The notes under the pieces were generated by a model. That model did not search any database. It was not told the DNA's origin and saw nothing but the letters and a program-made list of their open reading frames with translations. A stretch of DNA of 64,000 nt, from positions 1 to 64,000 of the forward strand of contig JAIOYV010000001.1 in assembly GCA_021740905.1 (NCBI GenBank), read 5' to 3'. The DNA is from Bacteroidales bacterium. GTDB lineage: Bacteria; Bacteroidota; Bacteroidia; Bacteroidales; M50B96. Positions 1 through 64,000 of this stretch are shown in pieces. Position numbers and translations under genes: made by a program. The stretch's first letter is position 1; each line of letters starts with the position of its first letter.

Positions 1-43
1 TTTCAACAAGGGGAAAGTCGAATTTTTTATACTTTTATGCAGT

Positions 44-110
44 GGAATAAAGCCCATAATTTTTTTTAAAAGTTTGCGCTTCAAAAATTGGAATTTTCGG
101 GCTTTATTCC
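44..110. repeat. 12-bp perfect inverted repeat at window edge
   Basis: GGAATAAAGCCC at 44-55 is the exact reverse complement of GGGCTTTATTCC at 99-110, with a 43-nt AT-rich spacer. It lies just upstream of a TPR gene fragment. It could be a terminator-like stem for a gene left of the window or a remnant of a mobile end; the sequence does not decide. Confidence 0.5.
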
Positions 111-139
111 TATATTAATCTTTCGGACAGCTATGACTG

Positions 140-871
140 GTGGCCGACCAATTTGAGAGTAAGCAAATGATGTCGATGTATTATCGGTTTATTGCTTTTA
201 CATCGCTGCGATTTAGGGAATTTAATATCTCTATAATCGAAAAGATTGAAGAAGGAATTGAACTGATGAGAAAAACAGAACATAGAGTACTACTTGCTGA
301 TTTATGTTCACGTTTATGTAGAATACATCTTTTTCATGGAAATATTGCTTCCGCAAAAACCTATCTGGACGAAGCCTCAATACATCTCAAAACTTTTAAA
401 TCTGCAAAACCTTTTTACGTATCCTACCTTATGGCCACGACCAGGTATCAATTAGAGCAACTAAAAAGTGAAAAGACAATCAATTCAGGGCAAACGAAAA
501 TACTTAGAGAATTAATCAAAGAACTGATAAAAACAGCCATGAAATTTCGGGGTACTTTACCGGAAGCCCTTCTTTTAAAAGCTGAAGTATACCTATACCT
601 ATTAAATTATAAGGTTTGTTTTAAAGCCCTAAAATCAGCCCAACAAATTGCTGAAAATTCAGGAGCAAAAGTTGAACTGTCACGAGCATATTTAGAATTG
701 GGGAAATTCCTTTCCAACCCAAACACAAAACCGAAGCAATTCAACGAACTTTCTGGCAAAGATTATTTAGAAAAAGCAAAGGCCCTGTTTGATGAGATGG
801 ACTTGCAGTGGGATTTGGAGGAATATCAAAAGTATGTTGCCAAGAGCAATGAAGTCGGGGCGCGACTTTAG
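140..871 (+). CDS. TPR-type protein, probable C-terminal fragment of a larger signalling ATPase
   Basis: The 243-residue product is helical throughout and reads as tetratricopeptide-like repeats, for example around residues 60-90 and 145-185. The end (LEKAKALFDEMDLQWDLEE) resembles the last TPR of AAA-ATPase/TPR proteins fused to cyclase or kinase domains. This is a recollection of family style, not a search result. The frame opens with GTG at 140 directly after an in-frame TGA at 134-136. A more natural start may be the ATG at 167. No N-terminal catalytic domain or signal peptide is present, and the 140 nt upstream look non-coding, so this is most likely a truncated remnant. No partner gene is adjacent. 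Confidence 0.5.
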   Translation: MADQFESKQMMSMYYRFIAFTSLRFREFNISIIEKIEEGIELMRKTEHRVLLADLCSRLCRIHLFHGNIASAKTYLDEASIHLKTFKSAKPFYVSYLMATTRYQLEQLKSEKTINSGQTKILRELIKELIKTAMKFRGTLPEALLLKAEVYLYLLNYKVCFKALKSAQQIAENSGAKVELSRAYLELGKFLSNPNTKPKQFNELSGKDYLEKAKALFDEMDLQWDLEEYQKYVAKSNEVGARL

Positions 872-886
872 CAAGCAAATAGTTCA

Positions 887-960
887 TCCATCCCAACCCT
901 TCCTTAAAATAAGGAAGGGCTTTCCCCTGTTGCAAACGATGCGGTAAACGGGATAAATTT
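887..960. repeat. Dispersed repeat, stem plus CTGTTGCAAA segment
   Basis: A CCCTTCCTTA...TAAGGAAGGG stem is followed by a CTGTTGCAAA-N-GGTAA segment. The same two blocks, in the same order and strand, recur at about 55425-55480. Confidence 0.5.
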
Positions 961-1212
961 CCGTATTTTGTTCAACCCCTTTTCATTGTTTCATAGCTAA
1001 GAATCAAGCCATAATCTTCCAGCCCCAAGCGAACGAAATCATTCAATCCCAAATTTAAACTAAATTCCCTGCACACAGGAATACGTGCAATTTTCATTTT
1101 TACAAATTCTGCCAGTATTTTTACTCAGGGGAAAGATTGCGCCCCCTTGGGGCTTATTTTTCCATGTCATTCCATACCCAGGGCTGCCACCGCCTGTGGC
1201 GGTGGGCACACA

Positions 1213-1243
1213 CTGGGCTAATGATCCCACCCCTTTGGGGCTA
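1213..1243 (-). repeat. 31-nt dispersed repeat, inverted copy
   Basis: This 31-nt segment (CTGGGCTAATGAT...GGGGCTA) is an imperfect reverse complement of 1336-1366. Both contain a CCCC(N)GGGG core. The pair faces each other across about 90 nt and could fold as a long hairpin. Confidence 0.55.
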
Positions 1244-1335
1244 CAAGGTGAAAAACGCAAAACACATAGAGATAAAAATTTCCTTGTTCATGAATCTTTG
1301 ATTTTGTTTTACATTTTTCCATGCCGAATTTAATA

Positions 1336-1366
1336 TAGCCCCAACGGGGTGTTATCATTAGCCCAG
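1336..1366 (+). repeat. 31-nt dispersed repeat, forward copy
   Basis: TAGCCCCAACGGGGTG...TTAGCCCAG. A second direct copy of the first 22 nt lies at 1426-1448, and an inverted copy at 1213-1243. Confidence 0.6.
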
Positions 1367-1425
1367 GGTGTATTTTTTGACGAAGTCAAAAATAGCCCTG
1401 AGACACGTAAGGTATCAGATAGCCC

Positions 1426-1448
1426 AAGCCCCAACGGGGTGTTATCAT
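1426..1448 (+). repeat. Partial direct copy of the 31-nt repeat
   Basis: AAGCCCCAACGGGGTGTTAT and its continuation match the first part of 1336-1366 and then diverge. Confidence 0.55.
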
Positions 1449-1535
1449 AATTCCATATTGCAATCAATGCGGTAATTTATCCCGCGTAATGTATAATTTG
1501 GAAATTTGTCCCGTATTTTACTACAAAGCACGGAT

Positions 1536-1605
1536 TGTCCCCCTTTCAAAAGGGGGAAACTGAGAAGAGCTATGAAAACATATCTTTGCTGGGGATGAAT
1601 AGGAA
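1536..1605 (+). repeat. Dispersed repeat with GTCCCCC/GGGGG stem
   Basis: A GTCCCCCTTT...AAAGGGGG stem is followed by GAGAA-N-AGCTATGAAA and later TGGGGATGAA. The same ordered blocks recur at about 55502-55577 in the same orientation. The two copies bracket the outer edges of the two surface-protein clusters. Confidence 0.5.
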
Positions 1606-1666
1606 TATACTTTCTTTTCATCCATCTGCGGTTGTCAACCCGCATGTTAAAACGTAATCATTTCTA

Positions 1667-1757
1667 TACGTTAATCCGAAAAACCCCAGCGTTTATACAT
1701 TCAACCCCAGCGTTTATACATTTAACTCATATCACCATTCCTGTCGCCGTACTTTTA
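1667..1757 (+). promoter_or_regulatory. Promoter with three LytTR-type direct repeats
   Basis: Three direct repeats have their GTT cores at 1670, 1691 and 1712, exactly 21 bp apart. The first, TACGTTAAT, fits the published LytTR half-site pattern [TA][AC][CA]GTTN[AG][TG] completely; the others (AGCGTTTAT) miss one position. A Bacteroidota-type -7 box, TACTTTTA, starts at 1750, 38 nt after the last GTT. No good -33 TTTG is visible, which fits an activator-dependent promoter. The predicted transcript would begin about 25 nt before the esterase ATG at 1788. Confidence 0.7.
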
Positions 1758-1787
1758 TCTCATTGTTTAACTTTAAAAAATGAGATT

Positions 1788-3080
1788 ATGAAAAGATTTA
1801 CAATTATTATGATAATTCTTCTATCAGGAAATTATCTTTTTGGTCAGATGACCAAGATCGACACTTCCTTTTTTAGCCAGGCTTTAGGCGAGGAAAAAAT
1901 GGTGGATGTATTGCTCCCTCCCGGGTATTTTACAAATAGCAATATTTATTATCCTGTTATTTATTACCTGCATGGCTGGGGTGGCGACCAAAATACCGTA
2001 AACGAAATGATCTCCATAACAGGAGGGTTGATCAGTAGCGGTACCATTGATGAAGTAATTATTGTTGGGGCCGACAATAGTCCTGAGCCTTTCAATGGAT
2101 CAATGTATGTGAATTCGGTAACTTGGGGAAACTATGAGGATTATATGGTCAATGATCTCGTAACCTGGGTTGAAACATCATTTCGGACAGTTCCGCAAAA
2201 AAAGTATAGAGCATTAATTGGACAATCCATGGGGGCTTATGGGGCATTCAGGTATGGGATATTACACAAGGAGAAATTTAGGGCTTTAGTAGCTCATGCC
2301 GGTGTGTTAACCTTTGATAAGGATATATATATCAATACTTCCAGACAAAATGTACTACAAGAAAGTCAACCTGGTCCGCCATACACATATTCTTTCTCAA
2401 CCGGAGGTTTCACAGCAGGAACATTTCTGTTTTGCGGAGCCTTTTCGCCAAACCCCAACAGCACACAATACTATATTAATCCGCAAATAGTAGATTTCCC
2501 TTATGATGAAAATGGTGATTACATCGATTCGGTGTACGCAAAATTTCAGCAAAATGATATTCTTGGAAATTTCATCCACCAATTGTCAGCTGAAGATAGC
2601 GTAGGAATATTTTTTGGTTGTGGAACAGCCGACGGATATTTGGTATATCCTGCACATCTCGCAATGAAAGACACACTCGATACGCTTGGAATTCCTTATG
2701 AGTATTATTCTCACAATGGTGGTCATGCATGGCCAAATGGGTTTAAAGAAAATGGCTTGGTTTTCCTTGATTCCATTATGGGGCCACCAATCTTATCTCT
2801 TGAAGAAGAAGTAAATTGTCAGTTTGAATTTTCAGTTTACCCCAATCCTTTTGAAAATACGGTTACTTTAAAATTCAAAAGACCACTATCCAAAGATGAT
2901 GGTATCAGAATTTTTAACCTGACAGGAAATGTAGTAAAAATGATTCAGCTTTTTTCATATAAAAGCAAATCTGAAATAATGCTAAATATGGAAGAATTCC
3001 CTTCCGGTATATATTTCATCAGTTTGCACAGCATGGAAGGAATCATAACCAAAAAAATAATAAAGGTGGCGGGGCGGTAA
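1788..3080 (+). CDS. Secreted esterase D-like alpha/beta hydrolase with T9SS sorting domain
   Basis: The 430-residue protein starts with a signal peptide (MKRFTIIMIILLSG, cleavage after about residue 20). I chose ATG 1788 because the upstream TTG extension lacks a signal and runs through the promoter repeats. The body is a putative-esterase (PF00756-like) fold: oxyanion motif LHGWGGD near residue 61, nucleophile GQSMG with Ser147, and the catalytic-His motif NGGHAWPNG near residue 320. The last 80 residues form a T9SS type A sorting domain with a YPNPF start and a KKIIKVAGR end. The substrate is unknown; feruloyl or acetyl-sugar esters are typical for the family. It heads the plus-strand surface cluster, directly behind the LytTR-box promoter, with an LRR gene 63 nt downstream. 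Confidence 0.88.
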   Translation: MKRFTIIMIILLSGNYLFGQMTKIDTSFFSQALGEEKMVDVLLPPGYFTNSNIYYPVIYYLHGWGGDQNTVNEMISITGGLISSGTIDEVIIVGADNSPEPFNGSMYVNSVTWGNYEDYMVNDLVTWVETSFRTVPQKKYRALIGQSMGAYGAFRYGILHKEKFRALVAHAGVLTFDKDIYINTSRQNVLQESQPGPPYTYSFSTGGFTAGTFLFCGAFSPNPNSTQYYINPQIVDFPYDENGDYIDSVYAKFQQNDILGNFIHQLSAEDSVGIFFGCGTADGYLVYPAHLAMKDTLDTLGIPYEYYSHNGGHAWPNGFKENGLVFLDSIMGPPILSLEEEVNCQFEFSVYPNPFENTVTLKFKRPLSKDDGIRIFNLTGNVVKMIQLFSYKSKSEIMLNMEEFPSGIYFISLHSMEGIITKKIIKVAGR

Positions 3081-3095
3081 ACAGCCTAAGAATAT

Positions 3096-3143
3096 CAAAC
3101 GAATATGAAATTTTAAAAACATAAACCATTAAAAATTAAAGCT
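3096..3143 (+). promoter_or_regulatory. Conserved 5' leader of surface-protein genes
   Basis: CAAACGAATATGAAAT followed by an A-rich stretch with ACATAAACCATT runs to the ATG at 3144. Nearly the same leader precedes the minus-strand genes starting at 50506, 52095 and, shorter, 53577. It may be a shared ribosome-loading region, since a clear Shine-Dalgarno is missing. Confidence 0.5.
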
Positions 3144-4484
3144 ATGAAAAGAATACTACTGATTTTTGTATTGGGAATGATGCTTCAATCATTCTCGTAT
3201 GGGCAAAGCTGCCTGCCAAACGGCATCCATTTTGGCAACCAGGCTGAGATTGACAATTTCCCCTTAAATTATCCGGGATGTACCATAATTGAAGGAGATG
3301 TAGGAATCTCTGAAGTTGGGGGTATAATTACCAATCTGGACAGCTTGATTGTTTTAACAGAAATTCATGGAGCGCTAAGGATTGGAGGAGTTGCAGCTAT
3401 GTCATGGCCTTTGGAGAATTTAACCAGCTTAAATGGTTTAAACAATCTAACATCTATTGATTCAACACTGTTTATCGGTACAACCAAATTATCAAGTTTA
3501 AATGGATTAGAACAGCTTACAGCAGTTGGGGGCAATCTATTTATTGGTTCAGAAGGTTGGATCAATGCGCATAATCCATATTTAAAGGATATCAGTGCGT
3601 TAAGCAACCTTTCAAGTATTGAGGGTAGTTTATTTATAGAGTATAATGACTCTTTAGTTACCTTAACTGGGCTTGAAGGGCTAAATACAGTTGGAGGAGA
3701 TGTAATTATAGGAAGAAATAATTCACTTTTTTCTCTTGATGGCCTCGATAACCTAACCACTATAATGGGAGGGTTGTATATTGGTACTGAAGGTATATTT
3801 TCTCTACCCAACCCTTCACTTGTTAACATAGCCGGCCTTAATGGCCTATCTTCAATTGGTGGTGGATTATTTATAACAAACAATGACTCTTTAATAAGTT
3901 TAACAGGTTTAGAGGGTCTTACTAATATTACAGGAGATTTAGTTATCGGTGATAATTACAGTCTAATAAGTTTGACAGGTTTAAACAACCTAAGCGATAT
4001 TGGAGGATATTTGAGTATTGGAGGAAACAATGTAATAACAAGTCTCACAGGTTTGGAGAACCTGTCTTCTATTGGAAATGATTTATATATTAACGATAAT
4101 CCATTATTATCTACTTGCGCAATATCCGGTATCTGTGATTATTTGGATATTCCAAATGGAACAATTTACATAAATAACAATGCTACCGGCTGCAATAGCG
4201 AACAAGAAGTCGATTCTATCTGCGGCACTCTTATTATAGAAGAAGTCGATTTGTTAGATGGTTTTAAAATCACCCCCAATCCAGCAAATACCTTCATCGA
4301 AATAACAAACGAACAAAACCTAAAAATTACCCAGGTAAACATTTACAACCAGCTTGGGCAGTTGCTGATAAAAAGAGATAACACATATTCACCTATCGAT
4401 ATTTCAATACTCAGCACCGGAATTTATATTGTTGAAATAGTTGCCGATAGAATCAAGGTTCGAAAGAAATTGATAGTGAATTAA
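3144..4484 (+). CDS. Secreted leucine-rich-repeat (L-domain-like) surface protein, T9SS
   Basis: The 446-residue protein has a signal peptide ending at YGQ (residue 21), then an N-cap CLPNGIHFG...YPGC. About ten repeats follow, of the form SLTGLxNLxxIGGxLxIxxN, typical of receptor-L-domain-like repeats in Bacteroidota. A cysteine-rich cap (STCAISGICDYL ... ATGCN ... DSIC) closes the repeat stack. A T9SS sorting domain ending KKLIVN follows. The N-terminal 20 residues are nearly identical to those of the LRR protein at 47996-50506. No catalytic motif is present, so a binding or adhesion role at the cell surface is inferred. It is probably co-transcribed with the esterase before it and the phosphoesterase after it. 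Confidence 0.85.
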   Translation: MKRILLIFVLGMMLQSFSYGQSCLPNGIHFGNQAEIDNFPLNYPGCTIIEGDVGISEVGGIITNLDSLIVLTEIHGALRIGGVAAMSWPLENLTSLNGLNNLTSIDSTLFIGTTKLSSLNGLEQLTAVGGNLFIGSEGWINAHNPYLKDISALSNLSSIEGSLFIEYNDSLVTLTGLEGLNTVGGDVIIGRNNSLFSLDGLDNLTTIMGGLYIGTEGIFSLPNPSLVNIAGLNGLSSIGGGLFITNNDSLISLTGLEGLTNITGDLVIGDNYSLISLTGLNNLSDIGGYLSIGGNNVITSLTGLENLSSIGNDLYINDNPLLSTCAISGICDYLDIPNGTIYINNNATGCNSEQEVDSICGTLIIEEVDLLDGFKITPNPANTFIEITNEQNLKITQVNIYNQLGQLLIKRDNTYSPIDISILSTGIYIVEIVADRIKVRKKLIVN

Positions 4485-4495
4485 ACACAGGAACA

Positions 4496-4528
4496 ACTCA
4501 CGGCGTGACTTAGAGTCACACCGTGAGT
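4496..4528. repeat. 33-nt palindrome (family P) after LRR gene
   Basis: ACTCACGGCGTGACT and AGTCACACCGTGAGT form an imperfect stem around TAG. Related palindromes follow other surface genes at 6481, 47708, 50644, 52238 and 53713. It could act as an intra-operon RNA stem or be a REP-like element. It lacks a T-run, so it is a poor intrinsic terminator. Confidence 0.65.
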
Positions 4529-4573
4529 AAGTAAAAAATAGGACTTAAACATAAACCACTAAACTATAAAACG

Positions 4574-6343
4574 ATGAAACAGAAATTTTTACTTCTTACC
4601 TTATCAATAACCTTTTTCAATTTAATAATTTTCGGGCAAATTCAGATTGACATTCCTGCACCGGAGTCGAATCAGATTAATTCGACGGTCTCCCAAAAAT
4701 CGGATTTTCGCAAAGAACCCTATTTGCTATTTGAAGGGATCAATACACAAATGCGGTTTCTCTGGCAACTTTCCATATCCGATACATGTGAAATATTTTG
4801 GGGTACAGACAGTACATGCAGCCTGGGAAATACAATCACACAGGAATATGGCATCGATCACCAGCACAGTTATACCATTACGGGATTAACAACAGGTACA
4901 AAATACCATTATCAGGTTGTATATAATGTCGATACGATCCGGGCTTCTTTTTTTACGGCACCCGCCGGGAATGAAGAAAATATTAAGTTTTTTGTGTATG
5001 GTGATACCCGGTCTGATATCGTAAATCACGACCTCAATTCCCAGCTAATGATTGGAGATTATCAGGCTGATTCGTCCTATCAATCGCTTACCTTGTTTAC
5101 CGGCGATCATGTCGATTATGGAGCTGATGAATCAAGCTGGGACAATACTTTTTTCACACACAATGCCCCAAATGTCCGTAAACGAATGGCTGAAGTGCCC
5201 TTTGTCCCTTGTTTGGGAAACCATGAGATGTACCAACAGAATTTTAATATTGACCATAGCACATCGGTTTTTGGCAAATACTTCCCATTTCCTTATGAAG
5301 AACGTCGCTACTGGTCGTTTGATTACGGCCCCATGCATGTTGCAATCCTGGATCAATATCCTGACTATTACCAGTTGTTGCCACTCGAAGGTTATCTCGA
5401 TACTGCACAATTGTTATGGCTAAAGGAAGATTTGGCTAACACAACAAAACCGTGGAAAGTGATTGTTTTGCACGAACCTGGTTGGTCTTGCGAAGGTTCT
5501 TCATCAACATATGCTCATCCCAATAATCCGGATGTTCAGGACTCCCTTCAACCCATACTGGAAGAGTATGGTGTTCAAATTGTTTTTGCTGCCCACAATC
5601 ATTATTATGCCCGGGCATGTAAAAATGGGATCTATCACATAACCACTGCCGGTGGCGGTGCCCCACTTTATGAGATCGAAGAGGAATTCCCAAATGTTAT
5701 GAACACCTTTAAGGTACATCATTATTGCAAAGTTGCCATTGAGGATGATACCATGACTGTAACTGCCGTTAAACCAAATGGAGAAGTGATAGATGAATTT
5801 CAAATAAATCAAAACAACAGACCTGAGCATTTATTAGGTTTCCTTGACAAAGATTCAGTACTAGGTAATATAAGTGATGTAAATATAAGTGGGAGTGGAC
5901 AATCTACAAACCCTGATAGTGTAGGCTATTATGGTTTGGAGTTGGCAACCGGTTTTCAAGACGTTTTATTTCAACTTGAAGGTTATTATCCTATAGAAAA
6001 AAATATTGAGATCATTGAGGGAACAGAAACACAACTAGATGACACATTAATCGCAATCTCAGGGGGAATTGATGATCCTTTTAATAATGAGGCACAAAAC
6101 ACTGAACAAATAATAATCTCACCTAATCCGGCTACAGAATATGTTAATATAACGGCAAACATCAGTAGCCATCCAATCGAACTCTATATTTACAATCCAA
6201 TCGGTATATGTATCCAAAAGGAAAGATTTGCGACAGGTAGTCGAGAATTGGTTTTGAAGATGTCTGATTATACATCCGGAATATATTTCATCACCTTGCA
6301 AAGCGGGTCGGGCAGGGTGACTAAGAAGTTGGTCATAAATTAA
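4574..6343 (+). CDS. Secreted purple-acid-phosphatase-like metallophosphoesterase, T9SS
   Basis: 589 residues with a signal peptide ending near FGQ (residue 22). A fibronectin III-like PAP N-domain (about 50-135) precedes a calcineurin-type phosphoesterase domain (about 140-400). Metal-site motifs are GDTRSD, GDHVDYG, GNHEMY, VLHEPGW and AAHNHYYAR. The first motif has Arg where many relatives have His, as in some PAP-like enzymes. A small beta-sandwich, probably carboxypeptidase-regulatory-like (about 425-495), precedes the T9SS sorting domain, which ends KKLVIN. It probably hydrolyses phosphomonoesters or diesters outside the cell. The last 93 nt of the gene and its 3' flank are nearly identical to those of the unrelated serine hydrolase at 50692. 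Confidence 0.87.
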   Translation: MKQKFLLLTLSITFFNLIIFGQIQIDIPAPESNQINSTVSQKSDFRKEPYLLFEGINTQMRFLWQLSISDTCEIFWGTDSTCSLGNTITQEYGIDHQHSYTITGLTTGTKYHYQVVYNVDTIRASFFTAPAGNEENIKFFVYGDTRSDIVNHDLNSQLMIGDYQADSSYQSLTLFTGDHVDYGADESSWDNTFFTHNAPNVRKRMAEVPFVPCLGNHEMYQQNFNIDHSTSVFGKYFPFPYEERRYWSFDYGPMHVAILDQYPDYYQLLPLEGYLDTAQLLWLKEDLANTTKPWKVIVLHEPGWSCEGSSSTYAHPNNPDVQDSLQPILEEYGVQIVFAAHNHYYARACKNGIYHITTAGGGAPLYEIEEEFPNVMNTFKVHHYCKVAIEDDTMTVTAVKPNGEVIDEFQINQNNRPEHLLGFLDKDSVLGNISDVNISGSGQSTNPDSVGYYGLELATGFQDVLFQLEGYYPIEKNIEIIEGTETQLDDTLIAISGGIDDPFNNEAQNTEQIIISPNPATEYVNITANISSHPIELYIYNPIGICIQKERFATGSRELVLKMSDYTSGIYFITLQSGSGRVTKKLVIN

Positions 6344-6365
6344 GGCTATTCTGATTTTATTCACC
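6273..6365 (+). repeat. 93-nt 3'-end module shared with the serine hydrolase gene
   Basis: This segment covers the last 24 codons and the first 22 nt after the stop of the phosphoesterase gene. It matches the reverse complement of 50670-50762 at 91 of 93 positions by eye. The two genes are otherwise unrelated. Confidence 0.85.
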
Positions 6366-6480
6366 CCCGGCAACTGTTCAATGCAATAGCAAACGGTAAT
6401 CTCCCCACTGTTTCAGGATGGACTAGGCAATCCGCAAAAAGACATGGACATTTGCCGGAGGTGAAAAAGTCACAAGTTTC

Positions 6481-6513
6481 ACTCACTGGGTGACTTCGAG
6501 TCACCCGGTGAAT
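6481..6513. repeat. 33-nt palindrome (family P)
   Basis: TCACTGGGTGACT pairs with AGTCACCCGGTGA around TCG, with one mismatch. It sits between the phosphoesterase and the LytTR regulator and belongs to the same family as 4496-4528. Confidence 0.65.
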
Positions 6514-6598
6514 ATTTACACAAAGGTAATATTCCAATTAATTTTAACTAAATCTCGTCTTTATGGCTGAAATTTGTATCTTCGTGCAAAACGACTTC

Positions 6599-7342
6599 AT
6601 GATCAAAGCCATAATTATTCCAGGCAGGCAGCAGGAGCAAGACCAGGTTGCCGCAATTGTCGGGGCATGTTGCCCAAACCTCAGCGTGGTGGCACATGCC
6701 GAAGGTGTGCGGGACGGTGTTGGACTGATCAACGAACACAACCCCGACCTGGTAATTCTCGACACCAAACTAAAAGACGGCAGCGGTTTCGACCTCGTAC
6801 GTCATTTCGATAAACCCGATTTCAAGATCATCTTCCTGTCGGCCTCCATGGATTATGCCATTAAGGCCATCAAGTTCTCTGCGGTGGACTACATCCTCAA
6901 ACCCATCGATGAGGAAGAGCTTACCCTGGCCATAAACAAGGCTTCGGATATAATCCGTTTCGAGGAAAACCTACAGCAAAAAGCCCTGGGCGGAAGTATT
7001 GAGAATCTCGCCAAATCGCAACGCCTGGTGTTAAAAACCAGCGAACAGTTACATGTGGTGAGCATCGAAGATATTATCCGTATTGAGGCCGATGGCAATT
7101 ATTCTACTTTTCACTTGCAGGATGGCAAAAAGATACTTGTTTCCAAATCTATGAAAGAATACGAGGAAGAATTGCTCGAACACGGCTTTCACCGGGTACA
7201 TAAGTCGCATATTTTCAATATCCACAAAATGAGCCACCTCGACAAAGCCGACGGGGGTTTCGTGGTGATGATCGATGGGGCAAGGATACCGGTGGCTTCA
7301 CGCAAAAGGGATATGCTGTTGCAGTTGTTCGAGGAGATATAA
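6599..7342 (+). CDS. LytTR response regulator with altered acidic pocket
   Basis: 247 residues from ATG 6599, chosen because MIKAIIIPG aligns with the start of the paralogous regulator at 47364 (MLNAIIIDD). A receiver domain (1-120) carries the phospho-acceptor Asp55 in PDLVILDTKLKD and the Lys in ILKPID. The Asp pair that binds Mg2+ in normal receivers is replaced by Pro8-Gly9. A LytTR DNA-binding domain (about 145-245) contains the EADGNYSTF and GFHRVHKSHI segments. No kinase gene is adjacent. It lies between two LytTR-box promoters (1667 and 7645), so control of these surface genes is a likely role, perhaps without normal phosphorylation. Confidence 0.88.
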   Translation: MIKAIIIPGRQQEQDQVAAIVGACCPNLSVVAHAEGVRDGVGLINEHNPDLVILDTKLKDGSGFDLVRHFDKPDFKIIFLSASMDYAIKAIKFSAVDYILKPIDEEELTLAINKASDIIRFEENLQQKALGGSIENLAKSQRLVLKTSEQLHVVSIEDIIRIEADGNYSTFHLQDGKKILVSKSMKEYEEELLEHGFHRVHKSHIFNIHKMSHLDKADGGFVVMIDGARIPVASRKRDMLLQLFEEI

Positions 7343-7644
7343 TAATATGTTTAGAAATTTCAGAACAAGGATCAATCCCGAATAAAAATCGGGACAGGCT
7401 TATACTTCGGCAAGCTCAGTACAAGTTTTTGATTTATAATCTGATGGCTCGCCCCAAACATCTTAAATCATAAATCGTTAATCATCAATCCTAAATCCTT
7501 TCCTTTTGTCCTTTCCTTTTGTGGGCAAAATTTTTGTCTTATCACTCGAAATGGCAGGTTTGACTTTGGTAGGGGGATATACAAATCCAATAAAAACAGG
7601 CACAGCACCCCCCGTTATTCGCTTACGAAAAAAGGCAAAATCCA
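7343..7644. other. Gene-free region, small hairpin only
   Basis: About 300 nt between the LytTR regulator and the next promoter. A 6-bp stem, TCCCGA/TCGGGA at 7376-7394, is followed by no T-run. No gene or strong signal is seen otherwise. Confidence 0.5.
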
Positions 7645-7735
7645 TACGTTCGTTAACTCAACCCCAGCGTTCGTTAACTCAACCCCAGCGTTTATACATT
7701 TAACTCATATCTCCTGTTCGATGTTTGTAATTTTG
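7645..7735 (+). promoter_or_regulatory. Promoter with three LytTR-type direct repeats
   Basis: GTT cores lie at 7648, 7669 and 7690, again exactly 21 bp apart (TACGTTCGT, AGCGTTCGT, AGCGTTTAT). The first fits the LytTR half-site pattern fully. A perfect TAnnTTTG box, TAATTTTG, begins at 7728, 38 nt after the last GTT, the same distance as at 1750 and at 55107. It drives the frameshifted beta-helix gene at 7908 after a leader of about 165 nt. Confidence 0.72.
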
Positions 7736-7790
7736 ATTTTGAATTGAAAGGAGTAAAATTATTAATCATGTAGAAACTTAGGTGGAAGGA

Positions 7791-7873
7791 TTCTGAGTTG
7801 GAAAAGTTCTGAGTTGAAAATGTTCTGAGTTGAAAAAGTTCACCCAGCACCAAGCAACCAGCAACCAGCAACC
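7791..7873 (+). repeat. Tandem microrepeats in the 5' leader
   Basis: Three tandem 16-nt units of TTCTGAGTTG(A/G)AAA type span 7791-7838. Three 7-nt AGCAACC units follow at 7853-7873. Both lie inside the predicted untranslated leader of the gene at 7908. Confidence 0.7.
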
Positions 7874-7907
7874 GGAAGCCTAAGCCGATACACAAAACTT
7901 AATTACT

Positions 7908-10660
7908 ATGAGGAAAATTACAATTGTACTGATAAGCCTGTTGTGCGGCTTTGTATTGAACCAAAATGCACAACCTGTTTTGGATGGGACAAAATCAGGT
8001 CCCCAAATAGAATTCTTAGGGATGGTGTCGCAAGGCGAAGGAACGGCAGGTTGGTACGCCGATGGCACAGGCCCCGAACTTGCCGGAATTGGCCACATGG
8101 TTCCGGGTCCCGGTTTCACCAACATTTACTACTATGGGGCATCGCACGACTATATCACCAATAACCCCAACCATTCAGCATTTCATTTTATGGCTGGAAT
8201 GACAGGCTTCCCCGAGTTTGGTCAAGCCCTCAACAATAGTGGCTATGTTATTAGTCAAGTGAGGGTAAAGTTTGGTTTAAACTCAGTAAAGGATGATATT
8301 GAGGGAGAGGACTGGTTTACCATCGACAATTTTCACTACGCGAACTTTTACGATTGCTACTTTACCATCGAGTTAAACGGGGAACCAATGTTCTCAGGTT
8401 TTTTCAATTACTCAAACACCTTTGTCGATACCACAGGGTCGAATTTTATATTCAGGTCATCCTACTCCCCACTATTGAATATTTCGTCGAACAGTTCGGC
8501 CGGAGTGCAAGCTGTAGCCCAGGCATTTTTAAACGACCTTGCCGGACGTGAGATCAAAATTACTTTTGAAAACACGCCAGGATCCGCCTTTTCAGGAAAC
8601 GGAAGGACCGGGGCTTACTACAACATCATCAATGGTGTATTGGAAGTTGGAAATCCTGAGATTCCCTGGAAAGGCATGGTTGCCGACCATGAAGGATTTG
8701 CCGGTTGGGATGCCGATGGCACAGGTCCGGAGGAATTGGGCAACGGACATGGAAACAATTACTATTATGGAGCTTCGCTCGATTACGATGACATTGATCC
8801 TGACTCAACAGCTTGTTTGGGACATTTTATTACGGGGTCAACAGGATTCATTAATACACTATTGCAGTTAGAATATCGTGGATTCGAGATTGGTGACCTA
8901 CGTCTAAAAATGGGTTTGACCAGTCTGGGGCCGGATATCCAGGGGAAGGATTGGAATCAAACGGCTTTTTCATCGTGGAGCAACTCATACAATACCGTTG
9001 GAACTATTGAATTATCAGGCGAACCCATTCTCTACTTATTGATGGACACAAACACGACTAGCTTCAGCCAGTCGGTTGGTCATTTTTGGTCAAATGCAAA
9101 ATCTTCTGCAGTATATGATATTTCTCAAAATGCCTCCTTGATGCGCAATTTGTCGCCAAATCCTTTATCAGGGATTTAGGTAACCATTATGTTAGTTTAA
9201 ACACAAATAAATTTACAAATGCTGCGGGAAGTGCGTTTAATTCGAATGGCCGGAATGGCTCGTTTTTTAACATAGACGAAGGTATACTAAAAGCAAGTTG
9301 CCGTCAAGCTACCTTCATTCCCGCCGGAGAAGTAGCCGGAACATGGATAATGGAAGGTTCGCCCTACTATATTGATGGACACATCAGCATTGCAGATGGA
9401 CAAACCCTCACCATCGAACCGGGCGTAATGGTTGGTATTCGTGGCCCCTGGCATTTTTCCGTACAGGGCTGTGTGCTTGCCGAAGGAACTGTAACTGATA
9501 CCATCCTTTTTACACGCTCGAACCCCAACATACAATGGGATGGTTTCGATTATTATGAAACTCCCGCCACAAACGATTCTTCAAAATTTGACTATTGCAT
9601 TTTCGAACATGGCTACGGTTATGGCGGTTCGAATATGCCGACAAGTAATGCTATGAATTGCGGAGGTATATTTTATCTGAGGTTTATGGACAAACTCGAA
9701 ATAAAGAATTCTGAATTTAGATATAATGAAAGTTCTAAACAAGGATACTATCCGCCGTCGGGAGGAGCTATGTTGCTTTGGAATTCCGATCCTTTTATCC
9801 AAAAATGTAAATTCTATGAAAACAATGCGTTATATGGGGGAGCCATGATGATGTACAAATATTCAAACCCGGTAATCTCGAATTGCTTGTTTTACGACAA
9901 CCAGGCAGACAAAGGCGGGGCTTTATGCTTCTTTGAAAATGGAAATGGAATAATAATTAACAATACCCTGGCCGACAATTCAGCCAATCTGGGCGGAGCT
10001 TTGTATTTTACTGAAAATTCAAACCCTAAAATAATCAATACCCTAATTTGGGGCAATACAGCCCAAACCGATGGCAACCAGGTTCATTTATCTATCCAGA
10101 ACAGCCCTGGTTTTTACTATTGCGATATAGAAGGGGGCCAGCTTGGTTTTAGTGGCACAGCTTCTTCTGGGGATTATCTTTTTAATATTGATGCTGACCC
10201 CCTGTTTTGGGGCGACACAGTTCCGTATAGAATAATTGGCGGATCGCCCTGCATCGAGGCTGGGACTCCTGATTCTTCGGCCTACTTCTACCTCCAATAT
10301 CTTCCAGCTTGTTGTTTTAAAGAATGTGACAGGATTCTTGACGATAAAATTGATATTGGTGCTTATGAGCAATCCATTTTGGAAATTGATGAACAGGTTA
10401 AACCGGCTCAATCTATTATTGCTTATCCCAACCCATTTTCTTCAACTATCTATATCAATTTTAAGATAAGTGAAGCAACCGATGTTTCCATCCAAATCTA
10501 CAACAACCTGGGCCAAATGGTTGATGTGCTGAAAAAAGGAAAAATGCAACCTGGCAAATACAGCACAAAATGGAACGCCGAAGTGCAACCACAAGGAATA
10601 TATTTTATCCACTTGCAAAGCGGAGATGAAATTTTCACACAGAAAATTATAAAGCAATAG
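7908..10660 (+). pseudogene. T9SS-exported beta-helix protein, one gene split by a frameshift
   Basis: Two open frames (7908-9179 and an N-terminally extended 9350-10660) make one product of about 917 residues. The first starts with a signal peptide (MRKITIVLISLLCG...NAQ) and holds two copies of a domain marked GWYADGTGPE and GWDADGTGPE. The second copy breaks off at about 9138-9140. Its continuation lies in the -1 frame: VAKSFIRDL ... GSAFNSNGRNG aligns with VAQAFLNDL ... GSAFSGNGRTG of the first copy. That frame then runs open through a right-handed beta-helix (NNALYGGAMMMY, NQADKGGALCFF, NSANLGGALYF) to a T9SS sorting domain ending KIIKQ. A missing base near 9138 explains it, either a real mutation or a read error. 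The gene follows a LytTR-box promoter. Confidence 0.85.
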
Positions 10661-11089
10661 GGGGAGTAACAAGGATGCCATAAAATCAATTTCAAATTGA
10701 TGAATAGCCGGGATTTCCTATGTATGATTTATTTCGCATTTACCCCACTTTAAATTAGGAATCAACGGCAGACCCTGAAACCGGACGTCACAGGGCTCAT
10801 TATTCAGGAATAGAAATTTGGTTTGATGGCATAAGTAAGATCGCGCATCCCGCAATTTGTGGGATGCGCTTTTGCAAAAGGTGCAGAGCAATGCAATATC
10901 CCTTTTTTTTTGATAGATGATAATTTCCTCTTTGAGTTTTAATTTGAATTTTTTATTTAACACTCCGAACCCTTTCATATTGACAACTTCAGCAATAAAT
11001 ACACCTCCTAACAATGAGAAAGAGCAACACAAAAACAACCCAAACCTTCTTTCCTACGTCAATAATAATATAAACATAAATCGACTGCT
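10661..11089. other. Gene-free region with one strong hairpin
   Basis: 430 nt between the beta-helix gene and the two-block LRR gene. Apart from the terminator-like stem at 10843-10869 and a T-rich stretch near 10900, I see no gene and no LytTR repeats. The LRR gene at 11090 may therefore have a different promoter. Confidence 0.5.
10843..10869 (+). terminator. Intrinsic terminator-like hairpin
   Basis: GCGCATCCC (10843-10851) and GGGATGCGC (10861-10869) form a perfect 9-bp stem with a 9-nt loop, followed by TTTT. It sits 180 nt after the beta-helix gene and would end that transcript. Confidence 0.6.
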
Positions 11090-13000
11090 ATGAAAAAATT
11101 ATTTTTATTTGGACTAATCCTAATAATCTTTCAATTATCATCATTCGGACAAGCACAAACTCTCAAAACAGACATATACTTGCACACGCAATCGCAAGTT
11201 AACAGTTTTCCAACTACCTATTCAAACAATCCAACAATCTATGCCAATATATATATTGGAGGTGTCTCGGTCATTAATCTCGATAGCCTGATCAGCATTA
11301 AAGAATTATTTGGGAGCTTAAGTATCAAAGAAGCCAATTCGTTGAAAAATCTAAGTGGACTTGACAGTCTTTCAATAATCTGGGAGGATTTGGTGATTCG
11401 ATATAATGACTCTTTACAAAACCTGACAGGACTTGGGAACCTCGATTCAATTGGAGGAACACTAAATATCACGCAAAATGATACTTTGATTAGCCTCACA
11501 GGCATGGAGAACCTTAAAAAGATAGGAAGTTATTTATCTATCAGCAATATGCCCAATCTCACAAGCTTGCAGGGTCTCAATAGTCTTTCTCTTGTCAATG
11601 GATCAATTTATATTCATAGTTTACAAGCAATAACTACTCTTGAGGGACTTAACAGCCTTACTTCTGTATGCGGAGGATTTTCGCTCAACTACAATAATGC
11701 CCTGCAAAACTTATCAGGATTAGAGAATCTAAGTTATCTGGATGGGGATCTGAAAATTAGCAGTAATGCAGTATTAACCAGCCTTTCGGTTTTAATGAAT
11801 ATTTCATACATTACAGGTGATCTAGCTATTTTGTCCAATGGATCTATAGCCAATTTATCGGGTCTGGATAATATTGACTCCATTGGAGGTTCCTTAAGCA
11901 TAATGGGTATGGGCTTACTAACCAACCTGGATGGGCTTGACAGCTTAAAAAACATTGGGGGCGCATTATATATTTCGAATAACTTTTCACTAACTGACAT
12001 ATCGGCTATAAGCAATATTAATCCATCAAGCATAACTAATCTAGGCATATCTGATAACACCATATTGTCAACCTGCAATGTTCAAAATATTTGTGATTAT
12101 CTGGCCAGTCCAAATGGGGTCGTTTCAATATTTAAAAATGCCCCGGGTTGCAAAAATCCTCATGAAGTTGCCAATTCATGTGGTTTGGCAATGTCGTGCC
12201 TGCCCTATGGCGATTATCATTTCTACTCACAAAACGATGTCGATTCGTTTACCATCTATTACCCCAATTGTCACAACCTAAAAGGGAATGTGTACATTAG
12301 GCCTAATTCTATTTGGAATTTAGACAGCCTTTATACAATTACATCCATAAGCAAAACCCTGGACATTTGGAGTGTGCCGGTTTGGGACTGGAGTGGGCTT
12401 AACAATCTTAATTCAATTGGTAACGATCTTGTTCTTTATACCTGCAATTCTATTCATAACTGCAATAATTTTCAGAATCTAACCTCATTGGGAGGTACAC
12501 TTTTAATCTATGGTTGTAACAATTTATCCAGCTTGTCGGGTCTTCAAAACATCGACCCTATCACCCTGGGCGGACTGCGATTAATTGATAACCCAGAATT
12601 ATCATATTGCCAAGTGCAAAGTATTTGTGAATATCTTGGAAGCTCTGGAGCCTATGTCGAAATACACGACAATGCCTCGGGCTGCAACAGCCAGGTAGAG
12701 ATACAAACATTATGTCCTTCGGTATCGATTAACGACTTGTATCAGCAAACGGAATTTTCAATATCTCCCAATCCCGCAGGCAACCATGCCATCCTTAGGT
12801 TTAATTCGGCGTATCGTGAAAAAGTTTCGATCGAAGCGTACAGCGCAAGCGGGGTTTGCCATATCAGCAAGCAGTTTGTGAGCCAAAATCGGGGAGGGCA
12901 GGAAATCGTATTAGATTTAAGTAAGCTTACGTCCGGGATGTATTTCGTCAAACTACAAACCGCGAAAGAAGTGGTCGTCCGGAAAATTGTGAAACAGTAA
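11090..13000 (+). CDS. Two-block leucine-rich-repeat surface protein, T9SS
   Basis: 636 residues with a signal peptide (MKKLFLFGLILIIF ... SFGQ). The first LRR block (about 45-330) uses GLxxLxxIGGxLxIxxN repeats and closes with a cysteine cap (STCNVQNICDYL ... APGCK ... NSCG). A second block then restarts with CLPYGDYHFYSQNDVDSF, which resembles the N-terminus of the other LRR proteins. It has fewer repeats and its own cap (SYCQVQSICEYL ... ASGCN ... TLC). A T9SS sorting domain ending RKIVKQ follows. The architecture is an internal duplication of the single-block form at 3144. A surface binding role is inferred. Confidence 0.85.
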   Translation: MKKLFLFGLILIIFQLSSFGQAQTLKTDIYLHTQSQVNSFPTTYSNNPTIYANIYIGGVSVINLDSLISIKELFGSLSIKEANSLKNLSGLDSLSIIWEDLVIRYNDSLQNLTGLGNLDSIGGTLNITQNDTLISLTGMENLKKIGSYLSISNMPNLTSLQGLNSLSLVNGSIYIHSLQAITTLEGLNSLTSVCGGFSLNYNNALQNLSGLENLSYLDGDLKISSNAVLTSLSVLMNISYITGDLAILSNGSIANLSGLDNIDSIGGSLSIMGMGLLTNLDGLDSLKNIGGALYISNNFSLTDISAISNINPSSITNLGISDNTILSTCNVQNICDYLASPNGVVSIFKNAPGCKNPHEVANSCGLAMSCLPYGDYHFYSQNDVDSFTIYYPNCHNLKGNVYIRPNSIWNLDSLYTITSISKTLDIWSVPVWDWSGLNNLNSIGNDLVLYTCNSIHNCNNFQNLTSLGGTLLIYGCNNLSSLSGLQNIDPITLGGLRLIDNPELSYCQVQSICEYLGSSGAYVEIHDNASGCNSQVEIQTLCPSVSINDLYQQTEFSISPNPAGNHAILRFNSAYREKVSIEAYSASGVCHISKQFVSQNRGGQEIVLDLSKLTSGMYFVKLQTAKEVVVRKIVKQ

Positions 13001-13165
13001 ACTTCATTTTATCCGGTACATTCTCATAAGACATAAGATAGGGTCTGATGATTTTCTTCGTCCGTCATAAATATTTTTCGAAAGCCCTCTTGATTGCGCC
13101 CCCTTGTGACTAAATTTCAAATACTTACCTTCTCCCTGGCTTCACCCGGAGCTAATGATTATGGA
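13001..13165. other. Convergent intergenic gap
   Basis: This gap separates the plus-strand LRR gene from the end of the 31-kb minus-strand run. No clear terminator stem is visible. A fragment of the dispersed GCGCCCCCTTG repeat lies near 13095. Confidence 0.4.
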
Positions 13166-14344
13166 TTACCCATAATAATTAACTGTAAGGATGGTGATGT
13201 CGTCGAACTGATCGGCCGTATCAATATAATTATTCACCTCTTTCAGAAGTAAGGCATTTATTTGTTCCGGTTTTTGATTGGGCTCCAACGACTCCAGGAT
13301 CTCGATACTTGGCTGAATGGTCCTGCACTCGCCTGCCGGGTTTTTTGCATCTTCCAAACCATCGGAATAGAGGATAATTGAATCGCCGGGTTGTATGTTA
13401 AACTGGTATTGTTTATAAGGAAAATCGGCATCGACACAGATGGGTAATCCGGTAATTTTTTCGAAAACCTCCACCTTTTTGCCTTCGCGAAGAATTAGGG
13501 GGCGTTCGTGACCACCATCCACATAATTTACTTCACCTGTTTTCAGATTAAGTACGCAAACAAAGATGGTAACAAACATCATCGACGTATTATTTGCCGA
13601 CAAAGCTTTGTTGATTTTCATAATTTCCTCCACCATATTCGGATTTTTCTCACTCGAAATATTGGTGTTGATAAGCGATTTGGTAATGGCCATGAACAAG
13701 GCCGCAGATATTCCTTTATCGGAAACATCGCCAACCATAAAAAACAGATGATCCTCATCAATCAGGAAATAATCGTATAAATCGCCTCCAACCGATTTGG
13801 CGGGCTGAACCAATCCATGCAAATCGAAATCGGTACGATCGGGAAAGGCCGGAAACGTTTTTGGCAACATCGATTGCTGAATATCATACGCGATAATCAG
13901 GTCCTTCTGTATCGAAACCAATTTGTCGCGGTCTTTCTGGAAAGTCTTATACTGATTAATTTCTTCCAGCGTTTTCGTGATGGTAAGTTCCATATCCTCC
14001 ATGTTGATGGGCTTTGTAATAAAGTCGAAAGCTCCCCTGTTCATGGCGGTCCGGATATTATCCATATCTCCATAAGCAGACACCATAATGGTTTTTAATT
14101 CCGCATTTTTACGTTCCTTTAGTTTGGATAGAAAAGTCAAACCATCCATTTCCGGCATGTTTATGTCGGAAAGGATTAATGAAACTTCAGGATTTTTTTC
14201 AAGTTGCTCCAAAGCTTGGACTCCGTTTTGAGCGAAAATAAAACTGTACTCTTTGTTGCGGATATTTCTTCTGAATTTCTGAGTGATTAGCATCTCCATG
14301 TCCTGCTCATCATCTACGCATAAAATTGAAATTGTATTCTCCAT
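13166..14344 (-). CDS. Response regulator with PP2C (SpoIIE/RsbU-type) phosphatase output
   Basis: 392 residues. A receiver domain (1-125) has Asp11-Asp12, phospho-acceptor Asp60 in LILSDINMPEMDG and a Lys in ITKPIN. A coiled linker (125-165) leads to a PP2C domain (about 175-390) with metal-site motifs GGDLYDYFL, VGDVSDKGISAALF and LYSDGLEDAKN. In known systems such phosphatases dephosphorylate a STAS-domain protein. Two STAS proteins and an RsbW-like kinase lie 16-19 kb upstream on the same strand. The cytosolic kinase at 14995 is the natural candidate to phosphorylate the receiver. It is the last gene of the run. Confidence 0.9.
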   Translation of the reverse strand: MENTISILCVDDEQDMEMLITQKFRRNIRNKEYSFIFAQNGVQALEQLEKNPEVSLILSDINMPEMDGLTFLSKLKERKNAELKTIMVSAYGDMDNIRTAMNRGAFDFITKPINMEDMELTITKTLEEINQYKTFQKDRDKLVSIQKDLIIAYDIQQSMLPKTFPAFPDRTDFDLHGLVQPAKSVGGDLYDYFLIDEDHLFFMVGDVSDKGISAALFMAITKSLINTNISSEKNPNMVEEIMKINKALSANNTSMMFVTIFVCVLNLKTGEVNYVDGGHERPLILREGKKVEVFEKITGLPICVDADFPYKQYQFNIQPGDSIILYSDGLEDAKNPAGECRTIQPSIEILESLEPNQKPEQINALLLKEVNNYIDTADQFDDITILTVNYYG

Positions 14345-14422
14345 ATTTTTCGTTTTTTATATTTTTTAAGTTTCGAAACCGGCGGCAGCTGTTCTAGTTC
14401 GTGCCGCAGGTTTTCTTGTCAA

Positions 14423-14995
14423 TTACATTTTATAATAAAGTCCAAACATTGACCCATAATCTGATGTATCCCAGTCGTAAAGCATCGAGGCCCATACACG
14501 AAAGGGGCTATCCCCAAGGTTAAGTTGAGCTACCGGACCCAATCCGCTGTATTGACTGGCCATAGCTCCTATTCCCAATTGCTTCATCAGGTAGAACATC
14601 TGAACACCGAACCAATTAAAACTTCCCTGTTGGTTAAAGCCAAGGAATACAAACTTCCTGGTCGAAACCGTTAAAATCTGGGCCGTTCGTATCAGGTTCT
14701 TCTTATAACCATAGGCTTCAGTATTTGTTTCCATACCCACCTGTATTTCCAACATTAGCCATTTTTTAGGCGAATATTCTAACCCAATCAAACTTTCGCC
14801 CCAATTGTTGTTCAATAAGGTGAATGAAGTTAGTTTGAGCGATTTCCTCAGATCCTTCTTCACATACATGCTCATGGTTGGCCTTACTTTGTTTGCTGAA
14901 ATATTGTAGTAATCGTAGTGGTGCACACTTACTGATACCTGTGCAAAAACCTGACTCACAATAAACAAAAAGGGAATAAGGAGCAACTTTTCCAT
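14423..14995 (-). CDS. Small secreted or outer-membrane protein, unknown
   Basis: 190 residues with a clear signal peptide (MEKLLLIPFLFIVSQVFAQ). The rest alternates short amphipathic strands rich in Tyr and Trp, as in a small outer-membrane barrel. I do not recognise a family. Its start overlaps the stop of the upstream kinase by 1 nt (TAATG at 14995), indicating translational coupling. The PP2C regulator starts 78 nt downstream. An outer-membrane sensor accessory for the adjacent kinases is possible but not shown. Confidence 0.7.
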   Translation of the reverse strand: MEKLLLIPFLFIVSQVFAQVSVSVHHYDYYNISANKVRPTMSMYVKKDLRKSLKLTSFTLLNNNWGESLIGLEYSPKKWLMLEIQVGMETNTEAYGYKKNLIRTAQILTVSTRKFVFLGFNQQGSFNWFGVQMFYLMKQLGIGAMASQYSGLGPVAQLNLGDSPFRVWASMLYDWDTSDYGSMFGLYYKM

Positions 14996-15873
14996 TAGGT
15001 CAGATTTGTTGGGATAAGAATTCGGAATTCGGTGTACTCATTTTCTTTCGATGTCACTTCTATTTTACCTTTATGAGCATCTGTAATTATATCATAACTT
15101 AACGAAAGCCCCAGCCCTGTACCCTGACCTTTGGGTTTTGTGGTAAAAAACGGTGTGAAAAGCTTATTAATTACCGATGGAGGAATTCCACTCCCATTGT
15201 CCCTGATCCTCATTTCAACAAATCCGTTAAGCTGTTTGGTCACCAATAAAAGTTCCGGTGAAAAGGTATCGTGTAAATTTTTCTTTTTTTCGTTCAGGGC
15301 ATAACAGGCATTGTTGACCAAATTGATAATAACCCGGCTAATTTCCTGAAGTCCCAGGTTTATCGAACCAATCGAGGGATCATAATCGGTTTTAAAAGTC
15401 AGGTTAAATTCCTTATCCACACCTCTCATACCCTGATAAGCAAGTTTGGCAAATTCGTCCAATAGCTTGTTTACGTCGGTTTTCTCGAAAACGACATCCT
15501 GTTTTTCGCGCATTTGCGAAAGCATAGAAAAAACAATTTTCTGCGCCCGTTCACCATTTTCGAGAATCTTACCAAGGTTCGAAACAAGCATAGTATTCGT
15601 TTCCACTAAATCCGCTAAAGTATCCTGGTCCAATTTGTCTCTTGCTCCTTCTATCATCTCCTTCATTTCGCCAAGCAGTTCCTGACTTAGTTTCGAGAAA
15701 TTATTGATAAAATTAAGTGGGTTTTTTATTTCATGTAAGATTCCGGCAGTAAGCCTCCCGATAAAAGCGAGTTTGTCGCTTTCTACAAATTTTAGCTTAA
15801 TATCATCGAGTTCAGCTGTAAGTAAGGCCAGCTGTTCTTGAGTTCCCGGTTCATTTTTATCTGATGTTTCCAT
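14995..15873 (-). CDS. Cytosolic histidine kinase
   Basis: 292 residues without signal or membrane segment. A short N-terminal coiled coil (about 12-35) leads to a phospho-acceptor region with His47 in GILHEIKNPLNF, then a HATPase_c domain with N-box INLVNNACYALN, G1 DNGSGIPP and G2 GQGTGLGLSLSYD. It lies directly downstream of the propeller sensor with the mutated His box, whose kinase core is similar. It may be the active partner of that protein and act on the receiver-PP2C protein at 13166. Confidence 0.9.
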   Translation of the reverse strand: METSDKNEPGTQEQLALLTAELDDIKLKFVESDKLAFIGRLTAGILHEIKNPLNFINNFSKLSQELLGEMKEMIEGARDKLDQDTLADLVETNTMLVSNLGKILENGERAQKIVFSMLSQMREKQDVVFEKTDVNKLLDEFAKLAYQGMRGVDKEFNLTFKTDYDPSIGSINLGLQEISRVIINLVNNACYALNEKKKNLHDTFSPELLLVTKQLNGFVEMRIRDNGSGIPPSVINKLFTPFFTTKPKGQGTGLGLSLSYDIITDAHKGKIEVTSKENEYTEFRILIPTNLT

Positions 15874-15964
15874 ATCCTGGTATATTTTTATTATGTTCTA
15901 CCTAAACTATTCTGATTATGTAAGTGAAAGTATAGCTTCGAACGATGTGCCAATCCGATTTACT

Positions 15965-18900
15965 TTAATCTATGCTAACTTCCCCCACCTTGGGTATTCT
16001 TATTGTGAAGGCAGTAAATTCGCCGTCTTCAGTTTCGATATCAATTGTACCCTTATGCGTTTTTACAATATCTAAATTCATATATAAACCCAGACCTGTT
16101 CCTTTTGATGTGGGCTTGGTAGTATAGAATGGAGCAAATAGCCTTTTCTGTTCCAAATCAGGAATTCCTTTCCCGTTATCGCGTATGATTATTTTCACTT
16201 CATCATCTGTGAATTGAGTGACAATGCGAATCTCTGGTTGAAAACCTGTCATTTTCTTCATTTTTTCATCCACCGCATAACAGGCATTGTCAAACGTATT
16301 CACTATTACATCTCCCAATTCAGAAGGTAAAACTTTTATTTTTTCTGAATTTGCGTCAAATTGCTTTATAACATTTACCTTAAAGTCCTTGTTTTCTGCC
16401 TTATACCCCTGAAGGCAAATTTCAATATGACTTTCAACAAGCGAATTCAAATCAGTAAGCACAAATGTCGAACTTCTTTCTTTCAGTAATTTCTCCATCC
16501 CTTTTACAATACGCGAGGCAGAACTGCCATGCTCATTGACTTTCAGGATATTCGATTTCACCATCTTCAATAAATCTTTTAAATCTTCGTACGTGTCGAT
16601 GTCCAATTTATCCTTTAGGCCATCCAGAATTTCTTCAATTTCAATCGACAAGTCGTTGGTAAGCAGGGAGAAATTATTGATGTAATTTAATGGGTTTAAA
16701 ATACGGTCAACAATACCCTTGGTCAATTGCCCTATCGATGCCATCTTTTCCTGCTGTATAAGCTGCTCCTGCGTTTCTTTCAGATTAACCAGGGTAGTCT
16801 CTAAATCTTCCAGAATGTTGGTTTTGATAAATGCCGAAATAATATGTTCTTTAAGATTATGAAGCAGGCTAAAATCCCTATCATTAAAGGCATTCATGCG
16901 ATGCATGTTTTCAAGGATCAAGAATCCCTCCACCACTTCATTTATCCTGAATTTCATAATGAGCAGCGATTTTGGTTTTTCAAAATTTACCAAAAGAGGT
17001 GGGCAAGAATCTGAATCGAGTTTAATGACCTGAAAAATATCTTCGAAAACCTCGTTGGTATGAAGTAAATAGTATTCTTCAATTTCATTCAAAGTTAGTT
17101 TGATCTCTGACAAAGACAAAACATCCCATCCAAAACTTGCCTTGAAGCTAAATATTGATGTGGTTTTATCGCGAACCAGCATGGTCGCCTTTTCGACACC
17201 GCTAATCAACTTTGACTTTTCAAGTATCGACTGCCCCAAACTCTCGAAATGAATTTCTGAATTGATTGATTTAACAATCAGATTGATTTTTTCGAGTTCA
17301 TCATTTTTATTGCTGAGTTCGGCCGATTGCTTTTCAATTTCCTCTTTCTGGCTTACCACTTCGGCGGTTCGTTCTTTGATCAGGTTTTCCAGATTTTTCT
17401 TATCCTGTATCAGCTGCTGGGAACGGATTCGAACTATAAGGTATACCAAGAAACCAAAAAGTAAAAAATAAATTATGTAAGCCACAATGTTGCTATACCA
17501 AGGATTTTTTATCGAAAAGGCATACGTTGCCGGTTGGGTTATTTGGCCATAAATATTTTTCGCACGCACTAAAAATCGGTATTCCCCGGGAGGCAGTTTA
17601 GTATATTCCTTTTGAATTTCAGTTGTCCAGGACGAAGAGTCAGCCTCTAAACCGTCAAGATAATACTGGTATTCAATAGCTTCGTACATATTAAAAGAAG
17701 GACTGGCATATTTAAATGTCAGGGTATTTAATTTCCAGTCCATAGGAGAAATTAATGAGTCAGGTTGAAGGTTTGCGATTTGGCCATTTTCATTCATAAA
17801 TGTACCTGCGAACAAAGTTGAATCGCCATTTACAGTAACATTTCGAATTATTGCAGTCGGCACTTTGCTTAAATCTTTTTTAATTTTAGAATCAAAACTA
17901 AACGCACCCTCCGTACCTCCAAACCAAACTTTCCCATCCTTTTCAGGATAAATTGCCCAGATAGTTTTATCCTGAATAGGTTTCAAAAGGATTTGCGCCA
18001 GAGCGTCCGAATCATTCCGTGTCCGCATTTGAATATGGGTTTCGTCTCCACTATTGGTCCATAAATTACCTTGGGAATCTTCCACTATGGTCGAGATCCA
18101 TTCCTTAGGCATCAAGGTATCGTTTCGAAAGATATTAATGAGAGAAAAGGTATCTGCTTTTGCATCGTACCCAAACATCCCATTTTGTGTGGTCACAAAG
18201 AGTTTATTTTCTACCAGGCTTAAATGATTCCCAAACCGGGAAGGCAAACCTTTATGATCGTCATAGAAAACCGGTTGACTAATTCCATCTGGATCTATCC
18301 GAACCAATCCGCGGGTTGCTACAACAGCCCACAAAATTCCGTTTTCATCCTCTTCTATTTCGCTTATTTCATCTTCTATATCTGGAATTTTCCCTGTTGA
18401 AATCCACAATCCATCCTTTTTTTTCAAGTGTGTGATTCCGTCGATCTGCCCCACATATATATTTGAATCATCAATCTTCGACCGAAATAATTTCAACGAA
18501 AATCCAGGAATAATCTCACTTACTGAATTATCATTAACTCTAAATATCCCCCTGCTTGTGGCAGCTAAAATTGAATTGTTGTCGGGCAATATCGACCAGC
18601 AAGTCGAATTAATACCATAAACCGCCTTGTATTTTTTCAGATCATCATCGTACGTAAATAGTCCCTTAATGGTAGCGAAATAGAGCTTTTTGTTGAAGCG
18701 TAAAATCTGATTTACAGCTCCTTCAATTCCTTGCTTTTCATCAAAAAACGACAAGTATGAGGGAATCTCCACGCGAGAAATTCCATTATCCAAAGCCAAC
18801 CACAGTACGTCATTCCTGTCCGAGTATATTGCGCGTACATAATCGTTCTGAATTCCCTGATCGATCTTTTGCTTTAACATGCCATCTGCATCAAAAACCA

Positions 18901-19759
18901 CTATTCCTGCTCTTTCCGTTCCCAGGGCAATTGTACCGTCTTTGAGTCGAATAGCGCATGAGATATTGTTCTTTCTTAAATAGTTGTCGTCCGAAGTTGT
19001 GAACCCCGAAAGAACCAGGTCATCCAAAAGCAAAAGTCCGTTACTTCCTGTAGCAATCAATACTTTATTCGTGCCCCATGCCATCATCCCATTAATTACA
19101 ATAGCTTCGGATAAGAAATTCAGAATGGGTATTTTTACTTTCTCGTCATTGTGCAGGTATTGTAAGCCATTGCCCTTATCGTAGAAATAAAGTTTTCCGT
19201 TCACATAATAGGCTGCATTTATTGGGCCTTCCGATTTAATCGTTTTAAAAGATGTCCCATTCCAGAGCAAGATGGAACTATCAGTAATAAAATAAACTCT
19301 ATCTTTTGATGCTTGAATATTAATAATATTTTGAAAATGCCGGTCTTCTTCACTCAATAATTCAGTTAAACCTCGAAATAATAGATCGCCTTTCGAATCA
19401 GGTTGTAAGAATCCGATTTCGCCTGCCCCTCCCACATAAATGGTTCCTTCTGCATCAATGGCAAGCGATATGACCTGCGAAATTTTTGAGGTTTGAATAA
19501 TCCTCCAGGTTTGACCGTCGAATTCGAGAACCCCACGGAAATTTGCAAAATACATGACTCCCCGGCTATCCTGAACCACATCAAAATTCTGAACGTGGGC
19601 TTTGTATTCCGAAGGAGAGTAATTCTTCAGATAAGGCAATCCGATTTCCTGATTTTGAGCAATTAGAAATACCGGTGCAAACAAACAAAACAAGATTATC
19701 CTTAGTGTTAGCTGCAACGTTCTATTTTCTGCATGAATGCGTATCATCGTTTGAATCAT
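15965..19759 (-). CDS. Propeller-type sensor histidine-kinase homologue lacking the phospho-His
   Basis: 1264 residues. A signal segment (about 12-34) is followed by a periplasmic two-bladed Reg_prop beta-propeller region (to about 660), a Y_Y_Y domain (about 670-745), one membrane segment (IVAYIIYFLLFGFLVYLI, about 752-770), a coiled coil, a GAF-like region (about 820-980) and a kinase core. The HATPase boxes are intact (DNACYAVDE, DNGKGIPD, GTGLGLYMNLDI). The acceptor helix reads GIVDRILNPLNYI, so Asp1018 stands where His47 of the neighbouring kinase stands. Its ATG overlaps the preceding stop (TAATG at 19759). It may work as a pseudokinase or allosteric partner. Confidence 0.88.
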   Translation of the reverse strand: MIQTMIRIHAENRTLQLTLRIILFCLFAPVFLIAQNQEIGLPYLKNYSPSEYKAHVQNFDVVQDSRGVMYFANFRGVLEFDGQTWRIIQTSKISQVISLAIDAEGTIYVGGAGEIGFLQPDSKGDLLFRGLTELLSEEDRHFQNIINIQASKDRVYFITDSSILLWNGTSFKTIKSEGPINAAYYVNGKLYFYDKGNGLQYLHNDEKVKIPILNFLSEAIVINGMMAWGTNKVLIATGSNGLLLLDDLVLSGFTTSDDNYLRKNNISCAIRLKDGTIALGTERAGIVVFDADGMLKQKIDQGIQNDYVRAIYSDRNDVLWLALDNGISRVEIPSYLSFFDEKQGIEGAVNQILRFNKKLYFATIKGLFTYDDDLKKYKAVYGINSTCWSILPDNNSILAATSRGIFRVNDNSVSEIIPGFSLKLFRSKIDDSNIYVGQIDGITHLKKKDGLWISTGKIPDIEDEISEIEEDENGILWAVVATRGLVRIDPDGISQPVFYDDHKGLPSRFGNHLSLVENKLFVTTQNGMFGYDAKADTFSLINIFRNDTLMPKEWISTIVEDSQGNLWTNSGDETHIQMRTRNDSDALAQILLKPIQDKTIWAIYPEKDGKVWFGGTEGAFSFDSKIKKDLSKVPTAIIRNVTVNGDSTLFAGTFMNENGQIANLQPDSLISPMDWKLNTLTFKYASPSFNMYEAIEYQYYLDGLEADSSSWTTEIQKEYTKLPPGEYRFLVRAKNIYGQITQPATYAFSIKNPWYSNIVAYIIYFLLFGFLVYLIVRIRSQQLIQDKKNLENLIKERTAEVVSQKEEIEKQSAELSNKNDELEKINLIVKSINSEIHFESLGQSILEKSKLISGVEKATMLVRDKTTSIFSFKASFGWDVLSLSEIKLTLNEIEEYYLLHTNEVFEDIFQVIKLDSDSCPPLLVNFEKPKSLLIMKFRINEVVEGFLILENMHRMNAFNDRDFSLLHNLKEHIISAFIKTNILEDLETTLVNLKETQEQLIQQEKMASIGQLTKGIVDRILNPLNYINNFSLLTNDLSIEIEEILDGLKDKLDIDTYEDLKDLLKMVKSNILKVNEHGSSASRIVKGMEKLLKERSSTFVLTDLNSLVESHIEICLQGYKAENKDFKVNVIKQFDANSEKIKVLPSELGDVIVNTFDNACYAVDEKMKKMTGFQPEIRIVTQFTDDEVKIIIRDNGKGIPDLEQKRLFAPFYTTKPTSKGTGLGLYMNLDIVKTHKGTIDIETEDGEFTAFTIRIPKVGEVSID

Positions 19760-22700
19760 TATGCTGTTTTACTTAAAATCCTAATTACTTCCTGTGTGTA
19801 TTCACTATTATCCGACATGGTATAAAAATTCATTTCTGGATTAATAATCAGCAATGCAGTGCCGCTATCACCTTTCAGCAGGACTTCATCATCACTGTCA
19901 TTTACTATACCCCAATACAATTCAGCTTCACTTAAATGCTTTACATTCTGATTGCCGGCATTTATTGTCACACTACCCGACAAAACAAAAATGATCGAAT
20001 CCTGCCCCAATTCACGAATGTTTATTTCTTCCCCTTCATCAATCCATACATCTGTCGATTTTTCAATTATCCGAGCAACAGCAGGATTTGAGAATGAACT
20101 AAATAAAGGGTTTCTTTTTACCTGACTAACTTTTTCGGACAATAAAAATTCACGTTTTCCTTCTTCATCATTTAGGGTGTAACGGCCAATAAAAGCAATT
20201 GTATCCTTATCCAGTTTTTCAAGTATACGCCCTGCCCGTTCCGAATTTTGCTTTTTCAACAAACTTGCAGAATTCTGCATGATAAAAGGATCAGGATTCA
20301 GAAAATTCGATAACAAAACGGTCTCATTTTCAGGGTTCTCTTTTAAATGAATAATAGCACATGCTTTAGTCCATCGGTTTATTTTCAAGTAATCTTTATT
20401 TATGATGTCTTTGATGCGATCGTTAACAGTCATTTTTTGTTGCGGATAATGATCTTTAAAAAGGCGTAACCCTTCTTCTAAAGATAGGTCTTCGAGCAGG
20501 GGCAGGAATATTTCCTTAATTTCGGGAGATACTGTTAAGTCAAGTATTTCGGTAGCATATACTTTGGATTCATGTGTGCCGGTTTGAAAAATTTCCTGAA
20601 TATACCGGATGGTTTTCGAATCATAGATCATCGAAAGCAAAAGAAAAACATTCTGTTTTTTTTGTACCAGTTCATATTCAAGTGCTTCTTTCAGGATCTG
20701 CATATCGTTTTCTTTTCGAATGTCGAGCAGTGCTGCCATGATCCACACTGTAATGGCAACTTCTTCGTCTATGGTTTCCTTAATCAAGCTAACATCCAAC
20801 CTTTTTGCACGGTATTCCAACTTACTTAATGATTTAAATACCTGACGGCGAATTGTTTCGTCGGGATATTGGATTCGCGACCGGAGTATATTCAAGGCCT
20901 TTTCACTTTTAACACTGGAAACAATGAAAATGATTTTAAGTCTCACATCCTTTGTCGTTGTATTTTTATCGAAGTGACTATCGAGATCGGATAGAATGGG
21001 TTCGCCAATTTGCTTGAGTGCCGCAATTGCATGTGCCGAATAGGTCCTGTCAACAAGATTGCGAATTATGTGCGGCCACAACTCCCTTCTGCCGACTTGC
21101 CCTGAACTAATGAGAGCCGATTTTCGTGTTTGAGGGTCATTATCCTGTAAGAGTGCCTGCAGTATTTTATAGGTTTTATAACTACCTGAATAGGCCAATA
21201 GATTTGCTGCCAGCGTTCTTTTCTTACTGTCTTCGGATAAAGATAATTCCAACAAAGTATTAAAATCTTCCTTTCGTGCCCGGCTAATAAAACTCAGGGT
21301 GCTTTCAAATCTATCCCTGTTGACAATATTCGGATTCGATTGCAACTGATTTTTAATGAGTGTTTCTGCTGAAAGCATCCGTTTGTCCCTAATCGTGTCT
21401 AATATTTTTTCCTGAACCTCCAATGATGAAGAAGCCAATATCCGTTGAAATAATCGATGTGTTTTCTGAGGCTCGACCCGTTCCATAATATTGAGAAGGA
21501 GATTCAAATTAGGCTTTTTCTCATCCTTTATGATCTGGATTATTGCTGCCAGGTTCGATTTGCTTGTGTTTCGCTCACTCCCGGTTTCATTTGATGACAG
21601 ACTTTTGCTGAGTGATCCCCGATATTCGTGGTACATATTCAGGCTCACTTTAATCCATACCCCTAAAATAAGAAGGAAAAAAATATTCAAATACACCAAA
21701 TCTACATGAACAACTTGGGTAAAGATCAATACAACCGCTCCGGCTAATGCAAACCCCAATCCTTTGCCCATTCCTTCAACCATTCCCTGTGCATTCAACC
21801 GTTCGTTTGCAGGTAGAGGCTGATATAAAATCTGGAAGGAAGGATCGTAAATCGCACTTCGGATAACCCGGTCGATCATTTTAGTGAATGCGATAAAAGA
21901 GAAGAATAAACTGGCAGGGCCATATATAACATTCGCCGAAATTGCCAGGAATACAATACCCGCTAATAATATAGGTAGAATAGGGAGGGCTACCTTTAGT
22001 CCGTATTTGTTCATTAACTTTCCCGAGAAAAATGATTTCAGGATGAACTCGGCAACCGCAGTGGTGCCAAAAAATATACTCAAAAAAGCAGCAAGAAATT
22101 CTGGCGATTTTTCAATTTTAATTTGATGTAAGAACGAAAAGTCGGCAAAACACATCCCAAACATAGGCAAAACAGCCATCAAAATCAGTAGTTTGATATA
22201 CTTGCTTTCAAATACCAACTTAAATGAAGGGTTCGTTTTCTTTCCTTCGGGAATTTCAGTAACACGTATAGATGAACCAAAATGTTTAAGCATATAGATC
22301 ATCAACACGAGACAGATCACTAGTCCGAAAAGAGAAATATAAAGAAGATCTGATGTGCTAATAAACTTCAGAACAAATGGGATAGAGAAGAAGCCCACAA
22401 TGTTTGAGATTACTTCTCCTGAACTAATAAGCCCATAAATTCGCTTGCCCTGGCGAAGATCGAACATTTTGTTTGCCAGGCCCCAAAAACCAACTACGGA
22501 AATGAAAACAAATACCCGAATCCAAACAAACATTAAAAAGGTAAGCCACTTGTTGTTGAAAAATTGAATGCCGACAACAAAGAAAGAAACAGAAACAAGT
22601 AGCAATGTAATGCCCAAAAGCACCAGTTTTGGAAAGGTTACTGCCCGTTCAATACGGATATAAACCAGCCAAACCAAATAGCTCATAATGCCTCCTCCTA

Positions 22701-22872
22701 TATAGGCAAAAGGCAATATAGAACTGTCGAAGTTGACAACAAACAGAGAAGTTGCTGAGGTATAGAAAAATGCAATTACCGAACCCATAAAAAAGGAATA
22801 CAGCAAAAGCAGCGAAATAGCACTTGCTTCTCCTTTTCTAATATTCAGGACATTTAGTATTTTATTTTTCAT
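19759..22872 (-). CDS. Npt1/Npt2-like transporter fused to HEAT repeats and a cNMP-type domain
   Basis: 1037 residues. The N-terminal 420 or so residues form about 12 membrane segments resembling the ATP/ADP (nucleotide) transporter and MFS fold. A long HEAT-repeat region follows (about 440-880, for example SKKRTLAANLLAYSGSYK). The last 130 residues look like a cyclic-nucleotide-binding beta-roll (GQDSIIFVLSGSVTI), although the phosphate-binding cassette is not obvious. Classic members import nucleotides in intracellular bacteria. In free-living Bacteroidota this fused form has no proven substrate, and a sensory role is as likely. It is coupled by overlap to the propeller kinase gene. Confidence 0.8.
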   Translation of the reverse strand: MKNKILNVLNIRKGEASAISLLLLYSFFMGSVIAFFYTSATSLFVVNFDSSILPFAYIGGGIMSYLVWLVYIRIERAVTFPKLVLLGITLLLVSVSFFVVGIQFFNNKWLTFLMFVWIRVFVFISVVGFWGLANKMFDLRQGKRIYGLISSGEVISNIVGFFSIPFVLKFISTSDLLYISLFGLVICLVLMIYMLKHFGSSIRVTEIPEGKKTNPSFKLVFESKYIKLLILMAVLPMFGMCFADFSFLHQIKIEKSPEFLAAFLSIFFGTTAVAEFILKSFFSGKLMNKYGLKVALPILPILLAGIVFLAISANVIYGPASLFFSFIAFTKMIDRVIRSAIYDPSFQILYQPLPANERLNAQGMVEGMGKGLGFALAGAVVLIFTQVVHVDLVYLNIFFLLILGVWIKVSLNMYHEYRGSLSKSLSSNETGSERNTSKSNLAAIIQIIKDEKKPNLNLLLNIMERVEPQKTHRLFQRILASSSLEVQEKILDTIRDKRMLSAETLIKNQLQSNPNIVNRDRFESTLSFISRARKEDFNTLLELSLSEDSKKRTLAANLLAYSGSYKTYKILQALLQDNDPQTRKSALISSGQVGRRELWPHIIRNLVDRTYSAHAIAALKQIGEPILSDLDSHFDKNTTTKDVRLKIIFIVSSVKSEKALNILRSRIQYPDETIRRQVFKSLSKLEYRAKRLDVSLIKETIDEEVAITVWIMAALLDIRKENDMQILKEALEYELVQKKQNVFLLLSMIYDSKTIRYIQEIFQTGTHESKVYATEILDLTVSPEIKEIFLPLLEDLSLEEGLRLFKDHYPQQKMTVNDRIKDIINKDYLKINRWTKACAIIHLKENPENETVLLSNFLNPDPFIMQNSASLLKKQNSERAGRILEKLDKDTIAFIGRYTLNDEEGKREFLLSEKVSQVKRNPLFSSFSNPAVARIIEKSTDVWIDEGEEINIRELGQDSIIFVLSGSVTINAGNQNVKHLSEAELYWGIVNDSDDEVLLKGDSGTALLIINPEMNFYTMSDNSEYTQEVIRILSKTA

Positions 22873-22964
22873 TTATATTTTGTTCTCTATTTTCAAATGT
22901 TACGATCCATTACTACTATACTTCAGGTGTGTGAAATTCTTTCTCAATTCGTTTATCTCTATTT

Positions 22965-23825
22965 TTAATATTTATATCTATCATATAGCATTTCAACCGG
23001 AAGAGCAAACAACAAAGGATTCTCATGTATTTGCTTTAGTGTAATAACAGCAGCAATCTTGAATGCCCCATTTTTGGTCAATGTTTTAATTGCCTCAATA
23101 TCTTCGCTTTTAATGAGTAGGTAGTCAATTCCTTCGATATATTCACCAATATAGGTTTGTACTTTATCTAAATCGATCCTGTTTACCAATAAGGCTTCTG
23201 GGGTCAATGGCAAACTAAATTCGAAACAAAGGCCCAGCGTACCTAAATTGTGATAAAATGTATCGATCAGCCATCCTGCCTGATTTACATGTATATGCAG
23301 ACTGGGAAAATTATTTGCGTGTATCAGTCCTATTTTTACCTGCGAGCCTTTTTCCATGGCAAGCAGGCAGGAATAAATAGTCAGGAGCTTGCCCAAGCCT
23401 TTCCCTTTTATACTTCCATCGATGCCAAGCCGGATGGAATAGGAAATCTTCTTTTGATCCTTTTCATAGCCTACTTCAAAAAGACAACCCAATATCTGCC
23501 GATGTTCATTTTCGATAATCAATCCGTGGCCATTCTCAATAAATCTGAATATGTCGTATTTGCTTACCGCTTCAGGATCGCGGAGAAAACAGGTTACGAT
23601 AAAGTCATGGACCGCATCAATATCTGTTAATACGGCCATCCGCAATTGTAAGCCAAAGGAGTTTATTTCTGAGCGAATTTTTTCTTTATACACCTTTGCA
23701 AAATCACTTTCATCCAACAAAAGAATACTTTTCTCCCATTCATTCAGCTCTTTACAAATACTCTCTGGTTTAAAGAAAATAGTTTGGGATTTTACTTCTG
23801 TTATTACCTGTTCTCTATAAGTCAT
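22965..23825 (-). CDS. GNAT-family N-acetyltransferase-like protein
   Basis: 286 residues. An N-terminal helical part (1-50) precedes a GNAT fold (about 55-205) with the acetyl-CoA loop region IKGKGLGKLLTIYSCLLAME. The C-terminal 70 residues are not recognised. Its start overlaps the end of the TonB-receptor gene by 11 nt. The substrate is unknown. The context suggests modification of a component of the signalling run, but that is only inference. Confidence 0.75.
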   Translation of the reverse strand: MTYREQVITEVKSQTIFFKPESICKELNEWEKSILLLDESDFAKVYKEKIRSEINSFGLQLRMAVLTDIDAVHDFIVTCFLRDPEAVSKYDIFRFIENGHGLIIENEHRQILGCLFEVGYEKDQKKISYSIRLGIDGSIKGKGLGKLLTIYSCLLAMEKGSQVKIGLIHANNFPSLHIHVNQAGWLIDTFYHNLGTLGLCFEFSLPLTPEALLVNRIDLDKVQTYIGEYIEGIDYLLIKSEDIEAIKTLTKNGAFKIAAVITLKQIHENPLLFALPVEMLYDRYKY

Positions 23826-26472
23826 AAATCAGTTGAATTAAAAAATTGCGTCCACGTTGTGGTGTACGATATGAATAAACTTTGCCATCTGCCGATCGGA
23901 TTCCCGGATCGGAATACTCTAAATCAAATAAATTATTGACAATCAATTGAACACTAAAGCCCGGAAGAATTTCTTTGTACATGATTGCGGAATTAAAAAG
24001 AAAAGTTGCAGGAAAGTTTCCCGGATTTGCGCTTACCGTAGTATTGCTTCCCACGGGCCTTTTGCCGGCATAATTCATTCTAAAATTAACATTCAGGTGA
24101 TCAAAATAGCTTGCATTAACTCCTAAGTTCGAGCGAATACTTGCAATATCGCCAATGCGTTGATAGGTATTTGTAAGTTCTCCGTTTTCCAGAATATTGT
24201 TTTGTGGATCGGTATAGGTAAAATTCGCATAAAGGGTATAATTATCTATTTTGGCTGAAAAATTAGATTGAAGCCCTTGTATTTTCAGGGCTCCAATGGC
24301 CTGATTCTGACCTGTTGTAGTTCCATCTTCCAATTGCACAAAACCAGTTCCAACAACTCCGTTAAAAATTGAACGGTAATAAACCAGATCGGCATATATG
24401 TTTTTTGAAAAACGGTAGGCTATACTGAAATCAAAATTGGAAACCTTTTCCGGATCGAGGGTAGGATTGTTTTTTAGTCTTGTTGAAATAGTCGCAAATT
24501 TGGTCCAGTTCGAAGCATTTTGGAAGGCACTTGCATAGATAGCTTTCAGAATAAAATTTCCGGGTGTAACTACTAAAGCCACACGCGGATTAAACTGCGA
24601 ACCATAACCACCAGTTACCCGAATTCGATTGTAATCGTATCTTCCACCCAGGGTTAGCATGTATATATCGTTAAACTTCCAGGTGCCCTGTACATACGCC
24701 CCTATGTCATAAATGCTAAAATCGTTGCCTCCGGGAGCAGAATCACCAGAACTGGTGCCTGTTTCTATAACACTGGGTGAAGGAGGAACCGGGTCGGGAT
24801 CAGCCAGGTTATCATACACATAAGCCGTTGTTCTATAGTCACCTTGTATAGAGCTATTTCTGATTTCAACACCGCTTACCAGATTGAGAGCGGCATTGGG
24901 ATTGTAAGTCATTTTAAATTCATTTCTGAATTGTCTTGAAATCTGATAATAATGCTGGGATTTCCAATAAGGATCCTTATCTACCGCCAAATTGGCCATG
25001 TTCAGTGCCCCATTCGAATAATTGTTAATATAAATCGTACTGGAATTTTCATTCACTTGAGTTACCCTATACTGTGTAAAGTTCATCAGGCTTAGTTTAT
25101 CCGAAATATTATTGTCGTATTTCATATAGAAAAATGACTGTTTGGGCACCCATTTAGTCCCATTATCTGCACCAGCCGATTTGTTATCGGTGAAATAATT
25201 GGTACCACCCGATTCCGATTCCCAAAATTCATATCCTATTTGTAGGTTATTGAATTTTGCTTTCCCGTTCAAATACCAATGTTCGGATCGATTTGAATAG
25301 CCAACCTGATTCCCGTTTAATTTTGCATTGAGAGCTTCTTTATCATGATCTCTTGCTGCATTTGCACCTTCTTGGGTTAAACTAATTGAAACCGTATCGC
25401 CATTGGCATCTTGATTAATGGTGAAATAAGGGTTATTGGCTGATAGATTGTTAAGTTTTACAAAATCGGCAGCTTTATCATTAACATCCAGAAGAGCAGC
25501 ATAATCAACCAAATCGTAATCAGATGGGCTGTAATTGAACTCAGGATAACCAGAAAGATCTTGTTCGGAAGAAGAGAACCGTTTTACCGTTGTTGAAAAC
25601 GACATGTTATTTCTCTTAGCAGCTACGGTCATATCCAAAAATTTGGTATCATAGCTTCCCCCGCCCGTATTGACTTTAACCCCGATTTGATTTTTCCCGG
25701 CTAACACTTCCGGATCACGCGTAATTACGTTTATTACACCTACCAAAGCATTTGCACCGTACATTGTCGAGGCCGGCCCATAAAGAACCTCGATCCGTTC
25801 GACATTGGATATAGGATATTGCCTGGACCAATAGGAGATATTTGACCATAAATCATTTTCCTCAACGCCATCGACCAGAAACAAAGTTCGGTCAGTATTA
25901 TTCGACCGATAACCCCGTTGGTAAATATTCGAATAAGTTGTTCCCATAGTTCTCGACACATCAAATCCGGGTAAATCGCTAAAAACCTGTTCCAGATCAA
26001 CATATCCGCGATTCATGATTTCTTCTCTGGAAATGATCATTACAGTGGCAGGAGCTTCATATACATTTTCAGCACGTTTGGATACAGAAACAATCTGAAG
26101 ACTCGACCCGGCCCGCTTAATGTCGTTGATAATCTCTTCAAATTTTGGGTTATTAGAGAGCTCGGCATCAAAATCCGGTTTTAAAGCTAATAGTTTATTA
26201 GCGTATAAAATAGCTTGATCAAGAGAATCTACAGCCAGGTAAGAAACTGAAATCAGACGGTAGGCTTTAACCAGTTGCTTCGGTGAAAATCCTTTATCAA
26301 TGCAAGGTTGAAGCATATCCTTGATACCCACAAATAAACCAATTTCATAATTCTTCTCAGCTTCACTAATAATATTGTCATCACAATCCTGACTCCATGA
26401 TGGAAACCCAAGGAGCATTAGAGCCATCAGAACGACAATACTGTAATACCTTTTGTTTTTAATTGTCATCAT
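23815..26472 (-). CDS. TonB-dependent receptor with N-terminal TPR-like domain
   Basis: 885 residues with a signal peptide (ending near SWSQ, residue 28). Residues 30-125 form a small helical, TPR-like domain in place of the usual carboxypeptidase-regulatory-like extension. A plug domain follows (about 130-245; APATVMIISREEI, RGYRSNNTDRTLFLVDGV, YGPASTMYGANALVGVINVIT), then a 22-strand-type barrel ending FLIQLIYDL. It probably imports or senses a ligand at the outer membrane. No SusD-like gene is adjacent, which argues against a glycan-uptake locus. Its start overlaps the stop of the nSTAND-WD40 gene by 1 nt. Confidence 0.88.
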   Translation of the reverse strand: MMTIKNKRYYSIVVLMALMLLGFPSWSQDCDDNIISEAEKNYEIGLFVGIKDMLQPCIDKGFSPKQLVKAYRLISVSYLAVDSLDQAILYANKLLALKPDFDAELSNNPKFEEIINDIKRAGSSLQIVSVSKRAENVYEAPATVMIISREEIMNRGYVDLEQVFSDLPGFDVSRTMGTTYSNIYQRGYRSNNTDRTLFLVDGVEENDLWSNISYWSRQYPISNVERIEVLYGPASTMYGANALVGVINVITRDPEVLAGKNQIGVKVNTGGGSYDTKFLDMTVAAKRNNMSFSTTVKRFSSSEQDLSGYPEFNYSPSDYDLVDYAALLDVNDKAADFVKLNNLSANNPYFTINQDANGDTVSISLTQEGANAARDHDKEALNAKLNGNQVGYSNRSEHWYLNGKAKFNNLQIGYEFWESESGGTNYFTDNKSAGADNGTKWVPKQSFFYMKYDNNISDKLSLMNFTQYRVTQVNENSSTIYINNYSNGALNMANLAVDKDPYWKSQHYYQISRQFRNEFKMTYNPNAALNLVSGVEIRNSSIQGDYRTTAYVYDNLADPDPVPPSPSVIETGTSSGDSAPGGNDFSIYDIGAYVQGTWKFNDIYMLTLGGRYDYNRIRVTGGYGSQFNPRVALVVTPGNFILKAIYASAFQNASNWTKFATISTRLKNNPTLDPEKVSNFDFSIAYRFSKNIYADLVYYRSIFNGVVGTGFVQLEDGTTTGQNQAIGALKIQGLQSNFSAKIDNYTLYANFTYTDPQNNILENGELTNTYQRIGDIASIRSNLGVNASYFDHLNVNFRMNYAGKRPVGSNTTVSANPGNFPATFLFNSAIMYKEILPGFSVQLIVNNLFDLEYSDPGIRSADGKVYSYRTPQRGRNFLIQLIYDL

Positions 26473-29400
26473 TACTTCTCCGTTATTATTTGTGGACAGG
26501 CTTTTTGATATTCAATATCCTTACCGACATAACTTTTCCATTCACTTTCGCTTAAATTCCGATTCACCATACCACAAATTTTAGAGGATAATAAATCGGT
26601 ATTTGTCTCAAATAGCTTAATTGTTTTGTCGTTGCTTGCCGAAACCAGTTGATTCCCATCTGAACTGAACACAACGCTCATAACCCATGAATCATGATCT
26701 TCTATAAGAAAGGGATTTTGTTTCGTATCAGCAGGATTCCAGATTCGGATAGTTTTATCTAAACTTGAACTGGCAAATGTTTTGCCATTGGGACTATACA
26801 CGAGTGAAGTAATTCCTGAACGATGACCTAAAAACTCCAATGGGGGCTTACCTATGTCAGACCTATCCCAAAGGTTTATTATACCATTCGAGTCACCTGT
26901 GAGCAAAAGGCTTCCATCGGTATTCAATGCAATGGACAGGATTTGTTTATTTGTTCTTAGCTCCGTGGGAGGTTCGTTGAGGTTTAAAGGATTGTAAAAT
27001 CTCACTAACCCACTATGATCAGCACAGGCCATTACTTTCCCATCAAACGATAGAGCCAAATCCTTTATTGAGGAAGGCATTTTTGCTGAAAACAGGTTTG
27101 ATTCCAGATTATTCTGATTCCTAATTTTCAGGAATCCATCAGTTCCAATGCTAACAATCCGTTTATCAGAAATGAAACTAACCTTGGAAATAATTCCATC
27201 GTGTGCTTGAATATTTTTGGGGGTTAAACCCTTCTCTGCGTTTTCCCAATATAAAATCATTCCGTCAGAAGTCCCCGCTATTACCGCCTGTCCCTGAACA
27301 GCAAGACACCTGATACCTTTTTTTGCAAGCCCTCCTGTACTCAGCGAAAGTGGCTTATCATGCTGATCTTTCGTTGACCATACCAACAACTTTCCATCAT
27401 CACTACACGAATATATTAAGTTTCCATCTTTCGACATGGCAACTGCTCTTACCAGATCCTTATGCCCAAGAAATAATGGTTTTTCATCCACAATGTTTGA
27501 AAGTGCATTGAAAATATCCGGATCATCTTTAACTCCACCATTATCAATATTAAAATTGAAAGCAAGTCCGGCAAGAAGCGCCGACAATTCCGGATCGGTA
27601 TTCGCTACCCGTTGCGATTGAATAGCCATGGATCGTGCAATGGCAAGAAGTCTAAGGCGCTTTGCGTTTTTTTCGGATCGAATGGCATCATCAGCAGACA
27701 ATTTGGCCATTTGTGCAGAGGAGTCTGCCTCCGCTTTTGCAACTTTGGCTTCTTCTTCATTTTTTGTGGCTATTAGGGCCAATTGTTCTGCTAATACTTT
27801 TGCATCTTTTGCTACTTTCTCACTTTCCTGAGCGACTGACCTTTGTTCAATCGCGAACTTTCGTTGTTCTTCGGTAATTAATTTTTGCTGTTCGGCTATT
27901 TTCTGCTGCTGTTCGGCTATTCGCTTTTGTGCCACAGCTTCTTTTCGCTGTATTTCAGCCTTTTTACTTTCCTTTTCTAACTCAATTCCTTTTACTTTTT
28001 CATTCATTTCACTTGCATCAGCATCTAATCTAGCTTGCACCGAAATAATAAGGAAAAGGATGGAAACAATGGAAGCTATGCTCAAAAAAATCACAATCTT
28101 TCGGGCACGGCTCAATTCTCTTTTTTGCCCGCTTTCTTTTTTCTTTATCTCGAAGTCAGATTCTTTTTTGCTGTAATCCAAAAAATCAATGGCACGCTCA
28201 AAACCCGGATCATAACGTTCGGCCCAATGTGAATTGGGTTTGTTTTTTTGTTTCCATTTTACAGCAATTTCCAGTTCAGGGTTGGTCCATAGCCCGGTTT
28301 TGCCCTGTTGGTATAATTCGGCCGATTTCGATAAGCGAAGATACAACTCAGCCGACTTGGTTTCTTCATCCACCCAGTCTTTCAGCCTGCCCCAAACTCG
28401 CATCAAACTTTCGTGCGAAATATCGATTACAGTTTCGGGTTGAATTGTAACCTTAAGGGGAGGCACTAAAAATGCTCGACCGGGCGCCCTGAATTGATCG
28501 ATTACTTCAATCAAATCGGTTTCCGAAGAACTGGTAATTTTCAGGATCTCGGCAAACGTGGTGGGTCTTCGTGTACTTCTTTTATCGGAGCCAAAATCGG
28601 TTAAGGCTTTAAATAGCCTTTCCGTATCATTCTTAAGTTCATCCTTTTTCAGGTTATTGAAAATTTCTTCGGCATGAATCGACAAGGCAGAAGTGATTGA
28701 TCCTACTGCGTCATAATGTGCCATGTCCAAAGGCTGATCTCCAATCCTGTTTATACTCCAGTAATCCCAAGCTCGCATTAATGCGTGTTGCATAACCGGC
28801 AACTGGTCGGATTGGTCGCCCAAATCAAGAATTAACCGATCGACCAAATCGGGCGAAATATCATGACCACTTGCTTTTATGGGTTTAATAATAGCATCCC
28901 GCAGTGATTGTGGAGTCATCCGGGGTATTAAAAAATGCCCCTCGTTTATAGCTTCGGTAAGGCCTGGTATTTCGGTACAGTGATCCAGAAAATCCGATCG
29001 CATTGTCAATACAATGTAAATAGGAGCATCTAACTTACTCCTGTTTAAGAGATCCAGAAAAAGATTAATGAAAAGAATAGATTCATTTCTTTCTGTTTCG
29101 GCATGGATTGCATTCTGATATCGGAATATTTCCTCAAATTGATCGATTACAATAAGCCATGGATTAGATCCAAGTTCACGATGTGCGTTTAATATTGGAT
29201 CCTTACCTGTCCGCAATGCTTCTCCGACCAGCTTTTCGGTGGTTGAATTTTGGCCTTTCGCAACAGCCTTTCGGTTGAACGTTTTGGCGTATTCGGAAGC
29301 AAATGATGAGATTGGGTTATCGCCTGGTTTAAAAACGGTAATGTCCCAATTTTTCTGGTTATTGATTTCACTTTTCAGGATATCTGGAATAACACCAGCC

Positions 29401-29579
29401 CTGATGAGTGATGATTTCCCACTTCCCGACGAACCTACTATCGCAAGGAAATGAGTCTGAAACAGAACAGATACAATTGTCTCAATTTGAGCCTCTCGGC
29501 CAAAAAACAAATGGCTCTCTTCCGTTTCAAAACTTCTGATTCCGGGAAAAGGATTGATATGCGTATTTATTTGATTCAT
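26472..29579 (-). CDS. Membrane-anchored nSTAND1 NTPase with WD40 propeller
   Basis: 1035 residues. The N-terminal STAND-type NTPase (about 10-420) has Walker A GSSGSGKSS (Lys55) and Walker B LIVIDQFEEIFR. One membrane segment lies near residues 494-513 (IVIFLSIASIVSILFLIIS). A long Gln/Glu/Lys/Ala coiled coil follows (about 520-645), then a WD40 propeller (about 700-1015; FASSSLDKTIRIW, LVSASNDKTIKLF). STAND proteins act as ligand-triggered switches that oligomerise. The TonB receptor overlaps its stop (TAATG), so the two products are probably made together. A conflict or defence role is possible for the family, but the signalling neighbours favour a sensor. Confidence 0.88.
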   Translation of the reverse strand: MNQINTHINPFPGIRSFETEESHLFFGREAQIETIVSVLFQTHFLAIVGSSGSGKSSLIRAGVIPDILKSEINNQKNWDITVFKPGDNPISSFASEYAKTFNRKAVAKGQNSTTEKLVGEALRTGKDPILNAHRELGSNPWLIVIDQFEEIFRYQNAIHAETERNESILFINLFLDLLNRSKLDAPIYIVLTMRSDFLDHCTEIPGLTEAINEGHFLIPRMTPQSLRDAIIKPIKASGHDISPDLVDRLILDLGDQSDQLPVMQHALMRAWDYWSINRIGDQPLDMAHYDAVGSITSALSIHAEEIFNNLKKDELKNDTERLFKALTDFGSDKRSTRRPTTFAEILKITSSSETDLIEVIDQFRAPGRAFLVPPLKVTIQPETVIDISHESLMRVWGRLKDWVDEETKSAELYLRLSKSAELYQQGKTGLWTNPELEIAVKWKQKNKPNSHWAERYDPGFERAIDFLDYSKKESDFEIKKKESGQKRELSRARKIVIFLSIASIVSILFLIISVQARLDADASEMNEKVKGIELEKESKKAEIQRKEAVAQKRIAEQQQKIAEQQKLITEEQRKFAIEQRSVAQESEKVAKDAKVLAEQLALIATKNEEEAKVAKAEADSSAQMAKLSADDAIRSEKNAKRLRLLAIARSMAIQSQRVANTDPELSALLAGLAFNFNIDNGGVKDDPDIFNALSNIVDEKPLFLGHKDLVRAVAMSKDGNLIYSCSDDGKLLVWSTKDQHDKPLSLSTGGLAKKGIRCLAVQGQAVIAGTSDGMILYWENAEKGLTPKNIQAHDGIISKVSFISDKRIVSIGTDGFLKIRNQNNLESNLFSAKMPSSIKDLALSFDGKVMACADHSGLVRFYNPLNLNEPPTELRTNKQILSIALNTDGSLLLTGDSNGIINLWDRSDIGKPPLEFLGHRSGITSLVYSPNGKTFASSSLDKTIRIWNPADTKQNPFLIEDHDSWVMSVVFSSDGNQLVSASNDKTIKLFETNTDLLSSKICGMVNRNLSESEWKSYVGKDIEYQKACPQIITEK

Positions 29580-29648
29580 TATAAGTTAGTTGTCATAAGA
29601 TCAATCCTGAATTATTAAGGTTTCGTAAAACTACAGGTTCGTCCTGTC

Positions 29649-30080
29649 TCAGAGATTTACAATAAATATATTCCTATTGCGATTTCCTGAAAATTCATAG
29701 TTAAACTCATCCACACTTTGCCGGGCAATCAAAACGCCCAGCCCTCCAATCGGTCTTTCTTCCAAAGGGATCGTCAAATCCTCTGCAGTTGGCACGTTGT
29801 GCTCAAGCGGATTAAACGGAGTGCCTGCATCCACGATAGTTACCACAAGCTGATTGTCGCTTTTGGCAACAATCAGATTGAACTCACCATCTTTAATACC
29901 TGCCTCAGAATAGCCGTGCCGAATAACATTCGTAGCAATTTCGTCCACTGCAAGACACAAATTATAGGTCTTCTTTTTATCAAGCCCTACCTCCTGTCCT
30001 GTCTGAGTCAATAGTTCACGTATTGGCTCAAGCACATCCAATGTAGCCTTATAGGTTATTGTTTGTGTTTGGGTCGCCAT
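29649..30080 (-). CDS. RsbW/SpoIIAB-like anti-sigma-type serine kinase
   Basis: 143 residues, a single HATPase_c_2 domain. The N-box reads LCLAVDEIATNVIRHGY (Glu47, Asn51), the G1 box VDAGTPFNP and the G2 box IGGLGVLIARQSVDE. This family phosphorylates STAS proteins on a serine. It starts 1 nt after the stop of the STAS gene upstream, the usual order for a partner-switch pair. No sigma factor is seen in the window, so the regulated target is unknown. Confidence 0.9.
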   Translation of the reverse strand: MATQTQTITYKATLDVLEPIRELLTQTGQEVGLDKKKTYNLCLAVDEIATNVIRHGYSEAGIKDGEFNLIVAKSDNQLVVTIVDAGTPFNPLEHNVPTAEDLTIPLEERPIGGLGVLIARQSVDEFNYEFSGNRNRNIFIVNL

Positions 30081-30401
30081 CTATACAGGATATTTATCAA
30101 CGATGTGCACACTATGAATGAACCCTGTCATCTGAAGGGTGTCAATAATCTGATCCTGTGGTTTTACCAGGTAGATTTGAACTGATGGCCCTAATTTTTG
30201 CTTGGCGAATACAATCATTCGAAGACCAGCCGATGCCATAAAGGACAGTTCACTTACCCGCAATACCATTTCAGTGGGTACATTTCCGGCAACTTTTTGT
30301 ATTTCAGCCTGAAAAACTGAAGCTGATCCTGAATCTAATGATCCGCTAAGTGTTAGCTCTGCAACACTATTTTTTATTTCTGATGTGACTGTAAAATTCA
30401 T
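30081..30401 (-). CDS. STAS-domain anti-sigma-factor antagonist
   Basis: 106 residues. The STAS fold has the phospho-site loop SFMASAGLRM. Ser57 aligns with the phosphorylated serine of SpoIIAA (motif DSSG), while the flanking Asp and second Ser are Ala. Its first codon overlaps the stop of glgX by 4 nt (ATGA type), and it abuts the RsbW-like kinase, so the three are translationally linked. Confidence 0.9.
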   Translation of the reverse strand: MNFTVTSEIKNSVAELTLSGSLDSGSASVFQAEIQKVAGNVPTEMVLRVSELSFMASAGLRMIVFAKQKLGPSVQIYLVKPQDQIIDTLQMTGFIHSVHIVDKYPV

Positions 30402-32584
30402 TTTTTTGATTTTTTATTGGTTTTTAAATTCGTTTTCTTCTTTGTTAAATTTGGTTTCTTCCCAAGAAGTATGACTACTGATCGTGGCCCTAAAATGCAG
30501 GAATACTGATCTTCCATCACGGGTTCTTTTGTATGCTGATGAAAATCGTAAGGTGAAGGCATATCTGTGTTCACCGAAACATGCCAGCTTTTTCCTTCCG
30601 GAAGGTGTGGCAATTCGAATGGCAAGGCTTCCCAATGCATGTTGATTGCAACGTAAACGGTATCATCGGTGGTAAAACCATTCTTAGCATGAACTCCATC
30701 GAGCATATAGGCCAAAACCCGGCTCGACTCCGACCAATCCGCATTCCAGGCCTGTGTGCCGTGGAAAGAGATATCGGAGTATCCTGTACCCATATAATCG
30801 GAATTTCTAAAATGATCTCTGTTTCTGAGCACAGGGTGGTTTCGCCGGAAATTGATGATGTGTTTGGCAAAATAATAAATATCTGCATTTTTTTCTATCA
30901 AATCCCAGTTCAGCCAGTTCAGGTCGTTGTCGTGGCAATAGGTGTTGTTATTCCCATATTTGGTCCTTCCCATTTCATCACCCATAAGGATCATCGGAAT
31001 TCCCTGACTGACCATCAAAAGGGTCAAGGCATTTTTAATTTGTCGATGGCGCAGGATGTTGATTCCTTCATCATCAGTTTCGCCTTCCCAGCCGCAATTC
31101 CAACTGAAATTGTCATTATTCCCGTCGTTGTTGTTTTCACCATTGGCCTCGTTGTGTTTTTCATTGTATGAAAAAGTATCCATCAGTGTAAAACCATCGT
31201 GACAGGTAATGAAATTGATGCCCGCAGCGGTACCTCTGGTCGAATAAAGATCAGGTGAACCTTGCAAGCGTTGCGACATTTCGCCAATCAACCCTTCTTC
31301 TCCTTTCAGAAAGCGACGGATTGTATCGCGGTATTTTCCGTTCCACTCGGCCCATCGACCATAGGCGGGAAATGAACCAACCTGATATAATCCACCTGCA
31401 TCCCAGGCCTCAGCTATTAATTTGCATTTGGCCAAAACAGGATCATGAGCCAAGGATTCCAGCAAGGGTGGGTTATTCAATGGGCTTCCGTCCTGAGCAC
31501 GGCCAAGGATGGCTGCCAGGTCGAAGCGGAAACCATCGATGTGATATTCCGAGGCCCAATAGCGCAGGCAATCCAAAACCATATTCCGAACAACCGGGTG
31601 ATTGCAGTTTAGCGTGTTACCTGTTCCCGAAAAGTTATAATAATACCCTTCAGGGGTAAGCATGTAATAGGTATTGTTGTCAATTCCCTTAAACGAAATG
31701 GTTGGACCCCGGTGATCGCCTTCGGCAGTATGGTTAAAAACCACATCGAGCATCACCTCTATGCCGTTTGCATGGAGGTCCTTTATCAGGGTTTTCAACT
31801 CGTCTACCTGCATTCCGTATTTACCTGTTGCGGCATATCCCGATTTAGGGGCAAAGAAATTGAGTGTGCTATAACCCCAGTAATTGATCAGCATTTCGCC
31901 GGTTTCAGGATTTGTTTTGCTGTGTTCATACTCATCAAACTCATAGATTGGCATAAGCTCAAGGCAATTGACACCCAACTCAAGGAGATAAGGTATTTTT
32001 TCCCGGATACCTGCAAAAGTGCCTTTGTATTTGACTTTCGAAGATTCATGTTTTGTAAAACTGCGAACATGCGCTTCGTAAACAATCAGGTCTTCGATGG
32101 GTGTTTCAAGCGGTTTGTCGTTTTCCCAATCGAAATCTTCGAAAACAAGGCGCGACCGGTGTGGGTAAACATTTTCCCAATTGGGCGGAGCCATCCATTC
32201 GTCGCGTCCGCCGATTGCTTTTGCATAAGGATCGGATAAAATCTTTGTTTTATCAAAACGATGACCAGCTTCGGGATTGAACGGACCATCCATCCGGTAA
32301 CCATATTCGAGTGTCTCAAAATCCAAATCGAAAACAATCATTGAATACGTATTCCCAATTCTAAATTCCTCAGGAAAAGGTATTTCGGTATAAGGCTGAT
32401 CCGCTCCTTTTTCAAATAAAACCAACGTACATGAAAATGCTGCACTGGAGTAGATTGAAAAATTTACACCGTTTGGAACCATAGTAGCTCCAAACGGTAA
32501 AACGTGTCCTCTTCGGTATTTTATCCCTTTGTGCTCGTGAGTGGGATAATAATCTATTCTTGTATCAAAATTTGACTCTGCCAT
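30398..32584 (-). CDS. glgX: Glycogen debranching enzyme GlgX (isoamylase type)
   Basis: 728 residues, a normal length for the GlgX/TreX family. A CBM48-like N-terminal domain (about 15-125) precedes the GH13 barrel. Conserved regions are DVVFNHTAEG, GFRFDLAAIL (nucleophile Asp, about residue 355), LIAEAWDAGG (acid Glu, about 391) and ITCHDGFTL. The enzyme hydrolyses alpha-1,6 branches of glycogen limit dextrins. The C-terminus carries an unusual Lys/Asn-rich tail of about 20 residues. The gene sits between two STAS genes and overlaps the second, so glycogen breakdown may be co-expressed with the partner-switch proteins. Confidence 0.93.
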   Translation of the reverse strand: MAESNFDTRIDYYPTHEHKGIKYRRGHVLPFGATMVPNGVNFSIYSSAAFSCTLVLFEKGADQPYTEIPFPEEFRIGNTYSMIVFDLDFETLEYGYRMDGPFNPEAGHRFDKTKILSDPYAKAIGGRDEWMAPPNWENVYPHRSRLVFEDFDWENDKPLETPIEDLIVYEAHVRSFTKHESSKVKYKGTFAGIREKIPYLLELGVNCLELMPIYEFDEYEHSKTNPETGEMLINYWGYSTLNFFAPKSGYAATGKYGMQVDELKTLIKDLHANGIEVMLDVVFNHTAEGDHRGPTISFKGIDNNTYYMLTPEGYYYNFSGTGNTLNCNHPVVRNMVLDCLRYWASEYHIDGFRFDLAAILGRAQDGSPLNNPPLLESLAHDPVLAKCKLIAEAWDAGGLYQVGSFPAYGRWAEWNGKYRDTIRRFLKGEEGLIGEMSQRLQGSPDLYSTRGTAAGINFITCHDGFTLMDTFSYNEKHNEANGENNNDGNNDNFSWNCGWEGETDDEGINILRHRQIKNALTLLMVSQGIPMILMGDEMGRTKYGNNNTYCHDNDLNWLNWDLIEKNADIYYFAKHIINFRRNHPVLRNRDHFRNSDYMGTGYSDISFHGTQAWNADWSESSRVLAYMLDGVHAKNGFTTDDTVYVAINMHWEALPFELPHLPEGKSWHVSVNTDMPSPYDFHQHTKEPVMEDQYSCILGPRSVVILLGKKPNLTKKKTNLKTNKKSKK

Positions 32585-32660
32585 GCGTGATATGTTTTTA
32601 TTGAACGAATGAATGTTCAGGTAAATAATACAATGCTTAATAATTCAATGAAGATCCTAT

Positions 32661-32990
32661 TTAATAGGCACTTAGTGCATTGTCAACAGTATCAACCATT
32701 TCAAAGAAATTGATAAACCCTGTCATGGACATAACTTCGGATATCTCTTCAGAAACACCCACCAGAATGACCTTGCCATTTTTGGCTTTGATCTGACGAT
32801 ACAACATCAGCAGAACTCTTAGACCTGCACTTGAAACAAATCCTACTTTAGAAAGTTCGAGAATTACATTTTTATGGTCACTCGATGCTTCCAGCACAGT
32901 CTTTTGTACTTCAGCCGCAGTTTGACTATCTATGCTTCCTTCCAGCGTGATGATCAAAATGTCATTTGTTGTTTTAATTTCTATTTTCAT
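32661..32990 (-). CDS. Second STAS-domain anti-sigma-factor antagonist
   Basis: 109 residues with a STAS fold. The site loop reads GFVSSAGLRV; Ser54 aligns with the phospho-serine of SpoIIAA. The Asp before it is Ser and the second Ser is Ala, much as in the other STAS protein (30081). It lies 76 nt before glgX and 47 nt after the AGE-like gene. Two STAS proteins with one kinase suggest either redundancy or two outputs. Confidence 0.9.
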   Translation of the reverse strand: MKIEIKTTNDILIITLEGSIDSQTAAEVQKTVLEASSDHKNVILELSKVGFVSSAGLRVLLMLYRQIKAKNGKVILVGVSEEISEVMSMTGFINFFEMVDTVDNALSAY

Positions 32991-33037
32991 TTGAATTATT
33001 TTTTATTGGAACTGTGTCGTGAGAATTAAGATCTGGA

Positions 33038-34882
33038 TTAATCCAACCATGCTTTTGGTGTAATTTTAACCCGGACCCGAACTTGTTTCTCCGTTTTAGG
33101 CAGATTTACAATTAAATTGTCTGCATCAAAATCGGTATAGGGTTTATCATCGATAAAACATTCCTGGATGTAAACACTTCCCTTTGGAAGAATATCAGGA
33201 GATACCCGCAACTTGTTGCCTTCAAATGAATTTGGATACGGTTTGAAGTACAGGTTCAGAGGCTCTCTTTTAACTAATAAATTGGTATAGACAGCAGCCA
33301 GGTAGCAAAGTTCCATGCTGTGGTATCCACTCATGGAATGACTTCCCTTGAGTCTTTCGTTTCCTAACAGGTAAGGCATACCATTCGACAAGGTGTTGAA
33401 ATATACACCACCATCGTCGTTGTCGAGGAAGAATGCATTGTAGAAAGCAGTTACCTCACGGGCATGTTTGCTGTATTCATCATCTTTCAAAATCCCATGC
33501 ATAATTAAATAGGCGAGGATAGCTTGTTCTTGTTGCCACCAGGCTTTACGGTCGTGCCATGCAAACTGATGATGTTCTCCATCTGGTTTGTAAACACGGT
33601 CAACCACATCATACCATCCACCACGCTGACGATCGCAACCTACTTCAGGCATCACCTCTGCAATTTTACGGGCAAAATCAAGGTATTCATCTTTTGGGGT
33701 TAACGACTGCATACGTAAAAGATTCCATGCAATTTTAAGGTTATGTCCGGCTACGGCACGATTTTGCTGCCATCCCCAGGATTGATCTTTCGTCCAATCC
33801 TCAAAGAATTTTTCCTGAACAAATGGACTGTTCAAATAATCGGGGAAATAGCGGGTGATTGTATCAAAAGTATATTCCAGAAATTCGGCATGTTCTTTTT
33901 TTCCGGTGGCCAAATATAAATTGATCAGGTAGGCCGGTGCATGATCACCTACTGAATTCCAGTTTTTCCTTGCTTTGTTATGGCCTAAGGATTCGGCACG
34001 CGCATCGAGTGTGATTGGATCGATGTGTGAAAAATAACCAACTCCTTTTTCGTCTTTGTAAAATTTTTCGAATAGGTCAAGAGTCCTGTCTATGTCGCTC
34101 ATGATCTTCTTGTCACCGGTAATCCGCATGGTTTGAGTAGGTCCGGCCAAAGCATAAATTTGCTCGTACATGGGCAGGGCATCAAAGTCATCGCCAAATT
34201 CTGATGTAAGCAATTTGGTTTCCTTCTCCCCTTCCACTTTAAGTCCGTGATACCAGTAAACGATATTTTCATCCTGATCGTAAAAACGCATGTGGTCGCG
34301 TAAATACTGGGTCCCTTTTTCAGCACCTTCTAAAAACTCATCCTTCCCGGTAAGCAAATAGGCCGATGCAAATCCAAATACAAGGCGCGAAATGGTATCG
34401 GTTTCCTGTAGGTAATCACCCTTCTTTTCACCACTCAACTGAAGGATAGTCCGGTATTTCTTGAAGTCAATTTCCTCATTCGGGTGATTGAATTGCCAAT
34501 TCAGGTAGCTGTGTGCTATTGAATCAATCTGATTGATCCACCAATTGGGTTCCTCGAAACGATACTTACCTGGGCCATTGCCAGGGAAAATCAGTTGCTG
34601 GGCTTCGAATACTGGAAATGAATCATCTTTTCCATTACCCGGATAGAATGTGCCGTAGGCAAAAACCATCTGACGGTTTAAGGACAGCAAGTGATTAATT
34701 TTGCTGGTTGCATCCTGATAGGGCTCGCCTAAGTTTCGCACGAAACGGGCAAAGGTATTGTCCGTTAAATTGATTTTAAACTCTTTTTCGTCAGAGGTAA
34801 CTACAGTAAACCATCTTTCTTTTAGGTTGAAATTGGTTACATACCCTGTAATGGTGTCCGAAAATGTGAAATTGATTTCCAT
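33038..34882 (-). CDS. AGE-fold (N-acylglucosamine 2-epimerase-like) enzyme with extra N-terminal domain
   Basis: 614 residues. Residues 1-100 form a small beta-rich domain (ITGYVTNFNLKERWFTVVT) not found in ordinary epimerases, which are about 400 residues. The alpha/alpha barrel (about 110-545) carries AGE-type motifs NSVGDHAPAYLINLYLATG, VAGHNLKIAWNLLRM and AWWQQEQAILAYL. Family members epimerise or isomerise sugars such as N-acetylglucosamine, mannose or cellobiose. A short C-terminal beta domain follows. The substrate is not clear. Its place next to glgX fits carbohydrate metabolism. Confidence 0.78.
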   Translation of the reverse strand: MEINFTFSDTITGYVTNFNLKERWFTVVTSDEKEFKINLTDNTFARFVRNLGEPYQDATSKINHLLSLNRQMVFAYGTFYPGNGKDDSFPVFEAQQLIFPGNGPGKYRFEEPNWWINQIDSIAHSYLNWQFNHPNEEIDFKKYRTILQLSGEKKGDYLQETDTISRLVFGFASAYLLTGKDEFLEGAEKGTQYLRDHMRFYDQDENIVYWYHGLKVEGEKETKLLTSEFGDDFDALPMYEQIYALAGPTQTMRITGDKKIMSDIDRTLDLFEKFYKDEKGVGYFSHIDPITLDARAESLGHNKARKNWNSVGDHAPAYLINLYLATGKKEHAEFLEYTFDTITRYFPDYLNSPFVQEKFFEDWTKDQSWGWQQNRAVAGHNLKIAWNLLRMQSLTPKDEYLDFARKIAEVMPEVGCDRQRGGWYDVVDRVYKPDGEHHQFAWHDRKAWWQQEQAILAYLIMHGILKDDEYSKHAREVTAFYNAFFLDNDDGGVYFNTLSNGMPYLLGNERLKGSHSMSGYHSMELCYLAAVYTNLLVKREPLNLYFKPYPNSFEGNKLRVSPDILPKGSVYIQECFIDDKPYTDFDADNLIVNLPKTEKQVRVRVKITPKAWLD

Positions 34883-34901
34883 AATCTAATTGTTTAATTA
34901 T

Positions 34902-36146
34902 TTATATATTTTCATTTGTGTTTGATATTTTTTGCTGAATTAAATGAGAGTTCAACCAGATATATACTCCGTTAATAGCCGGTATAAACAAGATAAAGAC
35001 CAATAATGCCAGCAAGGTTGCAGCATTTAAGCCCTTACCGAAAAATCCGACAAGTAGGATTAGTACAATACTTACTACTTTAAAACCGAATAAATAAGTG
35101 GTATGTTTTTTATGAAACTCAATTACCTTTTCCTGATGACCTTCATTTTCAGAGACAAATGCAAACAGGGAGATAATAAAAATTGTAAATGCCAATGATC
35201 CGCAGATCAGCCATCGAATCGAATCAACGATCTCATCATGATACGATCCAGTTACCAGAGCCAAAATACCAGCACCAACTGCAGTTATTCCCATAGCTAA
35301 TGGCAAATGTAAATAGCTCCAGCCAAGTATAGCCCATATATTTTTCTTAAAAAGCCTGTATAAAACATGGTCGTGATATAACCACCAAATCAGAAAGGAA
35401 ACTACAAGCCCCAGTGCACAGGCAACTCCAACCCATATATTAATTTCTTTATTTGCTGAAAAGCCGTTTATGGCTCCAATTACTGTTTCTCCAATAGTAA
35501 GAATGGTGAGAAGCCCAAAACGCTCCGGAATGTGATGAACACTAATCTTAGGAAGTAGAAGCTGAGTTTTTAAAGTAAATATGGGAGTTACAAGGTCGAT
35601 TACCATAGCTGCACCCCAAAGCATATATTTGAACGAACCCGAAACAAAAAGTGAAATACTCCAAAGTATAACTGATATTGAAAATCCAATAAAGAATTGA
35701 CGGGAAAGCTTTTTCTCGGTGGGAGAACTGGCAGCGGAAAACCATAAGTAAATAATCAGTATGCGAGAAACGATATATGAAATAGCAAAAATATTAGCTC
35801 CCTTCTCGAGTCCACTATGAATGGCATAAGCAATTCCTGCCATAGGTATCATGCCTAAAAAGGTGAATACCCTATGCCGGATGTCGTTCCTTTCGTAGCG
35901 TTCGTTGTAATAGGTCGAAGAATTCCATATCCACCAGGCCGGTACAAACAAGAAGGCAAATATTCCTGCATTTTCCCACGAAGGAGCCTGATACAATAAG
36001 TGTGATAGTTGAGCTAAAATTCCGACAAAGGACAAATCATAAAAAAGTTCGAGCCAGGTTGTCTTTCGCTCCAGCTCTTCGTTTTCATCCGTTCTGATAG
36101 TAGGTTTTGCCCACCAAACATGCATCGCGTCCTTGAAAATACTCAT
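34902..36146 (-). CDS. LtrA-family membrane protein
   Basis: 414 residues with about ten hydrophobic segments. The N-terminal motif TTWLELFYDLSFVG and the segment PERFGLLTILTIGETVIG are typical of the low-temperature-requirement protein A family, whose function is not established. It starts 3 nt after the stop of the VOC gene and ends 19 nt before the AGE-like gene, so it is part of the same transcript. Confidence 0.85.
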   Translation of the reverse strand: MSIFKDAMHVWWAKPTIRTDENEELERKTTWLELFYDLSFVGILAQLSHLLYQAPSWENAGIFAFLFVPAWWIWNSSTYYNERYERNDIRHRVFTFLGMIPMAGIAYAIHSGLEKGANIFAISYIVSRILIIYLWFSAASSPTEKKLSRQFFIGFSISVILWSISLFVSGSFKYMLWGAAMVIDLVTPIFTLKTQLLLPKISVHHIPERFGLLTILTIGETVIGAINGFSANKEINIWVGVACALGLVVSFLIWWLYHDHVLYRLFKKNIWAILGWSYLHLPLAMGITAVGAGILALVTGSYHDEIVDSIRWLICGSLAFTIFIISLFAFVSENEGHQEKVIEFHKKHTTYLFGFKVVSIVLILLVGFFGKGLNAATLLALLVFILFIPAINGVYIWLNSHLIQQKISNTNENI

Positions 36147-36149
36147 ATA

Positions 36150-36563
36150 CTATTCGTCTTTATATCCCTGGCAAATTTCAATAATATTGCCTTCCGGATC
36201 TTTCATCCATACCGTTCGCCACCCTTCAATAAATGCATCAAAACCCAGCGGGCCCAATGTTATCACTGCATCATCACCCATCTCTTTGATTTTGGCATCC
36301 ACGTCATCAACAATAAATGAGAGGTGTCGAAAGCCCGGATAATGAGGGCCATCGGATTCGGCAAAAGGAACAGGACGTTCTTCGTCCATCGGAAATACCT
36401 CAAAGTAAAATCCATTGTCGTCTTTTAGGAAAAAAAGCTCCTTCCCATCTCCTAGGTCAATTGTTCTCGCTCTTTTCATCCCAAAATATTTGGTATAAAA
36501 GCCTTCGAACCTTGCCTGATCCTTGCAGGTAACAGCCACATGTAAAAATTTGGGTTGAATCAT
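36150..36563 (-). CDS. VOC-superfamily (glyoxalase-like) metalloenzyme
   Basis: 137 residues, two beta-alpha-beta-beta-beta modules. All four usual metal ligands are in place: His8, Glu55, His80 and Glu129. It could be a glyoxalase I, dioxygenase or resistance-type protein. The nearby DJ-1 proteins favour handling of reactive carbonyls, but this is inference. Confidence 0.82.
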   Translation of the reverse strand: MIQPKFLHVAVTCKDQARFEGFYTKYFGMKRARTIDLGDGKELFFLKDDNGFYFEVFPMDEERPVPFAESDGPHYPGFRHLSFIVDDVDAKIKEMGDDAVITLGPLGFDAFIEGWRTVWMKDPEGNIIEICQGYKDE

Positions 36564-36594
36564 ATTTCTTTAAAGTTTAAAAAAGATGCAGTGC

Positions 36595-37158
36595 TTAAGA
36601 AAGCATGTCAATAATTTTCCGTGCAAAAAGATGGGCATGTCCTCCCGATCGTCCGGTCACTAAATCGCCATCCACAACCACATCTTCGTTGGTATAAATT
36701 GCACCATAAGCTTTGGCATCACCAATCAGGTTGTTGTGACAAACCAACTTTCTGCGTTTTACCAATTCTGTAGCCGGGGCAACCAGCCATAGTCCGTGGC
36801 ATATAATTCCTTTTAGGATATTTTTGTTTGCAAAAGCCCGTTTTAAAAATTCTGTGGCCGGTGGTATTTTGTTTACATCTTCGGTATATCGCAGGCGATC
36901 AGAAACCATCCCAGAGGGAACTATAATTGCGGCAAAACTATTCAGTTCTTCGTCGCTCATGTTTTCGAAGCTTTCGAAACAGTCCATCGGAACTTTGTAT
37001 TCGTGGCCATAAAAAGTGATTTTATCCTGGTCCCACAATCGCGATAGAAAATGGATTTCAGCACCTTCTTCCGGAAAGCGGTATTTGTAATAAAAAATTT
37101 CGTTTTCGTAATAGTCGCCTTCGATAAGGATTGCTATTTTTTTTCCTGCCAGCCGCAT
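36595..37158 (-). CDS. DJ-1/PfpI-family protein
   Basis: 187 residues. The nucleophile elbow GIICHGLWLVAPA contains the family Cys-His pair, and an acidic residue is present near the N-terminus (ILIEGDYYENE). Family members include proteases, glyoxalase III and deglycase-like enzymes. It is followed by the VOC gene 31 nt away. Confidence 0.85.
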   Translation of the reverse strand: MRLAGKKIAILIEGDYYENEIFYYKYRFPEEGAEIHFLSRLWDQDKITFYGHEYKVPMDCFESFENMSDEELNSFAAIIVPSGMVSDRLRYTEDVNKIPPATEFLKRAFANKNILKGIICHGLWLVAPATELVKRRKLVCHNNLIGDAKAYGAIYTNEDVVVDGDLVTGRSGGHAHLFARKIIDMLS

Positions 37159-37276
37159 AGTAAATATTTTATTTGCTGATTATTAGATTAATCTTAGTAA
37201 AAATTGAAAGTATTATTAGCAATGATAATTGCTACTACTATTTATCTAGCAATAACAATTATCGTTGCTGATATAA
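37159..37276. promoter_or_regulatory. Gap with two related palindromes, possible operator or promoter
   Basis: This AT-rich gap is the largest in the 36150-43989 enzyme run after the start region. It holds TAGCAATGATAATTGCTA and, after about 15 nt, AGCAATAACAATTATCGTTG with a CT end. Both have AGCAA/TTGCT arms around an ATAATTG-like core. The arrangement suggests a repeated operator or an internal promoter for the DJ-1-VOC-LtrA part. Confidence 0.5.
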
Positions 37277-37801
37277 TTATCGGATCATAGCATCCAGTTT
37301 GGCTAAATCCAGACCATTTTTTCTATAGTGCTCACGAGCTAGTTCAAGCAATGTAAAACCGTCATCATATCCGACCATTTTACCGTCTTCAACCTTGTCC
37401 AGATAAATTAATCCACCGGACAATACAAAGAATGTCATCATTGGTTCTGTTGCATCTTCATCCACTACCAAAGTATGGGCTTCTCCTGCAGGTTCGTAAA
37501 TAAATGTACCTGGAGTGGCAACCCAGTCATGCTCTAAATAACGCCAGCTACCGCGAAGCGTCATCCCATAGACTGTGCTTATATGGTAATGAGGATTAAG
37601 TTTTGCACCTGGCATGATTTTCAAAACATTGGAAAAACCACCAGTAGTTACATTAAACTGAAGGGGAAGAAACCATGCTCCTTCTACATAAGGTACCCAA
37701 TAACGTTCGTCATCGAGATCTGTATCTACTGAGAATTCATGGTGTTCGCGTTGATTTGGCTTAAGGCCGTCCGTAAATGTTCTAAATGTTTCAATTGGCA
37801 T
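37277..37801 (-). CDS. Cupin dioxygenase-like protein (2,4'-dihydroxyacetophenone dioxygenase type)
   Basis: 174 residues, a single cupin barrel. Metal-site residues are seen in KLNPHYHISTVYG (HxH) and EPAGEAHTLV (His). The WVPYVEGAWFLPLQFNV start resembles acetylacetone and dihydroxyacetophenone dioxygenases, non-haem iron enzymes that cleave C-C bonds. It sits between the ankyrin gene and the second palindrome region. Confidence 0.75.
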   Translation of the reverse strand: MPIETFRTFTDGLKPNQREHHEFSVDTDLDDERYWVPYVEGAWFLPLQFNVTTGGFSNVLKIMPGAKLNPHYHISTVYGMTLRGSWRYLEHDWVATPGTFIYEPAGEAHTLVVDEDATEPMMTFFVLSGGLIYLDKVEDGKMVGYDDGFTLLELAREHYRKNGLDLAKLDAMIR

Positions 37802-37840
37802 AATAAATTGTTTTAAATTATTAATAAATAAATGTCTTTT

Positions 37841-38917
37841 CTATTTCTGATCTGTCTTCGCTTTAATTAGTTCTGCTAGTTTGGAGTAGCCTAAAGCTAC
37901 AGCCAGGCTGTATGGTGTATTTCCGTCGAATCCTTTTAAATCTGTTCTTGCATCGGTTTCAAGCAATACCTTTAAGCACTCTTCGTGACCATGCCATACA
38001 CAATCATGCATGGCCGTATAACCATTATAAGGGCCCTGGGCATTAACCTCAACTAAGCCTTGAGACAACACTAATTTCATCGACTCAGGATGACCCGCAA
38101 AGGCAGCTTTATGCAAGGGAGTGGCTTTTAATAGATAGTCCACAATTTTTGGATTGGCACCTGCATTGATCAGCTTTTCTACGATCTCTGTAAATCCATT
38201 AAAACAGGCCACTAATAATGGTGTCTGGCCATCATTGCCGCTTCCAAGTACTGGCGATTGTTCATTTACATTTGCCCCTTTTGCTATAAGTTGTTCTACC
38301 GCTTTAAGATCATTGGCTGCTACGGCTTTCATTAACTGCTGTTTATCTAGTATCTCAGCATTTTTTTTCTCTTGCTTCTCCAGCAATTCGCGTATCGTTT
38401 TGCCCCAGCTTTCTTTTTCAGGAATCGTACTGCCTGCAGTCCAGTTTACTTCATTACCAACAAAATCCCAAACAGTGCCACCGTAATGTGTCTTGATGTC
38501 AATTGCAGCACCTCTTTCCAAGAGAAATTTCACCATCCCTGGTTTCTTCGCCCATATTGCATCAATTACTGGTGTATGACCAACTGTTGCTGACTGGAGG
38601 TTAATAAAGGCACCTTTATCAAGAATAAGTTTTGCAACATCAGTCACTCCACTTTGTGCGGCTTTGTGAAGCGCAGAAGCCCCAAGTGTTGAATCCATTG
38701 CAAACACATCTGCCCCGGCAGCAAGTAAAATGTCTGTCATTTGTACATTTCCAAAACCCGCTGCGATCATTAATAAGGTATAAGGAGTAGGGCCTCTTCT
38801 ATTTACATCAGCACCCTGTTTTATTAATTCGGTGGCCTTATTAAGATCATTGCATTGCACGGCCATTAATAGCGCAATTTCTTTTGAAACTAAATTTTCG
38901 TTATTCTTCATATCCAT
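37841..38917 (-). CDS. Ankyrin-repeat protein
   Basis: 358 residues with two blocks of ankyrin repeats (about 10-150 and 195-350; repeat marks such as TLLMIAAGFGNVQMTDILLAAG and TPLHKAAFAGHPESMKLVL). The blocks are joined by a Lys/Glu-rich helix. There is no signal peptide and no enzyme domain. The two blocks begin with similar LMAVQCNDLNKA and LMKAVAANDLKA segments, which points to internal duplication. A scaffold or inhibitor role for the neighbouring enzymes is inferred. Confidence 0.88.
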   Translation of the reverse strand: MDMKNNENLVSKEIALLMAVQCNDLNKATELIKQGADVNRRGPTPYTLLMIAAGFGNVQMTDILLAAGADVFAMDSTLGASALHKAAQSGVTDVAKLILDKGAFINLQSATVGHTPVIDAIWAKKPGMVKFLLERGAAIDIKTHYGGTVWDFVGNEVNWTAGSTIPEKESWGKTIRELLEKQEKKNAEILDKQQLMKAVAANDLKAVEQLIAKGANVNEQSPVLGSGNDGQTPLLVACFNGFTEIVEKLINAGANPKIVDYLLKATPLHKAAFAGHPESMKLVLSQGLVEVNAQGPYNGYTAMHDCVWHGHEECLKVLLETDARTDLKGFDGNTPYSLAVALGYSKLAELIKAKTDQK

Positions 38918-38960
38918 ATTTGTTTATGTTTATTTCTATACTATTTAAAATCTTTCTTTT

Positions 38961-40496
38961 TTAGGAATCCATCTTAATCATGTCGGCACATTTTTCTGCA
39001 ATCATTCCTATAGCTGCATGGGTGTTCCCCGAAGTTATAAAGGGCATCACAGAGGCATCGGCAATCCGAAGACCGCTAATACCATTCACCTTTAATTCAG
39101 GATCGACAACGGCCATGGCATCTAAACCCATTTTGCACGAACCTACCTGATGGTGATAAGAATCAGAATTATTCCGCACAAAATCTTCAAGATCTTTTTT
39201 GCTTTTGATCGAATTTGGAGCTGGAATTAATTCTTGCTTGACCCACTCTTTTAATGGAGAGGTTGAGAAAATTTCACGAGCTAATTCAACGCCATACATC
39301 ATACGGTCCACATCACTTCTAACACTTAAATAGTTTGGATTCACTAAGGGTTTTTCCAAAGGGTTTTTGCTGGCCAATCGGACCCATCCTCTCGACAAGG
39401 GCCTTTCAAGACCTGGTAGGATTGAAACAGAATTTGGATGACCTTGTCCAACAATAATGTTAAAAGGAACATGCACTAAGCCAAGTTGTAAATCGGGACC
39501 AATCCAACCCGGACTGGATTTCAAAAACATAGCTGCCTCGGAAAGGTTAAGGTTTCCTTCTGGAACCGGTTGAGAACATTCGTTTATCACACCGGTAAGG
39601 ACATGATTATGGAAATTTTCGCCCACCCCTTTTAGGTCGGCTTGTACTTTAATATCAAATTTTTCCAGATGCTCAGCATTTCCTATTCCTGAAAGCTGCA
39701 AAATATGAGGGCTTTCAATTGCGCCCGCAGAAAGGATAACTTCTTTATTCGAATAAGCCTTAACAAGTACTTTGTCTTTTATGAACTCAACACCCAAACA
39801 TTTTTCGTTCTCAATAATTAATCGGGTCACATGCGAAAAAGTACTTACTGTAAGATTTTGCCTTGTTAAAGCCGGAGCCAGATAGGCTTCAACCGCCGAA
39901 TGTCTTTTCCCATCCTTAATATTTACATGATGCCATCCTGCGCCGATCATCTTATCAGGATGGTTAAAATCGGGCGTTTCAGGGTAACCTAAATTCAAAC
40001 AGGCATCAATAAAAGCTTTGGATACCGGATTGGGATTATGATCTTTTGCATTGATTACAGACATCATCCCATTCTGCCCTGCCAAGGGATTGGTATCGTC
40101 TTCCTGCATTTCAAGTTTCTGAAAATAAGGAACCACATCGTCGAAAGCCCAGCCTGGAGCGCCGCTGTATGCCCAATTGTCAAAATCGGAACGGTGTCCC
40201 CGGATGTGCATCATGATGTACAAATTGCTGGAACCTCCTGCCAATTTGCCTCTGGGTTCGTACGTTTTTCGGGAGTTTAATCCCGTTTGAGGAGTAGACG
40301 AGTATCCCCAATCGATTTCTGATCCCAATAAGGTGTACCATAGTGCCGGATTAGCCACATTGGCTGGAGCGGAACTTGGTGGACCGCCAGCTTCGATCAA
40401 CAATACAGATACATCCGGATTTTCTGAAAGACGGTTAGCCAGGATACTTCCTGCTGTTCCTGCCCCAATAAGGATATAATCGAAATGTTCTGTCAT
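38961..40496 (-). CDS. GMC-family FAD oxidoreductase
   Basis: 511 residues. The N-terminal dinucleotide motif is ILIGAGTAGSILANRLSE, followed by the GMC signature region YEPRGKLAGGSSNLYIMMH. The active-site His is in SYHHQVGSCKMG, and the C-terminal FAD segment reads RIADASVMPFITSGNTHAA. Relatives oxidise choline, glucose, or aliphatic and aromatic alcohols. There is no signal peptide. The substrate is unknown. The TPP enzyme and dioxygenase in the same run suggest an aromatic or alpha-keto compound route. Confidence 0.9.
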   Translation of the reverse strand: MTEHFDYILIGAGTAGSILANRLSENPDVSVLLIEAGGPPSSAPANVANPALWYTLLGSEIDWGYSSTPQTGLNSRKTYEPRGKLAGGSSNLYIMMHIRGHRSDFDNWAYSGAPGWAFDDVVPYFQKLEMQEDDTNPLAGQNGMMSVINAKDHNPNPVSKAFIDACLNLGYPETPDFNHPDKMIGAGWHHVNIKDGKRHSAVEAYLAPALTRQNLTVSTFSHVTRLIIENEKCLGVEFIKDKVLVKAYSNKEVILSAGAIESPHILQLSGIGNAEHLEKFDIKVQADLKGVGENFHNHVLTGVINECSQPVPEGNLNLSEAAMFLKSSPGWIGPDLQLGLVHVPFNIIVGQGHPNSVSILPGLERPLSRGWVRLASKNPLEKPLVNPNYLSVRSDVDRMMYGVELAREIFSTSPLKEWVKQELIPAPNSIKSKKDLEDFVRNNSDSYHHQVGSCKMGLDAMAVVDPELKVNGISGLRIADASVMPFITSGNTHAAIGMIAEKCADMIKMDS

Positions 40497-40517
40497 AAAG
40501 CTACGATTTAAAAACTT

Positions 40518-40898
40518 TTAAAATTGATCAAGAAAAGGTTTGAATGGCTTTGAATCGTGAAAGTTGGCCATGTAAACTATTTTGCCATCCTTAATTTCAA
40601 AGTAATTCATTACTTCTGCCTCAATAGGAATATCAGGAAATTTGGAAGCCCGTGCCGAAATATGTGAAACAGCTGCGGCCTTATTTCCATCAACCAAAAT
40701 ATGAATTGGTTTATTTTTGAAAACTGCATATACATTGCCCATCCCAGCCATCATTGTGCGGAGGGTAGCCAGCGATTCGATGTGTCCGGCCAATTGCTCG
40801 TCCATCACCTGATTTTCGTCGAATAAGTCGCACCAGGCTGTCCAGTTTCCACTGTTTGCATGAACGTAGTAGGTTTCGATAATTTCTTTTATAGTCAT
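40518..40898 (-). CDS. SnoaL/NTF2-like small protein
   Basis: 126 residues, one NTF2-fold domain (TIKEIIETYYVHANSGNWTAW ... KDGKIVYMANFHD). Members act as small isomerases, hydrolases or ligand-binding proteins. It ends 21 nt before the GMC gene. Confidence 0.8.
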   Translation of the reverse strand: MTIKEIIETYYVHANSGNWTAWCDLFDENQVMDEQLAGHIESLATLRTMMAGMGNVYAVFKNKPIHILVDGNKAAAVSHISARASKFPDIPIEAEVMNYFEIKDGKIVYMANFHDSKPFKPFLDQF

Positions 40899-41012
40899 AA
40901 GGAATATAATTTATTTGTTGTTCCGAATAAATTGAAGGTCATGTAAAAAGTAGTGTTGCAAATGCTTATGGGCTTAAGAAACAACACGACAGGTATTCAA
41001 ATTCACCATTTA
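40899..41012. other. 114-nt gap inside the enzyme run
   Basis: No gene is present. It is long enough for an internal promoter, but no clear -7 box or palindrome stands out. Confidence 0.35.
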
Positions 41013-41435
41013 TTATAGAGTTGCTGAACCTTCGTGGTATTTAATGTCATCCACAACATATTTTGTAATGACAAGTTTGCCCGCAATAACTTTCATTTCC
41101 CAGGTTTGGTAGGCATCACATACTATTCTTTTGCTGTATGCTTCCGGTGCATTCCATAAACTGGCTTCCCATTGCACGACCACTTTTACAGATGCTGAAT
41201 CTCCCGAAATTACAGGACTTACTTCTTTTACAGTATGCACTTCGTCAAAGAATATTCGGATTACACGCTGAAACCATCCTTCAAATCCGGCGTGACCGGT
41301 TATTGTGGCTTCAGGGAAAACCATTTCCAATTCTTTATCGGCCAGAAGGGGTAGAAAATCAACTTGTGGCGCATGAACATCAAGTAGTTTGTACCAGTTC
41401 ACTGCAAATTCATGTATCGATTGTTTTGTCATCAT
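41013..41435 (-). CDS. Second SnoaL/NTF2-like protein
   Basis: 140 residues with an NTF2-like fold (FAVNWYKLLDVHAPQVDFLPL ... GHAGFEGWFQRVIRIF). It is distantly similar to the 126-residue protein downstream. It lies 27 nt after the TPP enzyme. A small ligand-binding or isomerase role is inferred. Confidence 0.8.
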   Translation of the reverse strand: MMTKQSIHEFAVNWYKLLDVHAPQVDFLPLLADKELEMVFPEATITGHAGFEGWFQRVIRIFFDEVHTVKEVSPVISGDSASVKVVVQWEASLWNAPEAYSKRIVCDAYQTWEMKVIAGKLVITKYVVDDIKYHEGSATL

Positions 41436-41462
41436 TTTCTTAATTCTTTGTTTTTATAAAAT

Positions 41463-43169
41463 TTATTGGCCACAAATTTTGTTGATTAGTTCAGGCCTTA
41501 TATCTCCTTTTAGCACCAGGTCGATCAAAAATGGCTCATCGTCAGCGAGCATTTTATCAATAGCTGGTGCAATGTCTTCCGGTTTCTCAACTCGTACTGA
41601 ATTTACTCCCATCGATTTTGCAATCTGATCGAATTGAAGGGCTGGGTAAGAAAGATCAAAGGGAAGTGGGAAATCATGCTTGCCAATTTCGCGTTCTTTC
41701 CAATATTGATCGATGTTCAACTGCAATAATTTATACGTACCATTGTTGCACACAATAAATTTTGCACCCACCTTATGGCGCACTGCCGACCAAAGAGCTT
41801 GAATTGTGTACATCGAACCTCCATCGCCGGTAAAGCCAACTACGGTTTTTTCAGGATGTAATAATTTTACGCCTATGGCTCCGGGTATTCCCACACCCAG
41901 CGAACCGCCACGGGTATAAAAAATATCTCCCGGATTTCTGGGTGGCATATATCGGGTAATGGGTGGTGAACTGGTCAAAGCCTCGTCAAAAATGACGTGG
42001 TCTTTAGGAAGTTTAGCTGCTAGTACTTTTGCAAAATCGGCCATATTCAAAGGGATTTGCCCCTTTATTTTATCATCCGCTTTTATTTCGACTGCTAATC
42101 TTTCGGCTTTGGCTTGCCCGATTTCCAGAGTTCTTTTTGTGGAATATGTTTTTTGCTCTGTAGTAATCAATGACTCCAGTCTGTTGACTAAGGCCTGAAG
42201 GGTAAGTTTAGGATCGCAAACTGCACCCAGATCAACCCGGTGATTTTTTGCAATCTCATACGCATTCAAATCAAAATGAATCACCCTCGCATCCGGATTG
42301 TATATCTCGCCTAAATGAGGAAAAACCTCCGGCATCATATACGTTCCAACAACCAGGTTGCAATCTCCTTTCGAAGTAATAGGTTTGCTGTACGAGCCAA
42401 ACATGTGGCCGGTAGTTCCCTGGTAAAGAGGATGCTCATTGTCCATGATGAAATCCCCAAATTCAACACCGTATACTTCGGCGCCAAGTAGCTCGGCTAC
42501 CTTGGTCAATTCGGTAGTGGCACCTGAATAAGCAACGCCATCGCCAATAAAAATCATAGGCTTTTCAGCTTTCAGTAGCATTTTGGCTGCTTCATCAATA
42601 ATCGACGGATCGGGTAAAACCCTTGTTGACGGAATGGATGTTGGCATTACGATTTCATCATTGATCTCATCCAGAATATCCATTGGAATACACACATAAA
42701 CTGGTCCCATGGGTGCGGTGGCAGCAATCTTTGTGGCTCTTCTGATGGTTCTCAAAAGTGATCGGGAGTCGGTAACTAAGGTTGAATATTTAGTGACTGG
42801 GGCCATCATGGCAACTAAATCATTAGCCATTTGTGCATCCATGTTCATGTATTTTATTCCTGCATCGCCACCAATAACAACCAATGGCGAATGACCTCTT
42901 TTTGCCTGGTATAGCGCTCCCACTGCGTTGCCAATGCCGGGCGAACTATGTAATTGAACCAATGTAGGTTTCTGGCTTGCTCTTGCATAACCATCGGCCA
43001 TTAATACTGCAACACTTTCCTGAAGGCTTAGGATGTACTTCATCTCTGGATAGTTGTCCAGGGCATCCAAAAAGCCCTGCTCAACAGTTCCAGGATTGCC
43101 AAACATGTGATCCATGCCATCGACAAGGAATTGTTCAATTATTTTCGTATTACCATCTTTACCAGCCAT
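41463..43169 (-). CDS. TPP-dependent enzyme, benzoylformate-decarboxylase-like
   Basis: 568 residues from the ATG at 43169. An upstream ATG at 43196 would add nine residues and a longer overlap, so I prefer 43169, which follows AGGGGAC. The domains are Pyr, central and PP. The TPP-activating Glu30 is in GNPGTVEQGF. LHSSPGIGNAVGALYQA resembles the active-site His loop of benzoylformate decarboxylase. The PP-domain motif GDGGSMYT ... NNGTYK binds Mg-TPP. A decarboxylase or lyase acting on an aromatic or aliphatic alpha-keto acid is likely. It overlaps the DJ-1 gene upstream by 11 nt. Confidence 0.87.
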   Translation of the reverse strand: MAGKDGNTKIIEQFLVDGMDHMFGNPGTVEQGFLDALDNYPEMKYILSLQESVAVLMADGYARASQKPTLVQLHSSPGIGNAVGALYQAKRGHSPLVVIGGDAGIKYMNMDAQMANDLVAMMAPVTKYSTLVTDSRSLLRTIRRATKIAATAPMGPVYVCIPMDILDEINDEIVMPTSIPSTRVLPDPSIIDEAAKMLLKAEKPMIFIGDGVAYSGATTELTKVAELLGAEVYGVEFGDFIMDNEHPLYQGTTGHMFGSYSKPITSKGDCNLVVGTYMMPEVFPHLGEIYNPDARVIHFDLNAYEIAKNHRVDLGAVCDPKLTLQALVNRLESLITTEQKTYSTKRTLEIGQAKAERLAVEIKADDKIKGQIPLNMADFAKVLAAKLPKDHVIFDEALTSSPPITRYMPPRNPGDIFYTRGGSLGVGIPGAIGVKLLHPEKTVVGFTGDGGSMYTIQALWSAVRHKVGAKFIVCNNGTYKLLQLNIDQYWKEREIGKHDFPLPFDLSYPALQFDQIAKSMGVNSVRVEKPEDIAPAIDKMLADDEPFLIDLVLKGDIRPELINKICGQ

Positions 43170-43989
43170 AACGTTTTGTCCCCTTGTCAAGTACATTTAC
43201 AAATTGTTCCCCAAACTCATGAGAGCATTGTAAGGACCTAGCTGTTATAAATGGATAATCAACGATTACCGAAGTTTCTTTTCCGAAATTACCATGAAAT
43301 TGACCTTCAGGACCTACAGCATCCGTCATGGCATATTCTAAAACATAAGGTGGTGGCCCCATATTAAGGTCAGTGTGTAAGAATCCGGTGCCGTCATGAT
43401 AATCATATTCAATGCAGTGGCCTGTTACATGCTTCCCTCTTATAATACATTTTCGCTCATTAAAATCACGCGCATAGGCAAGTACCATAACACCGTAACA
43501 TATTGCTGCAATGGGTTTATCAGCTCTATTAAATCCTAATACTATTTCATGCAATCGCTGGTTGTTCACCATGTCGATAATCGGGCCACTTCCCCCTACT
43601 AAAAAGATTGCATCATATTTTTCGGTAAGTATTTTTTGCGATTCTTTGACTTTCACATAATAGTTTTCCAATTCACGTAAGTAATGAGTGGCTGAAGTAT
43701 AGGGTCGTTCAGGAATAAAATCATTCATTGACAAAGGCTGCTCAAGACGTTTTTCAGCTTCAAAAGCCTTCACCAATTCTGCATCGGATGGAGTTGTTAC
43801 ACAAACTCCAAGAGGTGGGTCAACATATTCGGTATTGTAACTGGGTGGTAAGGCTTCGGCTTTTTTCCCAAATTGTGTCATAAAATCAATTTGATATCCT
43901 GCAGCTTCAAGCTTTTGCAAAGGACCTACTAATTCTATTCCCCAATAACCGTATTCAGAAAGTATGGCTAAAACCTTATGTGTCTTCAT
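43159..43989 (-). CDS. DJ-1/PfpI-family protein, first gene of the 31-kb run
   Basis: 276 residues, longer than typical DJ-1 (about 190). The elbow reads IAAICYGVMVLAYA, so Tyr follows the Cys where His is usual, as in Hsp31-like members. An LVGGSGPIIDM loop is also present. The start is ATG at 43989 with GGGAG just upstream. It is the first gene after a 410-nt gap and therefore the likely promoter-proximal gene of the run. Confidence 0.85.
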   Translation of the reverse strand: MKTHKVLAILSEYGYWGIELVGPLQKLEAAGYQIDFMTQFGKKAEALPPSYNTEYVDPPLGVCVTTPSDAELVKAFEAEKRLEQPLSMNDFIPERPYTSATHYLRELENYYVKVKESQKILTEKYDAIFLVGGSGPIIDMVNNQRLHEIVLGFNRADKPIAAICYGVMVLAYARDFNERKCIIRGKHVTGHCIEYDYHDGTGFLHTDLNMGPPPYVLEYAMTDAVGPEGQFHGNFGKETSVIVDYPFITARSLQCSHEFGEQFVNVLDKGTKRYGW

Positions 43990-44017
43990 TGATCTCCCTC
44001 GCTGTGTTAATTTAGAC

Positions 44018-44025
44018 TAAATATA
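44018..44025 (-). promoter_or_regulatory. Possible -7 promoter box of the enzyme run
   Basis: Read on the minus strand the octamer is TATATTTA, one base from TAnnTTTG, 29 nt before the DJ-1 start codon. No clear -33 partner is visible. Confidence 0.35.
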
Positions 44026-44276
44026 AATAATGAGACCTAAACCTCCGATTTGAGGAATTGTTCAATTAAAAAAGAAATAATCTACATTATTTAAGTTATT
44101 CACTTATGTAGATATTTGGATATTTCAGACTGATTATAATGATCTATATGTTAGCATTCATGATATATTGCATGGAAAAACTACCTGTTGATAAGTTGTA
44201 TTTCACTGAGGATGTGCTACAATTTCTACAATTTAGAATTATCAAAGTGCGATATTAATGGCCAATTCACAAGCAC

Positions 44277-44315
44277 AAAAATCACAAAATAAATTATTGT
44301 GAATTCGTGATTTTT
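44277..44315. terminator. AT-rich stem after the LytS-type kinase gene
   Basis: AAAAATCAC (44277-44285) and GTGATTTTT (44307-44315) form a 9-bp stem ending in T/A runs on both strands. It lies about 85 nt after the kinase stop codon and may terminate that transcript. Confidence 0.45.
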
Positions 44316-44398
44316 TAAAACTCAAATTTTCGATTTAATTCTTGTAGTTCGAATTGATTTGCTGATGACTTGAAATCACGTCCCGACTAAACTACCCC

Positions 44399-46480
44399 CT
44401 ACAATTTTCCCGGCAACCGAAAAACCACTTTTGTCCCGACGCCTATCCCCGCTTCATCTTTCAGGTCGATTATCTCCAGACTGATTTTCTGTTTCAGTTT
44501 TTTGTTTATCACCGCAATCCGTTCCCTGGTAATCTGTGTGGCAAGCGATTTATAGTTATTGTCCAGTTTTATCGAAGTTTCCTGCGCTCGGGCCCTGCCA
44601 ATGCCATCGTCTTCGATGGTATACATGATGTTTCCTTTTTCATGATAAATACTGATCTGAATATGTCCTGTAGTTTCTTTGTTTCTGAATCCATGTTCGA
44701 TGGCATTTTCGATAAAGGGCTGTGCCAGCATGGGAGGGATATGAATTTCTGTCGGGTCAAGTGTTTCATCCATCGATATGGAATAATCAAACTTTTCGGG
44801 GAAACGGATTTTCTGCAAGGACAGATAGTTTTCGATGGTGCTGATCTCTTGCTCCAGGGGAATAAATTCATCTACCGAACTATCGAGGATGTTGCGCATC
44901 AACTTTGAAAAACGCGCCAGGTAGGTACTGGCCTTTTCGGGTTCTTCGTTGATGATGGAGTTTTGGATGCTGGCCAACGAGTTGAATATGAAATGGGGGT
45001 TCATTTGCGAACGGAGGAGCTTTTGCTGCAACTGCATGTTTTTTTGACTGGACTTTATCCTATTCTGCCGGATGTAAAGAATACCAATCAGAAGGATTAG
45101 GATTAAAAACCCAAGAAAACTAAAGAGCAATAAACGGGTTTGATGAGTTTTTCTTTTCTGGATCTCATTCTCCCGGGCCAATAATTCAATCTTTTGCTCC
45201 TTATTTTCAGATTCATATTTTAATTTTAGCTCCATCAATTCTGTCCTGTTTTGAAACTTTAGAATTTCGTCTTTGATGGTCAATGTTGAATCTATAATTT
45301 TCAGAGCTTTGTCTTGATGGTTAGTAATTTGGTACAACTCCATAAGGTTTGTAAGCCCTTCCAAAATCCCAAGTTTTCCATGAAATTTTCTATAGGCAGT
45401 TGGCGAGGACATCCAGGTTTCATCGGTAACATCAATAAATTTGTTGAAATGTGCATCATTAAAGAGTAGACCTGTTGAATCGATTATATATCCAAGCCTG
45501 GTCGCTTCTTCGTAATTTGAAATTGATTTTTCGTATTCTCCTCTTGATTTATAAAACATCCCCAGTTTGATACAAGCTTTCATTTCGCCCCGGGTGTAAT
45601 GTATTGCTTTGCATTGTTGGTAGCACTTGTTTATAAATATCATTGCGCTGTCGGGTTGATTGGCAGCTAAATAATAGTCTCCAATTTTGAGAAAAACATT
45701 AGCATTAAGTGCCATCTCTTCCACAAAATTAAAATCCATAAGAGCAAGCGAACTTTTGTACAATTCAATTGCCTTATCCATTTCACGCCATTGAAAATAT
45801 ATATCGCCCATTGAATAGGCAACAATAAGTTTTTCAAGTCTCGGAGGTTCCATGTTAGAGGTATACCTGAGAAATCGATTGAAATAATCCAAAGCTACCT
45901 GATAGTTTCCAATTCGAAAAGCTCCACCCCCTATTATTACGAGCATGGAAGCGGCCATATTCTTATTCCCAACTTCATCATGGTACTTCCGTGCTTCTTC
46001 ATAGTGATTGATAATTTGTTGCTCATCGGCTTTTGAAAAATAATAGATATAGCCCATGCGCTCGTAGATCAACATGCTTAACTCAGGTATGTTTAAGCTT
46101 TGGGCTATCCCATAAGCCTGTGTTTGATATTGGAATGCTTTGATAAATTCGCTTTGCAAAAAGTAATAGAACCCTATATTCGAGAGGGCAAAAGCTTTTC
46201 CGACAGGATATGAAAATTCTTCAGAAGCTGCTAAAGTAGCCTGTGACAAGCTGAATGACCTCTCAGGATCATAATTGACAATTATTGCGGCTATTTGATT
46301 TTCAATGTTAATTTTATTTGTACCTGTGGAATTAGCCAGTTCTTTTTCCAGGCGAACAACCTCTATACTATCGCGGAGGTAGAACATTTGGGAATAGGCG
46401 ATTCCATGAGACAGCAAAATAATAAAGAGGAATGGAATAATTTTACGCAATGCCAATTTTGGTTGATCGATCAATATCAT
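44399..46480 (-). CDS. LytS-type sensor histidine kinase with TPR sensor region
   Basis: 693 residues. A signal segment (about 12-30) leads to a periplasmic TPR-like region (about 55-400), a coiled coil, a membrane segment (LLLFSFLGFLILILLIGI, about 445-465) and a His_kinase domain with His496 in LRSQMNPHFIFNSLASI. The HATPase boxes are FIENAIEHGFRN and DDGIGRARA. The partner regulator gene starts upstream on the same strand, with 122 nt between them. Together they form a typical LytS/LytTR pair, the likely controller of the LytTR-box promoters. Confidence 0.92.
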   Translation of the reverse strand: MILIDQPKLALRKIIPFLFIILLSHGIAYSQMFYLRDSIEVVRLEKELANSTGTNKINIENQIAAIIVNYDPERSFSLSQATLAASEEFSYPVGKAFALSNIGFYYFLQSEFIKAFQYQTQAYGIAQSLNIPELSMLIYERMGYIYYFSKADEQQIINHYEEARKYHDEVGNKNMAASMLVIIGGGAFRIGNYQVALDYFNRFLRYTSNMEPPRLEKLIVAYSMGDIYFQWREMDKAIELYKSSLALMDFNFVEEMALNANVFLKIGDYYLAANQPDSAMIFINKCYQQCKAIHYTRGEMKACIKLGMFYKSRGEYEKSISNYEEATRLGYIIDSTGLLFNDAHFNKFIDVTDETWMSSPTAYRKFHGKLGILEGLTNLMELYQITNHQDKALKIIDSTLTIKDEILKFQNRTELMELKLKYESENKEQKIELLARENEIQKRKTHQTRLLLFSFLGFLILILLIGILYIRQNRIKSSQKNMQLQQKLLRSQMNPHFIFNSLASIQNSIINEEPEKASTYLARFSKLMRNILDSSVDEFIPLEQEISTIENYLSLQKIRFPEKFDYSISMDETLDPTEIHIPPMLAQPFIENAIEHGFRNKETTGHIQISIYHEKGNIMYTIEDDGIGRARAQETSIKLDNNYKSLATQITRERIAVINKKLKQKISLEIIDLKDEAGIGVGTKVVFRLPGKL

Positions 46481-46544
46481 TAGTAAGAATTTGAAATTAG
46501 AAAATATTTGCTCTCTGTCCTTAACCTTTTGCCATCTTCCAACT

Positions 46545-46602
46545 GCTGACTAACTGTCGGCTAAGAACTGCCGCCTGCCAACTGCCGCCTGGAAACTGCC
46601 TA
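46545..46602. repeat. Tandem ACTGCC-type repeats
   Basis: Irregular units of AACTGCCGCCTGCC style fill the gap between kinase and regulator. Related units in reverse orientation lie at 47461-47515, so the regulator gene is flanked by inverted microrepeat arrays. Confidence 0.5.
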
Positions 46603-47364
46603 CTAATTAGAAGCCGCCAGTTTCTCGAACATCTCCAGCAGATCATCACGTTTGCGCGAGGCCACCGGGATTTTAATTTCGTTTTCCAAAACCACATGCC
46701 CCCCTTCGGCTTTCTCGAAACGGTTGATGTGCCGCATGTTTATGAGGAAAGATTTATGCACACGGAAAAAACCTGTTTCGCTCAACATATCGTCGTATTC
46801 TTTTAGCGTGCACGACACCATAATCTTATTCCCGTTCAGCATGTTCACGGAAGTGTATCCCCCCTCCGATTCGCAATAATTAATGTCGCATACTTTTACC
46901 AGATGGATATTATCATACGTTTTCAGGATGATCTTTTTCTTGTTGTTAGAGGCATCTAGTTGTAGATTTTCTTCTAGAGTGTTTAGTTGTGTGTTGAAAT
47001 CCTTTTGGTATAGCTTTTCTGCCCTTTCGGCGGCAGCGCGCAGATCGGCCGGGTCGACAGGTTTTAGGAGATAGTCGATGGCACTGAACTTAAAGGCTTT
47101 GATGGCATATTTGTCGTAAGCCGTAATAAAGATCACCTTAAAATCGACCGGCTCCAATTTTTTAAGCAGGTCGAAACCTGTGCCGTCGTTCATTTTTATA
47201 TCTAACAACACCAGGTCGGGATGGTATTTCCGTATCGTATTTACACCACTTTCTACACTATCGGCAGTTGCAACCAGCTTTAAATTGGGACAAAAGCCAA
47301 CAACCATCTTCTCCAGGGTCTGGCGAATATGAGGTTCATCGTCGATGATAATGGCATTTAACAT
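46603..47364 (-). CDS. LytTR response regulator
   Basis: 253 residues from the internal ATG near 47364, chosen because MLNAIIIDDEP is the normal start of a receiver. The upstream TTG extension of 17 residues is unlikely. The receiver has Asp8-Asp9, acceptor Asp55 (PDLVLLDIKMND) and Lys in LLKPVDP. The LytTR domain (about 150-250) includes YCESEGGYTSV and GFFRVHKSFLIN. It is highly similar to the regulator at 6599 but has an intact acidic pocket. It is co-directional with the surface cluster upstream and with its kinase downstream. Confidence 0.92.
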   Translation of the reverse strand: MLNAIIIDDEPHIRQTLEKMVVGFCPNLKLVATADSVESGVNTIRKYHPDLVLLDIKMNDGTGFDLLKKLEPVDFKVIFITAYDKYAIKAFKFSAIDYLLKPVDPADLRAAAERAEKLYQKDFNTQLNTLEENLQLDASNNKKKIILKTYDNIHLVKVCDINYCESEGGYTSVNMLNGNKIMVSCTLKEYDDMLSETGFFRVHKSFLINMRHINRFEKAEGGHVVLENEIKIPVASRKRDDLLEMFEKLAASN

Positions 47365-47460
47365 GCGGTGTTTTAACTTTCTTTCAAATGTAAGTAATTT
47401 CATAATTCCCCCCAAATTTTTTATTTATTTCAATAACTTTTATTTGCTGAATCTCTTTTT

Positions 47461-47515
47461 CAGTCTCCAGTCGGCAGTTCTCAGTCGGCAGTCCACAGTC
47501 CACAGGTCTCAATCG
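47461..47515. repeat. Tandem CAGTCGGCAGT-type repeats
   Basis: Irregular units such as CCAGTCGGCAGTTCTCAGTC lie upstream of the LytTR gene, inverted relative to the array at 46545-46602. Confidence 0.5.
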
Positions 47516-47653
47516 GCTTCGACATTTTCCAGTCCCCAATTGGAAACTATAAACCCTCATACTTCAATTGGGGTTCCCCAGCCCCAAATCGAATGTCCTT
47601 AATCTTGATGGTTTATAGGACGTGGCTGCATGGATTGGTGGATTGGCGGTATT

Positions 47654-47679
47654 TAGAGACGCGATAAATCGCGTCTCTA
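47654..47679. repeat. Family-R palindrome
   Basis: TAGAGACGCGAT and ATCGCGTCTCTA form a near-perfect stem. It is the same family as 50596, 52187 and 53662. Confidence 0.7.
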
Positions 47680-47707
47680 CATTCGTCACCCTCCCGTCCA
47701 GCCAGCC

Positions 47708-47740
47708 ACTCACGTTGTGACTCAAAGGCACGCCGTGAGT
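47708..47740. repeat. Degenerate family-P palindrome
   Basis: ACTCACGTTGTGACT and a partly matching arm ending CCGTGAGT. It is the weakest member of the family. Confidence 0.5.
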
Positions 47741-47858
47741 ATGAACAACAACCCAATGCCTTTTTTTTCTCTGCGCCAACCCTATTGATGTTTCCTTTTC
47801 TTTTCATTGTCAGATCTTTTTCGTTTATCTTAAAATGTTCGGGTTTTAGTGGCCTATC

Positions 47859-47879
47859 GAGACGCAAGCCTTGCGTCTC
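47859..47879. repeat. GAGACGCAAG palindrome, copy 1
   Basis: GAGACGCAAG and CTTGCGTCTC are perfect arms around one base. An outward-similar copy lies at 47938-47958 and a half copy near 55680. Confidence 0.7.
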
Positions 47880-47937
47880 TACACTCGTTTTTAAAAACCT
47901 TTTACTGGGTTGATGGCTGGCGGAGCAGGTGACAGTA

Positions 47938-47958
47938 GAGACGCAAGGCTTGCGTCTC
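47938..47958. repeat. GAGACGCAAG palindrome, copy 2
   Basis: The arms GAGACGCAAG and CTTGCGTCTC are perfect, with one base between. It lies 37 nt after the end of the LRR gene. Confidence 0.7.
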
Positions 47959-47995
47959 ATTATTAATATCCAACCGCCTGCCCCAAAAACCCTTG

Positions 47996-50506
47996 TCATT
48001 GCCCCGCCACCTTAATTATTTTTTTCGTTACAATTCCATCATCGCTTTGAAATTTGATAAAATACATCCCGGCAGAAAAATCGCCTAAATCCAAAACTAT
48101 TTCATTCATGCCCGACACATTGGTTGTAAACTGCCAGGATTTTACCTTCACGCTATTTACATTGAAAATCTCTATGCTGATTTCTTTATCATGCAATCCC
48201 TCTATGCTGATATATATAGCATCATTAGCTGGATTTGGTGATACCATAAAACGAGGTTCTCTTACTGTTTGCTCTTCTGTTGCGATAAGACATGCAGCTT
48301 CTATCTCCCAAATATCGTTGCAGCCGACTGCATTGCTGTCGATCTGTGCAGGTCCATTATGAAAAATGTAGTTACATACGCTTTGCACGTGACAATGCGA
48401 AAGCAAAGGGTTGTGTTCAATGTGTAAGTCCCCTATAGTAACAGGGTTTATATTCCTAATCCCTTCAATTGAAATCAGCGAATCATTGTTCAATAAGTGA
48501 ATTCCATGTATGGCATTATACCCTCCTGCCAGAATTTCATACCCAACAGATTTCAATGAATCAAGTCCATCTAAAGATTCAAGCGCATCGTTTTGTTGCA
48601 CACACAATATTCCTTCTATTATAGTTAGTTTTTGTAAAGCATCGAGGCTTTTCAGTCTTGGATTACCATCATACCAATCATGACCAATTTTCAAACTACC
48701 ATTCACTTGGCTTAGATTTTCAAGTCCTGAAATATTTATTATTGAATCGTTCCCCCAAATCGAAAGAGAACCTCCAATAAACTTTAGGCTATCTAATCCA
48801 GTCATGTCTTTAAGTCTGGGGTTTTCTGAAATTAACACCGATCCGATAATCGAATCTGTTTTTACAAAACCTTCAAGGCTCACTAAAGAAGAGTTTTCCG
48901 AGATTGACACCGACCCAATTGCAGATAAGTTTACAAATCCTGTTAGGCTATCTAATGAAAAATTATTTACAATGCGAATATTACTACAAGAGATAAGATT
49001 AGGCATATCCGGCAAACTCATTAACAAGGAATCATTGACTATAGAGAAAAATCCTAAAGAATAAATATTATTAAAGTTATCAAGGTTTTGTAACGACGGA
49101 TTATCATTAATATATAAACTTGAGCAATGGTTTAAGTTTGAAAATGCCAAAATTTCTGGAAGTAGAATATTGTTTATAATTTTTAGAGCACCCCAAAAAT
49201 GTGACAAATTCTGAAATCCGCTCAAACTATCCAACATATTGTTTCCTTCAATTCGAGAAGAATTCATGGAAACAAGACTAGAAAAACCATTAATACTTTC
49301 CAGCAAAGGGTTGTCAACAATATTAAAATACCTTAACGAATCGAGATTTTCGAAACCATTGATTGATATCAATGTAAGATTCTCAGAAATAGTTAATTCA
49401 TTGCCTATGGTGGTTAGGTTTTCGGATCCTGTGATAGAGCTCAGTCCATCATTGGCCTCAATAACAAGATAGCCCCCAATATAATTCAGGCTATCAAGTC
49501 CTGATAAATCAGACAAAGTGGTATTTCCACCAATTCTCAGGTACCCGTTAACTGAGTGTAAATTTGAAAGATTAGACAAATCTGTCAAAGATGTATTATT
49601 CATAATTCTTACATCACCGTTAATAATAGTTGTGTTGCCAAAACCTTCAAAGGACAAAAGGCTGGGATTCGATTGGATAATTAAATCTCCACTTACTGTA
49701 TCAATATTATCAACGTTAAAAATATTTTCAAGAACAGGATTTCCCTGAATCATAATGCTTCCGCCAATATGGTTTACATTATCAAGTATATATAAATTTG
49801 ATAATGAGGCATTGTTGCAAATATCTAAACCATAGCCTGATGTTCCATTAATAGTGGTTAAATTTTGCAACCCGGATAAATCAGAAAGGAGGGGATTTGA
49901 ACTAATTGTAAGCTCACCCTCAATTGTAGTTAATCCCCCAAGCGATGATAAATCGGTAAGAACCTGATTGTCACGAATCTCAATATCCCCTCCAACCGAA
50001 ACCAAACTATCCAATCCATTTAGAGATGTTAAGGCATCTAAAATTACGAGTTTTATCCCTCCTGTAATTGAGCTTAAATTATTCAGTCCTGTTAAACTTG
50101 TCAAAACACTGTTTGTGCCTATAGATAATCCAACATTGCCAGTCCCCGTCCCGATGGAGGTTAAATTTTCAAGACCAGTTAAGCTGGAAATGGAGGTGTA
50201 TGAAAGATATAGTCTGCCCCCAATTGTAGTTAAGTTATTTAATCCTGAAAAATTGCTTAGAAGACTGTTTGAGTAAATATTTAATTCACCTCCAATAGCT
50301 GTTAAACAGCTCAACCCATTCAGATTGGAAATGTTTCCTCCAATCCAAACATCACCCTCGATTTCAGTACAACCCGGATAGTTCACCTGAAAACTGTCAA
50401 TTTCCGCTTGTGTACTAAAAGTGATTCCGTTTGGCAAGCATCCTTGCCCATACGAGAAAGATTGAAGCATCATTCCCAATACAAAAATTAGTAGTATTCT
50501 TTTCAT
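47996..50506 (-). CDS. Large leucine-rich-repeat surface protein, T9SS
   Basis: 836 residues. The signal peptide and N-cap (CLPNGITFSTQAEIDSF ... YPGC) are nearly the same as in the 446-residue paralogue at 3144. Some 25 L-domain-like repeats follow, then the cysteine cap (SHCHVQSVCNYI ... AVGCN ... EAAC) and a T9SS sorting domain ending KKIIKVAGQ. It is the last structural gene of the minus-strand cluster before the LytTR/LytS pair. Repeat number, not sequence type, is the main difference from the shorter LRR proteins. Surface binding is inferred. Confidence 0.87.
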   Translation of the reverse strand: MKRILLIFVLGMMLQSFSYGQGCLPNGITFSTQAEIDSFQVNYPGCTEIEGDVWIGGNISNLNGLSCLTAIGGELNIYSNSLLSNFSGLNNLTTIGGRLYLSYTSISSLTGLENLTSIGTGTGNVGLSIGTNSVLTSLTGLNNLSSITGGIKLVILDALTSLNGLDSLVSVGGDIEIRDNQVLTDLSSLGGLTTIEGELTISSNPLLSDLSGLQNLTTINGTSGYGLDICNNASLSNLYILDNVNHIGGSIMIQGNPVLENIFNVDNIDTVSGDLIIQSNPSLLSFEGFGNTTIINGDVRIMNNTSLTDLSNLSNLHSVNGYLRIGGNTTLSDLSGLDSLNYIGGYLVIEANDGLSSITGSENLTTIGNELTISENLTLISINGFENLDSLRYFNIVDNPLLESINGFSSLVSMNSSRIEGNNMLDSLSGFQNLSHFWGALKIINNILLPEILAFSNLNHCSSLYINDNPSLQNLDNFNNIYSLGFFSIVNDSLLMSLPDMPNLISCSNIRIVNNFSLDSLTGFVNLSAIGSVSISENSSLVSLEGFVKTDSIIGSVLISENPRLKDMTGLDSLKFIGGSLSIWGNDSIINISGLENLSQVNGSLKIGHDWYDGNPRLKSLDALQKLTIIEGILCVQQNDALESLDGLDSLKSVGYEILAGGYNAIHGIHLLNNDSLISIEGIRNINPVTIGDLHIEHNPLLSHCHVQSVCNYIFHNGPAQIDSNAVGCNDIWEIEAACLIATEEQTVREPRFMVSPNPANDAIYISIEGLHDKEISIEIFNVNSVKVKSWQFTTNVSGMNEIVLDLGDFSAGMYFIKFQSDDGIVTKKIIKVAGQ

Positions 50507-50554
50507 AGCTTTAGTTTTTAATGATTTATGTTTTTAAAATTTCATATTCGTTTG
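50507..50554 (-). promoter_or_regulatory. Conserved 5' leader of the LRR gene
   Basis: On the minus strand it reads CAAACGAATATGAAAT, then an A-rich stretch with ACATAAATCATT before the ATG. It closely matches the leader at 3096-3143. Confidence 0.5.
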
Positions 50555-50595
50555 TTTAAAATGGGTAGGTCAGGGGGGCAGCGGATTGGTGGTTT

Positions 50596-50623
50596 GTAGA
50601 GACGCGATTAATCGCGTCTCTAC
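50596..50623. repeat. Family-R perfect palindrome
   Basis: GTAGAGACGCGATT and its exact reverse complement form a 28-nt perfect palindrome. It is paired with the family-P palindrome at 50644. The same R-then-P pair occurs at 52187/52238 and 53662/53713. Confidence 0.8.
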
Positions 50624-50643
50624 GTTCACCGTCTCAGCCATCC

Positions 50644-50676
50644 ACTCACCGGGTGACTCCGAGTCACCTGGTGAAT
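50644..50676. repeat. Family-P palindrome after the serine hydrolase gene
   Basis: ACTCACCGGGTGACT pairs with AGTCACCTGGTGA around CCG. It starts 16 nt after the serine hydrolase stop on the minus strand. Confidence 0.7.
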
Positions 50677-50762
50677 AAAATCAGAATAGCCTTAACTTAT
50701 CACCAACTTCTTAGTCACCCTGCCCGACCCGCTTTGCAAGGTGATGAAATATATTCCGGATG
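50670..50762 (-). repeat. 93-nt 3'-end module shared with the phosphoesterase gene
   Basis: The reverse complement matches 6273-6365 at 91 of 93 positions by eye. It spans the last 24 codons, the stop and the 3' flank of the serine hydrolase gene. Confidence 0.85.
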
Positions 50763-52095
50763 AAAATTCGTTGCAATTGAGTTGATAGGCTCCTGTTTTT
50801 CTCATTCCCAGAGGAATGTGTTTTAAGTCTTGCCCAATAATATTTCTGACAATCAATGATACCTCAGTTCCCTTTTTAAGGTCGAAATGAATGTTTACTA
50901 TGTCTGTGGCCGGATTAGGATAGATATTCATTTCTAAATTGCAGGCTTGGGGGGCTTCTACAATATTAATGTAGTTTAAGGCATAATCGAATAGATATTC
51001 AACTATCGTATCAATATGTTGCTCTGAATTTGTTGTGACAACAACACCGGATTCTTCGTCTTTACAGAAATAATACTCGGCTGCATAACCTCCGCCTCCT
51101 CCATTATGTCCCCAAACAGTCCGACTGCCATAATTCTCTGTTTTGTACATTCCCAATCCATATTTATCCAAATTTGAATTTTGGACGGTTGTCATGGAAT
51201 TAATTGAGGCTAATGATAAAATCGTTTGGTTATTGAAAGATCCATTGTTCAGTAACATGATTACAAAATTGGCCAGTTCCAATGCTGAAGTCCGTAATCC
51301 AATTCCCGGATATGCTGGGTGGCCTCTGTGCGCGTTTGCTGTAAAAGTACCTCCTGCGTAATCGTACCCCACGGCCACACTATCCACATTTAACTCGTTC
51401 AGAAACCATGCAGATGAGTTCATCCCTAAAGGAGTGAGCAAGGAGTCTCTTACATACTGGTGGAAGCTTATGCCGGTTAGAGGTTCTATCAGGTAGCCTA
51501 ACAATGCCATTCCATAATTATCGTAATTATAGCCGGTTCCCGGAACCTGGTTGTAAAAATTGTTCGTGTTGTAAAAATTACCGGTGGCCGAAAGATAATT
51601 TTCCATAAAGTATCCCAAAGACATTGCAGGATCACCATTTACAACAAAGTTGTTGAAGTTCCAGTCGTTAATTGTGGATGTGTGGTTCATCAACATTCTG
51701 GGTGTAATGCTATCGATGCCATTGTGTGGATTGCTAACCTGAAAAGGCAAGAAGTTGTTGATGTTTTCATCCAATCCTACGATTTGTTTGTCGACTAATT
51801 GCATGACACAAGCAGTTGTGATGGACTTGCTAATCGAAAAAACATTGAACAGGGTAGAGTCGCCAACCAGTGTGCTATCCTGGAGGTTCATGTATCCATA
51901 GTTATTATTCCAAATCACCGAACCATCTTTAACAACACATGCCGACAATCCGGGTACATGGAAGTTTTGCATATTAGCAATTATGAAACTGTCCAAATCC
52001 ACCGTGTCAATCGACAAAGCAGAGTTTGATTGACCAGATACCGAAAACACCAGGCCAATACCTAAAATGAGTAAAGTAAATTTTAATGATTTCAT
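50692..52095 (-). CDS. Secreted serine hydrolase (beta-lactamase/DD-peptidase fold), T9SS
   Basis: 467 residues with a signal peptide ending VSGQ (residue 22). The catalytic SxxK is Ser87-Ile-Ser-Lys90 (VFSISKSITTA). The YxN motif is in YNYDNYGMALLGYL and the third motif is HNGGGGGYAAEY, typical of class C beta-lactamase-like esterases (PF00144). The C-terminal sorting domain ends KKLVIS and is almost identical at DNA level to that of the phosphoesterase at 4574. Peptidase, esterase or amidase activity is possible. It is third in the minus-strand surface cluster. Confidence 0.88.
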   Translation of the reverse strand: MKSLKFTLLILGIGLVFSVSGQSNSALSIDTVDLDSFIIANMQNFHVPGLSACVVKDGSVIWNNNYGYMNLQDSTLVGDSTLFNVFSISKSITTACVMQLVDKQIVGLDENINNFLPFQVSNPHNGIDSITPRMLMNHTSTINDWNFNNFVVNGDPAMSLGYFMENYLSATGNFYNTNNFYNQVPGTGYNYDNYGMALLGYLIEPLTGISFHQYVRDSLLTPLGMNSSAWFLNELNVDSVAVGYDYAGGTFTANAHRGHPAYPGIGLRTSALELANFVIMLLNNGSFNNQTILSLASINSMTTVQNSNLDKYGLGMYKTENYGSRTVWGHNGGGGGYAAEYYFCKDEESGVVVTTNSEQHIDTIVEYLFDYALNYINIVEAPQACNLEMNIYPNPATDIVNIHFDLKKGTEVSLIVRNIIGQDLKHIPLGMRKTGAYQLNCNEFSSGIYFITLQSGSGRVTKKLVIS

Positions 52096-52145
52096 AGCTT
52101 TTGTTTTTAATGATTTATGTTTTTCTAAAATTTCATATTTGTTTG
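52096..52145 (-). promoter_or_regulatory. Conserved 5' leader of the serine hydrolase gene
   Basis: On the minus strand CAAATATGAAATTTT is followed by an A-rich ACATAAATCATT stretch to the ATG, a close variant of 50507-50554. Confidence 0.45.
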
Positions 52146-52186
52146 TTTAAAATGGGTAGGTCAGGGGGGTGGCGGGTTGGTGGTTT

Positions 52187-52214
52187 GTAGAGACGCGATT
52201 AATCGCGTCTCTAC
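52187..52214. repeat. Family-R perfect palindrome
   Basis: It is identical to the 28-nt palindrome at 50596-50623 and lies in a segment of about 60 nt upstream that is also alike. Confidence 0.8.
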
Positions 52215-52237
52215 ATTCGCCGCCTGCCCTGCCGTCC

Positions 52238-52270
52238 ACTCACCGGGTGACTCCGAGTCACCCGGTGAGT
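52238..52270. repeat. Family-P palindrome after esterase gene
   Basis: ACTCACCGGGTGACT and AGTCACCCGGTGAGT form a perfect 15-bp stem around CCG. This is the best-preserved member. Confidence 0.75.
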
Positions 52271-52284
52271 TTGCAGGGGAAGTA

Positions 52285-53577
52285 CTACTGCCCCGCCACC
52301 TTTATTATTTTTTTGGTTACAAATTCATCACATACCTGCAAGCGAACAAAATAAACCCCGGCAGGATATTCCGATAGCATAAAACGGAATGAATGTTCCC
52401 CCGGTGGTTGTTTCTCCACCTGTAAAGTGGCCAGCTTTTGGCCTATATTATCATACAGACTGATGCCTATCCTGCCTGCCAAGGTAAGGGAGTAGTTCAG
52501 GTTTACCTGGTCGGAAGCGGGATTGGGGAAAATTGTAATGCCGAATGTGGGTTCAAAAATCGTTGGTATACCTATTGTTTCGAAGGAATGGTTTATTATT
52601 GAATCCATCCAGTGCATCCCGTTTATCCAGGCCAGTGTATTGGTTGAATGGCCTCCGGGGTTGAAATTAGTGGTGTACTTAATATTGTCGTTAATGTATT
52701 GGTCGAGGCTGTCCATAAATGTTTCGTAGCTGGTGTAGGTGGGATATGGATCGGTGGTGCCGCAAGCCAGATACCAATCAAATGGCCCATGGTTGACCAT
52801 GTCTTTTACGCGGCGGCTTACATCAAACTCATGCCATTTGTCAAGGGTGCCGTTTACCCAATCTCCATTGTTGTCGAAAGGGATATCGATTTGGTTGGTG
52901 CCGTTGTTGAGGTTTGGCGAAAAAGCCCCGCAAAAGGTAAAAAAGGTTTTGGTGTATTTGCCTGCATTATAGTTCAACTCGTACGAATTGTTTTCGTTGT
53001 AGCACAGGTCTTTCCAGGCGTTCAAAACGGAATCGGACCAGGCCAGGAAAGCAAAGTTGGGGAAACAGGCCCTGAACTTTTCGGGGTATTTGGTGGCAAA
53101 ATAGGCCGCCGCAAAACCTCCCGTCGATTCCCCGGTTATCAGCCTGAAACGTTTATCGCTCTTCGCCCTGAAATTGCTTTCGACAAAAGAGATGACATCC
53201 TGGATAAAATAATCCTCGTACGATCCGTATAGCTCAGAGTTCATAAAACAACTCCCCAGAAACTGACTGCACGAACCATCGGGGACTACAAAAATTGCCG
53301 GAGGGTATTCAAGTGTATCCATGCGATAATTATAGTATTTCTGTGCAGGGAAGAGTCCGTCCGTTTGGTCTTCGTCTTCTTCGTGCAAATAGTAAATGGT
53401 CGCATATTCCTGTGCAGCATCCACATAATAGATCGAAGGCAGGTAAATGTCGACCATCCGGTTTTCTTGCAGTGTTTCACTGTAGAAAGGGATTTCTAGG
53501 CGCATGAATTTTTGTGCATTTAGGTTGAACACAAAGCCGCACAACAGGCTTATCGAAAAGAGTAGGATATTTTTCAT
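52285..53577 (-). CDS. Secreted esterase-like protein with altered oxyanion motif, T9SS
   Basis: 430 residues. The signal peptide (MKNILLFSISLLCGF ... NAQ) is nearly the same as that of the esterase upstream. The putative-esterase fold retains the nucleophile Ser151 in ITGESTGG and a His in NPGGHSTNT. The oxyanion loop, LHGAGGD in its paralogue, reads LHEEDED here, and the residue after Ser is Thr rather than Met. Altered specificity or loss of activity is possible. The T9SS sorting domain ends KKIIKVAGQ. It is the second gene of the minus-strand cluster. Confidence 0.86.
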   Translation of the reverse strand: MKNILLFSISLLCGFVFNLNAQKFMRLEIPFYSETLQENRMVDIYLPSIYYVDAAQEYATIYYLHEEDEDQTDGLFPAQKYYNYRMDTLEYPPAIFVVPDGSCSQFLGSCFMNSELYGSYEDYFIQDVISFVESNFRAKSDKRFRLITGESTGGFAAAYFATKYPEKFRACFPNFAFLAWSDSVLNAWKDLCYNENNSYELNYNAGKYTKTFFTFCGAFSPNLNNGTNQIDIPFDNNGDWVNGTLDKWHEFDVSRRVKDMVNHGPFDWYLACGTTDPYPTYTSYETFMDSLDQYINDNIKYTTNFNPGGHSTNTLAWINGMHWMDSIINHSFETIGIPTIFEPTFGITIFPNPASDQVNLNYSLTLAGRIGISLYDNIGQKLATLQVEKQPPGEHSFRFMLSEYPAGVYFVRLQVCDEFVTKKIIKVAGQ

Positions 53578-53661
53578 AATCTTAATATTTAATGGTTTTT
53601 TATTTCATATTCGTTTGTTTATAATGAGCAGGGTCTGGGGGCTGAGGTGGTTTAGTGGTTC

Positions 53662-53689
53662 GTAGAGACGCGATTAATCGCGTCTCTAC
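53662..53689. repeat. Family-R perfect palindrome
   Basis: It is the same 28-nt palindrome as at 50596 and 52187, followed by the family-P copy at 53713. Confidence 0.8.
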
Positions 53690-53712
53690 CTAAACCGCCC
53701 TCCCGGGCAGCC

Positions 53713-53745
53713 ACTCATGGTGTGACTCAGAGTCACACCGCGAGT
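53713..53745. repeat. Family-P palindrome after esterase gene
   Basis: ACTCATGGTGTGACT and AGTCACACCGCGAGT form an imperfect stem. It lies 16 nt after the stop codon of the esterase gene at 53761. Confidence 0.65.
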
Positions 53746-53760
53746 ATGCACGTGTGCTAT

Positions 53761-55062
53761 CTACTGCCCCATCACTTTAATAATTTTTCTAATTGTAATT
53801 CCTTCCTCACTTTCAAGCTTAATGAAATACATCCCGGCAGGATATTTTGACAGGTTGTAACGAAGGGCAATTTCTCCCGGCAGTTGCTTTCCATCTTCAA
53901 GTACGGCCAGCAATTTTCCATAGATATCCCGGATTTCAAGCTTTACATTGCATGGCTTTGATAATTTATAAGAGATATTTACCTGATCGGATATTGGGTT
54001 GGGGTAAATCCTGAATGGGATTGAAGCTGAAGTGGAATTAATGGAGTGTAGTAAATAGGGTGAGTTTACAAAAGATTCGTAAAAAATGGAGTCGATGAAA
54101 TGTAAGCCCAGATACCATGTATATGCATGGTATTCATGGCCCCCATTAAAAAAATAACTGCTGTAATCAATATTATAGTATTCGAGGCTGTCCATAAACA
54201 TTTGGTAGGTAGGATATATCATCATATAATCCGTTTTGCCGGCACCCAGAAACCATGCAAGTGAATCGACATTTTGCAGGTCTTTGACCCTACGACTGCA
54301 ATCGAAATGATATCCTTTATTTATCGAGGTATCAACCCAATTTCCCATTGAGTCAAACAAAGGCTCTACATAATAAGGGGGCAAATCCATATTTGGTGTC
54401 CAACCACCCAGCGTAGTTATATGAACTTGTGACAAGAAACCTGCATTATAATTTAAAATATAGGAGTTGTTCTCATTATACACCAAATCCCTCCATTCAC
54501 TTAATGTCGTATCAGGAAAGGCTAATGCCCCGATATAAGGAAAACAAACCCGAAAACTGTCGGGGCAATTTAAAGTAAGCCAGGCCGAGCCAAAGCCCCC
54601 CATCGACAATCCGCATATTGCCCGGAAATTTTTCTCAGGTATTGCCCGGAAATTGCTTTCAACAAATTGGATTACATCCTGCATTACAAAATCTTCGTAG
54701 TTTCCATACAACGGCGAATTAACCCACATACTACCCATATAGGGTTCACACGATCCATCGGGGCATACGAAAATGGCAGGTGGTGAAGATATGTCGTTAT
54801 ATCCTTCATGAAGTTGATAATAAAGGCTTGCTTCCGTGGACCCCGATCCTTCATCCCCTCCAGCTCCATGTAAATAATATATGGTAGCATACTTTTGATC
54901 TGGATGCAGATAATAATCACCCGGGATATAAACATCTACCTTTTTTACCATTTCCAATGCCTCGCTGTAAAAGGAAGCATCGAACCTTATATAGTCTTGT
55001 GCATTTAGGTTGAAAACAAAGCCGCACAACAGGCTTACCGAAAAGAGTAGGATTTTTTTCAT
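53761..55062 (-). CDS. Secreted esterase D-like alpha/beta hydrolase, T9SS, first gene of cluster
   Basis: 433 residues with signal peptide MKKILLFSVSLLCGF ... NAQ. The oxyanion motif is LHGAGGD, the nucleophile is Ser153 in CGLSMGG and the catalytic His is in NGGHEYHAY. The T9SS sorting domain ends RKIIKVMGQ. It is the active-site-complete paralogue of the downstream esterase and of the plus-strand esterase at 1788. It follows the third LytTR-box promoter with a leader of about 30 nt. Confidence 0.88.
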   Translation of the reverse strand: MKKILLFSVSLLCGFVFNLNAQDYIRFDASFYSEALEMVKKVDVYIPGDYYLHPDQKYATIYYLHGAGGDEGSGSTEASLYYQLHEGYNDISSPPAIFVCPDGSCEPYMGSMWVNSPLYGNYEDFVMQDVIQFVESNFRAIPEKNFRAICGLSMGGFGSAWLTLNCPDSFRVCFPYIGALAFPDTTLSEWRDLVYNENNSYILNYNAGFLSQVHITTLGGWTPNMDLPPYYVEPLFDSMGNWVDTSINKGYHFDCSRRVKDLQNVDSLAWFLGAGKTDYMMIYPTYQMFMDSLEYYNIDYSSYFFNGGHEYHAYTWYLGLHFIDSIFYESFVNSPYLLHSINSTSASIPFRIYPNPISDQVNISYKLSKPCNVKLEIRDIYGKLLAVLEDGKQLPGEIALRYNLSKYPAGMYFIKLESEEGITIRKIIKVMGQ

Positions 55063-55099
55063 AATCTCATGTTTTTAAAAGTTAGTTTCAACAATGAGA

Positions 55100-55190
55100 T
55101 AAAGGTACGGCGACAAGAAGGGCGATATGAGTTAAATGTATAAACGCTGGGGTTGAGTTAACGAACGCCGGGGTTGAGCCAATTAACGCT
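55100..55190 (-). promoter_or_regulatory. Promoter with three LytTR-type direct repeats
   Basis: On the minus strand GTT cores begin at 55187, 55166 and 55145, exactly 21 bp apart (AGCGTTAAT, GGCGTTCGT, AGCGTTTAT). The -7 box TACCTTTA starts at 55107, 38 nt after the last GTT. Beyond the repeats, TTTAACTCATATC and GTCGCCGTAC are shared with the promoter at 1667-1757. This is the start of the minus-strand surface operon. Confidence 0.72.
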
Positions 55191-55749
55191 AAAAAATGGG
55201 GTGTAAGCTATCGCTGCAAATTGCAAATATGAACCCACTCCGTAAAGTCCATATTTAAGAATGACCATCGAGAAGGAAATCATGCCAGTGGAACAAAGGG
55301 TCGGTGTGACTTTGAGGCAACGGTGGATTTAAAGTAAATTCTATTCATCCATCCACCACCCAAGAGGTGAGGCGGGATCAACTATCCATTTTGTTCATCC
55401 ATCCACCGCTTGGCGGGGCAGGCCCAACCCTTCCTTATTGTAAGGAAGGGCTTGTCGCTGTTGCAAAAATTGTGGTAATCTACTACCGCCCTGACTATGA
55501 AACAACGACTGTCCCCCTTTTTAAAGGGGGCGGAGAAAAAAGCTATGAAAGAGAAGCTTATGTTGGGGATGAACACGAACCACAAAAACTCAAGAATAGC
55601 TTGAAACAACTCAAACCCTCGCTCAAAATATGCGAGGGCTTGGGTAGGATACAATCCACAGTAAGCAGTCTAAACCAGTAGAGACGCAAGGCCGTGCATT
55701 TCTACCAGATCGGACAAATAACAAAACTCAGAACTTTGAACTCTTAAAC
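55191..55749. other. Repeat-rich gap between promoter and NtrY-like kinase gene
   Basis: No supported gene is present. Dispersed repeats resembling 887-960 (about 55425-55480) and 1536-1605 (about 55502-55577) occupy the centre. A half copy of the GAGACGCAAG palindrome lies at 55681. Confidence 0.55.
55425..55577 (+). repeat. Copies of the two dispersed repeats seen at 887 and 1536
   Basis: The blocks are CCCTTCCTTA...TAAGGAAGGG, CTGTTGCAAA, then GTCCCCC/GGGGG and AGCTATGAAA ... TGGGGATGAA. Their order and strand are the same as in the left copies, but they lie closer together. Confidence 0.5.
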
Positions 55750-58700
55750 CTACACAACCATCCCCGGCAACTCCACATAAAAGCTACTGCCCATTCCGGC
55801 TTGGGTTTCGAACCAGATTTTCCCTCCTGCTGTTTCAACGGTGTTTTTGGCTATGGAAAGACCCAGTCCCATACCACTGCTTTTAGTGGTGAAGTTGGGG
55901 CTAAACAATTTATCCTGCACATCGCCGGGCACGCCGCTACCATTGTCTTTCACTTCAACAATGTAGGAGTTAGCTTGCTTGCTGAGGCAAATGCGGATCC
56001 TTGCCGGAGTTCCATCAGGTACTGCCTGGATGCCGTTTTTTATCAGGTTGATAAATACGCGCTGTATCTGTTCTTTGTCGGCAAAAATAATGGCCTCTTG
56101 AAGGTTGTCGAAGTCGAGACTTATTTCTGCATCTTCCTTATTGAAAAGCCCGGCTGTTTCTTCAAGCACTGGTAACAAATCGACCCGACCATTTTTGGCG
56201 CGGGGCATGTTGGCAAAGTTGGAAAACTCGGTGGCAATGGCCGAAAGGGCATCAATCTGGGAAATGAGGATAGTAGCCACCTTGTCAATGCGGTCCTTCA
56301 TGTCGGTGGCCCCTTCGTTTATGGCCTTTTGCAAGTGCTGGATGTGCAGGCGCATGGGTGTAAGCGGGTTTTTTATCTCATGGGCAATTTGCCTTGCCAT
56401 TTCGCGCCAGGCACTTTCGCGCTCCGATTTAGCCAGTTTGTCGGCGCTCGCTTGCAGCTCCTCCATCATCCGGTTGTAATCGTCTATCAGGCTGCCAATT
56501 TCGTCGCGACTTTGGTAGAGTATTTTTTCGTTGGGCCGCCCCAGGCGTGTTTTGTTCATCTTTTCCTGGATCAGGCGCAAGGGTTGGGTAATCTTGTTCG
56601 AGATAAGGATGGTGACAAAAATGGTTAGGATGATGAGCAAAACATAAATATTGACCACCGCCGTGATAAGTCCCGAGATTTCTTTCTTCATCAATTTTTG
56701 TTTGGCAAAATAGGGCAGGTTGAGGTAGGCCAACACTTGACTATGGTTGTTCGAGAAAGGAACATAAGCCGAAAGGTATTCCAAGCCCCCAATGCTTTCT
56801 TTGTGCACAAAATTGGCCTTCTGCATAAGGTGTACCTGCCTGTATGCCTCGGTGTTCATTTTGGTCCCGATCAGGTTGCTCTCAAAAATCTCGGGCCGCG
56901 ACGAGGCCAGCAAATCACCGTTGAGGGTGTACATGTTGATATCTGTATAAAAAACATTAGAGAATTTTACGAGGTAGTAAGTCAGGTATTCCTGCATGTC
57001 GAAATTGAGTTTTTCTTCGTTGCCTAATTTGTGCTCAAGCTCAACTAAAACCGATTGGATTTTCTCGCTGATGCTCTCGTTGTGCTTGGCATTGTATTGC
57101 TTTATGTTGAAATAAATGGTGCTGGCACCCACCAGGATGAGCGACAACAAAAGCACTGAAATCATCGAAATCTGTATTTTATTTTTGAAGCCAAACCTGA
57201 ATTCCATTAGCTGGTTGGGAAAGCGGTAGAAAAACATCACCAGCGTAAAGATGATGTGAAACAGGACAAAGATGTACGACAGCAAGATCAGGGAATCGAG
57301 GGTCGAGCGTGTTGGGTTGCTTACCAGGATGAGACTGTTTTCATCTATCCTGTAGATGAGGTGCTCGTAATCGTCGAGTTCGAGGGTCGAAAATTCATCC
57401 TCCGAAATTTTATAGATCGAATTGGACAAACTGTATGAATATTCGCCCGACTGGGTAACCAGGATGCCATCTTTGTACTTGGCATACGAATAGTCATTAA
57501 TAGGGCCGTTGTCGTTTTTATCTTCTTCGATCAGCAATTCGGGATAGCCCAGCACCTGACGTTGTAGTTTCGAGTTCAAATCGAAAAACAAACTAAGTCG
57601 ATTCGAATCCGCTTCGTTTATATAGTTTAATTCGCCCAAATAGGATATTCGACCGTTGAAATTATCGAGGAAATAAAACCCGGTGCCGGGCAAAGCAATC
57701 CCCGACCGGGTAATCATTTCATCGAAAAAGTCGCGGCAGGCAAGCATCTCATTGGGGCTTTCAACAATAATGCTGTCGTAGGCTCCGCATACAAAAACCT
57801 GCACGTCGTACTTATCCCAATAACCACTAAAATATTCTTTCTTCAGGTAATCGAGGAGCTGTGGTTTGTTTTCATCTATTGAAAAAAGAAGATCGAAAAT
57901 GGTGGAATCGTTCTGCAACTTCTCCTCGAAAGATTCGATAAACGATTCGGCCAACAAATCGCGCTCGGTGGCCAAGCTTACAGCCATAACTTTTTTCACC
58001 TCAAGCTCCTTCTTGCAAACTGTTTGGGTTACCCGTGTTGCCGTGTAAAGAGAGGCAATCGACAGGAACAAAATCAACGTGGAATAAATCAGTTTCCAGT
58101 TGCGATATCGGATTATGGCTGTGGATAAAAGAAACAATAGATAAAAAAGGAAAGCATACGAGCTAACATCGGGGAAAAATAGTTTCGAGATAAAAAACAC
58201 ACCTAAAAATGTGGATGCGGCGATGATCAGGAATTCTTTAAACAAAACAAGAGAACTGGCCTTGCGCAAGTATTTGTCTAAAAGAAGGACAAAGGAAAAC
58301 AAGAGGAAACTGATGATGATGTAGCCAATGATGGAATAGCCAGTAATAGAGAAAATTTTGTTCAGGTCGTAGGTGATGGTGGAGTTCATGATAAGGCTTT
58401 CGATCAAGCTGTCGATGAAGAGGAAAAACACGAGGGCAACTACTAAAAAGCCAGTCACAAAAGCCCTGCGCGGGAGTTTGCCAAGTTTTTGGACGAGAGG
58501 GCTGAAAAAATCGTTGCGCGTAAGGAAATAGCATAATATGAGGATGAAAAAGGAGTTGAGCAAAAAATCGCCCAACGAAGAAAACAGGATCGACTTCCCA
58601 AAATAGAGCGGGCTGAACAGCTCGAATTCGTAATACACACGGGGAAACTCAAACTTCAACAAAAGAAAACGCAACAGAATAAGGACGAGTATGAAGGCAG

Positions 58701-59457
58701 GTAGCCATATTAATATTCGATTTTTCTCATACATTTTCGAAAACCAATGTACCAGAAAGAGTAACAAGATAAGCAAGGCAATGGAATAAAACAATACAGA
58801 AGACCAGGGTTTCTGGCCCGAATCAATGCCATGGTTCAAATCCGACAATTGAAAAACTACCTCCCCTGCCCTATTTCTTACATCGAACGATGTGTTGATC
58901 TCCTCAGGGTTTATCAGGACTGATGAGTGAAGATTGAAGCCCGGGGCAAAAGAATTTTTTAGCAGATTATTTTCGTAAGGGAACTCAGTTTTTAGTATCA
59001 TCAGCCCCAACAATTCATAAGGCCCGCTCATTTTTCGCTCGACATAACACCACGAGTTGCCCAGAAAAACCAATTGGTTGTCGAGGTCGGGGAAGGTCAG
59101 CAATTGCTCGAATTGCAGGCTGTTGTCCGACCAATAGATCAATTTGTCGCTTTCAAACAACACGATTTTAAAACCCTGCCCGGCCAATTCCTCTTCGATA
59201 AATGGGGCGGATCCGAGCAGCCATTCGTTTTTGCTTTCGTTGGTAAGATCGGCGGCAGCCTCGTTTAAAATATACTGCAGGTGTTTTTCTTTTTCTAGAA
59301 AAGTGGATTGAAATTCCTCCATCTCGTTGCTGATGTACATCGACGAAAGGGGGATGAATTCGAAGACAATCCCAAGAGCCAGGGTCACGATTAAAGTAGC
59401 GATGAACCTTATTTGCCTGCCATTCGAGAAACCTGATTTGCTGTAATTGTCTTCCAT
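55750..59457 (-). CDS. Large membrane sensor histidine kinase, NtrY-like
   Basis: 1235 residues from ATG 59457 (MEDNYSKSG), preferred over an upstream ATG that adds 28 residues. The N-terminal half has one membrane segment, an extracytoplasmic loop and then about eight more membrane segments (to about 500). A second sensor loop, a further membrane segment, a HAMP-like linker and the kinase core follow. His is in MARQIAHEIKNPLTPMRL, the N-box is FINLIKNGIQAV, G1 is DNGSGVPG and G2 is GMGLGLSIAKNTVE. No response regulator gene is adjacent. NtrY-type kinases usually sense envelope or nitrogen state. Confidence 0.88.
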   Translation of the reverse strand: MEDNYSKSGFSNGRQIRFIATLIVTLALGIVFEFIPLSSMYISNEMEEFQSTFLEKEKHLQYILNEAAADLTNESKNEWLLGSAPFIEEELAGQGFKIVLFESDKLIYWSDNSLQFEQLLTFPDLDNQLVFLGNSWCYVERKMSGPYELLGLMILKTEFPYENNLLKNSFAPGFNLHSSVLINPEEINTSFDVRNRAGEVVFQLSDLNHGIDSGQKPWSSVLFYSIALLILLLFLVHWFSKMYEKNRILIWLPAFILVLILLRFLLLKFEFPRVYYEFELFSPLYFGKSILFSSLGDFLLNSFFILILCYFLTRNDFFSPLVQKLGKLPRRAFVTGFLVVALVFFLFIDSLIESLIMNSTITYDLNKIFSITGYSIIGYIIISFLLFSFVLLLDKYLRKASSLVLFKEFLIIAASTFLGVFFISKLFFPDVSSYAFLFYLLFLLSTAIIRYRNWKLIYSTLILFLSIASLYTATRVTQTVCKKELEVKKVMAVSLATERDLLAESFIESFEEKLQNDSTIFDLLFSIDENKPQLLDYLKKEYFSGYWDKYDVQVFVCGAYDSIIVESPNEMLACRDFFDEMITRSGIALPGTGFYFLDNFNGRISYLGELNYINEADSNRLSLFFDLNSKLQRQVLGYPELLIEEDKNDNGPINDYSYAKYKDGILVTQSGEYSYSLSNSIYKISEDEFSTLELDDYEHLIYRIDENSLILVSNPTRSTLDSLILLSYIFVLFHIIFTLVMFFYRFPNQLMEFRFGFKNKIQISMISVLLLSLILVGASTIYFNIKQYNAKHNESISEKIQSVLVELEHKLGNEEKLNFDMQEYLTYYLVKFSNVFYTDINMYTLNGDLLASSRPEIFESNLIGTKMNTEAYRQVHLMQKANFVHKESIGGLEYLSAYVPFSNNHSQVLAYLNLPYFAKQKLMKKEISGLITAVVNIYVLLIILTIFVTILISNKITQPLRLIQEKMNKTRLGRPNEKILYQSRDEIGSLIDDYNRMMEELQASADKLAKSERESAWREMARQIAHEIKNPLTPMRLHIQHLQKAINEGATDMKDRIDKVATILISQIDALSAIATEFSNFANMPRAKNGRVDLLPVLEETAGLFNKEDAEISLDFDNLQEAIIFADKEQIQRVFINLIKNGIQAVPDGTPARIRICLSKQANSYIVEVKDNGSGVPGDVQDKLFSPNFTTKSSGMGLGLSIAKNTVETAGGKIWFETQAGMGSSFYVELPGMVV

Positions 59458-59541
59458 CCGATCCTTTTTTTTAGCAAAAATAAACTTTATCCGGTAATTA
59501 ATACCGATTACGAATTGGAATGCGCCTTTAGTTCGTTTCAC

Positions 59542-59923
59542 TCCTAAAGCCTCGTCAATTCAGTATAGGCATTTACAAATTCTATTTAGAAATGTCTTTC
59601 AGCGCATCTCAAAACGAATTTGGTATAACTTGGCATCTCCAAAATGTTTAGCAAGCTGATTTAAGAGTCAGAAAGGATGCTATACCGGAGGATGTCCCCC
59701 AGTCTATCCCGATGCAGTCGGGACTGGCGGGCCTGCCCCGAAACAGGCGGGGGGCTGGGGGGGGGTGGAATTTATCATTGGAACTCCCCCCTCTTATTCT
59801 CCCCCAAGGGGGAGACAGTGCTCCGTAGCAATTTGACATAAGGATTAATTCTACTTTCGCCTTCAGCAATGAGGTTTGGATAAAATCCTATATCACCTTA
59901 TTTAAACCAATTTGAGATAAGGT
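59542..59923. other. Gene-free region with G/C-rich repeats
   Basis: It contains an inverted TCCCGATGCAGTCGGGA stem near 59706 and a GCCTGCCCCGAAACAGGCGG stem near 59730. A CTCCCCC...GGGGGAG stem lies near 59785-59815. These look like dispersed Bacteroidota intergenic repeats. No gene is seen. Confidence 0.5.
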
Positions 59924-60397
59924 TTACTCATGGTGATAAGGTTCTCCTTTAATAATGGTAAACGCCCGGTACAATTGCTCGACAAAAATCATCCGCACCA
60001 TTTGGTGCGAGAAAGTCATTTTTGAAAGGGAGAATTTCATGTCGGCTTTTTGATAGACCTCCGGCGAAAAACCATAAGCCCCGCCAATCACAAAACAAAG
60101 CTGGCGTGTGCCTGTTATCATTTTCTTTTCGAGCAAAGCCGCAAATCCGGTGGATGAAAATTCTTTTCCGCCCTCGTCCAGTAATATCAATTCAGCTCCA
60201 GGCGAAAGTGCACTAAGGATGGCCTCTCCCTCTTTTTGTTTCAGTTGATCGGTGCTCTGTTTTTTGGCGTTTTTAATATCCGGGATTACCTGCATCTCAA
60301 AAGGGATGTAATGCACCAATCGCTTGGCGTACACCTCAACGGCTTCTTTTATGTAGCTTTTGTCGGTTTTTCCGATTAGGAGTAGGGTGATTTTCAT
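59924..60397 (-). CDS. rlmH: 23S rRNA (pseudouridine1915-N3)-methyltransferase RlmH
   Basis: 157 residues, the usual length. The SPOUT-family knot motifs are LCFVIGGAYGF and the conserved C-terminus FSHQMVRMIFVEQLYRA ending PYHHE. It methylates pseudouridine 1915 in helix 69 of 23S rRNA, using S-adenosylmethionine. It is a housekeeping gene unconnected with the surrounding accessory genes. Confidence 0.97.
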   Translation of the reverse strand: MKITLLLIGKTDKSYIKEAVEVYAKRLVHYIPFEMQVIPDIKNAKKQSTDQLKQKEGEAILSALSPGAELILLDEGGKEFSSTGFAALLEKKMITGTRQLCFVIGGAYGFSPEVYQKADMKFSLSKMTFSHQMVRMIFVEQLYRAFTIIKGEPYHHE

Positions 60398-60460
60398 TTG
60401 CTTAATTTATAAATCTACTTTTAGACTTTTTAAACATCTTAGAGGTGTATTTTAAGTTTG

Positions 60461-61273
60461 TTAAATATCCTGAATTATTATTTCGATAACATAGTAAGGT
60501 TTATGTTGAGATCTGTAATAAATGTAGTATTTACCACTATCGAGTTGAGCTAAATCGAAATAAGTGATATAAGGACCAGCATCTGAAAACATAAACGTGT
60601 AAAGTGCATTTTTTTGAAATTGGAAATCATGTAATAATCCTTTATCAAATGAAAATAAATCGCTATAATAAGGGTAAATGCTTACATAATTATTGACCAT
60701 GCTATTGTGAATCGGAAACTCTACTATCAATGACTTATTATTTTTCTTTCGTTGAATAAGATATGAATTTGTTTTAAAATGATAATCAAGTTTCAACCTA
60801 AATGAATCTGTTTCTACAATTATTGTTGTGTCCTTATTTGCGCCTTTTATAAAGAATTCTCTTCCTCCTTTAAATAACACGGTCTTAATAAATACTCCTG
60901 TTGAATCGAAATGATTCCATATTCCTGACTTTTCACTTTCATTAATGATTTGTTCAACATCAATCATTTCTCCGGTTTCGACATTCATGACAGAAATGGT
61001 ATCAATAAAATCAAGATAAACATATTGCCCAACTGTTTTCAATTTTCCGTTTTCATACCATTCTTGATAAAGACCATCACGACAAGTATCAATATAGCAA
61101 TCTTCAACCCCGTATTCCTTAATCAGTGTGCTATCCTTGCGAAAAGTTTCAAGTGTTTTTAACTGTCCATTTGGGTAATATGATAATCGTTTCTTTAAAA
61201 GAATAGTGGTGTCGGATTGGGAATAAACTACCGTTGAGAGTAAAGCCAATAATATTGCAATTAATAATTTCAT
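60461..61273 (-). CDS. Secreted MORN/YwqK-like protein
   Basis: 270 residues from ATG 61273. The ATG at 61282 adds three residues, but MKLLIAILLALLSTVVYSQ is a compact signal peptide. Three MORN/YwqK-type repeats follow (YYPNGQLKTLETF, QEWYENGKLKTVGQY, WNHFDSTGVFIKTV). The C-terminal 120 residues are a beta-rich region of unknown type. YwqK-like proteins are often labelled antitoxin-like, but no toxin gene is adjacent. An IS66-family element sits 26 nt upstream of this start codon and separates the gene from its original upstream DNA. Confidence 0.75.
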   Translation of the reverse strand: MKLLIAILLALLSTVVYSQSDTTILLKKRLSYYPNGQLKTLETFRKDSTLIKEYGVEDCYIDTCRDGLYQEWYENGKLKTVGQYVYLDFIDTISVMNVETGEMIDVEQIINESEKSGIWNHFDSTGVFIKTVLFKGGREFFIKGANKDTTIIVETDSFRLKLDYHFKTNSYLIQRKKNNKSLIVEFPIHNSMVNNYVSIYPYYSDLFSFDKGLLHDFQFQKNALYTFMFSDAGPYITYFDLAQLDSGKYYIYYRSQHKPYYVIEIIIQDI

Positions 61274-61291
61274 GGTTTCCATCTTTATGTT

Positions 61292-61299
61292 AATCTGTT
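61292..61299. repeat. Left 8-bp target-site duplication of the IS element
   Basis: AATCTGTT directly precedes the left inverted repeat; the same 8 bp follow the right end at 63045-63052. Confidence 0.93.
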
Positions 61300-63044
61300 G
61301 TAATTATTTAGCTGCCCAAAATAGTTCCAGATTTTCAAAATCAAAATTTCTTTGGATTTATTAACAGGCTATGGTGGGTTTTGTTGATAAATTGTTGTTT
61401 TGGATGATTTTAAAGGCTCTGAGAATTGGTTGTATGGATTCGTTCACTTTATTGTGTTTGGATATCGCAATCTCAAAGGCCTATTTTTAAAAAAATCACC
61501 CTATCTCTCTGTTTATCAACTATTGGGGTTGATAACTATTTGCTTATAAATTTGGTTCTTACAGTCAGTCTGGTCTACTTTTGAAAAAACAAAAAGATTG
61601 GACAAAGACAAAGCCATACTAGATTTATTATTGAAGGTTGAGTCATTAACTTTACGTGTGTCACAATTAGAGGCATTTGAAATAGAGAACAAAAAACTGC
61701 ACATTGAAAACCAACAGCTCCAGGCAGAAAACACCGAACTAAAACAACGCTTGAACAGCAATAGTCGCAACAGTAGCCGGCCACCATCCAGCGACGGCTA
61801 TTCGAAAAAACCTGCTTTGCCAAAGGAAAAGAAAGGGAAACAAGGGGGCCTGCAAGATCACAAGGGCAGGACTCTGCACCAAGTCGAGGAGCCGGACATA
61901 GTGTTGGATTGTTATCCCGGCATATGTGGCTGCGGGCATGAAATAGCGGAAGGCCAATGCCGTTTGTTGGAGAAGCGTCAGGTGTTTGACCTTCCAAAGC
62001 CTCGGCTTATTGTTACCGAACACCGGGTTTTTGGGGCAACATGTGCGGTGTGCGGCCAATTGGTCAAGGGGGAAGCCCCCAGAGGCGTGAACGCCCCCGT
62101 ACAATATGGCCGTAAGGCAAAAACCTTTGCCGTGTTGTTGAATTCGCATTACAAGCTACCGTTCAAAAAAGTCAGGGCATTGTTTGACGACATGTTTGGG
62201 TATGCAATAAACGAATCGACCATTTATTCGGCCGCCAGGCAGAGCTACGAAAAACTTGGCCCCAGTGAGGAAATCATCAAATCAAAAGTAATCGAAAGCG
62301 ATGTTGCCAATGTTGACGAATCAGGGATCAGGATATCCGGGAAACTGGCATGGCTGCACACGGCGACCACATTGCTCCATACCTACCTTTTCGTTCACCA
62401 GAAACGCGGAATGGAAGCTTTGGAAAGCGACAAAAGCATACTGGACAAATTTCGGGGCTGGCTTGTGCACGATTGCTGGGGTAGTTACTTTAAATTTGAC
62501 CAGTTAAAGCATGCCCTTTGCTGTGCCCATATATTAAGGGAACTAGAAGCTCTGATAGAGAATGGGCAGAGCAAATGGGCAAAATCTTTTAAAACATTTT
62601 TGATGCAGGTTTACTTTCTGCCTTTCGAAGAAAGGGTCAGGCGACGGCAACAGATCGAATCCAGATACAAGAAGATTTGTGAGATTGGCCACAAGATGGA
62701 GCCAGCCCCCACCAGGACAGATGGAAAAAGGGGAAGGTGCAAACGCACAAAAGGCAGGAACCTTGTTGAACGCCTTCAAAGGGAACAAGAAGCTGTACTT
62801 GCGTTTGCTTTCAATAAGGAAGTCCCATTCACGAACAACCTTGCAGAAAGAGACATCAGACCGGTCAAGGTCAAGCTAAAAATATCGAACTATTTCAGAT
62901 CGTTTGAAGGGGCCGAAATATATGCGAGAATCGAAAGTTTCATTTCGACTGCCAGAAAACAAAACCGAAATGTTTTTGAAGAGCTTTGCAATACATTAGA
63001 AGGTCAAAATTTCTTGACAGCAGAAATACCTGCTAAATAATTAC
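61300..63044 (+). mobile_element. Complete IS66-family insertion sequence, 1745 bp
   Basis: The ends are GTAATTATTTAGC (61300-61312) and its exact reverse complement GCTAAATAATTAC (63032-63044), a perfect 13-bp terminal repeat with the GTAA start typical of IS66. An 8-bp target duplication flanks the element. It encodes only the large transposase, without the small tnpA/tnpB genes, as in the ISBst12-type subgroup. About 298 nt of non-coding DNA precede the transposase. Intact ends and perfect duplication point to a recent insertion. Confidence 0.95.
61598..63040 (+). CDS. IS66-family transposase (TnpC type)
   Basis: 480 residues, starting at TTG 61598. There is no ATG before the coiled coil. 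The N-terminal leucine-rich coiled coil spans about 15-55. A Ser/Asn-rich linker and a zinc-binding region (CYPGICGCG, CAVCG) follow. The catalytic DDE core has Asp240 in VANVDESGIR, Asp292 in LVHDCWGSYF and Glu in NNLAERDIRPVK. The stop codon at 63038-63040 lies inside the right terminal repeat. The frame is intact, so the element may be active. Confidence 0.95.
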   Translation: MDKDKAILDLLLKVESLTLRVSQLEAFEIENKKLHIENQQLQAENTELKQRLNSNSRNSSRPPSSDGYSKKPALPKEKKGKQGGLQDHKGRTLHQVEEPDIVLDCYPGICGCGHEIAEGQCRLLEKRQVFDLPKPRLIVTEHRVFGATCAVCGQLVKGEAPRGVNAPVQYGRKAKTFAVLLNSHYKLPFKKVRALFDDMFGYAINESTIYSAARQSYEKLGPSEEIIKSKVIESDVANVDESGIRISGKLAWLHTATTLLHTYLFVHQKRGMEALESDKSILDKFRGWLVHDCWGSYFKFDQLKHALCCAHILRELEALIENGQSKWAKSFKTFLMQVYFLPFEERVRRRQQIESRYKKICEIGHKMEPAPTRTDGKRGRCKRTKGRNLVERLQREQEAVLAFAFNKEVPFTNNLAERDIRPVKVKLKISNYFRSFEGAEIYARIESFISTARKQNRNVFEELCNTLEGQNFLTAEIPAK

Positions 63045-63052
63045 AATCTGTT
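63045..63052. repeat. Right 8-bp target-site duplication of the IS element
   Basis: AATCTGTT directly follows the right inverted repeat and equals 61292-61299. Confidence 0.93.
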
Positions 63053-63066
63053 AAAGATATAAAATT
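63053..63066 (-). promoter_or_regulatory. Displaced promoter-like sequence of the YwqK-like gene
   Basis: Read on the minus strand, TATCTTTA (one base from TAnnTTTG) ends next to the target duplication. Without the insertion it would lie about 25 nt before the YwqK-like start. The IS now puts 1.75 kb between them. Confidence 0.4.
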
Positions 63067-63117
63067 GTTCTGAAAGAAATATAAGAATGTAGATGGGGGC
63101 ACAGTTTTAATTTTTAG

Positions 63118-63195
63118 ACGCTGTCATGTCCTTCGGACGATGACAGGTCTGGGCAACCTGACAGCGTTCGCAGAACCTGTCAGCGTTGCATTGTC
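63118..63195. repeat. CTGTCA-type dispersed repeat
   Basis: A stem CTGTCATGTCC/GGACGATGACAG is followed by two direct CCTG(A/T)CAGCGTT units. It lies between the IS element and the small helical gene. Confidence 0.55.
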
Positions 63196-63223
63196 AAAGG
63201 GGCTTTGTAAGTTGGTGCGCAAA

Positions 63224-63388
63224 TCATAAGTCACGGAGAAATTCTTTTGCAGAACGAGATTTCATTTTTCCGGTTTGTACCAGTTTCATTTCTTCGACAG
63301 CTTCGGCAAGTTCGGCCAAAAAAATCTTTTTGTTCCCAGGCATATCAAGTTTCATAAAGCCCTTTTGTATTTGTTCACTCATTTTCAT
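63224..63388 (-). CDS. Small helical protein, possible antitoxin-type
   Basis: 54 residues from the ATG at 63388 (MKMSEQIQKGF); an upstream ATG at 63409 would overlap the ORF6N gene. The product is almost entirely helical, ending LAEAVEEMKLVQTGKMKSRS. Such short acidic-basic helical proteins in Bacteroidota are often found next to small toxins, but no RelE/ParE-like gene is visible here. It starts 13 nt after the stop of the ORF6N gene and may be co-transcribed. Confidence 0.55.
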   Translation of the reverse strand: MKMSEQIQKGFMKLDMPGNKKIFLAELAEAVEEMKLVQTGKMKSRSAKEFLRDL

Positions 63389-63401
63389 AGAACTCGATGA
63401 T

Positions 63402-63938
63402 TTATTCAAAACCTATCCTCTTTCGGTTAGCTTGATCTATTTGTTGTTGCCTGGATTCTTCCACCTGCTTCAGATATTCAAAAATCATTAAAAATTGATT
63501 GTCGTGTTCCGATAAATGTTTCCTTATTTTTTCAATCTCCTGCATGAAGTCCTTTTGCATTAACAGCATCTTTCTAAGCATAGTAAATGTTCGCATTATG
63601 GCTATATTTACTTCTATTGCTTTTTTACTATTAAGGACACTTGAGAGCATCGCTACAGCATTATCTGTAAAGGCATACGGAACAGCACCACCAAGATGTC
63701 TTTTTGAAGGTATCACATTTTGTGATACCACATTTTCTATTTCATCCGCTGTAAGTTCATACATAAAATCAGTCGGGAAACGATCTCTATTTCTACGAAC
63801 AGCTTGCTTTAACGCACTTGTTTCTACTTCATAAAACTCTGCAAGATGAACGTCGAGGATTACTTTTTCTTAACGTATAATTATGATCTTACTTGCGATT
63901 AATGTTTCCTGCAAGGCTGGCTTGTTTTCTTGCACCAT
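63402..63938 (-). pseudogene. ORF6N-domain gene with in-frame TAA at codon 23
   Basis: From ATG 63938 the frame reads MVQENKPALQE then IASKIIIIR, a TAA at 63870-63872, then EKVILDVHLAEFYEV and RFPTDFMYELT, and continues open to 63402. The full reading matches the ORF6N DNA-binding domain found in phage-related and chromosomal genes (VETSALKQAVRRN, VPYAFTDNAVAMLSSVLNS, IEVNIAIMRTF). The C-terminal part is a coiled coil. The stop replaces the residue just before the conserved KVILD segment. The only in-frame ATG after it (63764) would lose half the domain, so the gene is probably inactive unless the stop is a read error. Confidence 0.8.
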
Positions 63939-64000
63939 TTCTGTTTGTTTTTCCACAAATATAGGGAATTTTAGAAATAGATTATTGTATGCTTAGAATA

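Follow-up and report, generated by a model that had tools for sequence, protein, structure and literature searches.

Does a 64,000-nucleotide stretch of a Bacteroidales genome (hereafter, the window) carry three promoters of a single LytTR regulon, and if so, what do they control? A sequence-only reading of the window had claimed that GTT cores recur every 21 bp at three places, each series being followed at 38 nt by a TAnnTTTR box. Direct reading of the sequence confirmed this. The cores lie at 1670/1691/1712 (site 1) and 7648/7669/7690 (site 2) on the plus strand, and at 55187/55166/55145 on the minus strand (site 3). At each of the three sites, the last GTT stands 38 nt from a TAnnTTTR box (1750, TACTTTTA; 7728, TAATTTTG; and 55107, minus strand, TACCTTTA). 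A start codon is present downstream of every site, the ATG being located 30, 172, and 37 nt past the box at sites 1, 2, and 3, respectively. Taken as 9-bp direct repeats with a ~21-bp period located just upstream of the −33 place, these elements have the layout of a LytTR operator. According to published descriptions, LytTR sites share no single common consensus (PMC4847170), and LytTR proteins mostly bind two repeats (PMC4847170, PMC2714321). The coordinates of the sites, of the regulators, and of the gene clusters discussed below are collected in Table 1.

The pattern GTT-N18-GTT-N18-GTT-N35-TAnnTTTR was sought in the entire 6.54-Mb genome, as the sequence-only reading had proposed. It occurs three times, at sites 1–3 only, while the reversed form of the same pattern gave no matches in the 6.54 Mb. 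When CGTT cores and GTAnnTTTR were required, three matches were obtained in the window and none in 100 dinucleotide shuffles. The 21-bp unit AACCCCAGCGTTYRTWNAYTYAA, allowed up to two mismatches, matched the genome six times, twice at each of the three sites and nowhere else. From the middle boxes as far as and including the ATG, sites 1 and 3 hardly differ, as if a single promoter had been copied; site 2 has the operator in common with them and diverges downstream of it. Because sites 1 and 3 are near-copies, the three sites are not three independent observations, and the argument for a regulon that can be made from the window alone is weaker than it appears. Of the proposal that identical geometry supports one regulon, the regulon reading is supported by the tests described below, while window geometry is a weak argument for it, since two or more of the three promoters appear to be duplicates. 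Scans for promoters and terminators, which used a σ70 consensus, were uninformative. The leaders of sites 1 and 3 also contain an inverted repeat, ATCTCAT...ATGAGAT (1757–1787, and just above 55062), that ends right before the ATG; no such repeat was seen by eye in the leader of site 2.

Table 1. Features of the window: operator and promoter elements, LytTR regulators and kinase, and gene clusters.
Feature	Positions	Strand	Basis
Site 1, box 1 (TACGTTAAT)	1667..1675	+	sequence; equals the PlnC/PlnD half-site consensus as described in PMC2714321
Site 1, box 2 (AGCGTTTAT)	1688..1696	+	sequence; 21 bp from box 1
Site 1, box 3 (AGCGTTTAT)	1709..1717	+	sequence; 21 bp from box 2
Site 1, CTCAT at −33 place, 19 nt 5' of −7 TA	1726..1730	+	conserved columns outside search pattern; family consensus TTCAT
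Site 1, −7 element GTACTTTTA	1749..1757	+	38 nt past last GTT; spacing as in 32/32 family triplets
Site 2, box 1 (TACGTTCGT)	7645..7653	+	sequence
Site 2, box 2 (AGCGTTCGT)	7666..7674	+	sequence
Site 2, box 3 (AGCGTTTAT)	7687..7695	+	sequence
Site 2, CTCAT at −33 place	7704..7708	+	sequence; family consensus
Site 2, −7 element GTAATTTTG	7727..7735	+	sequence
Site 3, box 1 (AGCGTTAAT)	55182..55190	-	sequence
Site 3, box 2 (GGCGTTCGT)	55161..55169	-	sequence
Site 3, box 3 (AGCGTTTAT)	55140..55148	-	sequence
Site 3, CTCAT at −33 place	55127..55131	-	sequence; family consensus
Site 3, −7 element GTACCTTTA	55100..55108	-	sequence
LytTR response regulator, canonical receiver	46603..47415	-	PF04397, PF00072; relatives adjoin triple sites
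LytTR response regulator, atypical receiver, PGR for DDE	6563..7342	+	PF04397, PF00072; alignment; relatives adjoin triple sites
TPR-type histidine kinase, putative partner	44399..46480	-	PF06580, TPR, HATPase_c
Cluster A first gene: esterase with type IX sorting tail	1788..3080	+	PF00756, PF18962
Cluster A: Recep_L/LRR protein with sorting tail	3144..4484	+	domain search
Cluster A: calcineurin-like phosphoesterase with sorting tail	4574..6343	+	domain search
Cluster B first gene, no Pfam match	7908..9179	+	relatives follow triple sites in other genomes
Cluster B: beta-helix protein with sorting tail	9350..10660	+	domain search
Cluster B: Recep_L/LRR protein with sorting tail	11090..13000	+	domain search
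Cluster C first gene: esterase with sorting tail	53761..55062	-	domain search
Cluster C: esterase with sorting tail	52285..53577	-	domain search
Cluster C: beta-lactamase-family serine hydrolase with sorting tail	50692..52095	-	domain search
Cluster C: Recep_L/LRR protein with sorting tail	47996..50506	-	domain search

Relatives of the three sites were sought in a named collection of one genome per species (84,980 species) with three CGTT cores plus GTAnnTTTR, and at least 80 stretches with at least 83 sites were found. By leave-one-out scoring on the columns left unspecified by the pattern, with a matrix learned from sites that have the 38-nt spacing, 50 of the 83 listed sites and the three sites of the window form one family, with the consensus CGTTCAt.....AAAcCCCgGCGTTCActaA.TaAaCCCCGGCGTTtATacATcTg.TTCATaTTtgCCTTtt.g.tGTtGTA..TTTA. 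The shared columns outside the search pattern include CCCCGG before CGTT and TTCAT 19 nt before TA. Carriers are metagenome-assembled genomes labelled Bacteroidales, Bacteroidetes, Bacteroidia, Marinilabiliales, Lentimicrobium, or Lentimicrobiaceae or, for two of the sites, Chlorobiota. With a matrix derived solely from the 50 foreign sites, the window sites scored 85.2, 84.1, and 75.6; the next non-overlapping place scored −22.7, and the best of five shuffles −19.1.

Raw counts of looser patterns in other genomes were at or below, or hardly above, those of reversed controls. The GTT-only pattern gave 24 matches in 16 of 99 genomes (the window's own included) versus 35 for its reverse and was rejected as too loose for other genomes; by eye, the family members among its matches were three in G000, six in G048, and one of the two in G078. 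These G048 and G078 sites share CGTT cores with the window sites, and in all ten (three from the window, six from G048, one from G078) a G that the pattern did not ask for precedes the TA of the box. A search with one 21-bp unit alone, one mismatch being allowed, was also discarded, as it gave no clear signal outside G000 (several of its six matches in G048 fall inside the sites of that genome). In 393 genomes of the window's order, a two-box scan produced 49 raw matches versus 43 in the reversed control, and exact two-box sites of the family type were present in 13 other genomes from 10 other genera. The exact three-box pattern was found in the window's own genome only, among 395 genomes drawn across the phylum, and that genome has just three sites at this stringency. 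One scan with mismatches yielded 23 matches versus 26 reversed, and another, in genomes that had been chosen for having sites, a clear excess, 40 versus 10. Loose patterns alone fail to beat their reverses; what carries the argument is the shared columns, the geometry, and the linkage. The named records and the genome set overlap (G048 and the record series JAHYJL show the same sites), and are not independent.

The spacing was evaluated without the −7 box by seeking three CGTT cores alone in 15 site-bearing genomes, which returned 89 rows, versus 99 for the reversed pattern. Dropping by eye 37 rows that were low-complexity CGTT heptamer repeats left 52 triplets. Judged by inter-box columns, 32 of the 52 belong to the family, and TAnnTTTR is located at exactly 38 nt in all 32; among the 20 non-family triplets, one of which has no readable downstream DNA, the box is at 38 nt in 2 of 19. 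All but one of the family triplets (the exception, G335:C175) had already been met in scans that required the box, and the informative part of the result is therefore that no family triplet turned up without it. Several contigs of G287 and G335 carry CGTT-rich heptamer repeats that mimic the 21-bp period and inflate loose scans.

The number of boxes was assessed by reading upstream of sites selected for two boxes only (45 distinct exact sites readable, of 49). A third box is present at exactly −21 in 27 of 29 family sites (CGTT in 25, CATT in 2), while CGTT was found at −19, −20, −22, or −23 in none of the 29. Among the 16 non-family two-box sites, CGTT occurs at −21 in three. Three boxes are the rule for the family. 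A fourth box as a rule was rejected, since CGTT at −42 is present in 1 of the 29 family sites. Box 3 of the family is most often GGCGTTTAT (16 of 53 sites), whose CGTT core is shared with TACGTTAAT.

Downstream of the operator, 8 to 9 bp separate the end of the last box from a TTCAT-like element at the −33 place, which differs from the TTTG of the Bacteroidetes −33 consensus. Of 53 family sites, 34 have A and 19 have G as the final base of the −7 element, only A or G having been sought. As described in PMC6847099, σABfr promoters (−33/−7, TTTG/TANNTTTG) have a −7 element of this type, and in the Flavobacterium −7 consensus the final G is nearly invariant; the family is distinguished by TTCAT at the −33 place, by a −7 element that ends in A more often than in G, and by the three-box operator upstream.

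As the sequence-only reading had stated, the window encodes two LytTR regulators, and both contain PF04397 and PF00072. The PF04397 scores are 72.3 bits for 46603–47415 and 59.9 bits for 6563–7342 (the cut-off being 22.6). In alignments, the receiver pocket of the 46603 protein has DDE and the later Asp, whereas that of the 6563 protein keeps the later Asp and has PGR in place of DDE. Relatives of the 6563 type have lost the acidic pair by other changes, and keep the later Asp where it is covered (the L169 protein is cut before it). The best 60 of 115 matches in a PDB search with the 46603 regulator fall on its receiver part. The N-terminus of the kinase at 44399–46480 is hydrophobic, and a single membrane-like stretch lies near residue 450. 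In 21 chosen loci, a TPR kinase directly follows 11 of 20 46603-type genes, and three of the 20 lie at a locus edge, the other neighbours being without annotation.

The genome that contains the window has 14 LytTR matches, and the pairing of regulator and site thus rests on linkage and co-occurrence. LytTR response-regulator genes are present in 19 of 47 foreign family loci (in L151 as a receiver fragment only) compared with 2 of 33 other loci, those two being L141 and L160, where non-family triplets occur. The locus profile used for this count covers receiver and LytTR, and receiver-only matches (L133, L159, L173, L191, L204) were excluded from it. Among the matches listed, a 46603-like gene lies within 15 kb of 30 of 63 sites, with 1.8 expected by random placement; with the window's own genome excluded, the number is 29 of 60, and with the 6563 gene added, 32 of 63 sites have a regulator within 15 kb. 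The 63 sites are all rows (40 + 23) of two scans with up to two mismatches. For the remaining 33, the matches listed include no 46603-like gene within 15 kb, several of the contigs being short. In a tree with all 14 LytTR proteins of the window's genome, the site-linked ones group with 46603, 6563, and three further proteins of that genome (C15a, C15b, and C22), and the proteins of the non-family loci L141 and L160 fall into the same group. Support at the fork of the 46603/6563 group is 90/86, below the starred level, and that of the 6563 group (five rows) is 100/98.

Sites and regulators also co-occur across the order. The regulator profile was run over 393 genomes, with at most six candidates per genome scored among the matches listed. 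An exact family site is present in 10 of 12 genomes other than the window's own with a 46603 match at E 1e-90 or better, versus 3 of 380 others (Fisher p = 9e-16, with a cut that was set after seeing the list and a test that treats related genomes as independent). In the remaining two genomes with close regulators, G331 and G303, one-mismatch sites lie on the regulator contigs, at distances of about 12 and 5 kb, respectively. Where the regulators are more distantly related, most matches had two mismatches and were about as frequent as in the reversed control; two of these genomes, G203 and G211, have one-mismatch sites beside the regulator. Family sites are also present in G349, G265, and G365, where regulator matches are only moderate. 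The earlier suggestion of one LytTR promoter class with three half-sites is thus borne out by uniqueness in the genome, by recurrence in other genera with shared unspecified columns, by the 38-nt spacing in triplets collected without the box, by the third box in sites selected for two, and by linkage to and co-occurrence with LytTR response regulators.

Each site of the window heads a run of same-strand genes, and a Por_Secre_tail is present in 9 of 10 run proteins, the exception being 7908. The cluster A run ends with regulator 6563, and the cluster C run ends with regulator 46603 followed by the TPR kinase 44399; this succession of site, cargo, LytTR regulator, and TPR kinase is repeated elsewhere (for example, in L154, L193, L311, and L312). 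From the spacing of the genes, the runs may be operons. At least 24 of 49 first genes (46 foreign, three own) code for a sorting tail, several being cut by the locus end, and for 4 of 50 foreign family sites no first gene was found. Other domains of the 49 first genes are esterase (8), Recep_L (7), receiver (5), and peptidase C10 (4). Three of the receiver genes are of the LuxR type; the remaining pair consists of the LytTR regulator gene in L193 and, in L151, a fragment of a gene of the LytTR type. The first ATG is located 15–51 nt past the box in 26 of 46 sites. Esterase paralogues were considered as further regulon members and rejected: the search gave 77 genome matches, three of them being the esterases of the window itself, and in almost all of the rest the alignment covers the sorting tail (a match at C133 covers the esterase part).

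We propose that sites 1–3 are probably activator-dependent promoters of one LytTR regulon that drives genes of secreted proteins, many of them type IX substrates. The elements, their fixed geometry and conservation, the gene content, and the LytTR linkage and co-occurrence come directly from computation; from them we infer binding and the identity of the binding regulator, a positive rather than a negative sign of control, phosphorylation, feedback, and the structure of the operons. Each promoter would carry three 9-bp LytTR half-sites with the core CGTT, and since these are in phase at 21 bp, all three would face one side of the DNA. The TTCAT-like element would replace the Bacteroidetes −33 element, with the GTAnnTTTR −7 element at a fixed distance. 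The best candidate for the activator is the LytTR response regulator 46603–47415, which the TPR histidine kinase 44399–46480 probably phosphorylates; the same boxes may also be bound by the paralogue 6563–7342, whose receiver is without the acidic pair. Once bound, the regulators would contact RNA polymerase at promoters whose −33 element is poor, and would activate runs of esterase, LRR, beta-helix, and serine hydrolase genes, many of which code for type IX sorting tails. Regulator and kinase genes are often part of these runs, and positive feedback would result. A further and rather tentative extension is that canonical and atypical (phosphorylation-independent) LytTR regulators share the three-site operator, for instance as a dimer on two boxes with the other protein on the third, giving two inputs, and that modules of site, cargo, regulator, and kinase duplicate as units, forming a family of self-regulated surface-protein cassettes in Bacteroidales. 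Were this extension true, the odd number of boxes would itself be functional, and type IX cargo modules would be switched by two inputs.

Activation of the cargo and of the regulator's own genes appears most likely, repression being its main rival. A LytTR repressor could occupy the same operator by the −33 region and be relieved by a signal. Precedents exist in published accounts: CoxC represses, needs all three repeats, and has an operator that overlaps the −35 element (PMC11347149), and the repeats bound by the activator PlnC are also those of the LytTR repressor PlnD (PMC2714321). In the window, a second, atypical LytTR regulator adjoins site 2. We nevertheless consider repression unlikely, as the boxes stop 8 to 9 bp short of the −33 place with no overlap, as described for activating LRS promoters (PMC6193735), and a non-consensus −33 element suits activation. 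The 6563-type regulator might alternatively be the only protein that binds the boxes, doing so without phosphorylation while the canonical regulator acts elsewhere, and genes of this type do lie beside triple sites in L142, L162, L303, L310, and L320. This arrangement is improbable in view of the 20 occurrences of the 46603 type, against five of the 6563 type, in the 21 chosen loci; close relatives of 46603 also track the sites across the order, a comparison that is one-sided since only the 46603 type was profiled.

Two other explanations dispense with LytTR proteins. GTAnnTTTA might be the −7 element of an alternative sigma factor, with the phased boxes acting as bendable DNA, and the unrequested G in 10 of 10 sites and the final A in 34 of 53 would fit such a promoter. 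LytTR genes are linked to the sites and co-occur with them, and one of the boxes equals a LytTR half-site described in PMC2714321, which makes this explanation highly improbable. Finally, the repeats might be a 21-bp minisatellite or a recently copied promoter with no function of the repeat. Sites 1 and 3 do look like copies, and the units of L156 are near-identical, with a fourth present at least in part. Most of the other family sites, however, have units that differ from one another, with core, phase, number, and −7 distance all constant, and we regard this reading as barely credible.

With the activator-dependent LytTR promoter as the preferred reading, the sites can be compared with known systems, as far as these are described in the respective papers. 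PlnC and PlnD of Lactobacillus plantarum bind 9-bp direct repeats cooperatively, one protein per repeat (PMC2714321). Their promoters share with the window sites 9-bp direct repeats with a 12-bp spacer upstream of the core promoter, a consensus (TACGTTAAT) identical to box 1 of site 1, and two related LytTR regulators with a self-regulated operon (PMC2714321). They differ in having two repeats rather than three, in the −35/−10 promoter of a Firmicute, and in serving a quorum-sensing bacteriocin regulon rather than type IX cargo. In the promoters of LytTR regulatory systems (LRS; HdrRM and BrsRM), the gap between direct repeats is 12 bp in most cases, and the repeats often lie 10 bp upstream of the −35 element, with positive autoregulation (PMC6193735). 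LRS promoters have two repeats, and the partner of the LRS regulator is a membrane inhibitor (PMC6193735), whereas here it would be a histidine kinase; the LRS-type layout, with a gene of an inhibitory membrane protein beside the regulator, was not found at 46603, which is adjoined by the TPR kinase. RcoM1 and CoxC provide the closest precedent for box number, with three direct repeats about two turns apart that are read by a LytTR domain (PMC11347149). Three half-sites instead of two, as suggested, are the rule for the family, while three-repeat LytTR operators as such are not new. The RcoM1/CoxC half-site is TTCNNGCA or TTNNNGCN, with a CoxC spacing of 18–21 bp (PMC11347149); compared with TTNNNGCN, some boxes with the family core CGTT are close on the other strand. 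RcoM1 and CoxC are CO sensors fused to the DNA-binding domain, with no response regulator, and belong to another phylum.

New in the searchable literature is the CGTT-core, strictly 21-bp three-box class, found in several genera at a fixed distance from the Bacteroidetes −7 element together with regulators and type IX cargo. Searches of the literature on LytTR, Bacteroidetes, and type IX secretion, with few subscription journals covered, found no described circuit of three LytTR boxes and type IX cargo among the papers listed, and a Porphyromonas-directed search found nothing on a three-box LytTR system among the matches listed. If the proposed regulon is real, it would constitute a defined two-component circuit for type IX cargo in Bacteroidales, with an operator precise enough for pattern searches and therefore for regulon prediction in uncultured genomes, and with a naturally occurring set of three-site promoters in which the occupation of three repeats by LytTR proteins could be studied.

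Several further observations were made along the way. Triplets of the same geometry with different spacers (CGTTCCCTCAA type) are present in L136, L179, L200, and L190, and L168 and L197 contain same-geometry triplets of a Flavobacteriaceae type, two promoters on one contig; all of these are perhaps operators of other LytTR regulators. In L133, L159, and L204, family sites directly precede genes of 208-aa LuxR-type response regulators, an arrangement that would amount to a regulatory cascade. The end of the 7908 protein falls inside an apparent start of a sorting tail (SPNP), and its relatives in other clusters are 776–990 aa long, and a 900-aa protein of L312 best matches the beta-helix protein of 9350; genes 7908 and 9350 may together make up a single gene or may be genuinely split. 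Elsewhere, the window encodes a large sensor kinase-like protein with a Reg_prop propeller, a Y_Y_Y domain, and HATPase_c (15965–19759, minus strand), an nSTAND1 NTPase with WD40 repeats (26472–29579, minus strand), and, near its end, an IS66-family transposase (61598–63040, plus strand).
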